This document shows, piece by piece, positions 1 to 64,000 of a stretch of DNA of 64,000 nucleotides. This DNA is from Larus michahellis. Lineage: Eukaryota; Chordata; Aves; Charadriiformes; Laridae. The notes below the pieces were generated by a model. That model saw only the letters and a list, made by a program, of their open reading frames with translations. It ran no database searches and had not been told where the DNA came from. Position 1 is the first letter of the stretch. Every line of letters begins with the position of its first letter. The stretch spans positions 2,914,001 to 2,978,000 of the forward strand of contig NC_133914.1 of NCBI RefSeq assembly GCF_964199755.1, written 5' to 3'. A program made the position numbers and the translations under genes.

Positions 1-50
1 CCTCCCCTGCCTGCGGAATTAGAGAACTCCTGCAGCGAGAGCGGCGATAC

Positions 51-1143
51 CTGGCTGCTCAGCGGGTAGTTGCTGGCACTCTCCAAGCAGCTGCTGTAGA
101 ACCTGTAGCAGATGACGGGCTCCGGCAGGCTCTCCAGGAAGAGCAGCAGGGCTTCTGCGACCGAGTGGTTGCTGCCAACTGATCCAAAGACGGTTAAGGA
201 AGAGATAAGCACAGCGTGATCTATTTTGCTTGTATTCCTACTGAAATATTAATCTTTGCGTAGGTCTCCAAGAACTCCTCCTGCTGTTCACAGCTTTGAG
301 TTCAATCACTTGACTCCACATAGCAAGCCGTTTCCACTGGCAGAGAGACGCTTATGTCTGATCAAAACTATCAGCCATCATTCATCAACATCGCGAGGCC
401 TCAGCAGAGGCATTCGTACTGATTACAAGGAGCAGCGAGGAATGAGGAACTGCAGATCTCGGTTACCCCAAGATGAGAGACCATGATGGAGCATAGAAGA
501 CTGATAAAATCTTTTTTAGCTTTGATCTCTAAGGCACGGTCAGCCTTACTGGACACCAGTCTAAAAGGATACGGAGGGTATCATGCATTCCTTTGTCCAA
601 ACAATCTCGGATTTGCTCAAATTCAGACCTGAGGCCTGGTTGCTGAAACAGGTCTTCCTGCAAAAGCAGACCATCGTCAGTCTCAAGGAAAATAAAAGTT
701 ATTTGAGTAAATACAGCAATGTAATTATAGTCTGTCTGGAAAAATCTCTCCAAATAGGCAGTTATCAGCACAAGTCCCACCGCAAGCAGCTCTAGTAAGG
801 CTGTGGCACTGCAGCAGAGAGGAATCTGATGCATGCCACACACAGACAAGGCCACCATCACGAAACCGTGCAACTCGAGGTACCCGGATCACTTATCACA
901 GATGTCCTTTATCTCTCCACCATTGTCCAAACATCCACAGTTAGCAATGATTGCTGTTACCAGTACCCTCTTCCAAACTAAACCGAACTCAACATATTAT
1001 CTTGTGTTTCCAGGACAAACACTGCCAACCTGCTGGGAAGCACTGCGATACAAGTGATCCACCATCATCCACAGCTCTTTGGGAATGTCCATAGGCTTTT
1101 CAGCTTGAACATCCTCATCACTCATTTCTAGTGGCATCAGGGT
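51..1143 (-). other. INPP5B: INPP5B RhoGAP-like domain, partial
   Basis: Exons 1143-1030, 657-573 and 178-51 encode the first part of the C-terminal RhoGAP-like domain ([13 protein letters not shown], then [10 protein letters not shown], then [20 protein letters not shown]). The usual arginine finger is replaced by glutamine in DLFQQPG, as in INPP5B and OCRL generally, so the domain should be GAP-inactive and act as a binding module. The domain is cut by the window edge. Confidence 0.9.
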
Positions 1144-1170
1144 CTGAGAGAGGGAGGTGTCGGGAAGGTT

Positions 1171-1206
<36 letters not shown>

Positions 1207-4200
1207 TAGTTAGCCAACTTCTTATTCAACTCTGCAAAAATGCTTCGCAGAGCTTATACCTGAGAATTAAGACTTAAGAAACTGTGCAGCTCCACTTACC
1301 AGTCCTCACACAAGACTAGTACAAGAGGCACAGTTATATCAGAACTCCTGTACACTCGGCTCTGTGGAAATGTTACATCAAGCCCCACATGCACACACAC
1401 GGCTCCAGGGAAAAGGTCTACATTTAGAAGTTGCACGCCTTTTTTAAATGTGCAGGCAGACCAAACGGGACCTTACTTTCAGTGCTCTCTGTATGAAATG
1501 GGCTGGTTCATCCACCTGAAGAGCTAATGCAAGGTGTGAAGATGGTGCACTGGAGGGCACAAGCTGTATCAGCGTTCTCAGACTATGGACCAGGGAAGTG
1601 GAAGAAGGCTCTTCAGCAATAAACAGAACTTAACAGCTACTTTTAATGGTTCTTATGTGTTCTGAAGGGAAACTTTAACTCACAAGTTTCCGAATCGATT
1701 CTGCTGACATGTCCTGGATAGGTTCCCGCATGTAACACAGCGTATGAATGGGAGACCCAAAGCAACTTGGCAAGTAGTTGCCTGTTACAGATAGAAAATA
1801 ATCCTTCCCCTTGTTAAGATGCAAGACCAAGATATCTTCAAGTTTTTCCTCTCCAGAGTTTAAGTGTGTGGCTGTTGATTTATTAACAAACACCTCCAAC
1901 TCAATTGTGATCTTAGCGCCTGCCAAAAGATGATAAAAAAAACCCATACACAGTTAAAAAAAGGTATTAAACCAATGTGCCTGCCAATAGGCAGAGAACT
2001 AAGCCAGGCGGTGACAATTCAGGTCATTAACATGAGACGAACAATGAGGAGCTCACCTGATAGCAGAAAGCCCTTACTGGGATTAGCAATCAACCACTCC
2101 TTGCAGTAGGTGTTCTCATCTGGTTTGCTGATGAATTCGAAATGGCAGGGCACTGGTCCATTGCAGATTGTAAACTTCTCCACCTGCAGCTGCATGTATT
2201 TAACATCCTCAAAATGGAACTAGAAACAAACGTCAGTGAACATCATCAGCCCGTTCCACCTTGCCAAGCACCAGCAGCAATTCCTGTCCTGTGGTTTAAT
2301 CATTAAGCAGCGTGATACCCAGATTAACCCTCTTGCTCCCACACTCCGTCTCTTCCAGGATTACATAGGATTACATTGACTTACTCTGTCGTTTGCATCA
2401 GTGGGCCCTTTAAAACAAATGCTCCCCTCAAATAACCTCAATGAAACTCGAGAGCAAGATAGCTGTAACCTCGAATGTCTCATTTGCTTATCTTTTTTAG
2501 TCCCCAACACACAAAGCAAATGCCGGTTTTGTGACCTTCTCCAAACCCTTCAGATTTTACACTTTATGTTTCAAACAGGTCAGAGCAAGGGCCACCAGCT
2601 ACCCCTTTTACTCTCTCTCTCCCCACCTCAGGGCGTAAAAACGCGCCCTGCCCTTCAGCATGGTACTAGGAACGGAATTTACCTGTATCTAGACAGAAAC
2701 AACTATTTCTAGGACTTGCAAACAGAGAACAGCTGGAAGTCAAAATATTCTAGTTCTTTGAAAGCAGACCCCAGGGTCTAGAATCCATCTAATGTGCTTC
2801 TACCACTGGAATACACTCTGGGGTCCAGGGTGGCTCCGTGTCTCCAGCAAGTCACGGCACGTGGACAAACCCTACCTCTCTCTGGGAGAGCGTCACCGAG
2901 GGAATGTTGGCGTTCTCCAGCTTATCCAGGGAGCGGACTATTTCCTCAAAAGCTTTTCGATAGAGGTCCTCATTCACCACCTTCACCTGAAAAGGACACA
3001 CACCACACACTGCACCAGCTGGCATTTACTGGGCCTCTGCAGGGGAGCTGTAACACAGCTGGGAACACATAAAGTGGTTTGATTTCAGCAGCACACTGGC
3101 GTATACAACACACGTAATGAACAGAGCCACTTGGAGCACGATCTCCTCGGGATCCAACAGTAAAGAACCTTGCCATAACTAGCAAGAGGCACCTAGTCAG
3201 TTCTACATCAGCTTTTTTTTTTTACCTAAAAAAAAAAAAAGTTTGACAACACACTACTGTGTTGTCAGCAATGTAGCATTCCTACACTGAAAGTTTCTGT
3301 ATGATTTTCATATTAGGATAATAATTTTCATATTAGGAAAATAAGAAAAAAGGCAAAAGAACATTTCTGAAAAAAGACCTACAGATATTCATGCGTTATT
3401 CTGAATATCACTTAACATAACCCCAGCTTACTGCAAACAACAATCCTATCTCGGTATCTTATCTAGCCCACCTTTTAAGCCATTGTTCTCTGTGGATGCC
3501 ATAAAAGCTGGAGGAGAGGGAAATCAGCAGGAGAACCTCCCTCCTCCCGCTCTGCCCACACAGAGGACGAGGTCAGCAGAGTTATTTCCTTCGGCGCTGA
3601 CGTACTTACCCCAATATCAAACACAGAGCTAACTGGCTTATGATCACTGATCTTCAAAGCCATATGGCTGCGATAGCTCAGCTGAGCAACGTTCTGCCCT
3701 TTCCAGAGTATCCGATCACACCACGCGGGAACACGACACTTCTCACTGCAGCAGAGGGGAAACATGACAGTTTCCAGGCACAGTTCGGTGGAGTAACAAC
3801 GCACGGCAGAATCCTGCCCTCCCGGGGACTCCTTTCCTGACACGGCCCGCACCTACTTCTCTATTGAAGTTCTGTTTTCCACAGGCTCTTTGAGTAGTTA
3901 TAAGAAGTTTGATTCCCTACTACTAGGGATCTCTATATCGTGCTTTACTTCCTGCTTCTTCAAAGATGCAATTATTTGTTTTGTTCTTTTGATACAATTA
4001 ACATACAAAGCAATACTCAGAGATACTTTTGACTATAAGAACCCTGAAAAATAAGAACTCAAGCTCTACATTTAAAGTCCACATTTTAATTTTTTTATTT
4101 TTTTTCCCCACTGACTGCTGCAGATTCCATTCCTGCACTTGAAGCCAACGTTCCCAGCTTAGTAACAACAGGTCAGCCGCTCTGTGCGGTGCATTACAGG

Positions 4201-7200
4201 AACCATGCCTCTCGCGGTCTTTTGGAGAACGCACAGACAGCACAAACGCACCATTTCCAACCCTACCTGATCTGACCTGAGGAGATATAGCAGGTATCAG
4301 CAAATAAAAGATCCTAAAATTCTGCTTGGGGGAAAAAAAAAAAAAAAACAAACCCACAAACCAAACAAAAAGAATGAAACCAACTGCAATAATCTCAGAA
4401 CTGTTACTATTTATAGCCATTAGGTCTGTAATTCTTTTTAGCTTTGTTTTTACTTCCTTCAGTGATAACATTAGCCATTGGTAGCATCACGTATGAAGCA
4501 ATCACCGTACCTTGTGTCCCAGTCGTCACAGCCAGCATCGTATTTGTACGTTGGCTGGAAAGAAATTTCTCCCTCTGTAAAGCCTTCAAAGACGGCATTT
4601 GCATTCATTTGCCTCTTCAGCTATGAAAGAAAAAAAAAAAAGACAAATTTAATTTTAAATAAGCTCAAGCACAACCCCCATGTGAGCTCAAAGGGAGACG
4701 TTCAGCATTGGGAAGGCTAAGGAGTGCAGTTTCTAAGGAGCATCCCCAGCACCACCTGCAGGCAGGCGAGACATCAGTACCTGGTCATACTGGCAAAGCT
4801 CTAGAAATGCCTTCTCATCTACAAGCTGCTTCACTTTTGCCACATCCAGTTCCTCCAGCCGATAGTTGAGGTCACCCAGCCATAAGACGACACTGAAAGA
4901 GAAGGTACACCAGAAGTCTACACAGGGGCCTAAAGACGTCCAAGACACAAGCTGTTGAGCTGGAGGCCCAGCTCCGCAGCAGAGCCTTAAACCATCTCAT
5001 GCAAGCGTGAGCTCTCCTAATCTCACCATCATCAGGCGGATGCTGTGTCTGCTTCTCCAACAGAGAGAGCAAGTAAGAGTGAAAACTGGGAGAGAAGCTA
5101 CATTTTCTGCCTCTGCTGTTTTTAATTCCTGTTCTGCATGTCTGTCACTACCTCTTAATAAATTATGCTTTTAATATTCCACACTGACTAAATCCCAAAA
5201 GCCATTGGGAGGGATCGATGCATATTATTGCCCCATTCCCCCTTCATGCGTGAAAATAAAACAAGGCCTGGAACAGCATAAGAAGGCAAGTGACTCGTCA
5301 GAGCCGTCTAGGTGGCCACTCTCAAAACCAGGGTTACAGGAAAGCATTTCTGGCCCTTCCAGGCTGACGATTAGATCACTGGGCAGCCCTTCTCACATCC
5401 CTGCTGAGAGAACCTCACACCCCAGGCGTCCACAAGGTTCCTCCTTGCCACATGCAGTGATTCACAGATGGAAAGCATACTCATGTTCGCCAATAGTGAG
5501 AGGGGGCAAATTTGGATCCGACTGGCAGAACTGCATCCGAGAGCAGATGTCTTTGAAGTCCTGGTTCCTCCGCTCATATTCCTCCATGTGAGCTGCAAGG
5601 TGAGAATTCACAACGCACACGCTAGTGTTATGGAATTTAAACCTTATGGCAACACCACCTTTGTTACCCTGAAAGATAAAGACAAAGACTTTGGTCAGAA
5701 GCTTCTACACAACAGATGAATCCACAAATGAGTTACTAGCAGTGGACGAGCCAGGAGACATTGAGGCAGACCATTTAATTCCAGAGGAAGGAAAAGGCCG
5801 AAAACACCAATTAGCAATAACTACTTCATGAATTCAAGTGAGTAACTCATGTGAGGGCTGCACACAGCAACAGAACACAGCAAGCAAGCACGTGGAACTC
5901 AGTTTATAATTCAGGAATTAGCTAGTACAAAAGGAGATTAAAATCAGTGAGAGAGCTGGTCAGTTACTTCAGCAAGTCCTGAAACCTGTTTAGCAACAAA
6001 CTGGATCTTTCAACACAACCCATAAAAAAAAATTGTAAATAGAAGAGGAAACATGTGGTCAAAAATACCCGTGACAAGTTATAGCTGCAATGTTCACAGA
6101 AACTACATTCAAAGGGCACAGACTTCATTCCAAGGTGTGGAATGGCAAGGGGCCAGGAAATCCTTCTCAGGAAAACTAATCTGGATAGACACGTTTCTTC
6201 TACTTATGCTTCCTTGTGTTACTTGCTTTGGGGAGCATCAAAATCGCATGAAATCAAGGCCCCACACAGCCCAGCACGTGCAATCGGGGAAAAAAAAGCC
6301 TTCAGAGAAGGTTCTCCCTGAGGTCTTTGGGCCTTTGCAAGCACATGGCAATTCCCTCTAGCAACGCCCCGAGCTGGCGCAGGGACAGGACTGTGTGCTT
6401 CTGGAGGCAGCTGCGTCCCTCAGCTGGAGGAATAACCACCACATCTAAGGAGAGGGGCTCTCCGGGGCTCTTCTAAATCTCACCCCTTCTCGTGCACGGT
6501 TGCCATTCTTACCATCCTCCCCATGATTCCAGTTCCCACAGTCTCAATTTCCACCTCAGAGACGTTCAAAGCAAGGTCTGCTTTCACATACAACAGAAGC
6601 ATGATTCCCACGAGCCGCACAAGTTTCACCTGAAAGACAGATCCTGTTCCATTAAATCCTAGAACAGGAGAGGTTTGACGAGAGAAGGCACGTCGCCCCC
6701 AAGTCCAGAACACAGGTCACCAAAATACAGATGAAGAAAGAGAGAGTTCCAGGCTCATCCAACGGACCGTCTGGGCTCACGGGCACCCCAGCAGCACAGC
6801 ACAGGGAGGAGCCTGGGACCAACACCCCAGAAAACGAAGCTGAAGCCCAAAGCAAAACCTACAGCACAGGCAGAGCCCATGGAAGGAGCTTCCTTTCAAC
6901 AACAGTGACAAGAGACAAAGCAGACCTAAGAAGCAGGAGCCAAAACATGAGCAGTATTCCTACCAAGATACCTTCACAACTCGTTCCACCACACACTGTG
7001 AAGAGAGACATGGGAGAAGCTAAGATACTTGCTGCTCTCTTCCCCCAAGAGAGCAGATGCATGCTTTACGCGCGGATGCCCAGCGCTGGTCTCCTGCCCT
7101 GCCCCTGCCTCGGCACCCTGCACAGCTACACCACCTACTTCACCTCGGCGCTGCGGCTGAGCGACAGCCTGCAGCCAGCGAGCCTCCGGAGGACACAGCG

Positions 7201-10200
7201 ATTGGGAAGAAGAAGAAAAAGCAAAGGGAAAAGAGGCCCAAGTGGAAAATGATTCCACGCTCAAACCTCCCCAAAAGCCACATTTACCTTTGCATATTTG
7301 GCATCTGGGTGAAGACTATCAGTTACAGCTTTAAACCATTCTTCTTCCTTCGGTGTGTCATTGAAAAAGAAGGCTTCTTTACTCAGATCAAGCTCCTGGA
7401 AACTGTGTTAGAGGAAGGAACCCGTGGATGCATGCACTTGTTTATAACCCTCCATCCCTTTCCTCTGGGAAAGAACTAAATCAATTTATACTCGCTAAAT
7501 TTATAACTGAAAACTCAAATTCAGTTATGCTGATTTTAGAGGTATGTTAAGTGTAAAGCTAAATTACTGTTAGTATTAAATTGAATGGCATTAAAGATTT
7601 TGTAACACTGCAGTGCCGGAGAGTCCAAACACGACCAGCACCGCAGCCCTTTCCGGCCACGCGAACACCCGCCCTGGAGCTGTGCAATGGAGGAAAGCGC
7701 TGCCAACACTCCTCAGCTGCGGCGTCCCGCACAACGCCTCCACGTGCACGTTCCCAACAAGCAACCCACGGTCCGGGTCTGGCAGGACGGGCCAGGAGGA
7801 GACACTCACCCCACGCAGTAAACGTCTGGAGGCTCAGCATCACATCTCAGCCATGGCTGGAGGCTTTCTCGGGGCGGCTGACCGTTCACATTGTACGTCC
7901 CAACAAAAAACCTGCAAAGAAATTAACTAAATCCCAGAGCTGATGGAAATACCAATATTATTAACCCGTGCGCTTAATACTACATATAACTATTTAGGAG
8001 TAACATGTTTCCAGGAGGGAATTGGGAAAATGTGACAAAGTTTAAATCCCTAAAATGATTTGACCACAGTAGCATCTTTACAGACGTGTTTTACAGAAGG
8101 ATACATATTTTTACGTGCAGTATTTAAAAAAAAAAAAAAAAAAGACTACCAGAGCTGCGCAGTAGCAGTTTGAAATCATAAATTCATAGAATGACAGGCA
8201 TAAAAGGATTTCAACCACAGCAAATGTTGGTCCTAATGACATATTTCACCCAAGCTCTTACTAGCTTCTTGGAACCACTACAAGGACAAGTAGCGAACAG
8301 CAGCAGTGAGGGAGAAAGCCAGAGGTGCGCAGAACAGAAGCATTTCCAGACACAGTCTGAAACAAGCACAGGAAAAAGTCATTTCAAAAAGGCCATTTCC
8401 TCAACCAAAACCACAAGGCAAGCCTTGACCGAGACACGAATGAAATTCTTCTCTGCGAATGCCTAAACAAGGAAAACAAGCTGTTCTGGAAAGCACAGAT
8501 CATACTTTTCTAGAGAATTTCCTATTTGCAGGGATACTAGATGAAGTAACGAACATGAGTTCCTTTGACAGCTTGTGCTGACTAACTTACTCTCCAACAA
8601 AAATAAGTTCTTCTCAGGAACGATCGCTACCTGAAGCTCTGGATGTGCGTGTAGGAATCCTCCATTTGGACAAGCTGAGACTTAACAATAATATCTCTTA
8701 GTCCAAACTGCGGTTCTGGTAAGACTGAAACCTTCTCCGAAGCCATTTCGCCGGAGGACTGTACCATTTCAGTTGTCGCTTCAGGTTTGAGTTTGTTTTG
8801 CCTGCAAATGAAAGCAAAACCGCGTGATGAAACCCAGATACACACACCTCCTGAGCAGCTTATTCCTGCCACTGAGGGCTTGATTCGCATTTATCTGCCT
8901 GTTTCACTAAAGACAGATAATCAACGTTTGGGTTAAGCAAACAAGACTGAAACGAGCATCTCTCAGAACTAGATAAAACCAGTTTAACGAACTGAAGTAA
9001 CAAACGGTTTTCACTAACCTGGTGCAGCCTGTTAATTCCGAGCAGGCCTTACTCACGCCCCGACGCTGGTACAAAACCTGCGCACCTTTCCCGCTTACGG
9101 GAGCACGGAGATGCAAATCTCATCCCCCGCTGCCTCTGCTCAGCCCTTCTGACCTCAGCAGAAGAATGAAAAACTCTGTTTGTTTTAAAAGCCCTCTGGT
9201 GGCAAAGTCCCAGCTCTGCCCAGAAGGGAGGCAGCGCAGGGCGGGTGGAGGCAGAGGTGGTTTCATTTATTATCTTGAGACTCTGCAAACTCATTCTGCA
9301 ACGCTAATAACGCCGCAGCTTGGCAGTTCCCACAAGCAAGTGGATGGTACAAATTTAAGGTCAGCAACCTGCAGACCAGTGCCAAGGACAGCACACAGAC
9401 AGACTTTGAAGGGTATGCAGCAGGGTCCGCAAAGTCCTGGGAACTGGAAAACGAAACCGTAACATTTGAAGGCATGGTGGCCCTAAGCCAAAGCTCTCTG
9501 AAATCAAAATAAACATCACTAGTGGGTCCAGTCCCACTCAACAGCAAAAATATGCCCAAATAGGGGACTAGGAGGACTGCCTCCGAGAGACTGGGCTGAA
9601 GTTTCCACTCAAGTTTTGACAGCACGCTTATGCTGAACTTTTTTCTCTCCTAATCAGAATCTACAGATTTCTCTTCTCAAAAAGTTGCCAACTTCTGTTC
9701 TCGACCCCACCGCCTCTGGGGACTGCAACCGACACGGTCGTCGGCAGATGGAAGCGGATAACGCAGCCGCACGACTGCTGGAGCACCGGGGTGTGCACAG
9801 ACCTCACACGCCTGCACAGAGACACCAACTTCCCCACTCGCTTTCCAGCTGAAAACCAGGAAGCCCAGGCAGAAAGCTCTCTGCACTTTCATTTTCTTCT
9901 TCTAGACATCAAAGCATCAACAGTTTGCCCACCGCAGCTCATTCCATCCATGCACAGTCACCCAGAAGTACCCAGAACTTCGGTGCTATATATATTTACT
10001 GTCGCTACCCAGAGATCCTCTGTGGAGGGGAGGCACAGCTAAACCGGCAAAGAGACGTTGCCACCACTTTTCCTCCTCACTAGACCTTCCACAAAGAGCT
10101 GACGTGCACAACTCGCGCTTCACCAAAGCTACACAAGAAGCGAGAGAGACGCCATACCTGGGAGCACTTTTATCGGTGCTGTCATGGCTCCGGTTCTGGC

Positions 10201-13200
10201 TAACTGTCAGCTTTCTTCCATTCTGTTTGACGCCTTCAGAGCCAGCCACTTCTGGAAAAAAAAAAATACAAAAACACAAAAACCCCAGAGTTTCACATTA
10301 AACACAACGTGTTCTTTGATTTATCAACACACTTACGCAAACACTGGCAAAAATCTGCGAGCAGAATAAAATTTATGGCTGTGTGGAGAATCAAAGTGCC
10401 CCGCAGTCTTTCAGCTATCTGATAGATTCAGCTTATTTTGACAGGACTGTTCTGTGACGACGCAGCTTCCCCTCGAGAGGAAGACTTGACACGAGCTGTG
10501 CGGCCGCGGAGAGCAGAACTGCTGGACGCTGCCCGCCGCCGGCGCAGGTTGCTGTTGGCTCTCCCTTCCAGCTACGCCAAACCAAGGCTTAGCAGCACAA
10601 AATCCAGGGCTTTATCCTAGGAATCCCAAAAATGTATGTTAACAACAGGTTTTTCCTTTCTGAAGCAAGGCAGGAAGTACAAGGAAAGGAAGAAAAAGTG
10701 GGGGGTGGTGTTAAAAACTCCACACTACCATTTAAAGGGTTTCTACCCATCTGCAAATACAGAGCGAAGCGCAAGTGTCTCGCCCCTCGAGGCAGCGCGG
10801 AACAGAGCCGCTGTACGAACCCACCTCGGCAGAAACAAGGGCCTCAATGCAAACTGTGCGTTCCTAAAAAAAAATAAGAGGGCAGCTACCATGCAAATAT
10901 AGCCAAATACAGGCGTGGCACTAAACACATCACACTGCGTTCGCAAAATTTCACCGATCTTTCAGCCTTTGGTTTCAGTTACGTCCTTCTGCTCCTATAA
11001 GTGGCAAAATAACAGTCAAAAAAAGAGGATTCTGCATGGGGGTTTCCATGTTTAAGACGCACAAACAGCAATCTCAAGGTGATGCTACTTAGCACATGAA
11101 TCTAGTGATGACAGAGAAGTTGTTCTTCAGAGCATAAGGTTCTAGTCGTTCAGCTGAGCTACTCCTTCAGTGAGCACAATCCAGAAAAATGAAAGCGTTA
11201 GTGCCGTCATCGTATGTTCTCCAGGACAAGAGCGCAAACCAGAAACAGAACTTGAAGTACTTTACCTACGCACTCAGAATATAAACAAGCTGACAAGAAG
11301 TGGCCGTATTCTCAGCTTGGAAAGCCTCTTCTGCCCAAGAGCCCTCTGAGAATAAAGCCCGTGTAAGAGGATTTCTCAGAGGCTGGTTGCAGAAGCGCAC
11401 GTGACGCAAACCTCATTAGAGACCACGCAGCCAAAGTCATGTAGAATTGAGCAGGAGCGCGGCCTCGGGGAGCTGGGACGGAGACGTGACTTTTCTCCAG
11501 CAGCACACAGCGCTCCTTGAGCCTCTGCAAGTTCTCCCCACAAGGACCATGCGATGCCTCCTGACAGTGATAAGAACCAACTCGAATGCTTGCTCTAACA
11601 GACAACCGTTACAGCTGTAACAGGAAGGGAGCAGAAGTTCAGGCTTTATCACCCGCACGGGACGATGCCACTCGCCAGCATGCGGCACGTTGGTGCCGGA
11701 ATGGCAAGACTCATGTGCCCACTCAGTGCTGCTGACACAGCTGCTACGCGAGCCAAAGATCACGGTCAGATACCACACTTACGCACGCTCACCTCCATAG
11801 CGGAAATCAGTTCTAGGTAGGATTCTCCTAAGGAAGAGATCAGCCCTGGAAAAGGGCTGTTTCCTTCAGGTAAATTTGTATCTAGATACAGATTGCTCTA
11901 GCCAGAGGGATCTATACGTTAGCATAGATTATGATTAGATTATCTGCAGGGGAGTATTTTAGCAAGATAATGACCGTGTTCGATAATTGAACTGGGCACA
12001 GAAATAAAGCGCTATGTGCAGAGATTACAGAACAGCAGAACGCGTATGGCCCGAATCCGAGGATTTGCAGTTAAGAGAGATTTAAGCAGTAATAAAGACA
12101 TTCTTGTTAAAAATGTGCAGTGGCATTATAGTACTGTTCTACAGCAAGAACACGTACCGTGTCTTCTGGATAAAGTAGGATCCATGTTTAGCGTTCAAAA
12201 GGCAGAATTAAATTAGCTTTACCATTAGCTATATGAGGCTTGGCCAGTTTGCTCTTTACTTAATGAAAGCGTAAGCAACTGTCCATGTGGGACTGCGCTA
12301 CTCTGGGCTGGAGGGAAGTAAGATTGTTCTTTCCAGGCATTAAACGTGCTTTGATTTGCGTATGAAAGTTGCTAACTCAGTACGCGTGTACATTTAAGGA
12401 CAGAATGAGTTACAGCTATTCCTAGAAAACAGCAGACAAAACCTCATTCCATGTCACCGTAGGTTCCAAAAGACCTCAAGAGATGGCAGAGAGCATTTTC
12501 TTCTGCTAGTACAAAGGAGGGGGAGGGAAGAAAAAAAGAAAAAAAAAAAGAAAGAGATCCCTAAACTTCTCTGACTCAAGAAAAACACAATGAAGCCTTG
12601 AAAAGGCAACTTTGTCAAAGCTCAAAGGCATGATTTGCTAGAACTACTTCCCAAGGAGCTTACCGTTCAAAGAGCGCTACTGTGCTCCAGGTACAACAAA
12701 AACACCAACAAAGGAGCCAGGGTTGCGTTTCACTCGGCATGTTTTTGCTCCTAAACACGCAGATGTGGCCCAGTCTCTCCCAGTCGTTTCTAACCCACAA
12801 GTTAAGACACGGCGCCCAAGGGGGTGTTCCCAGACCCCCACCTTGGCTCGACCCATGCTGAGACGCTGCTGCAGTTATAAAGTTCACCCCTTCTCTTTTT
12901 TTTTTTTTAAATGATAAACATGGAAATAAAAAGCAGGAATGCCAGCTACACCAAAGTGCGCCTTCACCAATTAAGCGCAGCCCAGCCTCAATGAAGGTGG
13001 GTAAACTAAAAATGGGACAATTCAGGTTCTGAACCCCGCGCTGACTTCCAGGAATTGCCTCAGCTCTCTGCGCTTTCTCCCCCGTCCCCGTTGCAACAGC
13101 AGGAAACGGCCGCGGTACCGGCACCCGCGGGCAGCGCCGGACGCCCCGGGCCCGGCCCGGCCGAGGGGCGGCACCGGCTGCCGGAGCCGGGAACCCCCGG

Positions 13201-16200
13201 GGGCAGCGCCTGGGCTCGGCGGGGCTGCGGGTCCGGCCGGGGCGATGCCGGCGGCTCCGCCCCGGGGCACGGCGCGGTCCGAGCGCTGCTGCCGCCCCCG
13301 GGGGGGCCGGGGCGGCGGGGAGCGGTGCCCGCGGGCAGCCCCGGCCCCGCTGGCCTCGCCCGCTGCGGCCGCCCGGGGCCAGCGCCGGGCGGCCCCGGGG
13401 ACGCCGCACAGACCAGGCGGGCAGCGCGGCTCCCCCCCCGTCCCGGAGGTCTGTCGCCGTCGCCGTCCCCGTCCCGTCCCGTCCCGTCCCCGTGCTCACC
13501 TCGGCGGGGTCGCCCGCCCGCGGACATCGCCGCCGCCGCCGCTCCGTGCCGCCGCCCGCCCCGTCCCGCCCCCGGAGCCGCCCCCGCAGCCGTCCCGCCG
13601 CCGCACGGGCGCCCCCTCCCCGCGGAACCGCTTCCAGCAGGGCAGCCCCCGCCGGTGCCGGTGCAGGGCGTTGTTCCTCCCCAGGTGCGGGACCCTGCAC
13701 TTGCCCGGGTTGGACTCCGCCAGGTCCCTCTCCGCCCCGCTCTCCAGCCCGTCCGGGTCTCGCTGGATGGCGGCACGGCCCTCTGGGGTGTCACCCGTTC
13801 CTCCCAGCTCTGCGCCACCAGCAAACCCGAGGGTACGCTCTGTCCCCTCATCCAGGTCGTTAATGAATATGTTGAAAAAGGCCAGACCCAGTATTGACCC
13901 CTGGGAACTACAGGCCTCCAACTGGACCCTGCGCCGCCGATCACAACCCTCTGAGCTCTGCCATTCAGCCAGTTCTCCGTCCTCCTCTGCCCACTCATCT
14001 AACCCATCCTAGTGAGGACGTTATGGGAGACAATGTCAAAAGCCTTGCTGGAGTCGAGGCAGACAACATCCACTGCTCTCCCCTCATCCACCCAGCCACT
14101 CATGCCATCCCAGAAGGCCACCAGATTGGTGGCTGTCCGCCGATGAGGACTTGTTGCACTTTTGAACCATTACAGTCCCGTGCAAGTTTCAGCAGCAGCG
14201 AGGCCGATGCTGCTCTTCCACACGGAGAGCAACGCGCAGACATAACACTCCAGCCGAGCTGCCAACACCCCCCCCGCCAACCCCGCGGGCACATCGGCAC
14301 ACCGCAGCTCCTACCTGGGCAGCACCTGCCGACCTCCTGAAGGAACATGCGCGTGTGGGAACCAAACGGCAACCGCACTGTGAGCCGATCATCTTCTGAA
14401 CTGATCTGGATAGTCACGTCAGAGCCTAAAGGCATCAGGAGAAGAAGAGCCTTCAGAAACTGAGCATTTTCTCCACTCTACAGCAGCTGGTGCATGCATG
14501 CAGACTTCAGCAACAAGTCTCCTCATGCCTTCTTATCATGTTCCCTTTCCACACTTTACACCAGAATTCCATTTAAAAACAGAAAAATCAGCATTTATAA
14601 TAATTCTTCTGCTGCTCATTCAGTGACAATAATTAATTTTCCAGTAGCAGTTTAAAAGCGTTTGGAAAAAAACGTTCCTTCAGTTGAACTGGGGTGACAA
14701 CACTCGTTAGCACGAACAGCATCAAGGCAAACAGCACGCCCAGTCCCCCAGCAGCAGCGAGACAAGATCCCCCCGGTCAACAGTCTGATGACGAGAGCCC
14801 CCCTCCTGCCTCCCCGGCTGTAGCTGGTGCAGGGCCCAGGAACCCCGTCGCACAGGTGTTAACGCAACAACAGAACTCACCGATGACGCGAAGGTCGCTG
14901 TCAAGTACAACTGCAAAAGCAAAACAAAGCTCAGTTAAAAGCTCAGCCCCAGGCTCGCAGACCGCGCCGCGCTCTGGCATTAGTGAGCTCGGGGAGTTCC
15001 TCAAACCCCAAACACTGGTTGCACAAACACAGACAGGCAGAACGGACCTGCCGGGGCGGGAGGCCGTGGCTGGTGCTTGGAAGGACACAGGCCGCTCTGG
15101 GTTGCAGAGCCATTAATCTATCAGGGCCCTTCCAGCTACGCCGTGTGACGCACAAGCATCGCCAGGGATTATAAATCGAAGAAAAAATGTGAAGGCTGAA
15201 TAGATCCCAAATTTTAGCAAGTAGAACAATAAAGTATGCGCTCCAACCCCCTTCATCCCCTTCTTTGGAGGTGGCCACCGAAGCGTGTTGGTACCTTCTT
15301 CCACTGCAAACCCTTCTCTGATGGGGATGACCTTCTCCAGCCAGACATCCTCAGCTGTTATGGCCATCCGCCGGTGAGTGTACACATAGATCCTGCAAGC
15401 ACGGAGCAGACACAGAGTAATGCCTCCTTGATCCCGGCACCTCTGTAGGCAGGGGCAGACCCCATCCCATCCCATCCCATCCCGCAGCGCCTGCTGCCGC
15501 AGCCTCAACGCAAACCCCAGAGCAGCCTCTCGACCGTGTGCCCACCCACTTGCTCACCCCATCATTTAAACATGAACGGATTTTATGTGACTGGCAAAAC
15601 GCGCCAGATCAAAACCTCTAGGGCCGGGGCTTTTCTCACTAACCGCCTATAAAGCGCAGCAGGAGAAATGCCGAGGCACAAGGCCTGCGGATCGCTGCCC
15701 TGCTGGACTCCACCCCTGCAGAAACTCTTTTGGACGGGAAGGAGTTTTCAGACAGTTTCCAAGGCCCACAAGAGAGCCGCAGAGCTCTGGCCTTTCCACA
15801 GCCGCTCTTTCCACCCGGACCACCCTGCCCACCCTCCCTGGCACCCCGTGGACACGGCCTACAGCACCCACGCGTGCTCTCCATTGCTCTCCACCAGCCC
15901 CAGCAGCCGGCTCTCCACGCTCTGCCCCGCAGCCAGGACGCCCTGCACCGCCTTCGGCCGAGGGTCAAGGAAGAGCAGAGAGAGACGGGACCCCGGCGGG
16001 GGGACTGGGGGAGTCTGGCGAGGGGATCCCGGCAGGGGGATCCCGGTGGGGATGGGAGGGAACCCAGTGAGGGGACGGGGGACGTCCCAGTGGGGGGATC
16101 CCAGCGGGGATGGGAAGGAGCCCAGTGGGGGGACGGGGGAGATTCTGGCAGGGATGGGAGGGAGCCCGCGGAGGGGACAGGGGAGATCCCAGCAGGGGGA

Positions 16201-16446
16201 TCCCGGCGGGGATGGGAAGGAGCCCAGTGGGGGGACGGGGGAGATCCCGGCGAGGGGATCCCGGTGAGGGGATCCCGGCGGGGATGGGAGGGAGCCCGGC
16301 GGGGGTCGAGGGGAGCCCGGCGGGGACCGGGGGGGAGCCCGCCCTGCCCCGCACACGGCCGCACGGGCCAAGGCCGAAGCAAAGGATACGATGCGGCAGG
16401 TCGCCCCCTCCGCCAGGCTCTCCTGGATGGCGACCGACTGGTCCAT
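51..16446 (-). CDS. INPP5B: INPP5B, inositol polyphosphate 5-phosphatase B (20 coding exons, 3' end outside window)
   Basis: Removes the 5-phosphate from phosphoinositides such as PI(4,5)P2 on endosomal, Golgi and ciliary membranes; paralogue of OCRL. Coding exons in transcript order: 16446-16390, 15951-15872, 15392-15295, 14910-14881, 14425-14315, 10251-10158, 8801-8631, 7911-7810, 7402-7288, 6629-6513, 5668-5481, 4892-4781, 4620-4511, 3745-3610, 2986-2876, 2219-2057, 1919-1684, 1143-1030, 657-573, 178-51. All junctions are GT/AG and in phase, giving 786 residues. Order: N-terminal PH domain (1-125), linker, 5-phosphatase (about 213-510) with [23 protein letters not shown] and SDHKP motifs, ASH domain (about 515-680), start of the RhoGAP-like domain (from about 690). 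The start MDQSVAIQE matches the family N-terminus as I remember it. The remaining RhoGAP exons and any C-terminal CaaX lie left of base 1. Two donors are the weak GTATCC (after 16390 and 573); the start of exon 2 could instead be nine bases downstream. Confidence 0.97.
1175..1204. repeat. A30 homopolymer in INPP5B intron
   Basis: Thirty consecutive A on the plus strand, i.e. a T-run just upstream of the acceptor of exon 1143-1030 in transcript sense. It contributes to a long pyrimidine-rich tract; length errors are likely in assembly. Confidence 0.8.
2057..2986 (-). other. INPP5B: INPP5B ASH-domain exons
   Basis: Exons 2986-2876 and 2219-2057 encode the linker helix and first half of the ASH (ASPM-SPD2-Hydin) beta-sandwich, including [13 protein letters not shown] and the PCHFEFI strand. 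The domain continues in exon 1919-1684. In INPP5B and OCRL this module helps bind Rab GTPases. No lesion is visible and the phases are 0 and 1. Confidence 0.85.
3610..7911 (-). other. INPP5B: INPP5B 5-phosphatase catalytic domain exons
   Basis: Seven exons (7911-7810, 7402-7288, 6629-6513, 5668-5481, 4892-4781, 4620-4511, 3745-3610) encode an intact catalytic core. Visible family residues are Asn in GTYNVNG, Glu in [17 protein letters not shown], the metal and phosphate-binding PAWCDRILW segment, and the SDHKPV histidine. For the second exon I chose the acceptor after CACAG at 7403 rather than the one after TTCCAG, because only that choice keeps the frame and restores the conserved FQ before ELDLS. 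Confidence 0.93.
13080..13650. promoter_or_regulatory. Intronic CpG-rich island in INPP5B
   Basis: Dense CpG sequence inside the roughly 4-kb intron between exons 14425-14315 and 10251-10158, as rich as the real promoter at 16.5 kb. It includes a (CCCGT)4 run near 13466-13490. Long open frames on both strands here are a by-product of high GC. It could be an internal promoter for an isoform lacking the PH domain, or simply the GC-rich flank of the adjacent CR1 copy. Confidence 0.5.
13655..14150 (-). mobile_element. CR1 LINE fragment, reverse transcriptase part, inactive
   Basis: On the minus strand, broken frames read as CR1 ORF2 reverse transcriptase: [20 protein letters not shown], then [20 protein letters not shown], then the [11 protein letters not shown]...[11 protein letters not shown] segment. 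The catalytic FADD is decayed to FAGG, and the frame is broken by a stop between the two parts. Old insertion within the INPP5B intron. Confidence 0.93.
14881..14910 (-). other. INPP5B: 30-nt microexon in the INPP5B PH domain
   Basis: Acceptor TTTTGCAG and donor GTGAGT bracket 30 bases encoding VLDSDLRVI plus split codons. Phases fit both neighbours (15295 side phase 1, 14425 side phase 1), and the peptide joins EE to GSDVTIQ as in the family. Skipping it would remove ten residues without a frameshift. Confidence 0.85.
15461..15484. repeat. CCATC pentamer microsatellite
   Basis: About four and a half tandem copies of a five-base unit (CCATC/CATCC) in INPP5B intron 2, upstream of exon 15392-15295. 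Confidence 0.75.
16000..16335. repeat. G-rich minisatellite in INPP5B intron 1
   Basis: Irregular tandem units of roughly 50-60 bp built from GGGGATCCCGGCGGGGATGG, AGGGAGCCCAGTGGGG and ACGGGGGAGATCCC. The array fills most of the 438-bp intron 15952-16389. Units differ by point changes and internal deletions. The plus strand has many G-runs, so the INPP5B pre-mRNA is C-rich here. Confidence 0.85.
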
Positions 16447-16900
16447 GCCCCGCGGCGGATGGCGCTCGCCAGGCGGGTCCGCGCTGCCCGGCACCGGGAC
16501 AGGCACCGGGACCCGGCGGCTCCCCCGGCTGCCGCGACACGTCGCGCCGTTACCGCTCCCGCTGCCGCTCGGCGGGGGCCCCCCCGGCCCGGCCCCGCCG
16601 CTCCGTTATTCCCCGCGGCGCTCCGGGGCCCCGCGCTGCCGCTGGCCGGGAAGGCGCCGGACGCTGGATGACGCGGCGGGGCCGGACCGGGGGGAGACGC
16701 CGCTGCCGCCCCCGGAAATAACGGCGCCGTCCCGGGAACAGCAGGAGGGATCGCGGCCGGCGCCGCCCCCCGCCCCGGCCAGCGGGGTCGCAACCGAGGG
16801 GGTCCCGCACGGCGGGTGCGACCGGCGGGGGGGGACAGGAACCGAGTGGGAGGGGGCAGGAACCGGGCGGGAGCAGGCTGTAGCCCTCTCCCGACGGGAA
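16447..16900 (-). promoter_or_regulatory. INPP5B: INPP5B promoter CpG island
   Basis: Very CpG-rich, TATA-less sequence directly upstream of the INPP5B start codon. The ATG has G at -3 and G at +4. An ETS-type CCGGAA core is visible near 16711. The transcription start cannot be fixed from sequence alone. Confidence 0.6.
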
Positions 16901-18570
16901 AGGGTTAGGAGGAGTGGGGAAGGTTCGTTTCCCGTGAAATCGGGAGATTCGCCTTTTTTCAGTAGGACGTTGAGTTCATTTTTTGTTGCGTATCCAGAAG
17001 CCTCGGCTGGCACAAGCCGACCCTCCGGCTGCCGGTTCGTTATGCAAATGAATTGCTGCCGAGTGTGTAAAGCAGGTGCTAGAAAATGTCACCAGACATC
17101 GTCTTTTGCATACGAGAGATGGGAGAGTTTGGCCTAAGTCAGCTCTTTCCACAGATGTGGGAGAAACAGCCGAGATCTAAAGACTGGAAAAAAACTGAGC
17201 AGTTAACGGAAGGGCTCTGCTGCCGGCCTTCCCGCGGCTCCCGCGGCCGTGCCGAATGGCGAGAGGCTGCCGAGAGGAAACGAAAGGAGAACAGTCCGGA
17301 ATATCTGCTATAAACGCTAAACCTCTGTTCTTACGAGAAACGTGGTGCTGGATGGTATTTTTGAGATAGAAAACCCTTGGGTTTGATCCTGTTTTCACTC
17401 GCTACGGAGATGCTGACATTGTGGCCTGAAACAAATTCAGAGCACGCCAAGCCCCGCGCTGCGGTTTCGGTGCAGCAGAAGAGCAGGCTGGTTGCGGCTG
17501 CCCTGCGACGTGGAAGGGGCCGGCTACCGCTTCAGTCAGGCTTTTTCCACCCCGTCCCACATCCGCGGCATGAGAACCTCTCAGCCAGCAGCACCTCCCA
17601 GGGCAGAGCCTGCCACCGGCGCAGCCGGGCCGGGCTCTCCCTCCCCTTCCCGGAGCGTCCAGCCTCGCTCAGCATTCCCCACCGCTGACCAAGGGACTCG
17701 CAGACGGGTTTTTGTGTTTTTATCATCTTTTCTTTAAAGAGACAGCAATGACAGAGGACAGCAGAGTGTGTGTTTGCACAACGGGCAGCGCGTTGACACC
17801 CACGCCCGAAAAGCCACGCACCAGCTCCATGTGATGCAATAACAGGCCGGCGGTGGTTCACGTTAAAGGCGAATGCTCACGACTCTGCTCTGCCTTTAGC
17901 AGCAGAGAATCACAGATGCAATACAGGATCATCTAAAACACAAGATGCTTGCAGAGTAATCCCATTTTCCTGCCTAAGAATCGGAGAGTTACTAATTTTA
18001 CCCACCCATACAAGAGATATTTCCCATCGCAGAGCAGTTTTAAACTAACAAGTAAGAGGGGGCCCAGAAAGCAGATTATTAACTAGAGCAGACCCTGTGC
18101 CTTCAGCCAAGGCTGAATTTTCCGGTTTTTAAGCAGGCTTAACACCCTCTTGTTCCTTCTCCTGAGGTCACTGGTCCCAGCAGCACAGCGGCAGGCAGGC
18201 AGCACAGTGCTCAGAAACCATAATTAGCTCGCAAGTCTCACAGGCCTACAGGTTTTTTGGCAGGGCCGGGGAAGAATACATCTTTGTCGCTTCCTTAGTG
18301 CGTAGATTAAGTGCTTTTCCTCTGGATACACTGGGGGAGTCTTAATTACAAGTATTTAAATTTCACTGAAACAGGAGCCAGGACTCACCAGTCCCAGGAA
18401 GGTGCAGGATTGAGAGTGGATTTAGCCACATGGTTTGGTGTCCCTGGCACACGACATTGGCTTAGGTACAAAGCTCATGAGTCACGAGCGAGGCACGGGG
18501 GCACCAGAAATTCATCCTCTCCAGCTGTAACCCAGAAGAGACTTGCACTGGGATTAGGAAGCAGGGGGAA
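16900..18570. other. Intergenic, INPP5B 5' flank to Ly6-like gene 3' flank
   Basis: No gene recognised. A perfect POU octamer ATGCAAAT lies at about 17042. A canonical polyadenylation signal for the Ly6-like gene was not found here, so its 3' UTR end stays open. Confidence 0.5.
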
Positions 18571-18573
18571 AGA

Positions 18574-18699
18574 GGGGAGCATCCCAGGGAAGGGGAGCAT
18601 CCCAGGGAAGGGGAGCATCCCAGGGAAGGGGAGCATCCCAGGGAAGGGGAGCATCCCAGGGAAGGGGAGCATCCCAGGGAAGGGGAGCATCCCGCGGGG
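18574..18699. repeat. 18-bp minisatellite, seven copies
   Basis: Unit GGGGAGCATCCCAGGGAA, six near-identical copies from 18574 with a seventh degenerate copy ending in CCGCGGGG. It lies about 500 bp past the stop codon of the Ly6-like gene, in its 3' UTR or flank. Open frames across it (SIPGKG or MLPFPG repeats) are artefacts of the 18-bp period. Confidence 0.95.
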
Positions 18700-19191
18700 C
18701 TGCTGCTCAGATCCCCCCTGCTCTGCAGGAGCTGGGGCAGGGAACCAGCGTCACTGCTCTCACCAGCCAGAGGTATGAAGCCGGAGCCCCACGTCCACCC
18801 GTGGTTGGGACCCGCCATCCCCAGAGCAGCTCAGAAATGGCAGGAGCCATCCCCGGGCAGGTGTCCGCCCCAGCAGACGCCCGCAGCCTCTTCTGGAAGC
18901 AGAGTGCGCAGGAAGGTGGTGCCGCAGGACAACACCGACAGAGCCCAGAGCCCGTCAGCATCCTGCAGCCACGGCCACCGCGTTTCGCTTGGAGGCCTGG
19001 GGCCGCCTCGTGGGCGCCTGCACTGGGGAGAAGCAGCCACCTGCCACTGGGCCACCTTGTTTCTGGGACAGGGAGGTAACAGAGGGCGTCCGATAGCAGC
19101 CTTGGCTGAAGTCAGAGGGAGACAGGGAGCCTAAAGAGCGCCGGGGAGCTCCGCTGTGGGAGGCCAGGCTGCAGAGCACCCGGACTGCTGC

Positions 19192-19668
19192 TTACCCCCG
19201 GAGGGAAGCTGAGACCCTGCGATTCAGGAGCAGGACCACCCCGCTCACCATGAGCTTCAACAGCTGGGACAGAGTCACCTGCCCAGCGCTATTGACGTGA
19301 ACTTTGCCATCCAGTTTCAGACAGCTCGCTTTCAGGGTAGCCGGGCAGCACTCCTGGTAACAGGCAGCCTTCATCCCGCCGGCACAGACTGGTTTGGCAG
19401 CCTTGCAGGCTCTGCTGCACCCCGCCATGTAATTCAAGCCCGTCTTCTTCATCTAGAAGAAAGAGAGAGAGAGACGTTAGCCTGGAGGTCCTGCCAAGCC
19501 TTTGGTATTGACATTACAGGGAGGCACCCAGGCTGCTGGGCACATCCCAGCTCACGGGCCGTCCCGCCATACCTCACAGAAGTCATGCCCAACGATGCAT
19601 CTAGCAACAGTCTTCTTGCCTTTGAAACATCCATCCCCGTGACAGGAGAACGCGGCACACACTTTCCC
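19192..19668 (-). other. LU-like domain 2 exons plus C-terminal anchor
   Basis: Exons 19668-19573 and 19452-19192 encode KVCAAFSCHGDGCF through CYQECCPATLKASC, again 12 cysteines in the same order as domain 1. The intron falls at the same place in both domains (after Cys5-Glu, phase 0), so the two domains arose by duplication of an exon pair. No N-glycosylation sequons, and Lys-rich, unlike domain 1. A hydrophobic C-terminus follows. Confidence 0.85.
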
Positions 19669-22450
19669 CTACAAGAGAGGGCCAGAGGAGACACTGGATA
19701 TTCATCGGTCCGGAGAGCGGGACTCCCAGGACAAGAACGGAACTTCAGGCAGCCCTTCTTTCCTGGGGGCTCCTTTCTAAATCACTCTGGTCTTGGTATT
19801 TGGCCAGCGCTGTCTCGGGCGTTGCAGACACAGAGAGATAAAAGACCGAGAGTGCCCCGTCTGAAACTGCAGGAAACTTCAGTGAAACAGCAGCGTTGCA
19901 AACCTGTTTCAAACCCCCTTTTCCTTCCTCTTAACAGGGCCCTGCAAAGGCAAAGCACCTTCCCCTCCACGCAGGCTCGGGAGAAAGGCTGCAGTGCCCC
20001 GTCCGTCCCGCACCCTCCCTGCCAGGACCGGCGTAAGTGCTGGGCTTGGAAAAATCCTTTTTGACAGAGCTTATTATGGACTCTTTCCTTTCAAAGCTTG
20101 TTAAGGATTTTTTCCCCTCCCAGAGGCTTTTGACCCTGTAACGCAGGGGCAGGAGGGACCCTCCCTGTGCCCCGCTCTGGTGGGAGCGTGGCCGCCCCTG
20201 CAGAGCCCGTGGCCGCTGCCCGGACGGTACCTACGTTTCGAGGGGGCGGTCGGGGAGTGGTGGTGGTGGTCGCAGGCGGCGCAGTGGTGGGTGGCAGGTC
20301 ACCTGCGGACACAGGAGGAGCCCCGTGAGGCTGCGCCCAGCACACAGCCCTCCGCAGCCGCGCACGGCACAGGTTCACCATCACGGCTCACGCTTCCCCT
20401 CGCCCCAGCTCTGAAGGGCAGCAAACCCCAGGCGGGGGAGATGTGGCGACGCATCCACGGCCAGTCCTCTGAGACGGGGTTGTGCCCACCCACCTCCCTC
20501 CTGTGCGGCAGCGTTAACCTTGGAGCCCCGGACATCCCCCCCGGGGACCCCGTGGGCAGGTACCGTAGGAGCTGGCGTTGAGCTGCAGGCAGAGGCGGGA
20601 GTCGCAGCAGTCCAGGGCACACTGCTGCCTGCTCACGCTGCCGTTGGTCCTGCACATCTCTGCGCCGCAGGCGCTGCTGCACCTGGCTGTGTAGTTCGTG
20701 CTGGAGAAACGATAAAGCTGCAACAGCAGAGCCAAAGGAAAAAAATGCGAGGAGTGGGAAGAGAGGCCATTGCGAAGGTGCAAAAATAACCCACAGACCG
20801 CAACAGGGAGAAGGGAAACAGGAGATTGACACAAACAAGAGGGTACTGTGGATTCCTGATATAAAGAAAGGGAAAACAGGCTTTCCCTATCACAGCCCCC
20901 CCACGCCTCCGTCTCAGCGAGCTCCGTACCTCACAGTGGGTCTCGTTATGGCAGGTCACCGTTTCGTTGGCGTGGGCTTCGTCCTGGTAACACCTCTCCC
21001 CAGAGCACTGAAAGCTCTGGCAGGTGAGCTGCAGGGGGAACACACCAGGGCGTCAGCGTGCAGCGAAGCCTCCTCACACGGCGCCCCCGCGCTGTCCCCG
21101 GCCACGGCCCTGGAGGGGCTGCCTCTGCACAGCCACCCCCTGCCCGAGCTGCCCCCTCCTTCCTCGGGAGATGCTCTCATGGGATGCCCGGCTCCCACAA
21201 GGGACCAGTCGGGTTAGAGACCCCGTCCCTGGGGCTGTAACAGCCTGGCCGGCGGCTTTACTTTTCTTACCGGTGTTTCTTCTGTAGCATTCACAGAGGA
21301 GTTGGCGGCCACCGAGGCATTGCAGGCCACCGAGGCGTTGGGGGCTGTGGCGTAGTGGGCCACTGAGGCACTGGGGGCAGCAGTCGCGCCGTGGTGGGCC
21401 ACTGAGGCGTTGGCGGCTGTGGCGTGCTGGGCCACCGAGGTGCTGGGGGCAGCAGTCACGCCGTGGTGGGCCACCGAGGTGCTGGGGGCAGCAGTCACGC
21501 CGTGGTGGGCCACCGAGGCGCTGGGGGCCGCGGCATGCTCTGGAAGACACAAAGTTCCTCCTTGGTGAAGGAAACACCAACCTCGTGCTCCGCGAGCCCT
21601 GCATCCCCTCTTGAGCCTCTGCAGGGTGCAAAGGCATCTGCAGGAAGCGTCAGTGACATCGTGTTTGGGATGTGGATGGCAGTAGGTGACAGGGTGGCCC
21701 AAACAAAGTGCATTTTCAGCCATCAACTGGGCAGCCCGACGAGCAGGTCAGACAACAGGCTCCTGCAGCTTCTCCCTCCCCCTTCCAGCCTCACTGCATG
21801 TGAGGAACAGGCTTTTCTAGGCTCTAAACCCTGAAAAAAGGTTCCTCAGTGCAGCTCCATCCTACAGAATACAGCCTGGAGGGGACAGGGACAAAGTCCC
21901 CGTGGCACCACACTGCCTTTGCCCTGCTCCCCACAGCGGCCCCAGGTCTCCTGTGGGGCAGAGAGCTCACCTGCTGTGGCAAGAGGGTCCTGGGCGCAGA
22001 GGTGCAGAGCCAAGATGCAGAGCAGCAGGCCTGGAATGGAGCGGGGACAACTGAGACCACCGCGTCTGCCACCCGCTTTCCCCCCAGCCCAAAGAGCCTC
22101 CCCAGCAGCACGGGGAAACAAACGCCAAACCCAGGCCCCACTGGCGACCCTGGAGCGGGCGGTGGCCAGGTCCCCTCGGGGAACTCATGGGGAGCCCCAC
22201 AAACACACCTGAGGTCAGGGACCCGTGCTGGCCACAGGGGGCCAGCCCTGCTGCAGAAAGACCCCTCCAGTTGCCCAGATCCCCGGGTGACTAGTGGCCA
22301 CCCCTCGTCCCAGGGAGCCTTTGGCACAGCCTTTGGCAGCCAGGACAGGGATGGACGCCTGGGGCACGCTGGGACAGACGTCACTCTCCATGCTGCAGCA
22401 GAGCCCCCGTTACCTTGAACGGGGGACACGAGCCATCGGCGACCTGCCAT
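19192..22450 (-). CDS. Mucin-like protein with two 12-cysteine Ly6/uPAR-like domains, 347 aa, unnamed
   Basis: Eight coding exons, in order: 22450-22414, 22030-21971, 21539-21271, 21028-20930, 20717-20564, 20302-20235, 19668-19573, 19452-19192. All are GT/AG and phase-consistent; the total is 1044 nt ending in TAA. Protein: signal peptide with hydrophobic core GLLLCILALHLCA (about residues 13-25), mucin-like repeats (33-122), LU-like domain 1 (123-206), Thr/Pro linker (207-229), LU-like domain 2 (230-310), then a C-terminal hydrophobic stretch (about 320-337) after small residues NSAG, with tail NRRVSASLRG. That end could be a GPI signal or a short-tailed membrane anchor; the two arginines make GPI uncertain. 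Several N-glycosylation sequons are present. The gene sits between SF3A3 and INPP5B, where I know no mammalian gene. Function unknown; the family includes uPAR, CD177 and LYPD-type surface receptors. The ATG has A at -3 and G at +4. Confidence 0.88.
20235..20302 (-). other. Thr/Pro-rich linker exon between the two LU-like domains
   Basis: 68-nt exon encoding DLPPTTAPPATTTTTPRPPP; a hinge likely to carry O-linked glycans. Acceptor GTCCGCAG, donor GTAGGT. Confidence 0.85.
20564..21028 (-). other. LU-like domain 1 exons (12 Cys)
   Basis: Exons 21028-20930 and 20717-20564 encode LTCQSFQCSGERCY through LDCCDSRLCLQLNAS. Cysteine spacing: C-x4-C-x4-C-x12-C-x5-C-x13-C-x3-C-x4-C-x10-C-x3-CC-x4-C. Canonical Ly6/uPAR domains have 8-10 cysteines and end CC-x4-CN; here two extra cysteines sit before the CC pair and Leu replaces the usual final Asn. 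N-glycosylation motifs NET, NYT, NGS and NAS are present. Confidence 0.85.
21271..21539 (-). repeat. Coding tandem repeats: mucin-like exon
   Basis: A single 269-nt exon encodes imperfect repeats of about 10-14 residues around SVAHHGVTAAPST, SVAQHATAAN and SVAHYATAPN, ending in shorter ASVACN and NSS/NAT units. It is rich in Ala, Ser, Thr, Val and His, with five Asn-X-Ser/Thr sites in its last half. It resembles a glycosylated stalk placed before the folded domains. The exon is phase 1 to phase 0, so changes in copy number by whole units keep the frame. Confidence 0.88.
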
Positions 22451-22478
22451 CTTCGTCCACCAGCAACTTCAGTGGGAC
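21971..22478 (-). other. Signal-peptide exons of the Ly6-like gene
   Basis: Exon 22478-22414 has a strong acceptor (CTCTTCCCACCAG) followed by 28 nt of 5' UTR, the ATG and MAGRRWLVSPVQ. Exon 22030-21971 supplies GLLLCILALHLCAQDPLATA. Together they make a typical signal peptide with cleavage likely after LCA. The acceptor before the ATG implies at least one further noncoding exon upstream. Confidence 0.85.
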
Positions 22479-22479
22479 C

Positions 22480-24420
22480 TGGTGGGAAGAGGCAGGGTCA
22501 GAGCCGGGCAGCAGGAGGGGACAGCCCGGTGTCACTGCCGCGGTCACAGCAGCACGAGCTCCCCAAGTCTGCCCAGCACACAGCTCGGGAGGAGGTGGCA
22601 GAAACAACATCACGACAAGTGACATAAAAGAGGTATTCCTGTTGAGGTTTGTTTGGGTTTTTTTGAAGAAACCTTTCTTCTAGGAAATTCTACAGCCTGT
22701 ATTCCAGACACAGGGGGACACCAGGGAAATCCAGGTTGTTCAGCACTCCATTTTTGGTCCCTGTAGCGGCAGGACATGCTTTTGAGGCAGAAATAAGTGT
22801 CTGAAAACTGCCGTCCAGGTCATCTCAACAGGCTCTCAACCCAGAAGCCATCTAACATATAAATAACTGAATAATTCGGCACCCTTATCACCGCGCTTGC
22901 CTGGACTTCAGGGAGCCACAGCTGGGCCCCTCCAGCCACATCTGGAGCAGGGTGGGGGCTGGAGCCATGCTCATCCCCGGGACATCCACAGCCGCTGCCT
23001 CCCGAGGGGCTCTCCACGGCGGGGCCCTGGGGCAGGGCTGCTGGCGAGCAGGAGCCCCCGGGGAGCCACGTGCTCCCGTTGGTGTGGCAACTCTCCGTCA
23101 GCGCGGAGGAAGGGTGGTTACGGTGACACTTGGACCACGGCAGCAGTTTGCTGATGCTGTTGCAAATGAAGATGTGACTCCCCCGGCAGCAGCACCCGCC
23201 GCGGGAGGAGCCAAGGCCATCACTCAGCCCACCAGCCCTCAAAGCAGCGAGAGAGACCCGCCGTAGCAGTTCTTGCTGTGGACGGATAAAGAAAAAGTCC
23301 GGTGTGAAAAATTTCCAGACACACCAATGCAACAGGCCCTCAGGACCCGGCAAAGAGCAAAACAGCCCCGTCAGTTCTGGCACACAAAACTCACGTGGAA
23401 CGTAACAGCAACACCGACAGCTTTCCCTAGCGAGAGGTGGAAGTGCTCTGGATCGTAAAGAGCCCTTGCGCTGCCAACGCTCAAGGATTTCTGGTTAACT
23501 CACAATTAACAGTCACATCCTTCCCACCTGTCCACCTCTGCGTCTTCCCCCCCAGCCCACACCGCAGCCCCTGGCCCAGGAGGGTGGCACACACATCCCT
23601 CCCGTGCAGGATCTCCCCCTGCCCGGCCACCACGGCCCTGGGCTCGAGCAGCTGCCCCGGCCGAGCCAGACCAGGCAGCACGTCCAGGAGTGCAGTACAG
23701 AGGGGGCAGGAGGCAGGTCTGCCGTGACACGAGCTGGCTCCCCAGGGTGGGCACCGGAGCCACCCCTGCTCCACAGCCAGGAGAACAGGGTTCTGCCGAG
23801 TGTCCAGGCTTCACGACGGAGCGGGCTCAATAGACAGAAATTTTCTGATGCAAATCTCTCAATTACGTCCTTGCATGTGGCTCCACGCTGCTGTCGAGTC
23901 CCGACTACAGAGAGGTGTCTGCGCAGCTTCTCCCCGCCGGGTCCCTTGCCCACCCGCTCGCCCCCATGGTTTGGGAAATTCTACCTGCTTTGGTGCTTCC
24001 CATGACACCCGGCTCTTCACTGCTGGAGTCTCTCTGCATTCATTTAAAATCTTTACCCGTTTAGCTAAGGAAGCACTGGAGACGTGACACCAAACAGGCT
24101 CCACAGCCAAGTTCTCCAAGGAGAACCATAACACTCCCCTCCTGTCTTATGATCCAGGCCCAGTTAGCATTCCCCGAGGGCCAGGAATGGCTGAAGCTTG
24201 TGTAGAGACCACTGAGCCTGTTCCTTCAGAGTGAAAGAGAAGACAATGCAGGCTGGCGTCTCTGACCTTCCAAACCAGGGCAGCCACCACCCAGGCCAGG
24301 TTGGGAGACCCTTACTGAGCAGGGTGCGCCTCCAGCACAGCCCAGCCCCGGGGCAGGCTAACGGACGCCCACCAGACGTGGCTTCATCCCAGAGAACAGC
24401 AAAGAGCCCCCGGCATCGAC
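22480..24420. other. Upstream region/likely 5' intron of the Ly6-like gene
   Basis: If the noncoding exon near 24425 is real, this is intron 1. It holds a 187-codon minus-strand open frame (22820-23383) described as a finding; no protein family recognised. Confidence 0.4.
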
Positions 24421-24424
24421 TCAC

Positions 24425-24650
24425 CTGTCCCTCTGCTCCCCGAGGCCCCAGCGAACGCCTGCAGCCGCTGCTGGTGGTGGAGCGAGCGCCTGCAAGCACC
24501 GTGCGAGCACCGACGGCAGCTGTGGTGCCGCCGCGCAGGCTGCGCCCCGGTGCCAGCAACCAGCCCCACCCCAGCAACCACCGGCTGCGCAAACCATCAC
24601 CCGAGGGAAGCGCTCGCTACCTGCTGCTCCACGGCACCTGGAAATGCAAA
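24425..24650 (-). promoter_or_regulatory. Candidate noncoding first exon/promoter of the Ly6-like gene
   Basis: A strong donor (GACAG then GTGAGT) lies at 24425 on the minus strand, preceded by a GC-rich block up to about 24.65 kb, and matches the need for an exon upstream of the acceptor at 22478. SF3A3 ends about 0.5 kb further right. No TATA box seen. Confidence 0.35.
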
Positions 24651-25176
24651 CAGCCCTACGCGGCAACAAGAGAAAGGGGGTTTTGAGGCTGGAGATGCCA
24701 CACAAGCCAACTCGCTACCAAATGAAACCCCACCTGAGCGGCTGGAGGGGGGAGGGCTCCCACAGCGCCGGAGAAATTACCACAAACTGCCCACACAGCC
24801 CAACCTCAAATCAAGCTCTATTATTAACGCCCTGAAAAAATCCCGGCGGCCAAACCTCCACAGGGAGACAGAGATGAGGTAAAAGCAGCAACGCAAGCCA
24901 AATAAATTTGTTTTGCAAAGGAGCCCAAAGACAACCATATTCTTAGAGCAAGATACAGCACAGGAGCGTTACTCGTTGTCAGCATGCAATGTTCACGCGT
25001 GCTTTACAGTCAATCCTCATCACAAAAATTTCCATCAGAATGGGAATAAGAGAGAAGCAATTGTTTCTGACAATTCAAACTACATAAAAAGCATTTTAAA
25101 AAGATCGTAATTAAAACTCTTCCTTCCAGCATACAAAAGGAGACAAGTTTCTCAGCACTTCCTAAATTAAACCCAG

Positions 25177-25182
25177 TTTATT
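25177..25182 (-). terminator. SF3A3: SF3A3 polyadenylation signal AATAAA
   Basis: AATAAA on the minus strand 200 nt past the SF3A3 stop codon, followed by T-rich sequence. It implies a 3' UTR of roughly 0.2 kb. Confidence 0.7.
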
Positions 25183-25381
25183 TTTCAAGGTTTGTTTTTT
25201 TTAAATATAAAATAACATCACAAGTCTGCTTTTCACAAGGGGCTTACTAGAAAGTGATTCTATAAAGTATTCTTGAAATCTATACTCATGCACATAGAAA
25301 ATCAAGAAACTGAAGAAGAGTCAGAGCTGCCGACACATCTCCACTTGCTTTTCAGACGTGAAATCCTTCACTTGGGAAAAG

Positions 25382-28300
25382 CTACAGCAGCCCTTGACGT
25401 TTCAAGTCTTCATAGGTTTTTTTATTCACCACATTCCCACTGGAATCCTCATATTCCTCCTAGAATGGAATGAACAGTTTAGAGGCACCTGGACACAGCC
25501 TGACTCAGGTTGTACTACCGCATTTGAATTTTAGCTCCAGCAGCACCTACTGAAGAGGACCAGCCTGCCCAGAACCTCTCCACGTGAAGGTGTGCAGAGG
25601 GTCCGCCAGCAGGCTCCACGAGAAGAGCTCAGGCAGAGCCACAGTAATTACAAGCTGTACTACAGGCTCTATTTCCACAGTCGCTCTGCATACTGCTGAA
25701 AAACGGTTTGAGATAGAAGTTTAAGAAAGGGTACTAGTATAAGTGAACACATTGCTCACAGCAGTTCCTTTTTCTTCTCACAAGGATGACATTGATACTG
25801 TAATTAAAAGATTCTTAGACGAAGGGCTGAGTCTGTCCTACCAGAATGACCCTCCCATACAGCACAAGAAGTGCTTGTCATACATCACCACTAACAGGAG
25901 CTGTGCAACCAGCAGCGGAGGTTCCTGCTCATCCCTCCAGCGTGCAGGGCACTCTCTTAGAAATTCTTTTGACAGGACCAGGCAGTTCGTGCACCGTAAA
26001 CGGGGGTTCCCTGTACACAGGACTAGAGACATCCAAATGTCTCCGCAACATCTCACCTCTGTATCGGGCTGCCATCTCTCTGAAGCCTTCTGCTGTTTCA
26101 GCTTTGCCCACACTGTAAATACAAAGTCACACAGGATCTGCTGCCATTTCCCTTGAGATACTAGTTTTTAATCTAGCAAAATACAGACATGAGCTTTTTT
26201 TTCTCTTCTTTCTTTCTTTTAAAACACTGTCACTTCAGCAGTCCAGGAATGTATCTAATACCCATTACAAACACATCATTCCCCCGTATGATTTACTGAA
26301 AGGCATGAGAACTAAAGCAAACAAGGCTTTAAAGTGATCATTCAGGATAAAACACAAGAGACAAAGGTCCAGAAACACTACTGCAGAGATACAGCTCCAA
26401 AGGCAATAATAGCTTGTTTGGGAAATCAAGGCTTTACCTATTTGTTTTCTTCTAGGCAAGAATTAATTTGCCTCCAGGAACCATAACCTGTATCTGTCTA
26501 CTGAAGTGGTGCAGATTCAAGAAACACCCTCTGTGTGAGGCAGCGTCCTCAAAACATCAGCACAGATAAGCCACATTCAATTATCACCGCTGTTAAGTCC
26601 TAAGGACTGTAGGCTTTCAAAATTGGCCCGTAGGCTCTACCATTTCGGAAGGTTTTTCTGGCTTCCCCACGAAGATGCTGGCAAACATCAATTAAGAGCT
26701 ACACAGGATGATACGGCCACGCTCTGCCTAACGAAATGGTGACCCATTGCACTTTGCTGAGATTTCACACACAAACCACCACTGACAAAACAGCTGGCAA
26801 CAAATGAACACTTCCCTGGCATCCCAGCAAGCACCTACTCCTGCGGCTATCCAACAAAGGAAAAAAGCCACTCTCCTTTTCAGAGCTGGGAGGGATGGTC
26901 CAAGGAAGGATCATCCCACAGGCACCATGTTTTTTACCCTCTTTCCTACAACTAGTCTCTGGTCATTGGGTAAGGCAAATTTTCGGCAAGAGCTAAAATG
27001 AGCATTCTTATGGCATGCGTTCCCAGTTCTGCCATCAGGACTTACATGAGACTGCATCCTCAATCTGTGTGACGTTGGCAAAATGCGCCGTGTTGGGAAT
27101 GCCCAGGCATCTCATCCCGTGAGCGTGTCGCCACTCCTGGGGAGAAGAGGCAAGAGGTCAGTGTCTGAGAGGGAATGCCACTTCATCCGCAATGCCAAAG
27201 ACTACAAAAGATACGTTAACATCTGGACAGGGCGAAACAAATGCTATCAACATACAAATCTACCGGTCCTAAAAACCTCTAGAAAAAGATTTTTTTTCTG
27301 TATTTTAGACAGTAACGATACACTGGCAGTCAACAGGCACTCTGCACCACTCAGATGTGGATACTGGAATTAGTGTTCAAACAAGAAGGGACTGTACAAA
27401 AATCTGCAGAAGAGATCTTAGCATGCCCTACGTAATTTATAGTTCCAATCGCATGGCCCTGCAGCACCAGCCCAAGCCCACGTTTTAGAAGTGGAAGAAG
27501 CACCACTCAGGCACTCCAGTGATTTACTAGTCACTTATTATAAAGACTATCGGAACATAGCACTGATGCTTTTGTAGCAAAAAAATACTTACTGCAAAGT
27601 GACGCTGAAAAGCTTTGGGCCCTCGGTAGGTGTAGTTCCCACAAATCTCACAATTGTAGTTGATGTTTAAACCATGTAATTTATACAACCAGTATGGGAT
27701 CGGCTGGCAAGTGAAGAAAACAACGATTAGGCCAAATGGCAAGGCAGGTTCAAACAGAAGAGTAGCGTGGAGTCAGTGACACCTCCCTCTTTTCCAGACC
27801 TGACAATCTCATTACCTTGCCATCCCAACCAAGAGGCAGATTTTTAGGATTATAAATGATTTCATTTTCTTCATCTTCACTCTCACTCTCACTGATCTGC
27901 TCTTCCTCCTCCTCCTCCCTCTCTTCCCCTGTCCGTGCTTGCTTACGCTGCACGTTCTCGTGAGTGAGGTGCCTCTGTTCCTAGAGCGTGAGGAAAGAGA
28001 AGGAATTGTCCACACAATGCGACAGCAACAAAATAAGGACAAACTCTGGCAGCGTGAAACGCTTCCTCAGTGTACAGAAGGACGGGAATGGAAGACCAGT
28101 ATGAAACAGAGAACTCATTTTATGTAGCCCAACTTAAGCTTTTAGTATAATATTTTCCTACCCTCAAAGAATGAAAAACTTGTAGTACAAGTAGCACTTC
28201 CAAGATGACGAGTTAACAGCAACAGCCACCCTGCTAAAAGCAATAACCTCAAGCTAAAGCAAGGACTTAAGGCAAGCATCGAGGCAGACCAAGTAAAGGT

Positions 28301-31300
28301 CGGCAATCCCCTGTGACTTCGGCATAACTAATGGAAATATAAATGTAATCCATCCTATTCTACTTATTGACAGAAAAAGCTAACTGCCAACATGCACTTT
28401 AAAACGTTACAACTCTGGACACGAAAGTTAACTCTTCTGAGCATGCCGTCTATGAAAGCACTGGGTAAAGTTGTGGATAACCTTCCAGTCACTATTTGAC
28501 AGCTCTGAAATAAAAAGCTCAAAGACAAAATAAAATCCTTACCCCAAGAACTTCTACATACTCATAAATCTGAGCTTCCAGGAATGCAAGATCTTTATTT
28601 CTTTCAGTGTCTCTGGAAATAGATAAAGGAACTTTATGAAGTCCATTCCAGAACTGCAAACGTCACACGTACACTGAACTTCTAAAGACACATTTGACTT
28701 GAATACAGCAAGAAAACAGAAACAAGTACCAAGCTGCTCGCGTAAACTAAACTGCACACAAACCATTCAGCTCTGGTATCTTCCATTTGGTTCAGGATTA
28801 TTTGGTCCAACATGACCAGCTTCTAAGACTCCAAGAATCTCTCTGTCACAACTATACAGGACTGATGTCTATAGAATACTTCTCGTCCAAGTGAAGAGAA
28901 CACCACCAACCTGAGAAGGCCCTTTAGGAACTCACCTTTTGCTTCCTTTTGTCTTTGGATTCTTAGCAAACAAGGAAGGATCAAGCGCTTCTAGGGATTT
29001 GCCTTTAGTGCTAAAAAGTCTCTGAGCACGCTCTTCCAGAGTCCTGTGGAGATGCAGGGCGTAGACAAGGCCAAACTATAGTTTTACATTTCCCGAAAAC
29101 TATTTGAATTCACGCAACAAAATTCTAAATTTAGCTTTTAAGAGATTATGAGATTTCCTATTATCTTTGTCTTCGTTCCTTAAGCCAAATTCTTCTATAC
29201 AAGAGGCTTCAGCACAGGACACTTCTCAAAACAGCAGATTGCAGTATCCCCTGGTTGGTTCTAAATGTTTTGTATTTCAAACATCATTCAAGTAATGCTT
29301 GTACCACAGAGAGGACAAAACCAGTATCCCATAAGGGAATGAAAGAAGGAAGACCTTAACAACTGAAAAGGAACTATAAAAAGACTGCACCTTACCCGCC
29401 ACATTTTAGTCCCAAGGCCAGTAAAGCCGATTTTAATCTGTCCAGTCCCAGGGAGGCCAATTCCTGTTCAATTAAAGTAAGTCACAGTGAGAGAGAGGCT
29501 ATTAAACAAATACAATATGGATGTATGTCCATTAAAAAAAGAAAAAAAAACCCCAAACAACGAACAGCATTCAATAAAGGACTGTCGAGGGTGCACCACT
29601 CCTCGCTGAAAAATGAGGAACGTGACAAATCTAACCAGATCCTTCAAGTTACATCCCCCTAATGGGTGAAATTAAGTCATCAGCATAATCAAAGTTTTAT
29701 TCAGACAGTACAGAGCCAGAGGTGAAAGCACAGCAAGTAAAATTATGAGAAGAATCAAAATAAGTACGCTTCCACCTGCCCAAAATTTAGCACTAAGTGC
29801 AGAGCACTGGAAACATACCTCCCAAGAGGAAAACGCTGAGAGATCCAGGTGGGCTCCAGCATGAGTGAGTGCGCTGCTGGTCTCTTTCTGCCAAGAAAAA
29901 CCACAAGATCTGCGTGACATCCTACAACACTTCATGCAATATAATAGTCTGACCTCAAGAAAAGCGGTTCCTTTCACAGAGAAAAATTCTCTCACTAAAC
30001 TGAGCAACAGAAAAGAGACAAAATTCACTTCAAACCTGTTACATTGGTTTTCAAATTCAAATTAATATTAAGTTGCACCTTTGTGATACACAGTTACACA
30101 CCTTGCTATTGGACTTAACCTCAGAGATGGCTTTACACAAATGATTCAGAGAAAACCTATCGCAACTACAGAAGCATTCACAGGGGCTTAACGACTGCTC
30201 ACCGGCCAGCCAGGGAACGTTCCATTTTCCCACTTCTTCTCAAACTCAGTCTGAATTTTCCCAAAAAGTTCATTCTGGTCCAGTAACGGTTTCACTCGAT
30301 CTGTGTAATCCTGTAGGTACTCCAGAAGCATTTCCAGGTACCTGGCAGAGTAATCAGGAGAACAGGTAATTCAGTATCAACCTTTAACATATTTATTTAA
30401 CCACATCTTTGGAAAGCAATTACCCTCTAGTACTCCAAAGGGAAGTCATCACGATTATGAGTTTTCAACACGCAATTTCTAGATGCGGCTGTCATAAGGA
30501 TAAAGTAAGGTCCTTCCACAAGAGCACATTTTTGCTGCACTGCATGTTATCCCAGGGCTCAGACACACGGCTGACTTACTATAGCTCCGTGACCCAATTT
30601 ACATGAGTTGAGTTTGACTGTTAATTATATTCTTAGCAGCTGTACACTTAAGAAGCAAGTCCTTCTCCTCAAGTGTCATAAAAGCAGCAGGTAGGCAAAA
30701 AGGCTCACCTCTTATATTCAGCATTTTTCCTCTCCTTGGGAATATCGAAGAGTTGGTCAAATGTTGATAAGTAAGTGATATAATCCAATTTCTAAGAACG
30801 AAAAAGTTTGAGTCAGTCTTTAGACACACGGAGCCAACTTAACATCCAGTTTCCAGTTACCAGACCAGAAGAAAAGCACTAGCTCATGCCATTATTCTGG
30901 ACTGCAGAGGCCTCTGTGAGCTACCACATTGCCTTAGACACCTGGCAGTACTTGGCAGGAGAAAACAGAGGCTTTTTACAAAGCCAACCTTACACTAACA
31001 ATAGAGAGATATCAACTGAAGAGAACAGAAGAGTCACAAAACAGCATTCAGAATCCAGATGCTGTCAAGCTGTACGTGCAACAAAGTGACTTAGAAATAG
31101 CTATTTGGAAATAAACTTATCTATGTAAGAAAAAAAACAAACAACAAATAACCATGAACGAACCAAAGAAAAAAACCCTCAGCTTTAAGCACTGAAGTTG
31201 CCCAAACACATGCAGCCACTTACCTCTGATGATTTTAGATTAATGTACTTGAGATAACAATCATGCAGATCTAAGTATCGTCCATACCCTTCCTCATCCG

Positions 31301-33881
31301 TGAACTCCACCAGATCTATAGGAAAGATCATGAAGAGCTTTAGTATGAGCTTAATCTTCCCTACTTATTGTGCATATGCTTTAGAACTTGAAAAGGAGTA
31401 ACCGTGGACTAATTTATGCTTAAGATGTTTATAATGCAAGTGGTAAACATTCTCCATCCCAGAGGAGGCCACAAAGATGCTGGGAGGGCTGGAGCCCCTC
31501 TGCTGGGAGGACAGGCTGAGAGAGTTGGGGGGGGTTCAGCCTGGAGAAGAGAAGGCTCCGGGGAGACCTTCCAGCCCCTTCCAGTCCCTAAAGGGGCTCC
31601 AGGAAAGCTGGAAACTCTGGATCAGGGAGGGGAGCCATGGGACGAGGGGGAACGGCTTTAAAATGGAAGAGGGGAGATTTAGATTAGGAAGAAATTCTTG
31701 ACCATAAGGGTGGTGAGCCCCTGGCCCAGGCTGCCCAGAGAAGCTGTGGCTGCCCCATCCCTGGAGGGGTTCAAGGCCAGGTTGGACAGGGCCTGGAGCA
31801 ACCTGGGCTGGTGGGAGGTGTCCCTGCCCAGGGCAGGGGGGGTTGGAACTGGATAATCTTTTAAGGTCCCTTCCAACCCAAACCATTCTGTGATTCTATG
31901 AAGTGGGATACCCGTTGATCAGACACCTGACCGCTGCTCTGTGTAAGCACACAAGAACACTCCTCAAGAGGGGCACCACTACTGTGGAATATTCCCAGGG
32001 GCTGCAGTTCAGAAAAATTTAAATGGTAAAAGAAATTTTCAAGTCATTTAGTAAAAGGGAGGTGGAACTCTGAAATGTGCAAAACAGATCAAACATCTCA
32101 TTAAATAATGACTCTCATGCAAGCACCATATTGTCACTTAAACTGGCCTCAGAAAAACCACAAACTTACTTTGAGCTTCTTCACTCGGGTTGTCTCTGGC
32201 CTTCAACAGTTCCTCAAACTCCACTGACATCGGAACACAGATCTTCAAGAACAGGCAGAGAAGTTAGAGGAAAATTTATTACTTCAGCTGATGTCCCAGA
32301 TTTATAGTTTGCAATCTATTGTGATTTTATATTAATTAAACTGCTAACTGAAAAGGCATCCAAAGCGTTTCTTCACCATTATTTTTGCACAAAGGAAAAA
32401 GTCTGACTTTAGCCAGCACAAGATGGGCAAGACCAAACACCAGCTCAGCAGCAGAATGTTCCTGAGCTACCACACAGCACGCAGAGAATACAGTTAGAGA
32501 ACGCATCCTGCATCTTCTGATGTCCACACTGCTCTCACAGGAGCGTACACACTGCCTCTGAAGCACTGCCTAACCTTGAACATTTTCTTTCTTCAAGTGA
32601 CTTTTTAATGTACTTAATACTTGTATATTAAGGCAATTAAACTGGAAAAAAGAAAGTCTGTTTATTGTAGGGATTAGGTCCAACAGACCAGAAATCACCT
32701 ATTCTTACGAAGTAGATAACTACTTACCTCATTCGGGTGCTTCCGGTGAAATTCCTTGATTTGTTTCAGTCTGTTGTAGAATTCTGCAAATTCATTTGGC
32801 CCTGAAATGGCACTGAGTTCTTCTTTCCGTAAGCTATGAGTTCATGAAAAAGGACAGATTACAAGTGGAAAGGAAAACACATTGACACCGCTACAACCTT
32901 TTTCCAAGTCTCGTGCTGCATTTTGATGTCACGAAGCTCCAGCAAGGCTGACTGCAGACCTCGGAACATTACATCAGACCCCACAGTCCGCCGGGCTTAC
33001 GCTTTGAGGGTCCGGATCACGTCTCCTACTGAATGTGCTGCAGTGTCACCTTATAAACCTTCAAGGCAACTCAGAGCCTCCCCCCATGACTTAAACCAAG
33101 AAAATAACAAAATGGGTATATCCAGCACATACACACCCAATGTGCAACCTGGGTCCTGCTCTGGCAGGTTGAGTCTCCAACGCCTGACCCCTGGTCTTAC
33201 ATACCAGCATCTCTCCTCATGGGTTTACAAACGACTTACAGGAGCCCCCGGTTCTTCCCATGCCCACAGGAGCAGCGGGCACGCCGGGGCACACACGGAT
33301 GGGGTGTCTGCGTTCCGAGGCATATACCAGACGGGTCTCTGTCCACTTACCCGTCCTTGTCGTCGTACAAGTCTCTCAGGTTGCCGCTCACTTCCATGTA
33401 CCTCTGCAAAACAAGAGCAGGCCCCGGCGCCGTAGCGCCCGTCACCGCGGGGAGGACGGGGCTCGCTCCCTCCCGGGCGCCCCGGCAGCGGCCTAGCCCG
33501 TCCCGCGCGGCCCCGGGGCCGCCGTCGGGGCCCACCTCGGGCCCACCGCCCGCCCCCGCGCACTCACGTCCTGCATGGCCCGCGTCCGGTGGTCCGAGTT
33601 GATCTGGTCGCGGAGCTGCGGGGAGAGGAGCGGGGAGAGGAGCGGGGAGAGGAGCGGGGAGAGGAGCGGGGAGAGGAGCGGGGAGAGGAGCGGGGAGAGG
33701 AGCGGGGAGAGGAGCGGGGTGGAGGTGAGCGCGGGCCCGGCCGCGGCCGCCTTCCCCCCTCCCCCCCCCGCGGCCCCGCACGCACCGTGGACTTCTTGGT
33801 GAGCATCTCCTTCACCATCACGTCCATAAGCCGCTCCCGCTCCTCATGGTACCGCCGCTGCTGCTCCAGGATGGTCTCCAT
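25382..33881 (-). CDS. SF3A3: SF3A3, splicing factor 3A subunit 3 (17 exons, complete)
   Basis: Subunit of the SF3A complex that joins U2 snRNP and helps it bind the branch site; nuclear. Coding exons in order: 33881-33786, 33615-33568, 33403-33351, 32833-32728, 32242-32170, 31315-31224, 30791-30709, 30341-30203, 29887-29819, 29463-29396, 29043-28936, 28612-28543, 27980-27816, 27703-27593, 27136-27046, 26112-26057, 25459-25382. These give 1506 nt, 501 residues, the human length as I recall it, with no frame break. Visible features: N-terminal [20 protein letters not shown], a SAP-like helical segment around 250-280, an acidic Glu/Ser run at about 355-375, and a C-terminal matrin-type C2H2 zinc finger (C408, C411, H425, H431). 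It ends LKRQGLL. Near-total identity to the mammalian protein fits its core spliceosomal role. Confidence 0.99.
27046..27703 (-). other. SF3A3: SF3A3 matrin-type zinc-finger exons
   Basis: Exons 27703-27593 and 27136-27046 encode [11 protein letters not shown], then C-E-I-C and, 13 residues on, His, then [16 protein letters not shown]. The intron separates the two zinc-binding histidines (H425 and H431). This finger is the protein's most conserved part and contacts the U2 snRNP side. Confidence 0.92.
31455..31901 (+). mobile_element. CR1 LINE 3' end in SF3A3 intron
   Basis: Plus-strand 3' UTR part of CR1, ending with TTCCAACCCAAACCATTCTG and the terminal TGATTCTATGA typical of CR1. Antisense to SF3A3, within the intron between exons 32242-32170 and 31315-31224. 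Confidence 0.96.
33619..33720. repeat. 12-bp minisatellite in SF3A3 intron 1
   Basis: Eight perfect copies of CGGGGAGAGGAG plus a partial ninth, directly next to the acceptor of exon 33615-33568. In the transcript sense this is a CTCCTCTCCCCG array. It fills about 60% of the 170-bp intron (33616-33785). Confidence 0.97.
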
Positions 33882-34290
33882 TCCCCCCGCGCCACCCGAC
33901 GCCGCCCCGCCGTTCTTCCGGCCCCGCCTGCGCCCCGCAGGAAGGCTCCGACCCGGCCCCGCGCCCGGCGCGGAGGTTCCGGCCCTGCGCGGAGGTTCCG
34001 GCCCGGGGGCGGAGCGCGGCGGGGCGGGGCCGGGCCCGGAGCCGGGGGCGGAGCGGTCTCCGTCGCCTCGGGGCCGCCGGTGGGAGGCGGGCCCAGCCCG
34101 GCCGTGCCCCTGCGGCCCGGAGCCGTTCAGGCCGGCGGGTCCCCTCCGGCGAGGCCCGGGGGCGGTTGGGCAGCAGCCGGCCTCCCCGTCGCTGCCTTTG
34201 GGGTTGGGCTCAGCCCCGACCCCAGCCTTGAGGGCACAGAGACCTTTCTCCAGCAGCGGAGGGGTCAGAGTTAAGCACAGGAGCCCGTTG
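33882..34290 (-). promoter_or_regulatory. SF3A3: SF3A3 promoter CpG island
   Basis: CpG-rich, TATA-less sequence with GGAGGTTCCGG direct repeats (about 33971-34000) immediately upstream of the ATG. The island also runs over exons 1-3. It ends where a CR1 copy starts at about 34292. Confidence 0.65.
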
Positions 34291-34291
34291 T

Positions 34292-34700
34292 GAATCACAG
34301 AATCACAGACTGTGTTGGGTTGGAAGGGCCCTCTAAAGGCCATCTCGTCCAACCCCCTGCAGTCAGCAGGGACATCTGTAACTAGATCAGGCTGCTCAGA
34401 GCCTCATCCAGCCTGGCCTTGAATGTCTCCAGGGATGGGGCCTCCACCCCCTCTCTGGGCAACCTGGGCCAGTGTCTCACCACCCTCAGTGTACAGAACT
34501 TCTTCCTCATGTCTGATCTGAACCTGCCCTGCTCTAGTTTAAACCATTGGCCCTCGTCCTGTCGCTACAGGCCCTTGCAAACAGCCCCTCCCCAGCTTTC
34601 CTGGAGCCCCCTTCATGCACTGGAGGGATGCTATAAGGTCTCCCTGGAGTCCTTACAGCGTGAAGCCATCCCCAGCTCTCATGAAGCCACCCCCAGGTCT
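34292..34700 (-). mobile_element. CR1 LINE 3' fragment upstream of SF3A3
   Basis: Reverse-oriented CR1 tail: it starts with the complement of the terminal repeat (GAATCACAGAATCACAGA), then TTGGGTTGGAAGGGCCC and the conserved body through the CCTGGAGCCCC region. It lies about 410 bp upstream of the SF3A3 ATG and marks the right edge of the promoter island. Confidence 0.95.
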
Positions 34701-35116
34701 GCGGCTGAGCGGTCCCGTGGGGTGGGGGGAGGCTGGGCCCTGCCAGAAGGTGGAAGAGGTGGAACGGAGCCGGGGAAAGCTAAAGAGGTACCCAAAAGTC
34801 CCGTTCAAACACTGCCAGCGTGGCTGCCTTCCCTAGTATTATGCGTGCAAAAACGCAACTGCACACGCTTTCGCACAGCCTTGGCATCTCCCGCACACTC
34901 GGCACAGCACGCGACTGGTAGCTCACGTGCTGACGTCCTGACCACGGGCAACCGCTCCAAAACCTGCTCATCCCCCGGTGCGGACACAGAGCGTGCAGAC
35001 AGCACCCCAGCCCGCAGCCCCCTTTGCCGCGCACCCACGCGCTGACCACCCCATTGCTGCCGGACACACAGGGCGGACAGAGAAAACAGGAAGAAGTACT
35101 TAGAAAATGTCATGGC

Positions 35117-35122
35117 TTTAAT
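35117..35122 (-). terminator. Possible ATTAAA polyadenylation signal
   Basis: ATTAAA on the minus strand followed 20-45 nt downstream by T/GT-rich TGTTTTCTCTGTCC and GTGTGTCC. It would end a transcript coming from about 36 kb, if the exon-like pieces there are real. Confidence 0.3.
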
Positions 35123-38010
35123 TAACCTTATCAAAATTATTGCAAGCTTGCTTAGGTAAACATCCATGCCGCACGTTCCAGGACCCATCTGGAAGGGAAG
35201 GCAGCCTGCAGGCAGCTCCCCGGCCGGCTGGCCTGCCCTTTCAGGAGCACGGCTCCCTGGGGCTTGCCCGGGGCTGGGGGGCAGCTCCGATGTCCAGCCC
35301 ACACAGCGCTGGGCGCCGAGAGCCAAGGCAGAGGCGTGCGGTGACTCTGTGCTGCTGGCAAGCCTGCCTCCACCTTGTCTTCCTGCAAAAACTCTGGAGG
35401 CCCGGGAAACTGGAGAGATGGGGTCTCACGGGCATGATCGCTTAGCCCAGACGCAATTGTCATCCATGTCCCTCGGCTTGTCAAATCTCCTCCTGCGGCT
35501 GGGCTCGAGGGGAGGGCTGAGCGCAGGGCAGGCAGGGAATGCCCAGGCAGGGCAGCGCCGGGTGTCCCTGTCACCTCAGCTCATCACAGCCACCCTGGCA
35601 GAGCCCCCGGCCCCACAGTCGGCGCTGTGCCCCCACCTGGCTACGAGCCCCCGTGGCCGGGGAGAAAGCCCTCCCCATGCCAGGCAGGTGGGGTGCCAGC
35701 GGCCGGCAGCTGACAGGCTGCAGCAGCATCACAGGGCCATGAATCAGAGTCCGAACTGGAACAGACCTGAAAGAAATCAACGCGTAGGATCTGGTGCGCA
35801 GCCCTCGCTCTGCTCTCACGGGTCGGAGCTGGTGCCCTTGGTACCTGGGGAGCGCAGACGTTCGCTGCCTGACAGGCTTTCATAACATGACTGCGCTTGA
35901 GTGACACCATCCCGGTGGAAGTCCTCCCACAGAAACTGTGGCTGCAACCTTCCACTTTCACTTGGATTTTAATTGCCTTCTTCAGATCCACCCTAAATGC
36001 CAAGGAGAGATCATGCCAGTGCTTTGCCCCTACTTTGCCAAACGCAAAGCTATAATTAAATTTTAACTCACAAATATATTATTCATATTTTTCTACCATG
36101 CACGATAAATTACTTTAAGCCAAAAGCAAAAACAACAAAAAAATTTGGCTTAATTATGGCAGACAAACATGATCCTGCCCCAGGAACAGCCGATTCACTG
36201 AGGAGAGAGTGATACCAAAGGTAAGAACATTGTCTTTAATTGCTCTCTTGCACTACAGGCTGCCCCAAAGTACGTCATTTCTTCCTCATGAATGCCTGTC
36301 TAAAAATAAAAATGGAGATAAGATTCTGAACTTAGTGTTCTTCCATTTCCCGTTGCATGAAACTTCATCCCTGGAATGGGAAGGAGTCGAAATCTAGCAA
36401 TGTCCACATGGCCTCTTTATTTTGGGCTGTTGGCATTGGGAGGGTTGAGGTGGGACAAGACCAGCCCCTGCGTGGCTTCCCTCCTCCTCGCCCCAGGAAC
36501 GGCAGTGCACCCGGGGCAGGTTTGCTCCGGGGGAGGAGGTTGTGCCGGGGGGTGCTGGTCCATCCCGGGCAGCAGCGCAGCCCCCGCAGCCCCTCAGTGC
36601 CATGTGCCGCAACAGCCACCTTCGTGCTCAGGGCTGCAGGACAGGCCAGGGAGGGACACGGCACAGTTTTCCTGGAACGAAAGGTGGGATGATGGGAGCA
36701 AACCTACCTGAGCTGAGCTACTGCTCCTTCCCCACCTCCCTGGGACCTTCATCAGGCGCTACCCTGGCAGGGTGGAGACAAAGGGAAAACAAAAAAGACC
36801 TGGGGGAGTATTCACAGGATGCCCACAGGGTTCAGCCTGGCTAAACCCACATCCCTACCTCCCAGCACTAGAGACAAAGGAGAGCTATTCACCCTTTAAC
36901 ACCAGCCCTGGGACCTGCCCCTTACCACCGTGGGGCCAAGCCTGAGCCTCCAGCTTCACCCATCACCAGCGCAGCCTCCTGACCGGTCACCTGGAGGGAT
37001 GCAAGAGCAGCCAAGGCAGGTCCGTGCTCGGTTTGGGGAGCTCAGACAAGGCATTACCGGCACGGTAACCTGACACGCTGTCTGAACCTGTGTGCAGCCA
37101 CAACTGGAAAAGCGGCAAACGCCAGCAGGCAGCTGGGAGCTGGAATTAGCCCTTCCCTCCTGCCCAGCCGCAGGCAGGAGCAGGTAGAGCTCACTCCTGG
37201 CCGTGCAGCTCCCGCCAGCTCTGGGACACCAGCACATGTCACTGCCACCCGGACTGTCCCTGGTACATCAGCGGCTCAGCTCCCCCCGGGGGAAAACCCA
37301 GCTGGAAAGAGAACAAACCTCTGGGAAGCAAAACCGCTGCCGCGGTGAGCCGGAGCCAGGAGCAGCCATGTCTGTCTCCTGGGGAGGGAGCAGACGGCCG
37401 GCACGTGCCCAGCACGGGCACCACTGCACGGCCCGCAGCGAGCCGCCATCGCCACCACTGGTGCCCTGGGCCATGACATGAGGCTCTTCCACACACCAGG
37501 GAGCATCACGTCCCTGTCCTTGTTCCCATCCCCATCCCAGCTGAGCCCCTGCAGCAGGGCCCTTGCTCTTGCTCCAGCACTCGCCCTGGCCCAGTGCAGG
37601 GAGGCCTTTTGGGACACCTCGTCAGGGCCGGCAGCGGCTCAGACCTGGCTCTGCCCATCAGTGCAGCCCCTGGTCCAAGTGAGCTCCCAGCAGGCTGAGA
37701 CTCCGGCGGGCAGTGCTGGGAAGCGCAGCTCAGGCACGTTTGGTTAACGCCGGGGGCTCTTTCTGCACCCCCAGTGCCGCCCTGGGCTCCCAGCGCGTTT
37801 CCCTGCTCCCACCTCACCCCACACCCTCCCCCCCGTCGCGGTTCGCCTGCGCTTAATAATATTTTCATGAGTGTTTTAGATCTGCGCTCTGGGAGTCTCG
37901 GGGGATGTTTGTGCATGACATCACCCTCCCCCTCCCGTAAATCAGGCTCTGGGCCACGCACAGCCATGACCCATTCATGACAGGGATAAAATCCAGATGT
38001 TCCAGTGCTC

Positions 38011-38038
38011 CATGCAGCTGGGTCATTTCCTTTTTTGG
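38011..38038. promoter_or_regulatory. CArG box with adjacent E-box
   Basis: Perfect SRF consensus CCTTTTTTGG at 38029-38038, ten bases from a CAGCTG E-box at 38015-38020. It lies about 2.6 kb past the FHL3 3' end. FHL3 is a muscle gene, so a muscle enhancer is conceivable, but single matches occur by chance. Confidence 0.35.
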
Positions 38039-39368
38039 CTAAAAACGTGAGGCTCTTGAGGCTGAGTGAAAGAGGAGCCCGGGGGCCCTTTGTACAGAAA
38101 CCTTTTGTGGTTAATCCCTGGAAACAGCGATGCAGAAACAAGGGGTTGTGGTGCTCCAGCTGGAGGACAGGCTCGGCTGGGAACCTCCTGGGCTGGAGCT
38201 CCTCGCCTGCCCTTGAGGCTGAGCGGCAGCAAAACCAGAGCCCGGCGCAGGTCACAGGGCAGCAACAGCAACAAAAACCTGACTTTAAAAGCCCCGTTAG
38301 CTGCCAGAGCAGGAGCCTTTGAAGGAGCCAGGAGTGCCTCGCACAGAGCCATGATCCCGCCGGGGCTGTGCCGGTGCCGCTGCCGGAGCAGCGCCCGCAG
38401 GGGAAGGCAGCACAGTGCCGGAGCCAGAGGAAGCCGTGGCAGCTGTTAGTAAATGTAAAGGAATCTGTGGAAAACAGTTTCAGATGTTAGGGGAATAAAT
38501 GGCTCCCCAGCTGATAAAAAGTGAGTAGTGAGCATGCACCGCTTCGGGGAAGGCTGCCAGGAGGAGGGAGACCACTGTCACCCCGGCTGGAGACGACAGC
38601 AACTTCCCCACCAAACATCCTCCGGAGAGCCTACGTGTGCGGAGCAGAGAGCACGCGCCGCGGGGGGGGAAAAGGAAGCATCTGCACGGTGGGATACAAC
38701 GATACGACTCGGTACCGCAGCGATCCAGACCAGCTCCTGCAGCCGTGCAGCATCCCGGCGTCTGCCGAGCCCAACCCCACCGACAGCCAGCCCCGGGGCA
38801 TCGCGCCCGGCACCGGCCGAGTCATCGTGCCCGACATCATCCAAGTCCTGCTCAGGCCCGTCCTGCGGAGCAGCCTGCCCGGACAGACAGCAGGCACGGA
38901 CAGGCAGCCCCGGCACCAGGAACTCGCCGCAGCCCCACAGCAGGAAGAAGGAGCTGCTGTTCCTCAGCCATAACCCTCGGGACTGGCACAGCTGATGCCG
39001 GGCGTGTGGTTTGGGGAGGCACGAGCACTGGGGGATCGCCCAAACGCAGGACAGGGTGAGGGATGAGGACAGGGCTGAGCACAGGAGCCACAGCACCGCT
39101 TCACACAGTGCTCTGCCCTGCACCTGCTGTTCGAGAAACACATGAGAGCGAGCGTCACTAAAACGGTTTATTATATAAAGCCGTAGGAAATACACAGGAG
39201 GTTTAGGACACTTCCTTCTAGAAACTGCTCCAAGCTCCTCAGAATAGCAAACACACAAACTCTGATTTGCCTGCATCAAAGCTTTCAAACGAGGATTCAA
39301 CAAGGATCTGCATACAGAGTTAATAACACTTCAACATGCATAACATTTTCTGTTCCTAAGTGAAGCCT

Positions 39369-39388
39369 GGGGGGGGCGGGGGGGGGGG
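39369..39388 (+). repeat. G8-C-G11 run
   Basis: Twenty bases, all G but one; a strong G-quadruplex candidate and a likely sequencing gap or error site. Confidence 0.9.
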
Positions 39389-40681
39389 CTAGCCCCTTCA
39401 TCCTGCAGTTGGTTACAAAATGGGATATTCATGACAAAAGAGTACAAAAGGAAGAAAAAAATAACCCACAAGAAGATGCTTTCAGAAAAGCACATGGCTG
39501 TCTAAGCAGGGAAGCAGGGTCAGCATCGGTGCCCCAGCAAGACAGAAGCAGGAGGGATGTAGGGACAAGGCAGCCACTGAGCGTCCCATCGCGCCAGCCC
39601 TTGCCTGAGCCTGGGATGGCTCACGATGTCCTATTTGGCACAGTTAGGGCCAACGCAGGGACTTGGGAGATGCAAAGCCCCTCCTCAGGGCAGCCCAGGT
39701 GCCACCTTTGCTTCTCGTTTGGGACACAGCGAGGGATGAGTGTGGCTGTGGGAGCTGCCGCCGGGGCAGGGGGATGCTCAGCCCTGGCAGGAGCAGGTTG
39801 TGGATGCCCCAAGCCCCGTGCTCCTGTGGACGCCCCCCCCTCCAGTGCTCCCAGCAGCCACAGCCTGCGGGAAGGTCCCCTCCCCGCATTAATGGGTCTG
39901 CGGTGTCACCTGCGCTGCTGGCAGCTGGGCTCAGCGAGGCAATCCCCATCCCACGGATCCCCATGAGAGGGATGGAGCAGGAATAAAGCCCTGGGTGCTC
40001 TCAGCCGTCAGCACGCCCTTCTCCAGGGCTCAGCCAGGCGCGTCTCAGGGGGGGACCAGCAGCGGGTCAATACCCTCCAGCTCAGACACGGCAGATCATG
40101 GCACGGATGGCGGGGAACAGGGCAGGGAGGTGGTGGGGGCAGAACGCCCCGTACCTGCGAGTGATTTGAGCTCCTCATCCACACCTGAGCGACAGCACCT
40201 CCATGCAGATGGGCAGAGCAAAAGACTCTGGCCCACAAACGGTGAGGTGGCTACAGAACTCCGGAGGCTGATCCCATCTGGCAGCACACACGCTCTTCTC
40301 CTGGCCACACTCCAGCTTGGTGTCCCCAAAACGTCCCAAGCTGGGCAGAGAGCACCCTCCATGCCCGGGTCGCCAGCCACGCGTACAGAAAGGCTGTGCT
40401 GCAAAGCCACCCACAGCGCAGGCCAGCACGGCCAAGCCGCATGGACAGGAGCTGCTGCCTTATGTCACACAGAGCAAGGGAAGCAACAGGGGGGAAAGAG
40501 AAAAGTCAGCACTGTGCCAGGGGGAGCGAATACATGCTGCCAGCGCGCAGATCCAGCAGCCCATCGCTGAAGCTGCCGCTGCTGCCCTTTGCCAGGGCCC
40601 TGGGCTCAGCTCATGCCTGGTCAGACAGGAAGCAAAAGGAAAGAGTAAATAATGGGGGGGTCTTGAAGCTCCTTTCTCAAC

Positions 40682-40687
40682 TTTATT
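40682..40687 (-). terminator. FHL3: FHL3 polyadenylation signal AATAAA
   Basis: AATAAA on the minus strand about 200 nt past the FHL3 stop codon, the first in that direction. Confidence 0.7.
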
Positions 40688-40889
40688 TAGCTTTGACTCT
40701 GCACAGAGCCATAGCACAGCGTACTCTAGCCTTCAGAGAGGGGCACAGGAACCCCCTGAACACACCGTGGTTCGGGGTCAGCCCCCATCTCCTGTGCCTT
40801 GTGCCCTGCCCCTGACATGTTGTTGGGGTATCTGGCACAAAGACCCTGAAGAATAGAGAAAGCCCCTGCCCCACGGTGTCCTTGGAGGC

Positions 40890-43841
40890 TCATAGGTCGC
40901 TGCTGCAGTCGCGGCACAGGATCTCATCGTTGTCAGGGATGAAGCCTTTCCCGACCAGCGAGGTGTTGCAGCGGGCGCAGTTAAAGCAATTATGGTGCCA
41001 GTGACGGTCCTCAAAGGAGACGTATTTACCACCGCCAAAGCCTACGGGAGGGACAGAGCGCAGTGTTAGAACCCCTGGAGAAACCGGGACGAGCTTCCCG
41101 CACAGACCGAGGCTTGGACTGTTCATCTCTGAGTCAGATCCTCATTCGCTGCACTGGGGCACCCAAACACCTCCCCATACTGAATACATCTGAAACGTGG
41201 ATCTCGACTCCTGGGGGATGAGAGAACCAAAATGATTTCACACCAGATTTTGCAGGGTTGAGATCCTCAGGCCAGAATCACCATTTTCTCCCCCCAGAGG
41301 AGCGGACAGCAGAGCTGTCACAGCAAGGGAGGGGGCTGCGGGGAGCTCCTGGCAGCACTGCCTGGAGCAGCTCCTTCCAAGGACAGCGCGAGGGAAGTCC
41401 TGGGAAGAGCCCTCCTGCCACCAGCCCTGTCCCAGGCTCCTGCAGAGGCTCCGCAGGCAGCTTCCTTCCTCTGCCCGCAGCGCTCGGACTTGTGGGCTGT
41501 GACCCCCTTCTCCCCAGGACTGCGACAAACTGATAAGGACCAGACGGGAAGCGGGGTGCCCAGGAGCTGCCCTGTCCTCAGCTGGAGTCATCCTCTGAGT
41601 CACCAGCTGATTCACGGCTTTGCAAGAGACGGGAGTTGCAAAGGGAAAGGTCAAGAGGGGGAGGACAGGAAGGAGGCCAGACCCTCTCAGGGGTTTCTGC
41701 AGAAGAGGACCCTCTGCTTCCCCTGTCTTAGGAGGGTACTGCAGGTCCAGACTCCCTGCAGCAGTTGCTGCTCCAGCTACGGCTGGAAGTCTCTGGCTTT
41801 CTCTGAGAGCAATCTTTACACAGGACGTGGCAACTAGCCTCCAACAAGGCAAGCTTGAGACACAAGACCACACTGTGAGGGGTCACTTTGGGAGCCTTTA
41901 CCCCTGGGCAGAGGGAAATCCTCCCACAGGGCACAGTTCGCCACTTTGAAAGACGCAGATGAAGGGACACGAGTGGCCCTAGGGCCACTGCAGCAGAGAG
42001 ATCCCCTCTCCTGGGGGGCTCCTTGGAAAGCAGCTGCAGTTTTGGGGGGATGTGCCTGAGGGCACCTTGTACTCCCTAGCATTTGTCCCGGGGAGGCCTG
42101 AAGTGCCTGGAGACACCTGAGCAAGGCTGCGTGGTGGCCATGTGTATGAGCATCCTACGGGCCTGGGTCACACGTGCACCCGAGAGCGCAGCTTCACCCA
42201 GAGCAGTCACCGCGTGTGCGCCAACAGGGCAGGCAGGTCATGGCCTGCTCTGCGGAAGCGCCCCGTAACCGGGGCCGTTCTGCTCACCTGTGATGGGCTT
42301 CGTGCAGGCGCTGCACTTCTTGGCATAGAGGTTCCCAAAGCACTTGATGCAGTAGGGGTTGTCGTCCTGGGAGGTGAACTGCTGCCCAGCCAGGGGGGTC
42401 TTGCAGCCCGTGCAGACAAAACACTCCTTGTGCCACGGCTCATCCCGGTAAGTCACTCCTCCCTTGGTGAGGGTCTGCGGGAAGAGAGCGCACACTGGTG
42501 ACACAGGGACACGGGCGAACAGGCCGCAGCGCAGGACCAGCAGCCAGCCGGGGTGGTGGCGCCTGAACCCATCTCTGGCGGGGCTCAGGCCGGAGTGGGG
42601 AACGTGGCCCTGGATCAGAGAACGCGGGGGCTGCGGGCTGTGGGGTCAGACATACCTTTTTGCAACGAGTGCAGCGAGGAGCAAACTTGCTCTCGTAACA
42701 GGGGACACAGTAATAATCCTTATTGTCTGGGATGAAGGATCGTGACCCGATGGGCTGCTGGCAGCTGCTGCATATGAAGCAATGCTCGTGCCAGGTTTGT
42801 CCGTTGTACTCCAGCTTACGGGATCCTGCAGAGAGAGCCGTTCAGTGAAGGAGGGAGCTGCGGGAGGCTGTGTGGGATGAACCGCGGTCCTGCACACCCC
42901 GCTCTCTGCCTGCCCTCCCCATGGCAACAGCTGGAGCGGGGAGGCTCCGGGCCCACCCCACCACCAAGGGGGGGCTGTGGGAACATGCCCTCAGACCCGC
43001 ACACAGCCCACAGCAGAGACGCCTGTTGTAACCCATTTGTAACCTGCACCTGAAGATGGTGCCAGAATGGCCAAGCAAAGACACTCCTTTGCCTCAGGCC
43101 ATCTCCAGGGATGATCACACATCTTGAGTCATTCCTTCTCTTCTCGTCAGCACACACCAGAAAATGCCCAGGAAACCCTTTGTTATCTCCTCCCTGGCTC
43201 ACTTCCCCATGAAAAAGGGGAACAGATGGACGGGGCTGCTGCGGTGACCACAGCACAGGATCCCGCTGTCTTGTCAGACAAAGTGCCCGCCCCACTCCGT
43301 GCCGTGAGAGTGCGGCAGGAGAGCAGAAATTCCACTCTCTTCCTTGCTGCCCTGGTGTTGGACCCTGCAGCCCTGGCTGATGCCGCCGGGACCAGGAAAA
43401 AACCGCAGCGCTCGAGTCTGCCTGCTCCTACCTGGCATGACCGTCTTCTCGCAGGCAACGCACTTGGAGGAGAACTCGCTGCAGTAGCAGTCATTGCACA
43501 GCAGCTCCTCGCCTTGGCAGGTGAACGGCTCGTCGGCCAGGGAGCGGTCACAGCGGAAGCAACGGAAGCAGTGCTCGTGGTAATGGCGGTCCTCGTAGTA
43601 CAGCTCCTGGGGAGGACAGCCGAGGTGAGGAGGGACCGATGGCCCCAGGGAAGCGCCCTGCCCGGCCGCAGGGCCCCATACTCACTCTGCAGTCGTGGCC
43701 GATCAGCTCTTTGCACTCATCGCAGGTGTTGGCAAAGTGGGCGTCGTAGCAGGGGATGCAGTACGGGCCATTGTCCATCTGGATGTACTTGCGCCCGTAC
43801 AAGGACTCCTTGCAGTTGTCGCAGTCAAAGCACTCCGTCAT
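40890..43841 (-). CDS. FHL3: FHL3, four-and-a-half LIM domains 3 (complete coding region)
   Basis: LIM-only cofactor that binds transcription factors and actin in skeletal muscle, nuclear and cytoplasmic. Five coding exons: 43841-43686, 43606-43432, 42825-42656, 42474-42288, 41041-40890; 840 nt, 279 residues, one fewer than I recall for human. It starts MTECFDCDNCKESLYG (the half-LIM) and is followed by four full LIM domains, each with two zinc-binding C-x2-C / H-C-x2-C modules, e.g. YEDRHYHEHCFRCFRC, WHEHCFICSSC, WHKECFVCTGC and WHHNCFNCARC. It ends LCRDCSSDL. Assignment to FHL3 rather than FHL2 rests on its place beside SF3A3 and on the GGGKYVSFEDRHWHHNCF segment. The ATG exon begins at 43867 after acceptor TCTTAGCAG, leaving 26 nt of 5' UTR, so the first noncoding exon lies upstream. 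Confidence 0.97.
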
Positions 43842-43867
43842 GGTGCCAGTCTGAGGGGCTCCTTCAC

Positions 43868-45750
43868 CTGCTAAGAGACCAGTGGAGATGCTGGGTCAGC
43901 ATCGGCTTACGCTGCCTGAGATGTCCCCGCACAGCCCTGCCACCTCCAGAGGGCAAGGACCCGAATCCCTGAGCCGGCAAACGGCTGCTGTCAGGAGAGG
44001 ACACAGACCCGAGCTGCGGCAACTGCCCCGTGGCCGTACGCACTTCCAAAAAAGCCTGCACACAGTCGGGGCCTGGCACGAACCTCGCTGCGGGTTTGTG
44101 CTCCAGTTCAACAGCTCGGGCACCGCTCAGAGAATGTACACGTGCAGTCGAGCTTCTCGCTGCCTGCCTCCTTGCTGGGAAGCAAAGTGTAAACAATGAC
44201 CAAAAGAGAGAATTTGCTTTCCTGGGAAGCTTTGATTTGGCACTGAGAACAGGAGCAGGCACCCGCTGGGTGCACATCCACTGCCACGTCAGAGAGCCAG
44301 CCGCCTCGAGGGAGATCTGCCTACCAAGCAGAGACCCGCGCTCAGCCACCAGCACCACCAGCAAGATCCCCGCTGACGGCCCGTGAGCCGATGCTCTGCC
44401 CGATGGGGCCGTCAGCCTTTCAAACTCCGCAACTTCTCCAGAACCTTAAAGCAGCTGCTCCCCAGGGAAGCAGAAATGGGGTACCCCACACCGTGCCCGG
44501 CTACAGAACCACATCCCAGCAAACCGTTTTACACATATTGCTCCAACTACAAACACTCTTCAGGGAGAAAGTGTTGGGGAGGGCGGGAGTTTTACAAGCA
44601 ACAGAGGTGTTGGGTTTTGCACGCAGGAGATCAGACATCTCTCGTTGCCTCTTGTCTCCCTCTCAGACAAGAGGTTTGTGGAACTATTTCGCTTTCTTTG
44701 GAGCACTGACTCCAGAACAAAAGCATCTTCCTTCTGTTTGGTTTAACCTGGTTATTCCTAAATATGGAGTTTTCCACTTGCAAAATCACACCCTTCTTTA
44801 TTACAGGTTGCTATCAAGTGTAGACAAGCCCAGGGAATTACATCTGAGCAGTCAGCTGCAGAGCGCCGCACGCTGCACTTTTCTTCGGGAACCCACCCAC
44901 TTCAGAAAGAGCTATTCTGGCTCAATCTGCAGTTTGGCATTTCGTGGTGCCGGGAGCTCACCGCCAGCCCCCGCGCCTCCTCCCCACGGGCTCCCCGGCA
45001 GCAGCGGCTCCCTCCGGGACAGGAGCCGATCCAGACAGCTCTGACTCATGGCAGCGAGCTCCCCAGGGCTATTCTTGGTCGAACCGCACAGCTCCCAGCT
45101 GTTGTCAAGCCTGGTATGTGCCGATAGGGCTGCCGGTGAATAAATCTAGTGTTCCCACATGGCTACGTGACCAACAGAGGGGGAACAAAGTCCCTTTTCA
45201 GACGCTCTCGTTACCCAGCTGCTGCCCCGGCCATGTTCTGCTCCGCTGACCGCTCCGTGCCCTGCAGCATGGCAGGCTGCTGCGGGGGACTGCGGTGGCG
45301 GCAGCAGCGCCACAGCGTGTGCCTGCCACCCGTGGGGGCTTTGGGCCACTGCCGCGCCGAGCCCGTCCCCCAGAGCCCCAGCAGCAGCTGCCCATGGAAC
45401 AAGGCAGCCCGCGCCGGGCAACTCCCAGTCTGTTACTGGAGATGGGGCACTGGGAGAGTTCGCATGGCGGAGCCGGAGGGGTGCTGGCGTGCCGAACCGG
45501 ACTGCTGCCGGTTCAGTCTGCCCCTGCTCTGCCACAGCCTGGGCTGACCCCCAGCACCCCCCCTCCGGGGCACCCCCCGAGTGCTCACCCGGCCACGCAG
45601 CGGCTCCCGCAACCCCGACGGCTCCTGGCGCTTCTCAGCCACCGCCACCTCCTCGGCCCCACTCGCCTTCGCTCCCTGAAGCCACCCGGGACCTTTTCCT
45701 CTGGCAAAGAATGAAAATCAAATTACTAACCCTCCTCCTCCTCCCAGCCC
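43868..45750 (-). promoter_or_regulatory. FHL3: FHL3 5' intron and possible promoter region
   Basis: Because the ATG exon has an acceptor, a noncoding first exon must lie to the right. The most likely site is the GC-rich block 45.2-45.7 kb; a TTTTATTA element lies on the minus strand at about 45781, just outside. No first exon could be proven. A 217-codon plus-strand open frame at 44391-45044 matches nothing I know. Confidence 0.35.
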
Positions 45751-45759
45751 TGTCGAAGG

Positions 45760-48700
45760 GAACTTTCCAAGGTGTGTCTGTAATAAAAGGGCCTCTAATG
45801 AGCACTCCTACCCTGGGAGCCGCCGGAGCCAGGAGCTGCCATGTTTGCTCAATGGGCTGCGCTTTATCTCTGTGGTCTGTAATATGGGGTCAGAGGACAT
45901 CAGAAAACGCAAGGGAAGGAAAAACAACTTGAATGGAGAAGCCTTGGGTTTTACCAGTGACAGGGACTCGTCCTCCCAAGCACTGTTATGCCTGACCTTG
46001 ACACTGTCCCTCTGTGAGCCCTGGTTCTCAAAGCCAAAAGCAGGGACAGCCCGGTCTTGTCGTGCTGGCAGATGCCCGACGCCAGCAGAGCAACTCCTGG
46101 GAGCCTCATGTGGCCGAGACTGCGACGGGAGCCCACGGGATCAGACTCTGCGCTGCCTCTTCCACAGAAAAAAAGAACAGGCCCAGGAAGTTTGCTCAGG
46201 GTTATTTGTATTAGATAAGCCCTTTGCTCTCTTTGTTCCGGTCTCAGACGCAGCGCAGGGCAGGGGTGCCAAAGCCCTACGCAACGCCAAAGCAAACCCT
46301 GCGTCTTCGCCCCCGAGGAGACGGCACTGCCGGAGACCGAGTCACGGAGAAGAGGAAGGTGAGACAACAGAAAGAGAGTGAAAGGAACAGCACAAAAGCC
46401 CACAATTCTTATTGTGACTGTAATGAGGAACCTGGAAATTGTCTCCATTCGTGAAGAAAAGAGGTGGAGTTCTAAAATGCATTAAAAAAACCGCACTTTA
46501 ATTGAGGCTCAGATGTAGAAGGCACAATATAGGCAATCACTATGCGTGCTAATTAGCATGTGCTCATACCTTGCAGTCTGCACCACCCTGTAAACATTAG
46601 CTGCGTGCTAGGCTGATGTAAGTATCGCTTTCAAATACTAACCAAGGCGTTGCCCTAAAATGATGGGATTCCAGTTGCAAAGAGGGGGTTGGTTTGCCCA
46701 TTGCCCGATGGCCGCGGTCCCTGTGGGACAAGGTCGGCTGGAGCAGGGCCCCGTACGCGGGGACGGTGGAGCTGGATGTGGGGTGTTCTCTCAGCTGTCT
46801 CGCTGGCTGTCTGAGGGCAAAAATAAATAACAGATATATGCCTGCCAGCTGCCTACCCTTCCCCTTTGACAGATATAGTTGTGCTCATGGAGGAAAGGAA
46901 GTTCAGTTCCTCTCCTGTGCCCATGAACAAACAGCTTTGGGAACAAGAGCTCCCCTCGCAAACAACATTTAAAGTGCTCCAGGATGCAAATCTGATCAGT
47001 CTGGAACAGAGCTCAGAATAGCTTCACGTATGAGAAAGGTCAGCGATTTGTCAAGGACGCACCACAGAGCCCACTTTCTAATTAGAGAGTAACATGCACC
47101 TAACACCACCCCGGTGTCATTGTCCGCAGCAACACAGCAGATGGCTTAGCAACAGCCCCAGGAGATTATTGCATTAATTTTAGTGTCGATAAACTGGGGA
47201 CCTGTTATGCAAAGGAGCCAGTACAGGCTGTCCAGGGCCAGGCGTTCTCCTGCATGCAATCGCTTCAGAGTTTAACCAGCCTTTTGAAACGATTCCTGCT
47301 ACAATGAACTCCTTCAGCAGAGGCCTCACGTATATGGTGAGCCTATAACCCTGCGTAACTTCACACCAGTTTGTTGCTCGTTGTCGGGTCACAACCAGCT
47401 GCTCCGCAGTGATCCCAGAGCAACCCATAAGGCTATTCCTAGGGAAACATTTAATCTGCCCAGGACACAGGAACAGACCTGCCTTTGGCTGTCAGGTTCC
47501 TGCCTATTCGTGTCTCCCCTGGGCTGCTCTGAGCAGGGAACTGCTCGTGCAGGCGCAGCTCACACCTAGAGATGCCAAAGGGAAAGCACAACCTCGCTGG
47601 GACAGGCCAGCGCTCCCCATGTAAGGATGAAACCATCCAGGGACACGGCTTTGGAAGACGGTCCTCAACGCGCTCCAAGGTCAGGAGAGGAGAAGAACGC
47701 TTTCTGTTCCTGTTGGCTTTCCAGAACCATTATGGGTCCTGGAATCTGCGTGAAATTGTTTCTGCCTGCCACCGGCCCTAAAAGGGAAACCATCTGCTTG
47801 CTCCGAGGAGCAGCTCCAGCCCCCTCCATTAGGCTGGGAACGTTTTCAGTCCACGTTTCCCGACACGGCTCCTGCGGATCCGCCCAGGGCCACTGCGCAC
47901 CCCGGGCAGGGGTGGCACGGCCAGCCCCGGCTCTCTGGGGATGGAGGGGACCAGCTCTCCGGGGGGCCGCCGGGGTTCCCCGCGCTCCCTCACGCTGCTG
48001 CCAGACCCACGCGCGGGGCTGTAGACCTGGGGCGCTGGGAACAGCATCCCCCATCTGCTGTTGGAGGAGACCCCGCTTTCGGCTGGAGGCAGCTCCCAGA
48101 GAGGTGCCAAGCGTTTCATCAGGGTGCCCCCGCCAGACCGCGCACCCCCGGGAGCGGTGCCGCACCACGGAGTCGCGTCCTGCCCTCGGATCTCCGAGCT
48201 GCCTCCAGCCGCAGCCTCCCCACCTCGGGGCAGCTCGCAAACCATAGTACGAGGGGCTGCTCCGGGGGGGGGCTCCGGCACAGAGGAGCTGAGTCCTGGC
48301 AGGGACCCTCAGCACGGCCATGGACCTCACCCGGCACCTCCCCATCGCCAGCACAACGGGAGGACGCCGCAGGTCATTTCTCCAACACGTAGGGAAGATT
48401 TGGCTCCTGCAGTCGGCCTCGAGGGAGGAGGCAGCAGGAGGCAGATGAATCAGCGGGGGGGTACGGCCACACAGCCCCACCGGCACCCCTGGGATGCTGT
48501 GCTTACGCACCGCAGGTCCCGAGCTCTGCTGAGGAGGCTGCACCGCAGTCATTTCCCCAGGCACGGGCAGAGCAACCTCCTGCCCAGAGCTGTCACGGGC
48601 TGCTCCGGGATCCGCAACACGCTCAGCAAAACGGCTGGCACAGCTGTGAGGAAACACCCTGCCTTTCCAGTGAAATCAGTGCTGTTAGACTCATCCTTGC

Positions 48701-51700
48701 TCAGCAAGATAGGCAGCTTCCCAGGACTTTCAGAGGAAGAAGTGGCAGAAACTGTTAAAGCATCTGACAAATCACAAGGCATACCTAGGTTGTTGCGCAA
48801 TTTTTACAGTCTTAGAATGGCAAATTGAGGATTTCCTAATGTTCAGACGGGATCTCTGAGGTGCCCACCATTCAAAGTGCAAAACCACATCGCACGGACT
48901 CCCTCCTGACAGCTCTGCATATAGATCAAGATAATTGCTAAAAGCACGACTGTCCCACAAATGTCTGATCTTGCCCTAAGATCGAGAAAAATTTCACCTG
49001 ATGTCGGCCCACAGCCCGCCCAGCGGTGCCTGGCGGGAAACACCGCGCTGTTTGCGCAGCCCTGACTGAGACACCACGCCTGGTCCAGATACGCTCAGAA
49101 GATCGGGAAAGCAGCAACAATTTTTTTTGGTTTTAAAGTTTAAATTAAACTTTCGAATTACCATAAATGATTGGCCAGGTCTCCCAGGAAGGCCGACAAA
49201 CCTTAGAGAGACCATATGCAGAGTCAGCTATCCGCACATGCAAACAGCTTTGGCCTTGACGTGCTTACACACGCTCTCCAGTCGACGTCTGGGGGGGTCC
49301 GTAAGAAACCTCGACACCCCCGGTGCCTGTGGACCAGGGCTGCAGGAAGTTCAGAGTCCTAAGGAACTCCAAACCGCTGCCGCTCTGGTTTCAAAACACC
49401 CATGAGTTCATAGACCTTTTTCCTCTAGCACTAAATTCCTCCTTCTTTCTCCTAAGATAAGGAAACATAGAACAAAACTTTTCCTATGCGAAAGGAAAAC
49501 CTGCTGCTAGTAAGTCAGGCTCTCACAAGGCAGCATCCCCATACAAGGTAATGGGACAAAGCTCTGAGCCAGTATTTGTGCACACTGGGACTTTTGTCCC
49601 TTCTCTACCCTTTAAAGAAAGAATCTCTTTTTAATGAGGCCGCAGTTGCAGGGGAATCCAATTTTCCATGCTACAGTGGAAAACCAGGCGGGTTTGCCCA
49701 TCTGAGACACAAACTGTAATTTCTTGTGGCTGAGACCTTGCTTTGCACTTAGTTTTCAGCTACTTCTGTCCCTTTCCTCCCCACATCCTTCCTATCCGAG
49801 CAGGTCCCCTGAGCCCAGCCGGGAGCTGAAGCATCCACACGGTGAGCATGAAGATACGTGGTTTGCGGGAAGAGAAACGGAAGATTCTATTCAAACGCCA
49901 CCAGTGAGAAATGCCAGGCTTCCCGTGGGTGCCCGGCTTCACTGCGTCCACCCACCTTCCACAGGCCCAGCAGAGGGGCAGCAGAGCGCAGGCGGACACA
50001 GAGAAAGGCAACATGCAGTTCAGCTCTCGCTCTAGACTTACTTGCTTTGGGGAAAGTTAATTCTACCAGGGTCAGAAAAAGAAGCTTAGGAGTCCCTACC
50101 ACGCAACCGTAAAAAGAAAAACTCTGCCCAGGAAGAAAGGAAGGGGTGATTTCAGAGTTAAAAATTTATTACTAATCAGCTGTAAGGGTTAATTAACTGT
50201 TTCAGTTTCTGAACAAAATCCTCCCCCTTCGGGGGGCAGCCTGGACCGAGGGCAGAGCTAACGGCAGCAGAGCTGCCAGGACACATTCAGAACAAGCAGC
50301 CTGTGTCATTCTGCTAACATTAAAACTGAATGTTTGCTCAAGAGATCAGCTGTTAATCTTACTCAAAATGTATACAAAGAAAGCGAATTCCGTGCACTCA
50401 ACAGGAAGTCTGGAATTGAAACCATTTGGGCAGTTTGGACCTGTCATGATTCAAGCAGACGACTTAACAGAAGGAGGAAGTCCGAGAGCAGAGGAGTAAG
50501 ATACGAACACATCGGAAACTTCTTCCCAGCTGAACAAAGTCCCCTTTAGCAGATGGTCATGAAACCTGCAGCTTAGGAAGGTGCCAGGAGAGATTCTGGC
50601 CGACCTCTGGAGAGGCTTGGGAGAAGGGAGAGATGTCCTGGCCCAAGCTCCACATGGCGGGTTCCTTCCCCTGCCCAGTGTGGGCTGAGCGGGAGCCCGC
50701 TGGCAGCGGCCGCCTGCACCGAGCCAGTCGGTCACCAGAGCTCGCAGGGGGCTGCGGGGCAGCAGCTGCCGACGTGGCCAGGGTGACCATAATAGGAAGA
50801 AAGACGCTGGCGCCAAGTTTCAGGGAGCGTGACCGATCACAGGAGCTTCGGTGCGACCAGAGGAGCGGGAGTCACAGGCCAGGGAAGCGGCTGCTCGTAT
50901 CAATTCTTAAAAAGGAGCAAGGAACAGGCGTGCGATGCTTTCTGAAGTCCTGCTCCCTTCTCCTCTCGAGCACATTGGTCATCCCATCTCAGAGAGAAGG
51001 ATATGCTCCCCTTCCAATATGGTTACGGCGATATCAAAAGCATCAGAGTCATACTGAAAGGGAGGGCACAAAATCCTCAGGCTTTCCTCGCTTGTGACAG
51101 CCAGCGGGCACCACACCAGCCCCGCGGCAGCACGACATCACACCAGCATGACCCCACGCCGGCCCCGCGGCGTCCCAACCCCACGCCGGCGCTGCCATCG
51201 CAGAGGCTGCCAGCGCTGGACCATACCATCAGCTCACGCCACGTCCCCAACGTGGCAACACACACAATTCCCACCCACTTGTGGTCTCTCAGCCTCAACA
51301 GCCCTGGCAAAAACGCCGTCAGCTAGCGGGGGCTTGAGAAATCACATCATGAGAACCTGCCAAGGTCAAATCCACAAATTCCCTTAGTTTTCTTCTTTTA
51401 GCTAGAAAATTGGGCAAGAACGAGGAACTTGCTGTCCGTGCAGGGCTGAATGGCCTTTTAGATGTATTGAGCAGACCATACACTAACCATCACCCTACTG
51501 GCAACAAACAGGAACACAAGAACATAAAACAAACCCTGAAGATAGTCATCAACCATATAAAACAAATTAACGGGCAGTGGCCGGCTGCCAGGCCCCAGGT
51601 TTCACACCAGGCCCAGGCAGGAGCTGGTCTGGACAGTGAAATGCCCGTCCCTTGTACGATTTACCTGTGAACCTTCTTTGCCCACGTCATTATGAAGTGA

Positions 51701-54700
51701 TGGACAAGAAAAGCTGGTGGGGAGGGACTGCAACCAGATGAGGTCTCATCAAGAAAGTCATGAAGAGAGCACATATAAATGTACGTGAAAACTACAAACT
51801 GGTCCATACGGGGCTTCGTGCCACCTGCCTGTTGGAGCACAGGTTTTCTTGTCCTGTGTGCTACAGCCTCGTAACGCCACCATTTGCAGTTACAACCTCG
51901 CGCGAGGTACAGGGCACCAGCATGAAGTGAGCATTCTCCAGAAACCAACAAAATGGGAAAACGCATCCACGCCCCAAACTCAGAAGGCAGAACTCTGTCG
52001 CACAGAGCCTGGGATGTCCTAAACCTTCCCAAGGCAGAAAACCAGCGAGATCTTTATAGTGCCCTGGCTACTACAGAAAGAAAAAAAAAAGGGAGCCCGG
52101 AAGAATAAGCATATCGTGAGGATTATAATCTAGCAATGAAAGTTTAATTTTAGAGTGGATTGATCTATGCCCGTCTAACCCAGCACAGTTGGCCCACAGC
52201 CATGGAAAAGCCCAATGGCTGATCCAACTGCTCAAACCCAGGGCTCCGGCAATAGCGTTTCAAAATCTTCGCCCTGTGAAATAAAGGTCACATCCAGTAC
52301 ACGAGATTTCAAATGTAAAAGCATGAGAGGAAATGACTAACTGCGCACGGAGGCCAATTTACCTTCATCTTAGATCTGCTCAGCACACAAGAATCTTGCA
52401 ATGCAAACAGACATCACAGCCTACACGCAGAAAAAATAATCTGACGGCTCTAGTTGCTAGTTCTTGGGGTCTGTGCATCTCAGTACAGATATCACTGCAA
52501 AATAATGGAATTCCACTCTATTTCCCTAAAGTTCTCTTACAATTCCAGCTTATACTGTAGTTTTCACTTTTCTTTCCCTTAGAGGCAGCTGTTTTTTAAA
52601 TTGAGGATGAAGCCATTCTTAATTCCGAGGTGATCCGGAATTTAAGTTAGTGCTTACTCAGCTTTTTGTTGTCCCTGAATAAAAGGTGCTTAGCCGATTA
52701 TACCTCTATTTTTGCACATAAAGGCAATCAAAGGGCTGCTTCTGGACAAGAACACGCGTGAGCTGGTGGACGGGCTGCGGGGGACGGGCGCAGCCGCAGT
52801 GCGCGTGTTCCATGCTCACATGATGAAAAGCAAACCTGCGCGGCCCGAGCCCAATCCCTTATTAACTGTTTTCTGCAGAAAGCCCAGCAGCTCTTTTGCT
52901 GATCAAGACTCTGCTCAATTTCAGTTGGGTTTGTTTGTTTCTTTTTTTAATAAACAAAGCAACTTTGACTTACAGTAGCAGGAAAAGATATAAACCAGAC
53001 ATGTTTTATTTAATGCATGCCTATTACTTAAAGGGCAAAGCAAATTTCTTCACCAAATTTGGTCAAAATATTCCCTTTTCCAAGTTGATTCTTTGCCTCT
53101 CAAAAATGAGCATTTGTAGTTGGTTTCTTGTTGTTGTTTCTTTGTTAGCGGATCTGCTGGCTGAGGAAGGTGACCTGCACTGTAACCCTGGCAGGTTTGT
53201 GCCTTTCGGGGCTCTCCAACCTGCACGCAAAGTCAACGGAGCGGAGAGAAAGCCAGGGAGGTGACAGGGGGGACACTGCAGTGACACCCCTGTGCCCCAC
53301 AGGCTCTTGCCCAATGGCCCCTCTCCCAGCACCGACCCCAGGGCTCTCCACGGTGCCGCTGCTCCCACCAGCGCTGAGGATGGTCTCCCGCTACGGCGCT
53401 TTTCCCGGCTGCTGGGGTCCCCTGCAAGCGAAGGCAACCTCAGCGCTGCAGCTCGCAGCCACGTGAGCAGCTTCTAAATCTGGGAAGGACCGAATCCTGG
53501 CAAAGATGAACTGTCTCAGGTTTCCGTCCCGAGAACTGCTGGCCTGTGGTCCGAAACAAAACGAAGCTCATTTGTTGCCTGGGAGATGCTGTGGGTGCCA
53601 GCTGCTGCCCGCCTGGAAAAGGGACCGCTCTGACAGGGCAGCGGCGAGCCCCGCCGAGCACGGGGAGCTGCACAACGAGGACTGGCATTGCTGGGAGAAG
53701 ACGGCGACCTCTCCTTTTAGCCACTCTAGTAGAAGCAAAACAAGTTTCCTGCTTCTGTGGCGGAGGATTTCCCTGCTAAGTGATCGGGTCACCAGCTATC
53801 ATTTACTTTTACTATACAGAGCTGGTTAGCTTCAAATCAGTCTCTTTGTTCAAGCATTTCTCACGGGCACCTTTAAAAACCACTTAAATACTGCGCGTTT
53901 TAAACAACAGAAGCCATTGGTTGCAATTGTCACATATTTTACATAAAAAAAATCTCTAAGAAACAACTCCTTGCAAGCACTAAAAAGAAAGTTGCAAGAT
54001 GCGACATGCTTTCCAATCTCTGCCACGCTGTGCTGCCATGCCTGCAGATAAAGAGTCTTTAGCAGCATCTGCCAAAGGGAAAACTCTTGCCACATCCAAA
54101 AGCCTAAGTGGAAACAGCTATTTTATGGGCATCCATGCTCACAAAATTTCTGAACGCCTTTATATCCCGCAGCCACACACAGAGTTTCCAACACCGATGC
54201 CCCCGCGCGCTGATGTGCCCGCTCAGAACTCGCGCTGCTGCTCTCGCTCCAACCACGGGGCACCGCGGCTGGCAGGCGGTGCAGCAAGGCACCCGTGCCT
54301 GGAAACTCATAAAGGGAGGAAAACCGCTCCTTCACAGAAAAAAAAAAAAAAAAACAACCAAACCACCAAACACGCAAATAGAAAAGAAGTAACAATATTA
54401 GAGCCCCCTGATCCAGGTCCCTGGCTCATTTACAGAGCCTCATTCTCTCATTCAAAGCTGAGATTTACAAGGGAAACCTACATGAAACAGATTTGCCACA
54501 GATTAAAAAGGAACTGAAAGGTCAGAATATTAACTAACGGAGGCTCCTCTCATGATGGCTTTCGGGTAAAGTCCAAGAAGAGTTGATGTTTCAGCCCCTG
54601 AAGCAGCAGATATGAAGCAAAGCCCCATTTCTCTGCTGCAGAGATGCTCCACAGCCGCTTGCCGAGGGGAGCGACAGCGGCCAGCTCTCTGCCCAGGCTG

Positions 54701-56480
54701 AGAGACTCTCCAAAGCCATTTGTCTGCTCAGGCAGTTCAGGGATCGTGTGCTTCACTGCACCAAGACACCACCAAAACGCCCTAAAAACCCTCTCTCTGT
54801 TCTCACTGAGCAGAAGTGCTCTATTTGCAAGATATTTGTCCCACATTGGGGAACCCCCGGAAACAAACGCTCAGACCAGGTCTCTGTTACCTTGCATTGT
54901 GGGATGCGATGGAGCAGCGCAGAACGCGGCGGCCGCAGGGTAGGACGCAGCTCTCCCGGTGACTCAGGGCGCAGACGGCCGGAGCAGGTGCAACCGGCGA
55001 GAGACTCACCAGTAAATCATCACTTGGCCAGCAAAACACCCAAGTGCTTGCCCAGGAACAAAAGCAGCCCCATCATAAACCAGGGGGTGACATCAGCACA
55101 GGGATTGCATTTCCTACGGAGGTTTAAATGTCACTACTTGTGACTGGAAATCGGACACTTCAAATTCAAGTTACTCTAAGTTTTCATAAGAGACATAAGA
55201 ATTCCGACTCCAATTTTGTGTAGACGCATTTCATTTCCAAACCCTTTCTATTTCTCAATGTCACGATGGCAGAGAAGAAAGAGAACAAGCAAAACTCCTA
55301 ACAGAAAGTGAAAAAGTTAATGAACATTGTTATTAGCCTGACCTACCAAGTCAGGCACTAATGAGGTGAACCACAGAACTCACTGATTTCCAGAGGAAAG
55401 GGTCAGTGACTCAAACAGCACGATCTACGCGGAGCCCAGTCATGCAAAACCTCTGGGTTTCCCTCTTCAACTCTTATTCAACGTTCTGCTCTGCGTCTTC
55501 GTCTCAAGTCAAGACTCCAAGCTACCATGATCTGGAAGCACCAACTTCATCGCTCCTGAGCTGAGTCCCCGCGTCACAGCGCATGAAGCGTGACAGGGGC
55601 TGTGCAGATGGTCTGACACCTTCACCGGCCCCAACTGCATTTGGGATTCTCCACACACAGCTCTTCAGGCTCCCCAAAAGCAACACACCCAAGGCTCCTC
55701 CACAAGCGCAATGGGGCAGATTTAATCTTCCTGTGAGTTACACGGTTTGCGTAGGGTTGAGAAATACTAGAAATAAAACTTCTCTTGGCTGAGTTACATG
55801 CAACACACTGTCTACCTGTTGCTATTAATGACCCCTCAGTAAGTACCACCATTATTCTACATATTCCAGAACCCTCTGAGTTAGGCATCGCAGCAATTGT
55901 CTTGATATAAAGTTTTCACTGAGTTAAAGGCAGCCACTGAAACACCTTAAAGTTTAAACGCTGACTTTTCTATTTGAAGATTTCCATGTGCTGAGAAAAG
56001 AGGCAGATGAGAATAACTAATCCTTCTTCGAGGACACGAACTAAAGATTAGTTTCTTTACTTGGAAAGTAGTTTAGCTCCCCAGCTCCCTACTGCAAATA
56101 ACAAATATATGCGGGAGCGCTCAGTTTCCACAGAGCTGACATCCCAAACCTCTCATCGGATTGTTGCTTCCTCAATTCCCAAACAGCTGTCACCAGAAAA
56201 AACATTATTTACCCTTATAATACCTGCAGGGCAGGGAGTCATTTTATCTCCCTCCTGGGATTTGCACCTCGGAGGGTTTTGGCACAAGGCAAGCCTGGTA
56301 GAACTAAAAATGGAACCAAGATCCAAGTCCCTGTCCATCTTTCTTCTCCTTCTGAGACGCAGCACATATCCCCGTCAGCTGGAAACTGTGACACCCACGA
56401 ATGCACGTTGTAGACCTACGGCCAAACAGATTCCATAAACTGAACTTTTCGTGAGAAGCAGGGGAAAAAGGAAGAGGAGG
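45760..56480. other. Apparent gene desert right of FHL3
   Basis: No exon of UTP11, POU3F1 or any other family was recognised. A GC-rich patch at 47.8-48.6 kb leaves long but featureless frames on both strands. A short coding-like stretch at 52712-52870 is listed as a finding. The rest is AT-rich to mixed unique sequence. Confidence 0.55.
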
Positions 56481-56485
56481 ACATG

Positions 56486-56523
56486 ATCTTTAAGATCCTT
56501 TCCAACCCAAACCCTTCTGTGAC
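56486..56523 (+). mobile_element. CR1 LINE 3'-terminal remnant
   Basis: Short plus-strand remnant matching the CR1 end (AAGATCCTTTCCAACCCAAA then CTTCTGTGA). Confidence 0.75.
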
Positions 56524-56969
56524 AGGCAGACACAGTACTGCGCAGTTAAAGTACAGTTAATCCAGACTCCAGATCTTTTGACCCAGTAACACCATGCCTT
56601 TGCGAGTCGCTCCTACTATTTAAACTTTGGGCTTTAAGAGCGAGCGCGTTGCGCTGGAAGGCGGCGCCGGAATAGCGCAGCGCGGGGAGTTCCGCACCAG
56701 TTCAAACTGTGTTAGTTCTGGGGAACAGAAAAAGCCACGTTTTCCTTAAATGAGGGTAGTGGAATTCCAAGGTGAGATCAAAGCCCAGCAGAAGTCAGCG
56801 GTTTAGGCCATACGTGGGATCACGATGCTGACAAAAGCAGTCCTTGCACTCAGAGACAGCTCAGGATCCACTTCTTCTGTTGCTATTATTTCTTCACCAT
56901 CTTCCCATCCTGAGCAATATCTAGGAATATTGCCATGGGATGTGGATCTTAAAGAGGAATTTTTGTCTT

Positions 56970-57031
56970 TACGGCTGGACTCGATGACCTTAGAGATCCT
57001 TCCAACCTAAATAATTCTGTGATTCTGTCTT
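56970..57031 (+). mobile_element. CR1 LINE 3'-terminal remnant
   Basis: GGCTGGACTCGATGACCTTA, then GATCCTTCCAACCTAAATAA and TTCTGTGATTCTG: the CR1 tail with its terminal repeat, on the plus strand. Confidence 0.88.
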
Positions 57032-57034
57032 CAA

Positions 57035-60000
57035 CCATGCTGAGGTTAGGCCTTTCAGATAGACGTTTCATATTATTATCCAGTTCCTTTTGTTTCATTA
57101 GAAGAGCCTTAAAAAAGCAAACGTTTTTTCCCCAGCAATGCCAAGTTAGTACGCACGCTGTTTTAGCGGAAAATGGCATGATCTGCAGCCACACAGACCC
57201 GAACTACAGCAGAAATTACCCCATGTCTGATACGCTCACGAGGGAAATCCTGGGGGCTCGCACCATTCAAGAAACCGTTGCTTTACAGTTACAGGAAAAT
57301 TGTGTGTCCAGAATAGGCTCTAAACTGGTAAAATGCAGCTTGAAAAAAATCAACTGCTAAGTGTTTTCACAATTTGCATTTTACATTAAAAAAAACCCCT
57401 CCCAAAGACCTCAGGAGGCAGAGCTCAGCCTGGAAAGGATTTTTATGGTTACACTGTAAACCCACAGAAAGCAGGGATCTAGAACGGAAACAGCTCGTTA
57501 CAGCTAAAATACTGATCCTGGGTTCTGCCTGAAACAGCTGGGATTATTTCTCCAGTTGAGCAAATTCCTGTTACTGAAACTTGCTCTGATATTTAAAGAG
57601 GAAATTTGGAGGAGATGCTGAGTAGCCACTCTTCTTCCCAGATATCAATTAATACAGTCCCAATCTTGTTAAGTTTCTAAGTGAACACTTGAAATTTGAG
57701 TAAACAAATTCAAAATATCAAGGCCATATTTACATTCTGGGGTAATAATTAAATATTTAATATCTTGTTGTTCCAGTATTCTCGGTTTTTCTATGCACCA
57801 AAGCAGTTAGTCATGTGAAAACCATCTGTAGCCACTGGAAGGCTTTCATTTGGCCCACTAAGATTCATTAGTTTAAAAATACATAAATAAAGAGTTCATT
57901 TTATTTCCAAAAAGCTAACGCTGCTGCTCTCAGCTCTGTCAGGATGCTTGGTGAATAATGCTTATGCGATGCTCTCAGCAGGAGGTATCAGATGCCACAG
58001 TTTCACAAATGCATACAAAGATCTGTTAACTAAAACAAGTCTTGGATTTAGGTTAATGCTCTTCCGTACTAACTCATTATTCGGAGCAATACGAAAACCA
58101 GCTTGCAAATGGTTCAATCTCAACTTTCATTCCTTCTCCTATGCTCCCAAATTCCCATCGCTGAAATCTACTTTTAAAAATTACCGATGAAAAGAAATTT
58201 CTCTTCAGAACTGGGATTGAGAGACCTGTGTTAAAAGAATTACAAAGCATCAGCCTCCGTGCGTGCCTTTTCTCTCCAAGAAGTTCCTGCATAATCGCAA
58301 TTCAGCTTTTTTAAAAAAATGAAGTAAACAAGAAGCACAGCTGAGATTGTAAAAAGAGAGTTGAATTTGGCTTAGTATCCACAGGGATTGCTTTTCTGGC
58401 CACAGTTTGCAAAGGGTTATTTATTGGCTAGCCATTCCTCTTCTGCTGGAAGATGCTGAGGTTTTAGCAAAGTTTCTGCAGAGTATGCAACAGTCTTCAG
58501 CATTTGCTCAGCTAATGAGTTAAATCATTGCAGCTCTCCAATGACTTGAAGATTATGGGTGTAGGAAAAGGGAATGCTCGGAGAAGGGAACTTTCAGCAG
58601 TCACCACCAAACTGCGGTTAAAACAGACACCAATGACTCTATTCAGCTCCCAAACCTCAGACAGTTTCCATTTTCTCAATAACAAAGCATTTTTGTGGAA
58701 TGAGGTAACAGCCTCCATCTGCCAGGTCGAACTCTCCACTAAGATTTCTCAAGAGCTGCGCCGGGAGCCTGCGGAAGGCAGGAGCCCCCACGCCTGGGAG
58801 ACAGCGGGACAGAGGTGGAGAGGAGCCTCTTGGGCACCGCCGCACCAATTCTCCTGGGATTTTGCGTCAAAAGGAGCCCCAAGTGAGCTCCAGCCGGCAC
58901 ACAGCCGGAGAGGGCAAGAGGCGGAGGAAAGAGGGAGACTTTTCCTGAGGATGGACCGGGACAGGAGGGAGCAGGAGACAAACGGGTGCTGTAGGGTCGG
59001 TGTTCAGCAAACCATCACAAAGGTGTCACCAGCGCAGAGCAGCGCCATTGAGGAGCCGGCACGGGAGATGATCTCCATGGTGTATGCGAGTCTTCTGATC
59101 TATTTTTTGTCCCTGCTTATATAAATCTTTAAAAAGCAATGCAGGAAATTCTCCAGGACACTGCAGCAACTGGTGCAGCGACAGACTCCGACCTGCGGCT
59201 CGGAACGTACAAGATCCAAAACTTAGCTACTACTGTGGTAAACAGTGCTGCCAAGAGCAGTTACTCACACCATTGGGAGCCCTCATTCTGCCTGCGTGAC
59301 AGGAGACATCTGAATACAAATCTTAAGAATCGCAATTCAGAGGGATTAGAAAAAGATTTCTAGAAAAACCATTCTGATTGCATTAATTTAGTCTGGTGCA
59401 TCGGGTTTTATACTTACAAGGGCAACAACACAGATGCCCAAGCAGAAACTGCCCCAAAGCCATTTTGCGCAAATTTAATTGAAATCCTCAACCTCCAGAT
59501 CTATGAAACTACAGCAGTACAAAGGAAGAATCAATGAGGCTAGAAATGTAAGTGTAGATAGTCCCATTTAACATTCACCAGAGCATCAGATTCACACGCT
59601 TCTGCTATTCTGCCACAAAACTCTGTAGCCAAAGCCTTAACAAAAGCAAAAACATTTAACCCTCGTGGTATTTAGTCCTAGGGAGATGCTGAAATCTCTG
59701 CATTTAGACATTAGTCATTTGCACTAACAAGCAGCAAACTCATAAAAATGCATGGAGCAACTGGAACTCAACTCACCTGCAACCCAAATTGAGCCATGTG
59801 CTAATTAGGAGAGACACTTCACTTCCAGAGATGCCAATTCTCTACCCATCAACCTTTATTTCTGCAGATCAGACAACACTGCCTCCCAGACACGCACTGA
59901 TGCAAACCAAGGAGGAGCTTTTTAATATCAGAAAATCTGGGGTATGGTCCCACCACTGCTGCGGATTTCCTGAATGGCATCACGCAACTTCCTTCCCACC

Positions 60001-63000
60001 TACACATCCAGTTCTCTCATCGAAAGCAAAGGCGATTTTTCAGCTGATTTTCTGAAGGCCTTTGCGTTCCTGTAGCACTTTCTCCTGAAGTTTTGAAAAC
60101 ATCAATATTGACCTCCTCACGCCCTAGCTGAATACCCCGTACCCAGCTGCATACCCAGGGCACGCCGCTGGCACGTGGCATACCTTCCTCCCCAGCCAGG
60201 ACAAAACCTCTCCCAGGCCAGTTTTCTTCCCCTGAAAAACGCTGCTGTCAAAATCTCCAAAATCCAGGCTGCTAACGCTAGTCTGAGTGCAAGGTCAGCC
60301 AGAGAGGACTTCCATCAGAGATGAGCTCTGCGAGAGAAGGCTCCCTGGAGATTATAAGAATAGTACAGTCAAGCCCAGATGGCAACAATGTGCAGAGCAC
60401 ATTTCCAGCAAACACGGCGACCGAGCAGAGGACTGCGCAAACTCAAGTCCACCCTGATTCCTGCCATCTGCTAGTGAAACGCTGAGGTCTAGGCTGAGGC
60501 CTTTGGGAAAGGTCAGGATAGTCTTACAGGCTCTCAAGATATTGCCTTTGTTCTCACTATTTGCTTCTCTTTGTTAAAAGATACTAATCTCTCTGTAAGG
60601 CAGTTATTTGGAGCCAAGAGTTTAGATATTATTGCAAAACATATGCTTAAAAGAGACTGGAAATGATGTTGGCAGTGTTACAGAGGAGAGCGAAGCGCAG
60701 CTTTGGGTCAAAACAAAAAAAAATAAATCTAAGCTAGTAAGCAATTCCCATGTGATAGTTTAGGAGAGCCAGCAAAAGCTTCTTCTAGAAAGAAAACAAT
60801 ACTGTGAGAACGAAGCTAACAAGAGCTGGCTGTTGTAAAAATAAAACGGCCAGTAATGAGCCAGAGTATTGCCAACAGCACATATCCAAGAGAATCTTTC
60901 TGGGAAACAGACCCAAGTCATTACGCTGGAAAGCCCTGAGGGACTCGGGACCTTGAGGCTAAAGGCTGGCAAATTGCTTCATCAGTTAAGGTTGGTCCCA
61001 ATGTTTTCTACTGCGTAAGAATAATTTGTTTTAGCCTACAGGTCTCTACAGAGCAATGGGTAAATTCAGGCTGCTTCCTCTGGGAAGGGAAGCGGAGCGC
61101 TCGGCAAAGCCCGGCCCAGCGGGACACGTTTAGAAGGTTTCCCACCGTGGCTGACGTCCCCCCAGCCCAGCGCCGGCTGGTGGCTTTGCTTCACCCCCGC
61201 CCCGGCACCGCCTGCCATTACCTGGTGGGAAAACCATCCCAGCGATTTCGGCCAGCACCCCACCAGCGAGCAGTCGCCACAAAAACGATGACTGTGCCTC
61301 CACAAACGCATCTTCCGGAGACTCATTCCCCCAAAATGGATGCAATTGGAGCAATTATTCTGATGTATCTTATTTTCTGGGCGGATAAGGAGACCTTGCT
61401 CTGTCTCTCTGTTTCGGAGAGATTAGTTAATACACCAGGAAATAGTACACTGATGCAGAGTGATAAAGGCAAGGCAAGTTTGCAGTCTTCTCTTTCATTT
61501 CCAGTCCAGCTGCTCGTAGTTACAGGAGCGAACGGAGAGCACAGAAGACAATGAATGTGATCTCTAACTGTGCTTCTCTGCTGGCAGAGGAAAATCCTGC
61601 ATTGGCAGGGGATGTCAAGGTGCTGTCTAATGCCTTTCCTCCTCTTCCAACTCCTTTTCTGATTCATGTTGCCATCTTCCTTGCAATTGACCTAAATAAC
61701 ATGTTCAGGCAGCGCTGGAAGTATTTCCGCCTCATACTTCAATGGCAGCAAGATCTCTGCATCTGGAAAGGGCATTTCTCAGGAAAGTCACACCACGGGT
61801 GGCTCGGGACCATCCTTCCCAAGAAAGGGAGAAGCGCCCTGTCCTGTCTCATGTCATCAGCGAGGCTTTCCGGCTGCAGGAGAACAAAGGTTGCCCAGGA
61901 GCAGAGAAAACACACGCTCCGTCTGTGCCCAAGCCCCAGCTAATCCGAACAATGTGGGCAGAGTATTTGGTTACCTCATTTCCAGGTGTGCCGTCAGCGT
62001 GAGCCACCGCTGGCTTGGGATGAAAGAGGAAAAAACCGTTCCTAGACCTGGACTCATCTGTACCGTTGATGGTAATTATTGCCCAGCAGCCTTTAATGTC
62101 ATATCACACTCTCGGCCCTCGGTTTCTCTGTAACCTGCTGGTCACCGCTTGCCGTGCCACGACAGCGGAGGACAGAGCGCAAGCCCGCACCACCCCACCA
62201 GAGCCAAAGGCACAGCCTGCGCCTCAGGAAGGAGACAGCAAAGAAAACCACTGCAAACGGGCTTTGGCGGGTCAGGGATCTTCAGGCACGCTGCAATTGA
62301 GCATACGAGCAACACAGGAGCACTGAAAACAGCTGTATATCCCAACAGTTACGGTACCTCTCCAGCCAGTCGCTTCAGCACCTTTTATAACATATCACAG
62401 TATTCGGTAGCACCACATCACAGGAATACAGGGACAATCCAACTCCAACCCCTGTCGCTCCACAGTGGCTCACACACAGACAGATTTTTGATCCTCTCGC
62501 AATCTCATTCCTTCCTTTACCATAAGTTTAGGCACTCCTGATAGCCACGTAGATATCTTACCTCCTTACTCACTGATCTCAATGTTATCTCAGAGCAACG
62601 GCCTTCACAGGCTGTGTACTGAGTAAATGAAACAGTAAAATGTCAGCTGAAAATGCATTTATTGCCAACAAGGAAACGCATTGTGGGGAAATACAGGAAA
62701 GTATTCCAAAGCTGCATGAGCTGCCACGGCACCTCCAGCGAGAGAAGTGTGGCCCGGGGTTTGCGCGCTATAGCTTGCAAGGCAGGCACTAGATCCTCGG
62801 CAACAGACCCCCTTCCCATTCAAAGGATACACATAAATACAGTTCCCCTGTCACAACAGAAAGGAAGTTATACATGATCTGTACCACCTCTTTCAGGTAA
62901 TTGAGCTTTACAACTAAAGCAGAAAAAGATGCAAGCAAAAGTCACACATCTCTGTGCTGCAGCATGCCCATTGACTCCGCAAGAGCTAGTCCGTATCTGT

Positions 63001-64000
63001 TATCTCTACATTTTTTATTAGCTCATGTTTACTTTGGCTTCACATCCAAGCAGTCATTTAAACAGGGCGAGAGAGGAAAATCTTGGACTCCCAACAATGG
63101 CCAAGCAGTTTAATCTGCCACTGGGGACAATGACTTGACTCCCATTGGTGTTCAAGACTGGCAGGGTCGAGTGTGACATGTGCTGAAGGAAGCACTAGGG
63201 AAGCAGATCCACGGCCGTTCCAACAACACCGAGCGTTTCCCTGAGCTATTCAGACGTCCCTTTTCCCCTCGAAAAAAAGCGTCGAGAGAACGGCTCCAGC
63301 TGTCCAGTCACCTGCACTGGCTCCTCCACGCACTGGATTTACGACTTCGGAGGCTGCTAACAGCTCCAGGTTAGATACAGCACATTCCTCTGGCTTATGG
63401 CTCAGACATTCAAAACTAAGTTAGGAAGCAGTAAAGATTATGTCCTTGGCATCAGCCACCGAGTTGGTGCTGGAACATAATTTATATTCCTGAACAGAAC
63501 TGGCACCGGGCAGGTTGGGCATAAACATCAACAAACTTGCATCCAGCGACGACACCGATCAGAAGGGTCGCATGGTAATATTTATCCATGGTGCTGATTT
63601 AAGAATAATTTTTTTTGTATTTGAGAAGTTTGAAATACTGTGTAGAAGAACTCTGCAACTAGCAAGCCTAGGCCAAACTTCAGTAATATATTCAGAGCCA
63701 AATAAAAAAATGATATGAGTTAATGCTAACAGTCAGATGACCACAGGGCAAACAACGCCAAAGTGAGACTGCGCTAAGAACAAGAACATAAATTTCAGGA
63801 GTTTTATTCTATTGCTATTTGGATTCTGGGTTTACACATTTCTAAATAACTCTTCATTAACTATTAACTTATCACACTTATAACAATATAACTTATTAAC
63901 ATTAGCCCCAATGGACGTGTCTTTCCAATTCCTCCCAGGGTAACACTATCCTCTCGGTGGGCTCCTGTTGAGTAGGGGCAGAATTGTTTGTTAGAACTGT
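57035..64000. other. Intergenic sequence to window end
   Basis: No gene, RNA gene or further repeat recognised. Open frames at 58528-59124 (198 codons) and 61551-61943 (130 codons) have no recognisable motifs. The last 2 kb are AT-rich. Confidence 0.55.

Follow-up and report, generated by a model that had tools for sequence, protein, structure and literature searches.

The window, a 64-kb stretch of DNA from a probable bird genome that was analysed as a whole, contains a gene of eight exons between SF3A3 and INPP5B. The order at the locus is FHL3, SF3A3, the gene described here and INPP5B, all on one strand. The neighbours were located by tblastn using a human SF3A3 sequence and an INPP5B catalytic-domain sequence, and the matches to both bear out the position given in a preliminary description of this DNA. 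Screens of the window returned zero tRNAs and zero Rfam families above threshold. The features are arranged as follows.

40863..43841 (ends approximate), minus strand: FHL3, the next gene past SF3A3
25385..33881, minus strand: SF3A3, upstream neighbour (tblastn, 17 matching pieces, residues 1-501)
22451..22478, minus strand: 5' UTR stretch of exon 1, preceded by the acceptor CACCAG; contains an in-frame stop 5' of the ATG
22414..22450, minus strand: exon 1, coding part; carries the start codon (AAG ATG G) and opens the signal peptide; ends in phase 1
21971..22030, minus strand: exon 2; GLLLCILALHLCAQ as the hydrophobic signal-peptide core, plus the probable cleavage region; phase 1 to 1
21271..21539, minus strand: exon 3; Ala/Ser/Thr/His-rich disordered stalk with tandem repeats of 12-13 residues, residues ~33-122; phase 1 to 0
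20930..21028, minus strand: exon 4; N-terminal half of cysteine-rich domain 1, with Cys1-Cys5; phase 0 to 0
20564..20717, minus strand: exon 5; remaining half of domain 1, with seven Cys, among them a Cys-Cys pair; phase 0 to 1
20235..20302, minus strand: exon 6; Pro/Thr-rich linker, DLPPTTAPPATTTTTPRPPPRN; phase 1 to 0, as in exon 3
19573..19668, minus strand: exon 7; N-terminal half of cysteine-rich domain 2; phase 0 to 0
19192..19452, minus strand: exon 8; remaining half of domain 2, then the hydrophobic stretch, a short tail of basic character and the stop TAA; starts in phase 0
3607..7913, minus strand: INPP5B-type phosphatase exons, downstream neighbour (tblastn, seven pieces, 54-87% identity)

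The eight minus-strand exons (22450-19192) splice into 347 codons and a stop, with no internal stop or frame break and with GT-AG borders in all seven introns. The exons, introns and in-phase product of 347 residues that had been proposed are all present in the sequence. The extent assigned to the gene, 19192..22478, holds for the exons, but translation starts at 22450, in a good start context, and 22478-22451 is 5' UTR. Because this segment lies behind an acceptor and carries an in-frame TGA 5' of the ATG, an extra non-coding 5' exon upstream of 22478 is likely. Third-position GC is 0.75 versus 0.58; in the domain exons alone, the bias at position 3 is small (0.635 versus 0.598 and 0.537). 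Exon 8 holds an unused donor-like site, ATG|GTGAGC, after 19249. This supports a real and intact gene in the SF3A3-INPP5B interval, encoding a signal-bearing protein of two domains.

The N-terminus is signal-like as judged by hydropathy, in line with the signal peptide claimed for it. The stalk that follows had been described as a repeat-rich, glycosylated mucin. The tandem repeats are present together with five N-glycosylation sequons, but the composition (29 Ala, 22 Ser+Thr, i.e. 24%, and 6 Pro in 90 residues) is that of an alanine-rich segment, which is mucin-like in a loose sense only. Across six stalk repeats, pN/pS is 0.46 in the coding frame versus 0.88 and 1.18 in the other frames. The hydrophobic C-terminus exists as well, but its stretch of ~13 residues includes a Lys and runs into NRRVSASLRG, and thus constitutes a weak anchor signal. 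GPI anchoring is doubtful. A search for a GPI terminal exon past exon 8 revealed none that was convincing among filtered acceptors down to 16000, where the best candidate had a mean hydropathy of 1.25 over 12 residues.

Domains 1 and 2 align with an E value of 9e-9 in a single comparison, a score that none of 5000 shuffles reached with all domain 1 cysteines held fixed. Both are interrupted at the same place, one residue past Cys5, by a phase-0 intron, and a blastn comparison of all exons and introns of the gene (eight and seven; E up to 0.01) found a sole similar pair, exon 5 and exon 8. The two domains are homologous beyond the common cysteines, and this homology, combined with the shared phase-0 split, is the strongest sign of a real gene. 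Each domain is preceded by a disordered exon (exons 3 and 6) that runs from phase 1 to phase 0, implying that a unit of three exons was duplicated. No second copy was found in the 1.4-Gb genome of the same species: the query of domain 2 with the tail gave three rows and that of domain 1 with the linker nine, and only the SF3A3-INPP5B locus was convincing. The other seven rows look like chance frames (contig C20 with the former query; C23 at 8.01 Mb, C1, C41, two on C10 and C9 with the latter). The gene is apparently single-copy. Relatives of domain 2 numbered zero among 8 pattern matches in viral contigs and 30 in prokaryote genome contigs.

The domains had been described as Ly6/uPAR (LU)-like, an identity that is plausible, not proven, on their cysteine pattern. 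Twelve Cys fall within 74 residues of domain 1 (125-198) and 73 of domain 2 (233-305). The ten consensus cysteines stand in LU order with the Cys-Cys pair, inside the span of 60-90 residues, and the extra loop III pair of the LYPD1/LYPD6/LYPD6B type is present as far as cysteine positions go. All twelve follow the LYPD6-type order with roughly similar spacing. With LYPD6 as a comparator picked after the data were seen, and its bonds taken from the part of PMC7582953 available, 37 of 200000 gap permutations matched the spacing of domain 1 (330 when the CC pair was kept in place), and 510 matched that of domain 2 (3898 with the pair kept). Motifs of LDL-receptor class A, GDNF-receptor, somatomedin B, TIL, defensin and ovodefensin domains were compared by eye and dropped, as none seemed to fit all twelve cysteines.

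Two homologous domains and the cysteine order are what stands of this assignment; a profile match, the residue after Cys10 and the place and phase of the intron do not agree with it. Pfam (E up to 10, HMMER filters on) gave no LU match (PF00021), no PF16975 match and nothing either for domain 2 or for the protein as a whole; the sole match of domain 1 was a sub-threshold FHA at E 0.19. A plain query of PDB sequences found no match, and a two-domain profile returned five rows at E 0.46-1.1, none of them an LU protein. A home-made LU profile of 9 rows scored domain 1 at 4.3 bits, a level reached by 22 of 1000 shuffles that left the cysteines in place and by 2 of 1000 full shuffles, and domain 2 at 0.4 bits (79 and 21 of 1000), whereas three divergent LU controls exceeded all shuffles. 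Alignment of the domains to four human LU domains by hhalign gave no signal (56/150 and 32/150 shuffles as high). The Asn right after the tenth cysteine is called invariable in LU domains in the accessible part of PMC6600238; both domains have Leu instead (CLQLN, CLKLD). The gap between Cys1 and Cys2 is 4, versus 2 in all four human LU rows. Structure prediction from contiguous genomic sequence, with a 120-base intron read through, had a mean pLDDT of 38.3, a model of no value for judging the fold.

The exon structure also departs from the LU pattern of a domain exon pair between phase-1 introns, split at the tip of loop 2; here it is the unit including its disordered exon that begins at phase 1. 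In the same genome, the GT of Ly6-type first-half exons lies nine residues and one base after Cys5 (+28), in phase 1, in 8 of 10 cases. The match boundaries of six PF16975 rows, all on contig C11, fall before Cys5 and within loop III. Of seven activin-receptor-type rows, four span 1-78 of 79 in a single frame.

The explanation we hold to be probable is that of a working extracellular glycoprotein gene with two LYPD6-type LU-like modules, a duplicated unit and a binding role. The rival closest to it accepts a real gene but assigns the modules to a separate, undescribed disulfide-rich domain whose LYPD6-like cysteine order arose by convergence. The lack of a significant match in Pfam or PDB, the weak profile scores next to well-scoring divergent LU controls, the Leu after Cys10, the long Cys1-Cys2 gap and the phase-0 intron one residue past Cys5 all speak for it. 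Against this, the twelve cysteines keep the LYPD6 order with a spacing closer than most permutations, and the LU genes of the same genome have no common intron place, as the LYPD6-type genes are, by their match boundaries, split elsewhere and four of the seven activin-receptor-type rows run on in a single frame. Such convergence is possible, though rather unlikely. A related proposal is that of an own disulfide-rich family, so far one gene with two domain copies and not of Ly6/uPAR descent, within a surface protein that is restricted to a lineage of birds or sauropsids and was formed by duplication of a stalk-plus-domain exon unit; this we consider unlikely.

The remaining alternatives concern the gene model itself. 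An incomplete model, in which exon 8 splices at ATG|GTGAGC to a further exon, a non-coding first exon is added and the C-terminus differs, would account for a donor-like site in frame phase 0, an exon 1 that begins at an acceptor, a hydrophobic stretch interrupted by Lys with a basic tail after it, and the lack of a strong polyadenylation signal from 19192 to 15000 (neither AATAAA nor ATTAAA occurs between the stop and 15000). No filtered acceptor down to 16000 offers a convincing hydrophobic terminal exon, however, and this version is improbable. A duplicate that has decayed or was never expressed, its frame being open by chance, fits the undefined 3' end of the model but conflicts with 347 unbroken codons, seven GT-AG introns and the frame-specific constraint among the stalk repeats; moreover, the single copy found in the genome means that no live parent gene is seen. 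We regard decay as very improbable.

The best reading is a divergent, duplicated LU-like extracellular protein, with binding as its presumed role. The signal peptide would target it to the secretory pathway. Its two homologous modules would stand in series, the twelve cysteines of each presumably forming the five consensus bonds and an extra bond in loop III within a three-finger fold. A flexible and probably glycosylated spacer would precede each module, and the weak C-terminal hydrophobic stretch may leave the modules either released or held at the membrane. The gene arose by tandem duplication of a disordered exon and two domain exons, the unit beginning at a phase-1 intron. A binding protein is the most likely function, as the spacers would keep the modules off the surface, and a pair of modules could bind one partner bivalently or share its binding between them.

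The absence of a mammalian gene at this position, claimed previously, is supported for human by the available portions of two published gene lists. A literature search limited to titles and abstract openings returned nothing on this gene. The gene is probably already an unnamed prediction in bird annotations, which lessens the surprise. If conserved, it would represent a gene missing from those two human lists between housekeeping genes of kept order, so that synteny could give a clean date for its loss or gain. The LU-like proteins would then include a form with two modules set apart by stalks, and the unusual introns and the absent Asn of this gene would offer a test of whether the LU fold arose, or was rebuilt, more than once.

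Close known systems include LYPD6, LYPD6B and LYPD1 (Lynx2), which have six disulfides and the same twelve-cysteine order including the extra loop III pair; the gaps in the Cys7-Cys10 region are 4,10,3,0,4 in domain 1 and 4,10,2,0,4 in LYPD6. By contrast, those proteins have one domain and the present one has two, along with a repeat stalk, a Cys1-Cys2 gap of 4 and no Asn after Cys10. Its intron places also differ from those of LYPD6-type genes in the same genome, as judged by match boundaries. HEP21, a uPAR/Ly6 protein of chicken egg white, is placed on chicken chromosome 16 in a table in the available part of PMC7071030. According to the accessible text of PMC6600238, SP-10 (ACRV1) and GPIHBP1 carry, ahead of the LU exon pair, an additional exon for a disordered segment, an arrangement matched, in architecture alone, by exons 3 and 6. 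They contain a single LU domain, whereas segment and domain are duplicated here, and the GPIHBP1 segment is acidic while the present ones are rich in Ala/Ser/Thr or Pro/Thr. The zebrafish chromosome 21 cluster comprises seven proteins with two LU domains in succession, in which the 10-cysteine signature is retained (PMC6600238), and the accessible text does not mention disordered exons for it; the present case is a single gene with such exons. The uPAR, C4.4A (LYPD3) and Haldisin (LYPD5) proteins of human 19q13 likewise carry several LU-like domains in series in one secreted or anchored protein, at a different locus and with different intron phases. The first LU domain of these multi-LU proteins is without the 7-8 bond (PMC6600238), whereas the cysteines assigned as Cys7 and Cys8 are present in both domains here (172 and 192 in domain 1).

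The eight exons proposed in the preliminary description are present at the following positions, and all seven introns between them are bounded by GT and AG.

Exons of the gene between SF3A3 and INPP5B
22478-22414, minus strand: exon 1, coding from the ATG at 22450
22030-21971, minus strand: exon 2
21539-21271, minus strand: exon 3, repeat stalk, phase 1 to 0
21028-20930, minus strand: exon 4, first half of domain 1
20717-20564, minus strand: exon 5, second half of domain 1
20302-20235, minus strand: exon 6, Pro/Thr linker, phase 1 to 0
19668-19573, minus strand: exon 7, first half of domain 2
19452-19192, minus strand: exon 8, second half of domain 2, to the TAA

Joined from the ATG at 22450, the exons yield 347 codons and a TAA, as predicted. 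The ATG is preceded in frame by a TGA and has the start context AAG ATG G. Because exon 1 starts at an acceptor, a non-coding first exon upstream of 22478 is probable. The window corresponds to positions 2914001-2978000 of contig C23 (9.0 Mb), in an assembly of 1.4055 Gb and 616 contigs. A tblastn search with FHL3, SF3A3 and INPP5B sequences returned colinear rows of 54-100% identity, and the resulting order of FHL3, SF3A3, the gene and INPP5B, all on the minus strand, supports the proposed location as far as these queries define the neighbours. Extra FHL3 rows of 25-44% identity represent cross-matches of its repeated domains. Exon 8 contains a donor-like ATG/GTGAGC directly after 19249, and a search for a hydrophobic terminal exon beyond it revealed no convincing candidate. 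Among 12 polyadenylation hexamers sought on the gene strand from 19192 to 15000, AATAAA and ATTAAA are absent, while four weaker signals are present in a single copy (17734, 17724, 16980 and 15587).

Several repeats were found in the vicinity. A minisatellite at 33618-33719 repeats a 12-base unit (GCGGGGAGAGGA on the plus strand, TCCTCTCCCCGC on the gene strand) 8.5 times without mismatch. It takes up the greater part of the first SF3A3 intron observed and extends roughly to the acceptor, placed near 33616 by match boundaries, so that it appears to act as the pyrimidine tract of this intron. At 18573-18693, some 0.5 kb past the stop codon of the gene, the 18-base unit AGGGGAGCATCCCAGGGA is present in 6.7 perfect copies. 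At 16035-16341 lies a G-rich minisatellite (periods of 102 bases and less), beside the CpG-rich stretch 16501-17000, a possible INPP5B promoter; a second CpG-rich stretch lies at 13001-14000.

Domain 1 (residues ~121-204) aligns to domain 2 (~230-310) with an E-value of 9e-9 in a single comparison, and no shuffle of domain 1 attained the alignment score of 97, whether its cysteines were kept in place (0 of 5000) or not (0 of 5000). The halves correspond as well: no shuffle out of 5000 scores as high as exon 4 against exon 7, and one out of 5000 does so for exon 5 against exon 8. In both domains a phase-0 intron directly follows the residues CE, and exons 3 and 6, each preceding a domain, share the same phases, which implies that a unit composed of a disordered exon and two domain exons, starting from a phase-1 intron, is present twice; the first copy closes at a phase-1 intron and the second with the stop codon. 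When all eight exons and seven introns were compared with one another by blastn, a single pair was listed at E <= 0.01, a 31-base match between exons 5 and 8; the similarity between the domains thus resides in coding exons. The GC content at third codon positions is 0.75 over the gene versus 0.578 at positions 1 and 2, with a small bias in the four domain exons alone (0.635 versus 0.598 and 0.537). For six stalk repeats, the coding frame gives a pN/pS of 0.46 and the two remaining frames 0.88 and 1.18, which is modest support because repeat pairs are not independent; between the domains, pS (0.72) and pN (0.50) are both large and little informative. The locus is a real gene of unusual make-up, and not a mere choice of exons by the preliminary description.

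The N-terminus, with two arginines and a hydrophobic core, looks signal-like by eye, in line with the proposed signal peptide. The 90-residue stalk includes 29 alanines, 22 serines or threonines and 6 prolines, together with five of the ten N-glycosylation sequons of the protein, and the linker is rich in proline and threonine. The hydrophobic C-terminus is present, but as a stretch of only ~13 residues that holds one lysine and precedes the basic tail NRRVSASLRG; it would make a poor GPI signal, and a membrane span would be expected to be longer.

The two domains, described as Ly6/uPAR (LU) domains, could be divergent members of this superfamily or represent an unrelated disulfide-rich domain. 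Each contains twelve cysteines in the same order as LYPD6, whose disulfides are listed as Cys3-31, 6-15, 24-50, 56-75, 76-81 and 61-72 (PMC7582953). Summed over the gaps, the cysteine spacing departs from that of LYPD6 by 19 in domain 1 and by 24 in domain 2, a fit equalled by 37 and 510 of 200000 gap permutations (330 and 3898 of 200000 with the CC pair fixed), and the fit to Lynx2 is equalled by 537 and 514 of 200000 (4269 and 3821 of 200000 with the pair fixed), figures that are optimistic because the comparators were picked after the pattern had been seen. Neither the whole protein nor domain 2 matches Pfam, and domain 1 has only a sub-threshold FHA match. Among PDB sequences, a plain query found no match, and a two-domain profile gave five rows (E 0.46 to 1.1), none of them an LU protein. 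A profile was built from nine LU domains, of which four are human and five were pieced together from Ly6-type exons in the same genome; against it, domain 1 scores 4.3 bits (equalled by 22/1000 cysteine-kept and 2/1000 full shuffles) and domain 2 scores 0.4 bits (79/1000 and 21/1000); the controls, part of LYPD6, a LYPD1-like exon and a held-out Ly6-type pair, reach 19.5, 13.0 and 53.2 bits, each equalled by 0/1000 shuffles of either kind. With hhalign against four human LU domains, 56/150 shuffles with cysteine columns kept and 32/150 full shuffles score as high. A fold predicted from uninterrupted genomic sequence, including the translated intron, has a mean pLDDT of 38.3 and is uninformative. 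In both domains the tenth cysteine is followed by leucine, not by the asparagine called invariable at this position (PMC6600238, section 2).

The domain intron is a phase-0 intron one residue past Cys5. In eight of ten Ly6-type first-half exons of the same genome, the GT is located nine residues and one base after Cys5, in phase 1; the other two are L010, with a donor-like site at +22, and L015, with no GT at +28. The L015 exon also has stop codons further along the match and may be decayed. The LYPD6-type genes of this genome are interrupted, by their match boundaries, ahead of Cys5 and within loop III; of seven activin-receptor-type rows, four span positions 1-78 (of 79) in a single frame. 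The intron place is not fixed across the superfamily. The cysteine order speaks for the LU assignment, against which stand the Pfam, PDB and hhalign results, the weak LU profile scores, the leucine and the intron place. We consider the product probably a divergent LU-type protein, and rank an unrelated disulfide-rich domain below this reading, as rather unlikely.

Among the best candidates scored in the gull genome, domain 2 gave three rows, two at the gene's locus, and domain 1 with the linker gave nine, three of them there; this locus appears to be the sole convincing place for both queries. PF00021 matches 17 places at E <= 1, of which 14 lie at 167.89-168.02 Mb of contig C2 and none at the gene's locus. 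The C2 interval contains a Ly6-type cluster (L004-L009, L011-L013 and L015-L019) with regular mid-domain introns. On contig C10, two match places ~0.4 Mb apart (L027, 10736208-10736435; L028, 11154877-11155104) have identical translated stretches and identical immediate flanks, and reflect either recent duplication or a repeated piece of the assembly. Viral and prokaryote collections contained no relatives of domain 2, as expected. A literature search, mostly at the level of result listings, found no published description of the gene. A human 149.87-kb deletion includes five RefSeq genes, FHL3, INPP5B, POU3F1, SF3A3 and UTP11 (PMC6081233), and the OMIM gene order is MTF1, INPP5B, SF3A3, FHL3 (PMC5053025). 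Neither list, as excerpted, has an LU gene at INPP5B/SF3A3. Since unnamed genes are omitted from OMIM lists, the two lists support absence of the gene from human without proving it.

The anatomy suggests that the product is most likely an extracellular binding protein, in which flexible, probably glycosylated spacers would hold the modules apart and off a surface. The suggested immune or reproductive role is a reasonable prior for the LU superfamily and a conjecture for this gene. The loops and concave sheet of LU domains are typically protein-binding surfaces (PMC6600238, section 2), and two modules could allow bivalent or split binding of a partner. For split binding, a model may be found in uPAR, whose ligand cavity is made jointly by three LU domains (PMC6600238, section 4.3).
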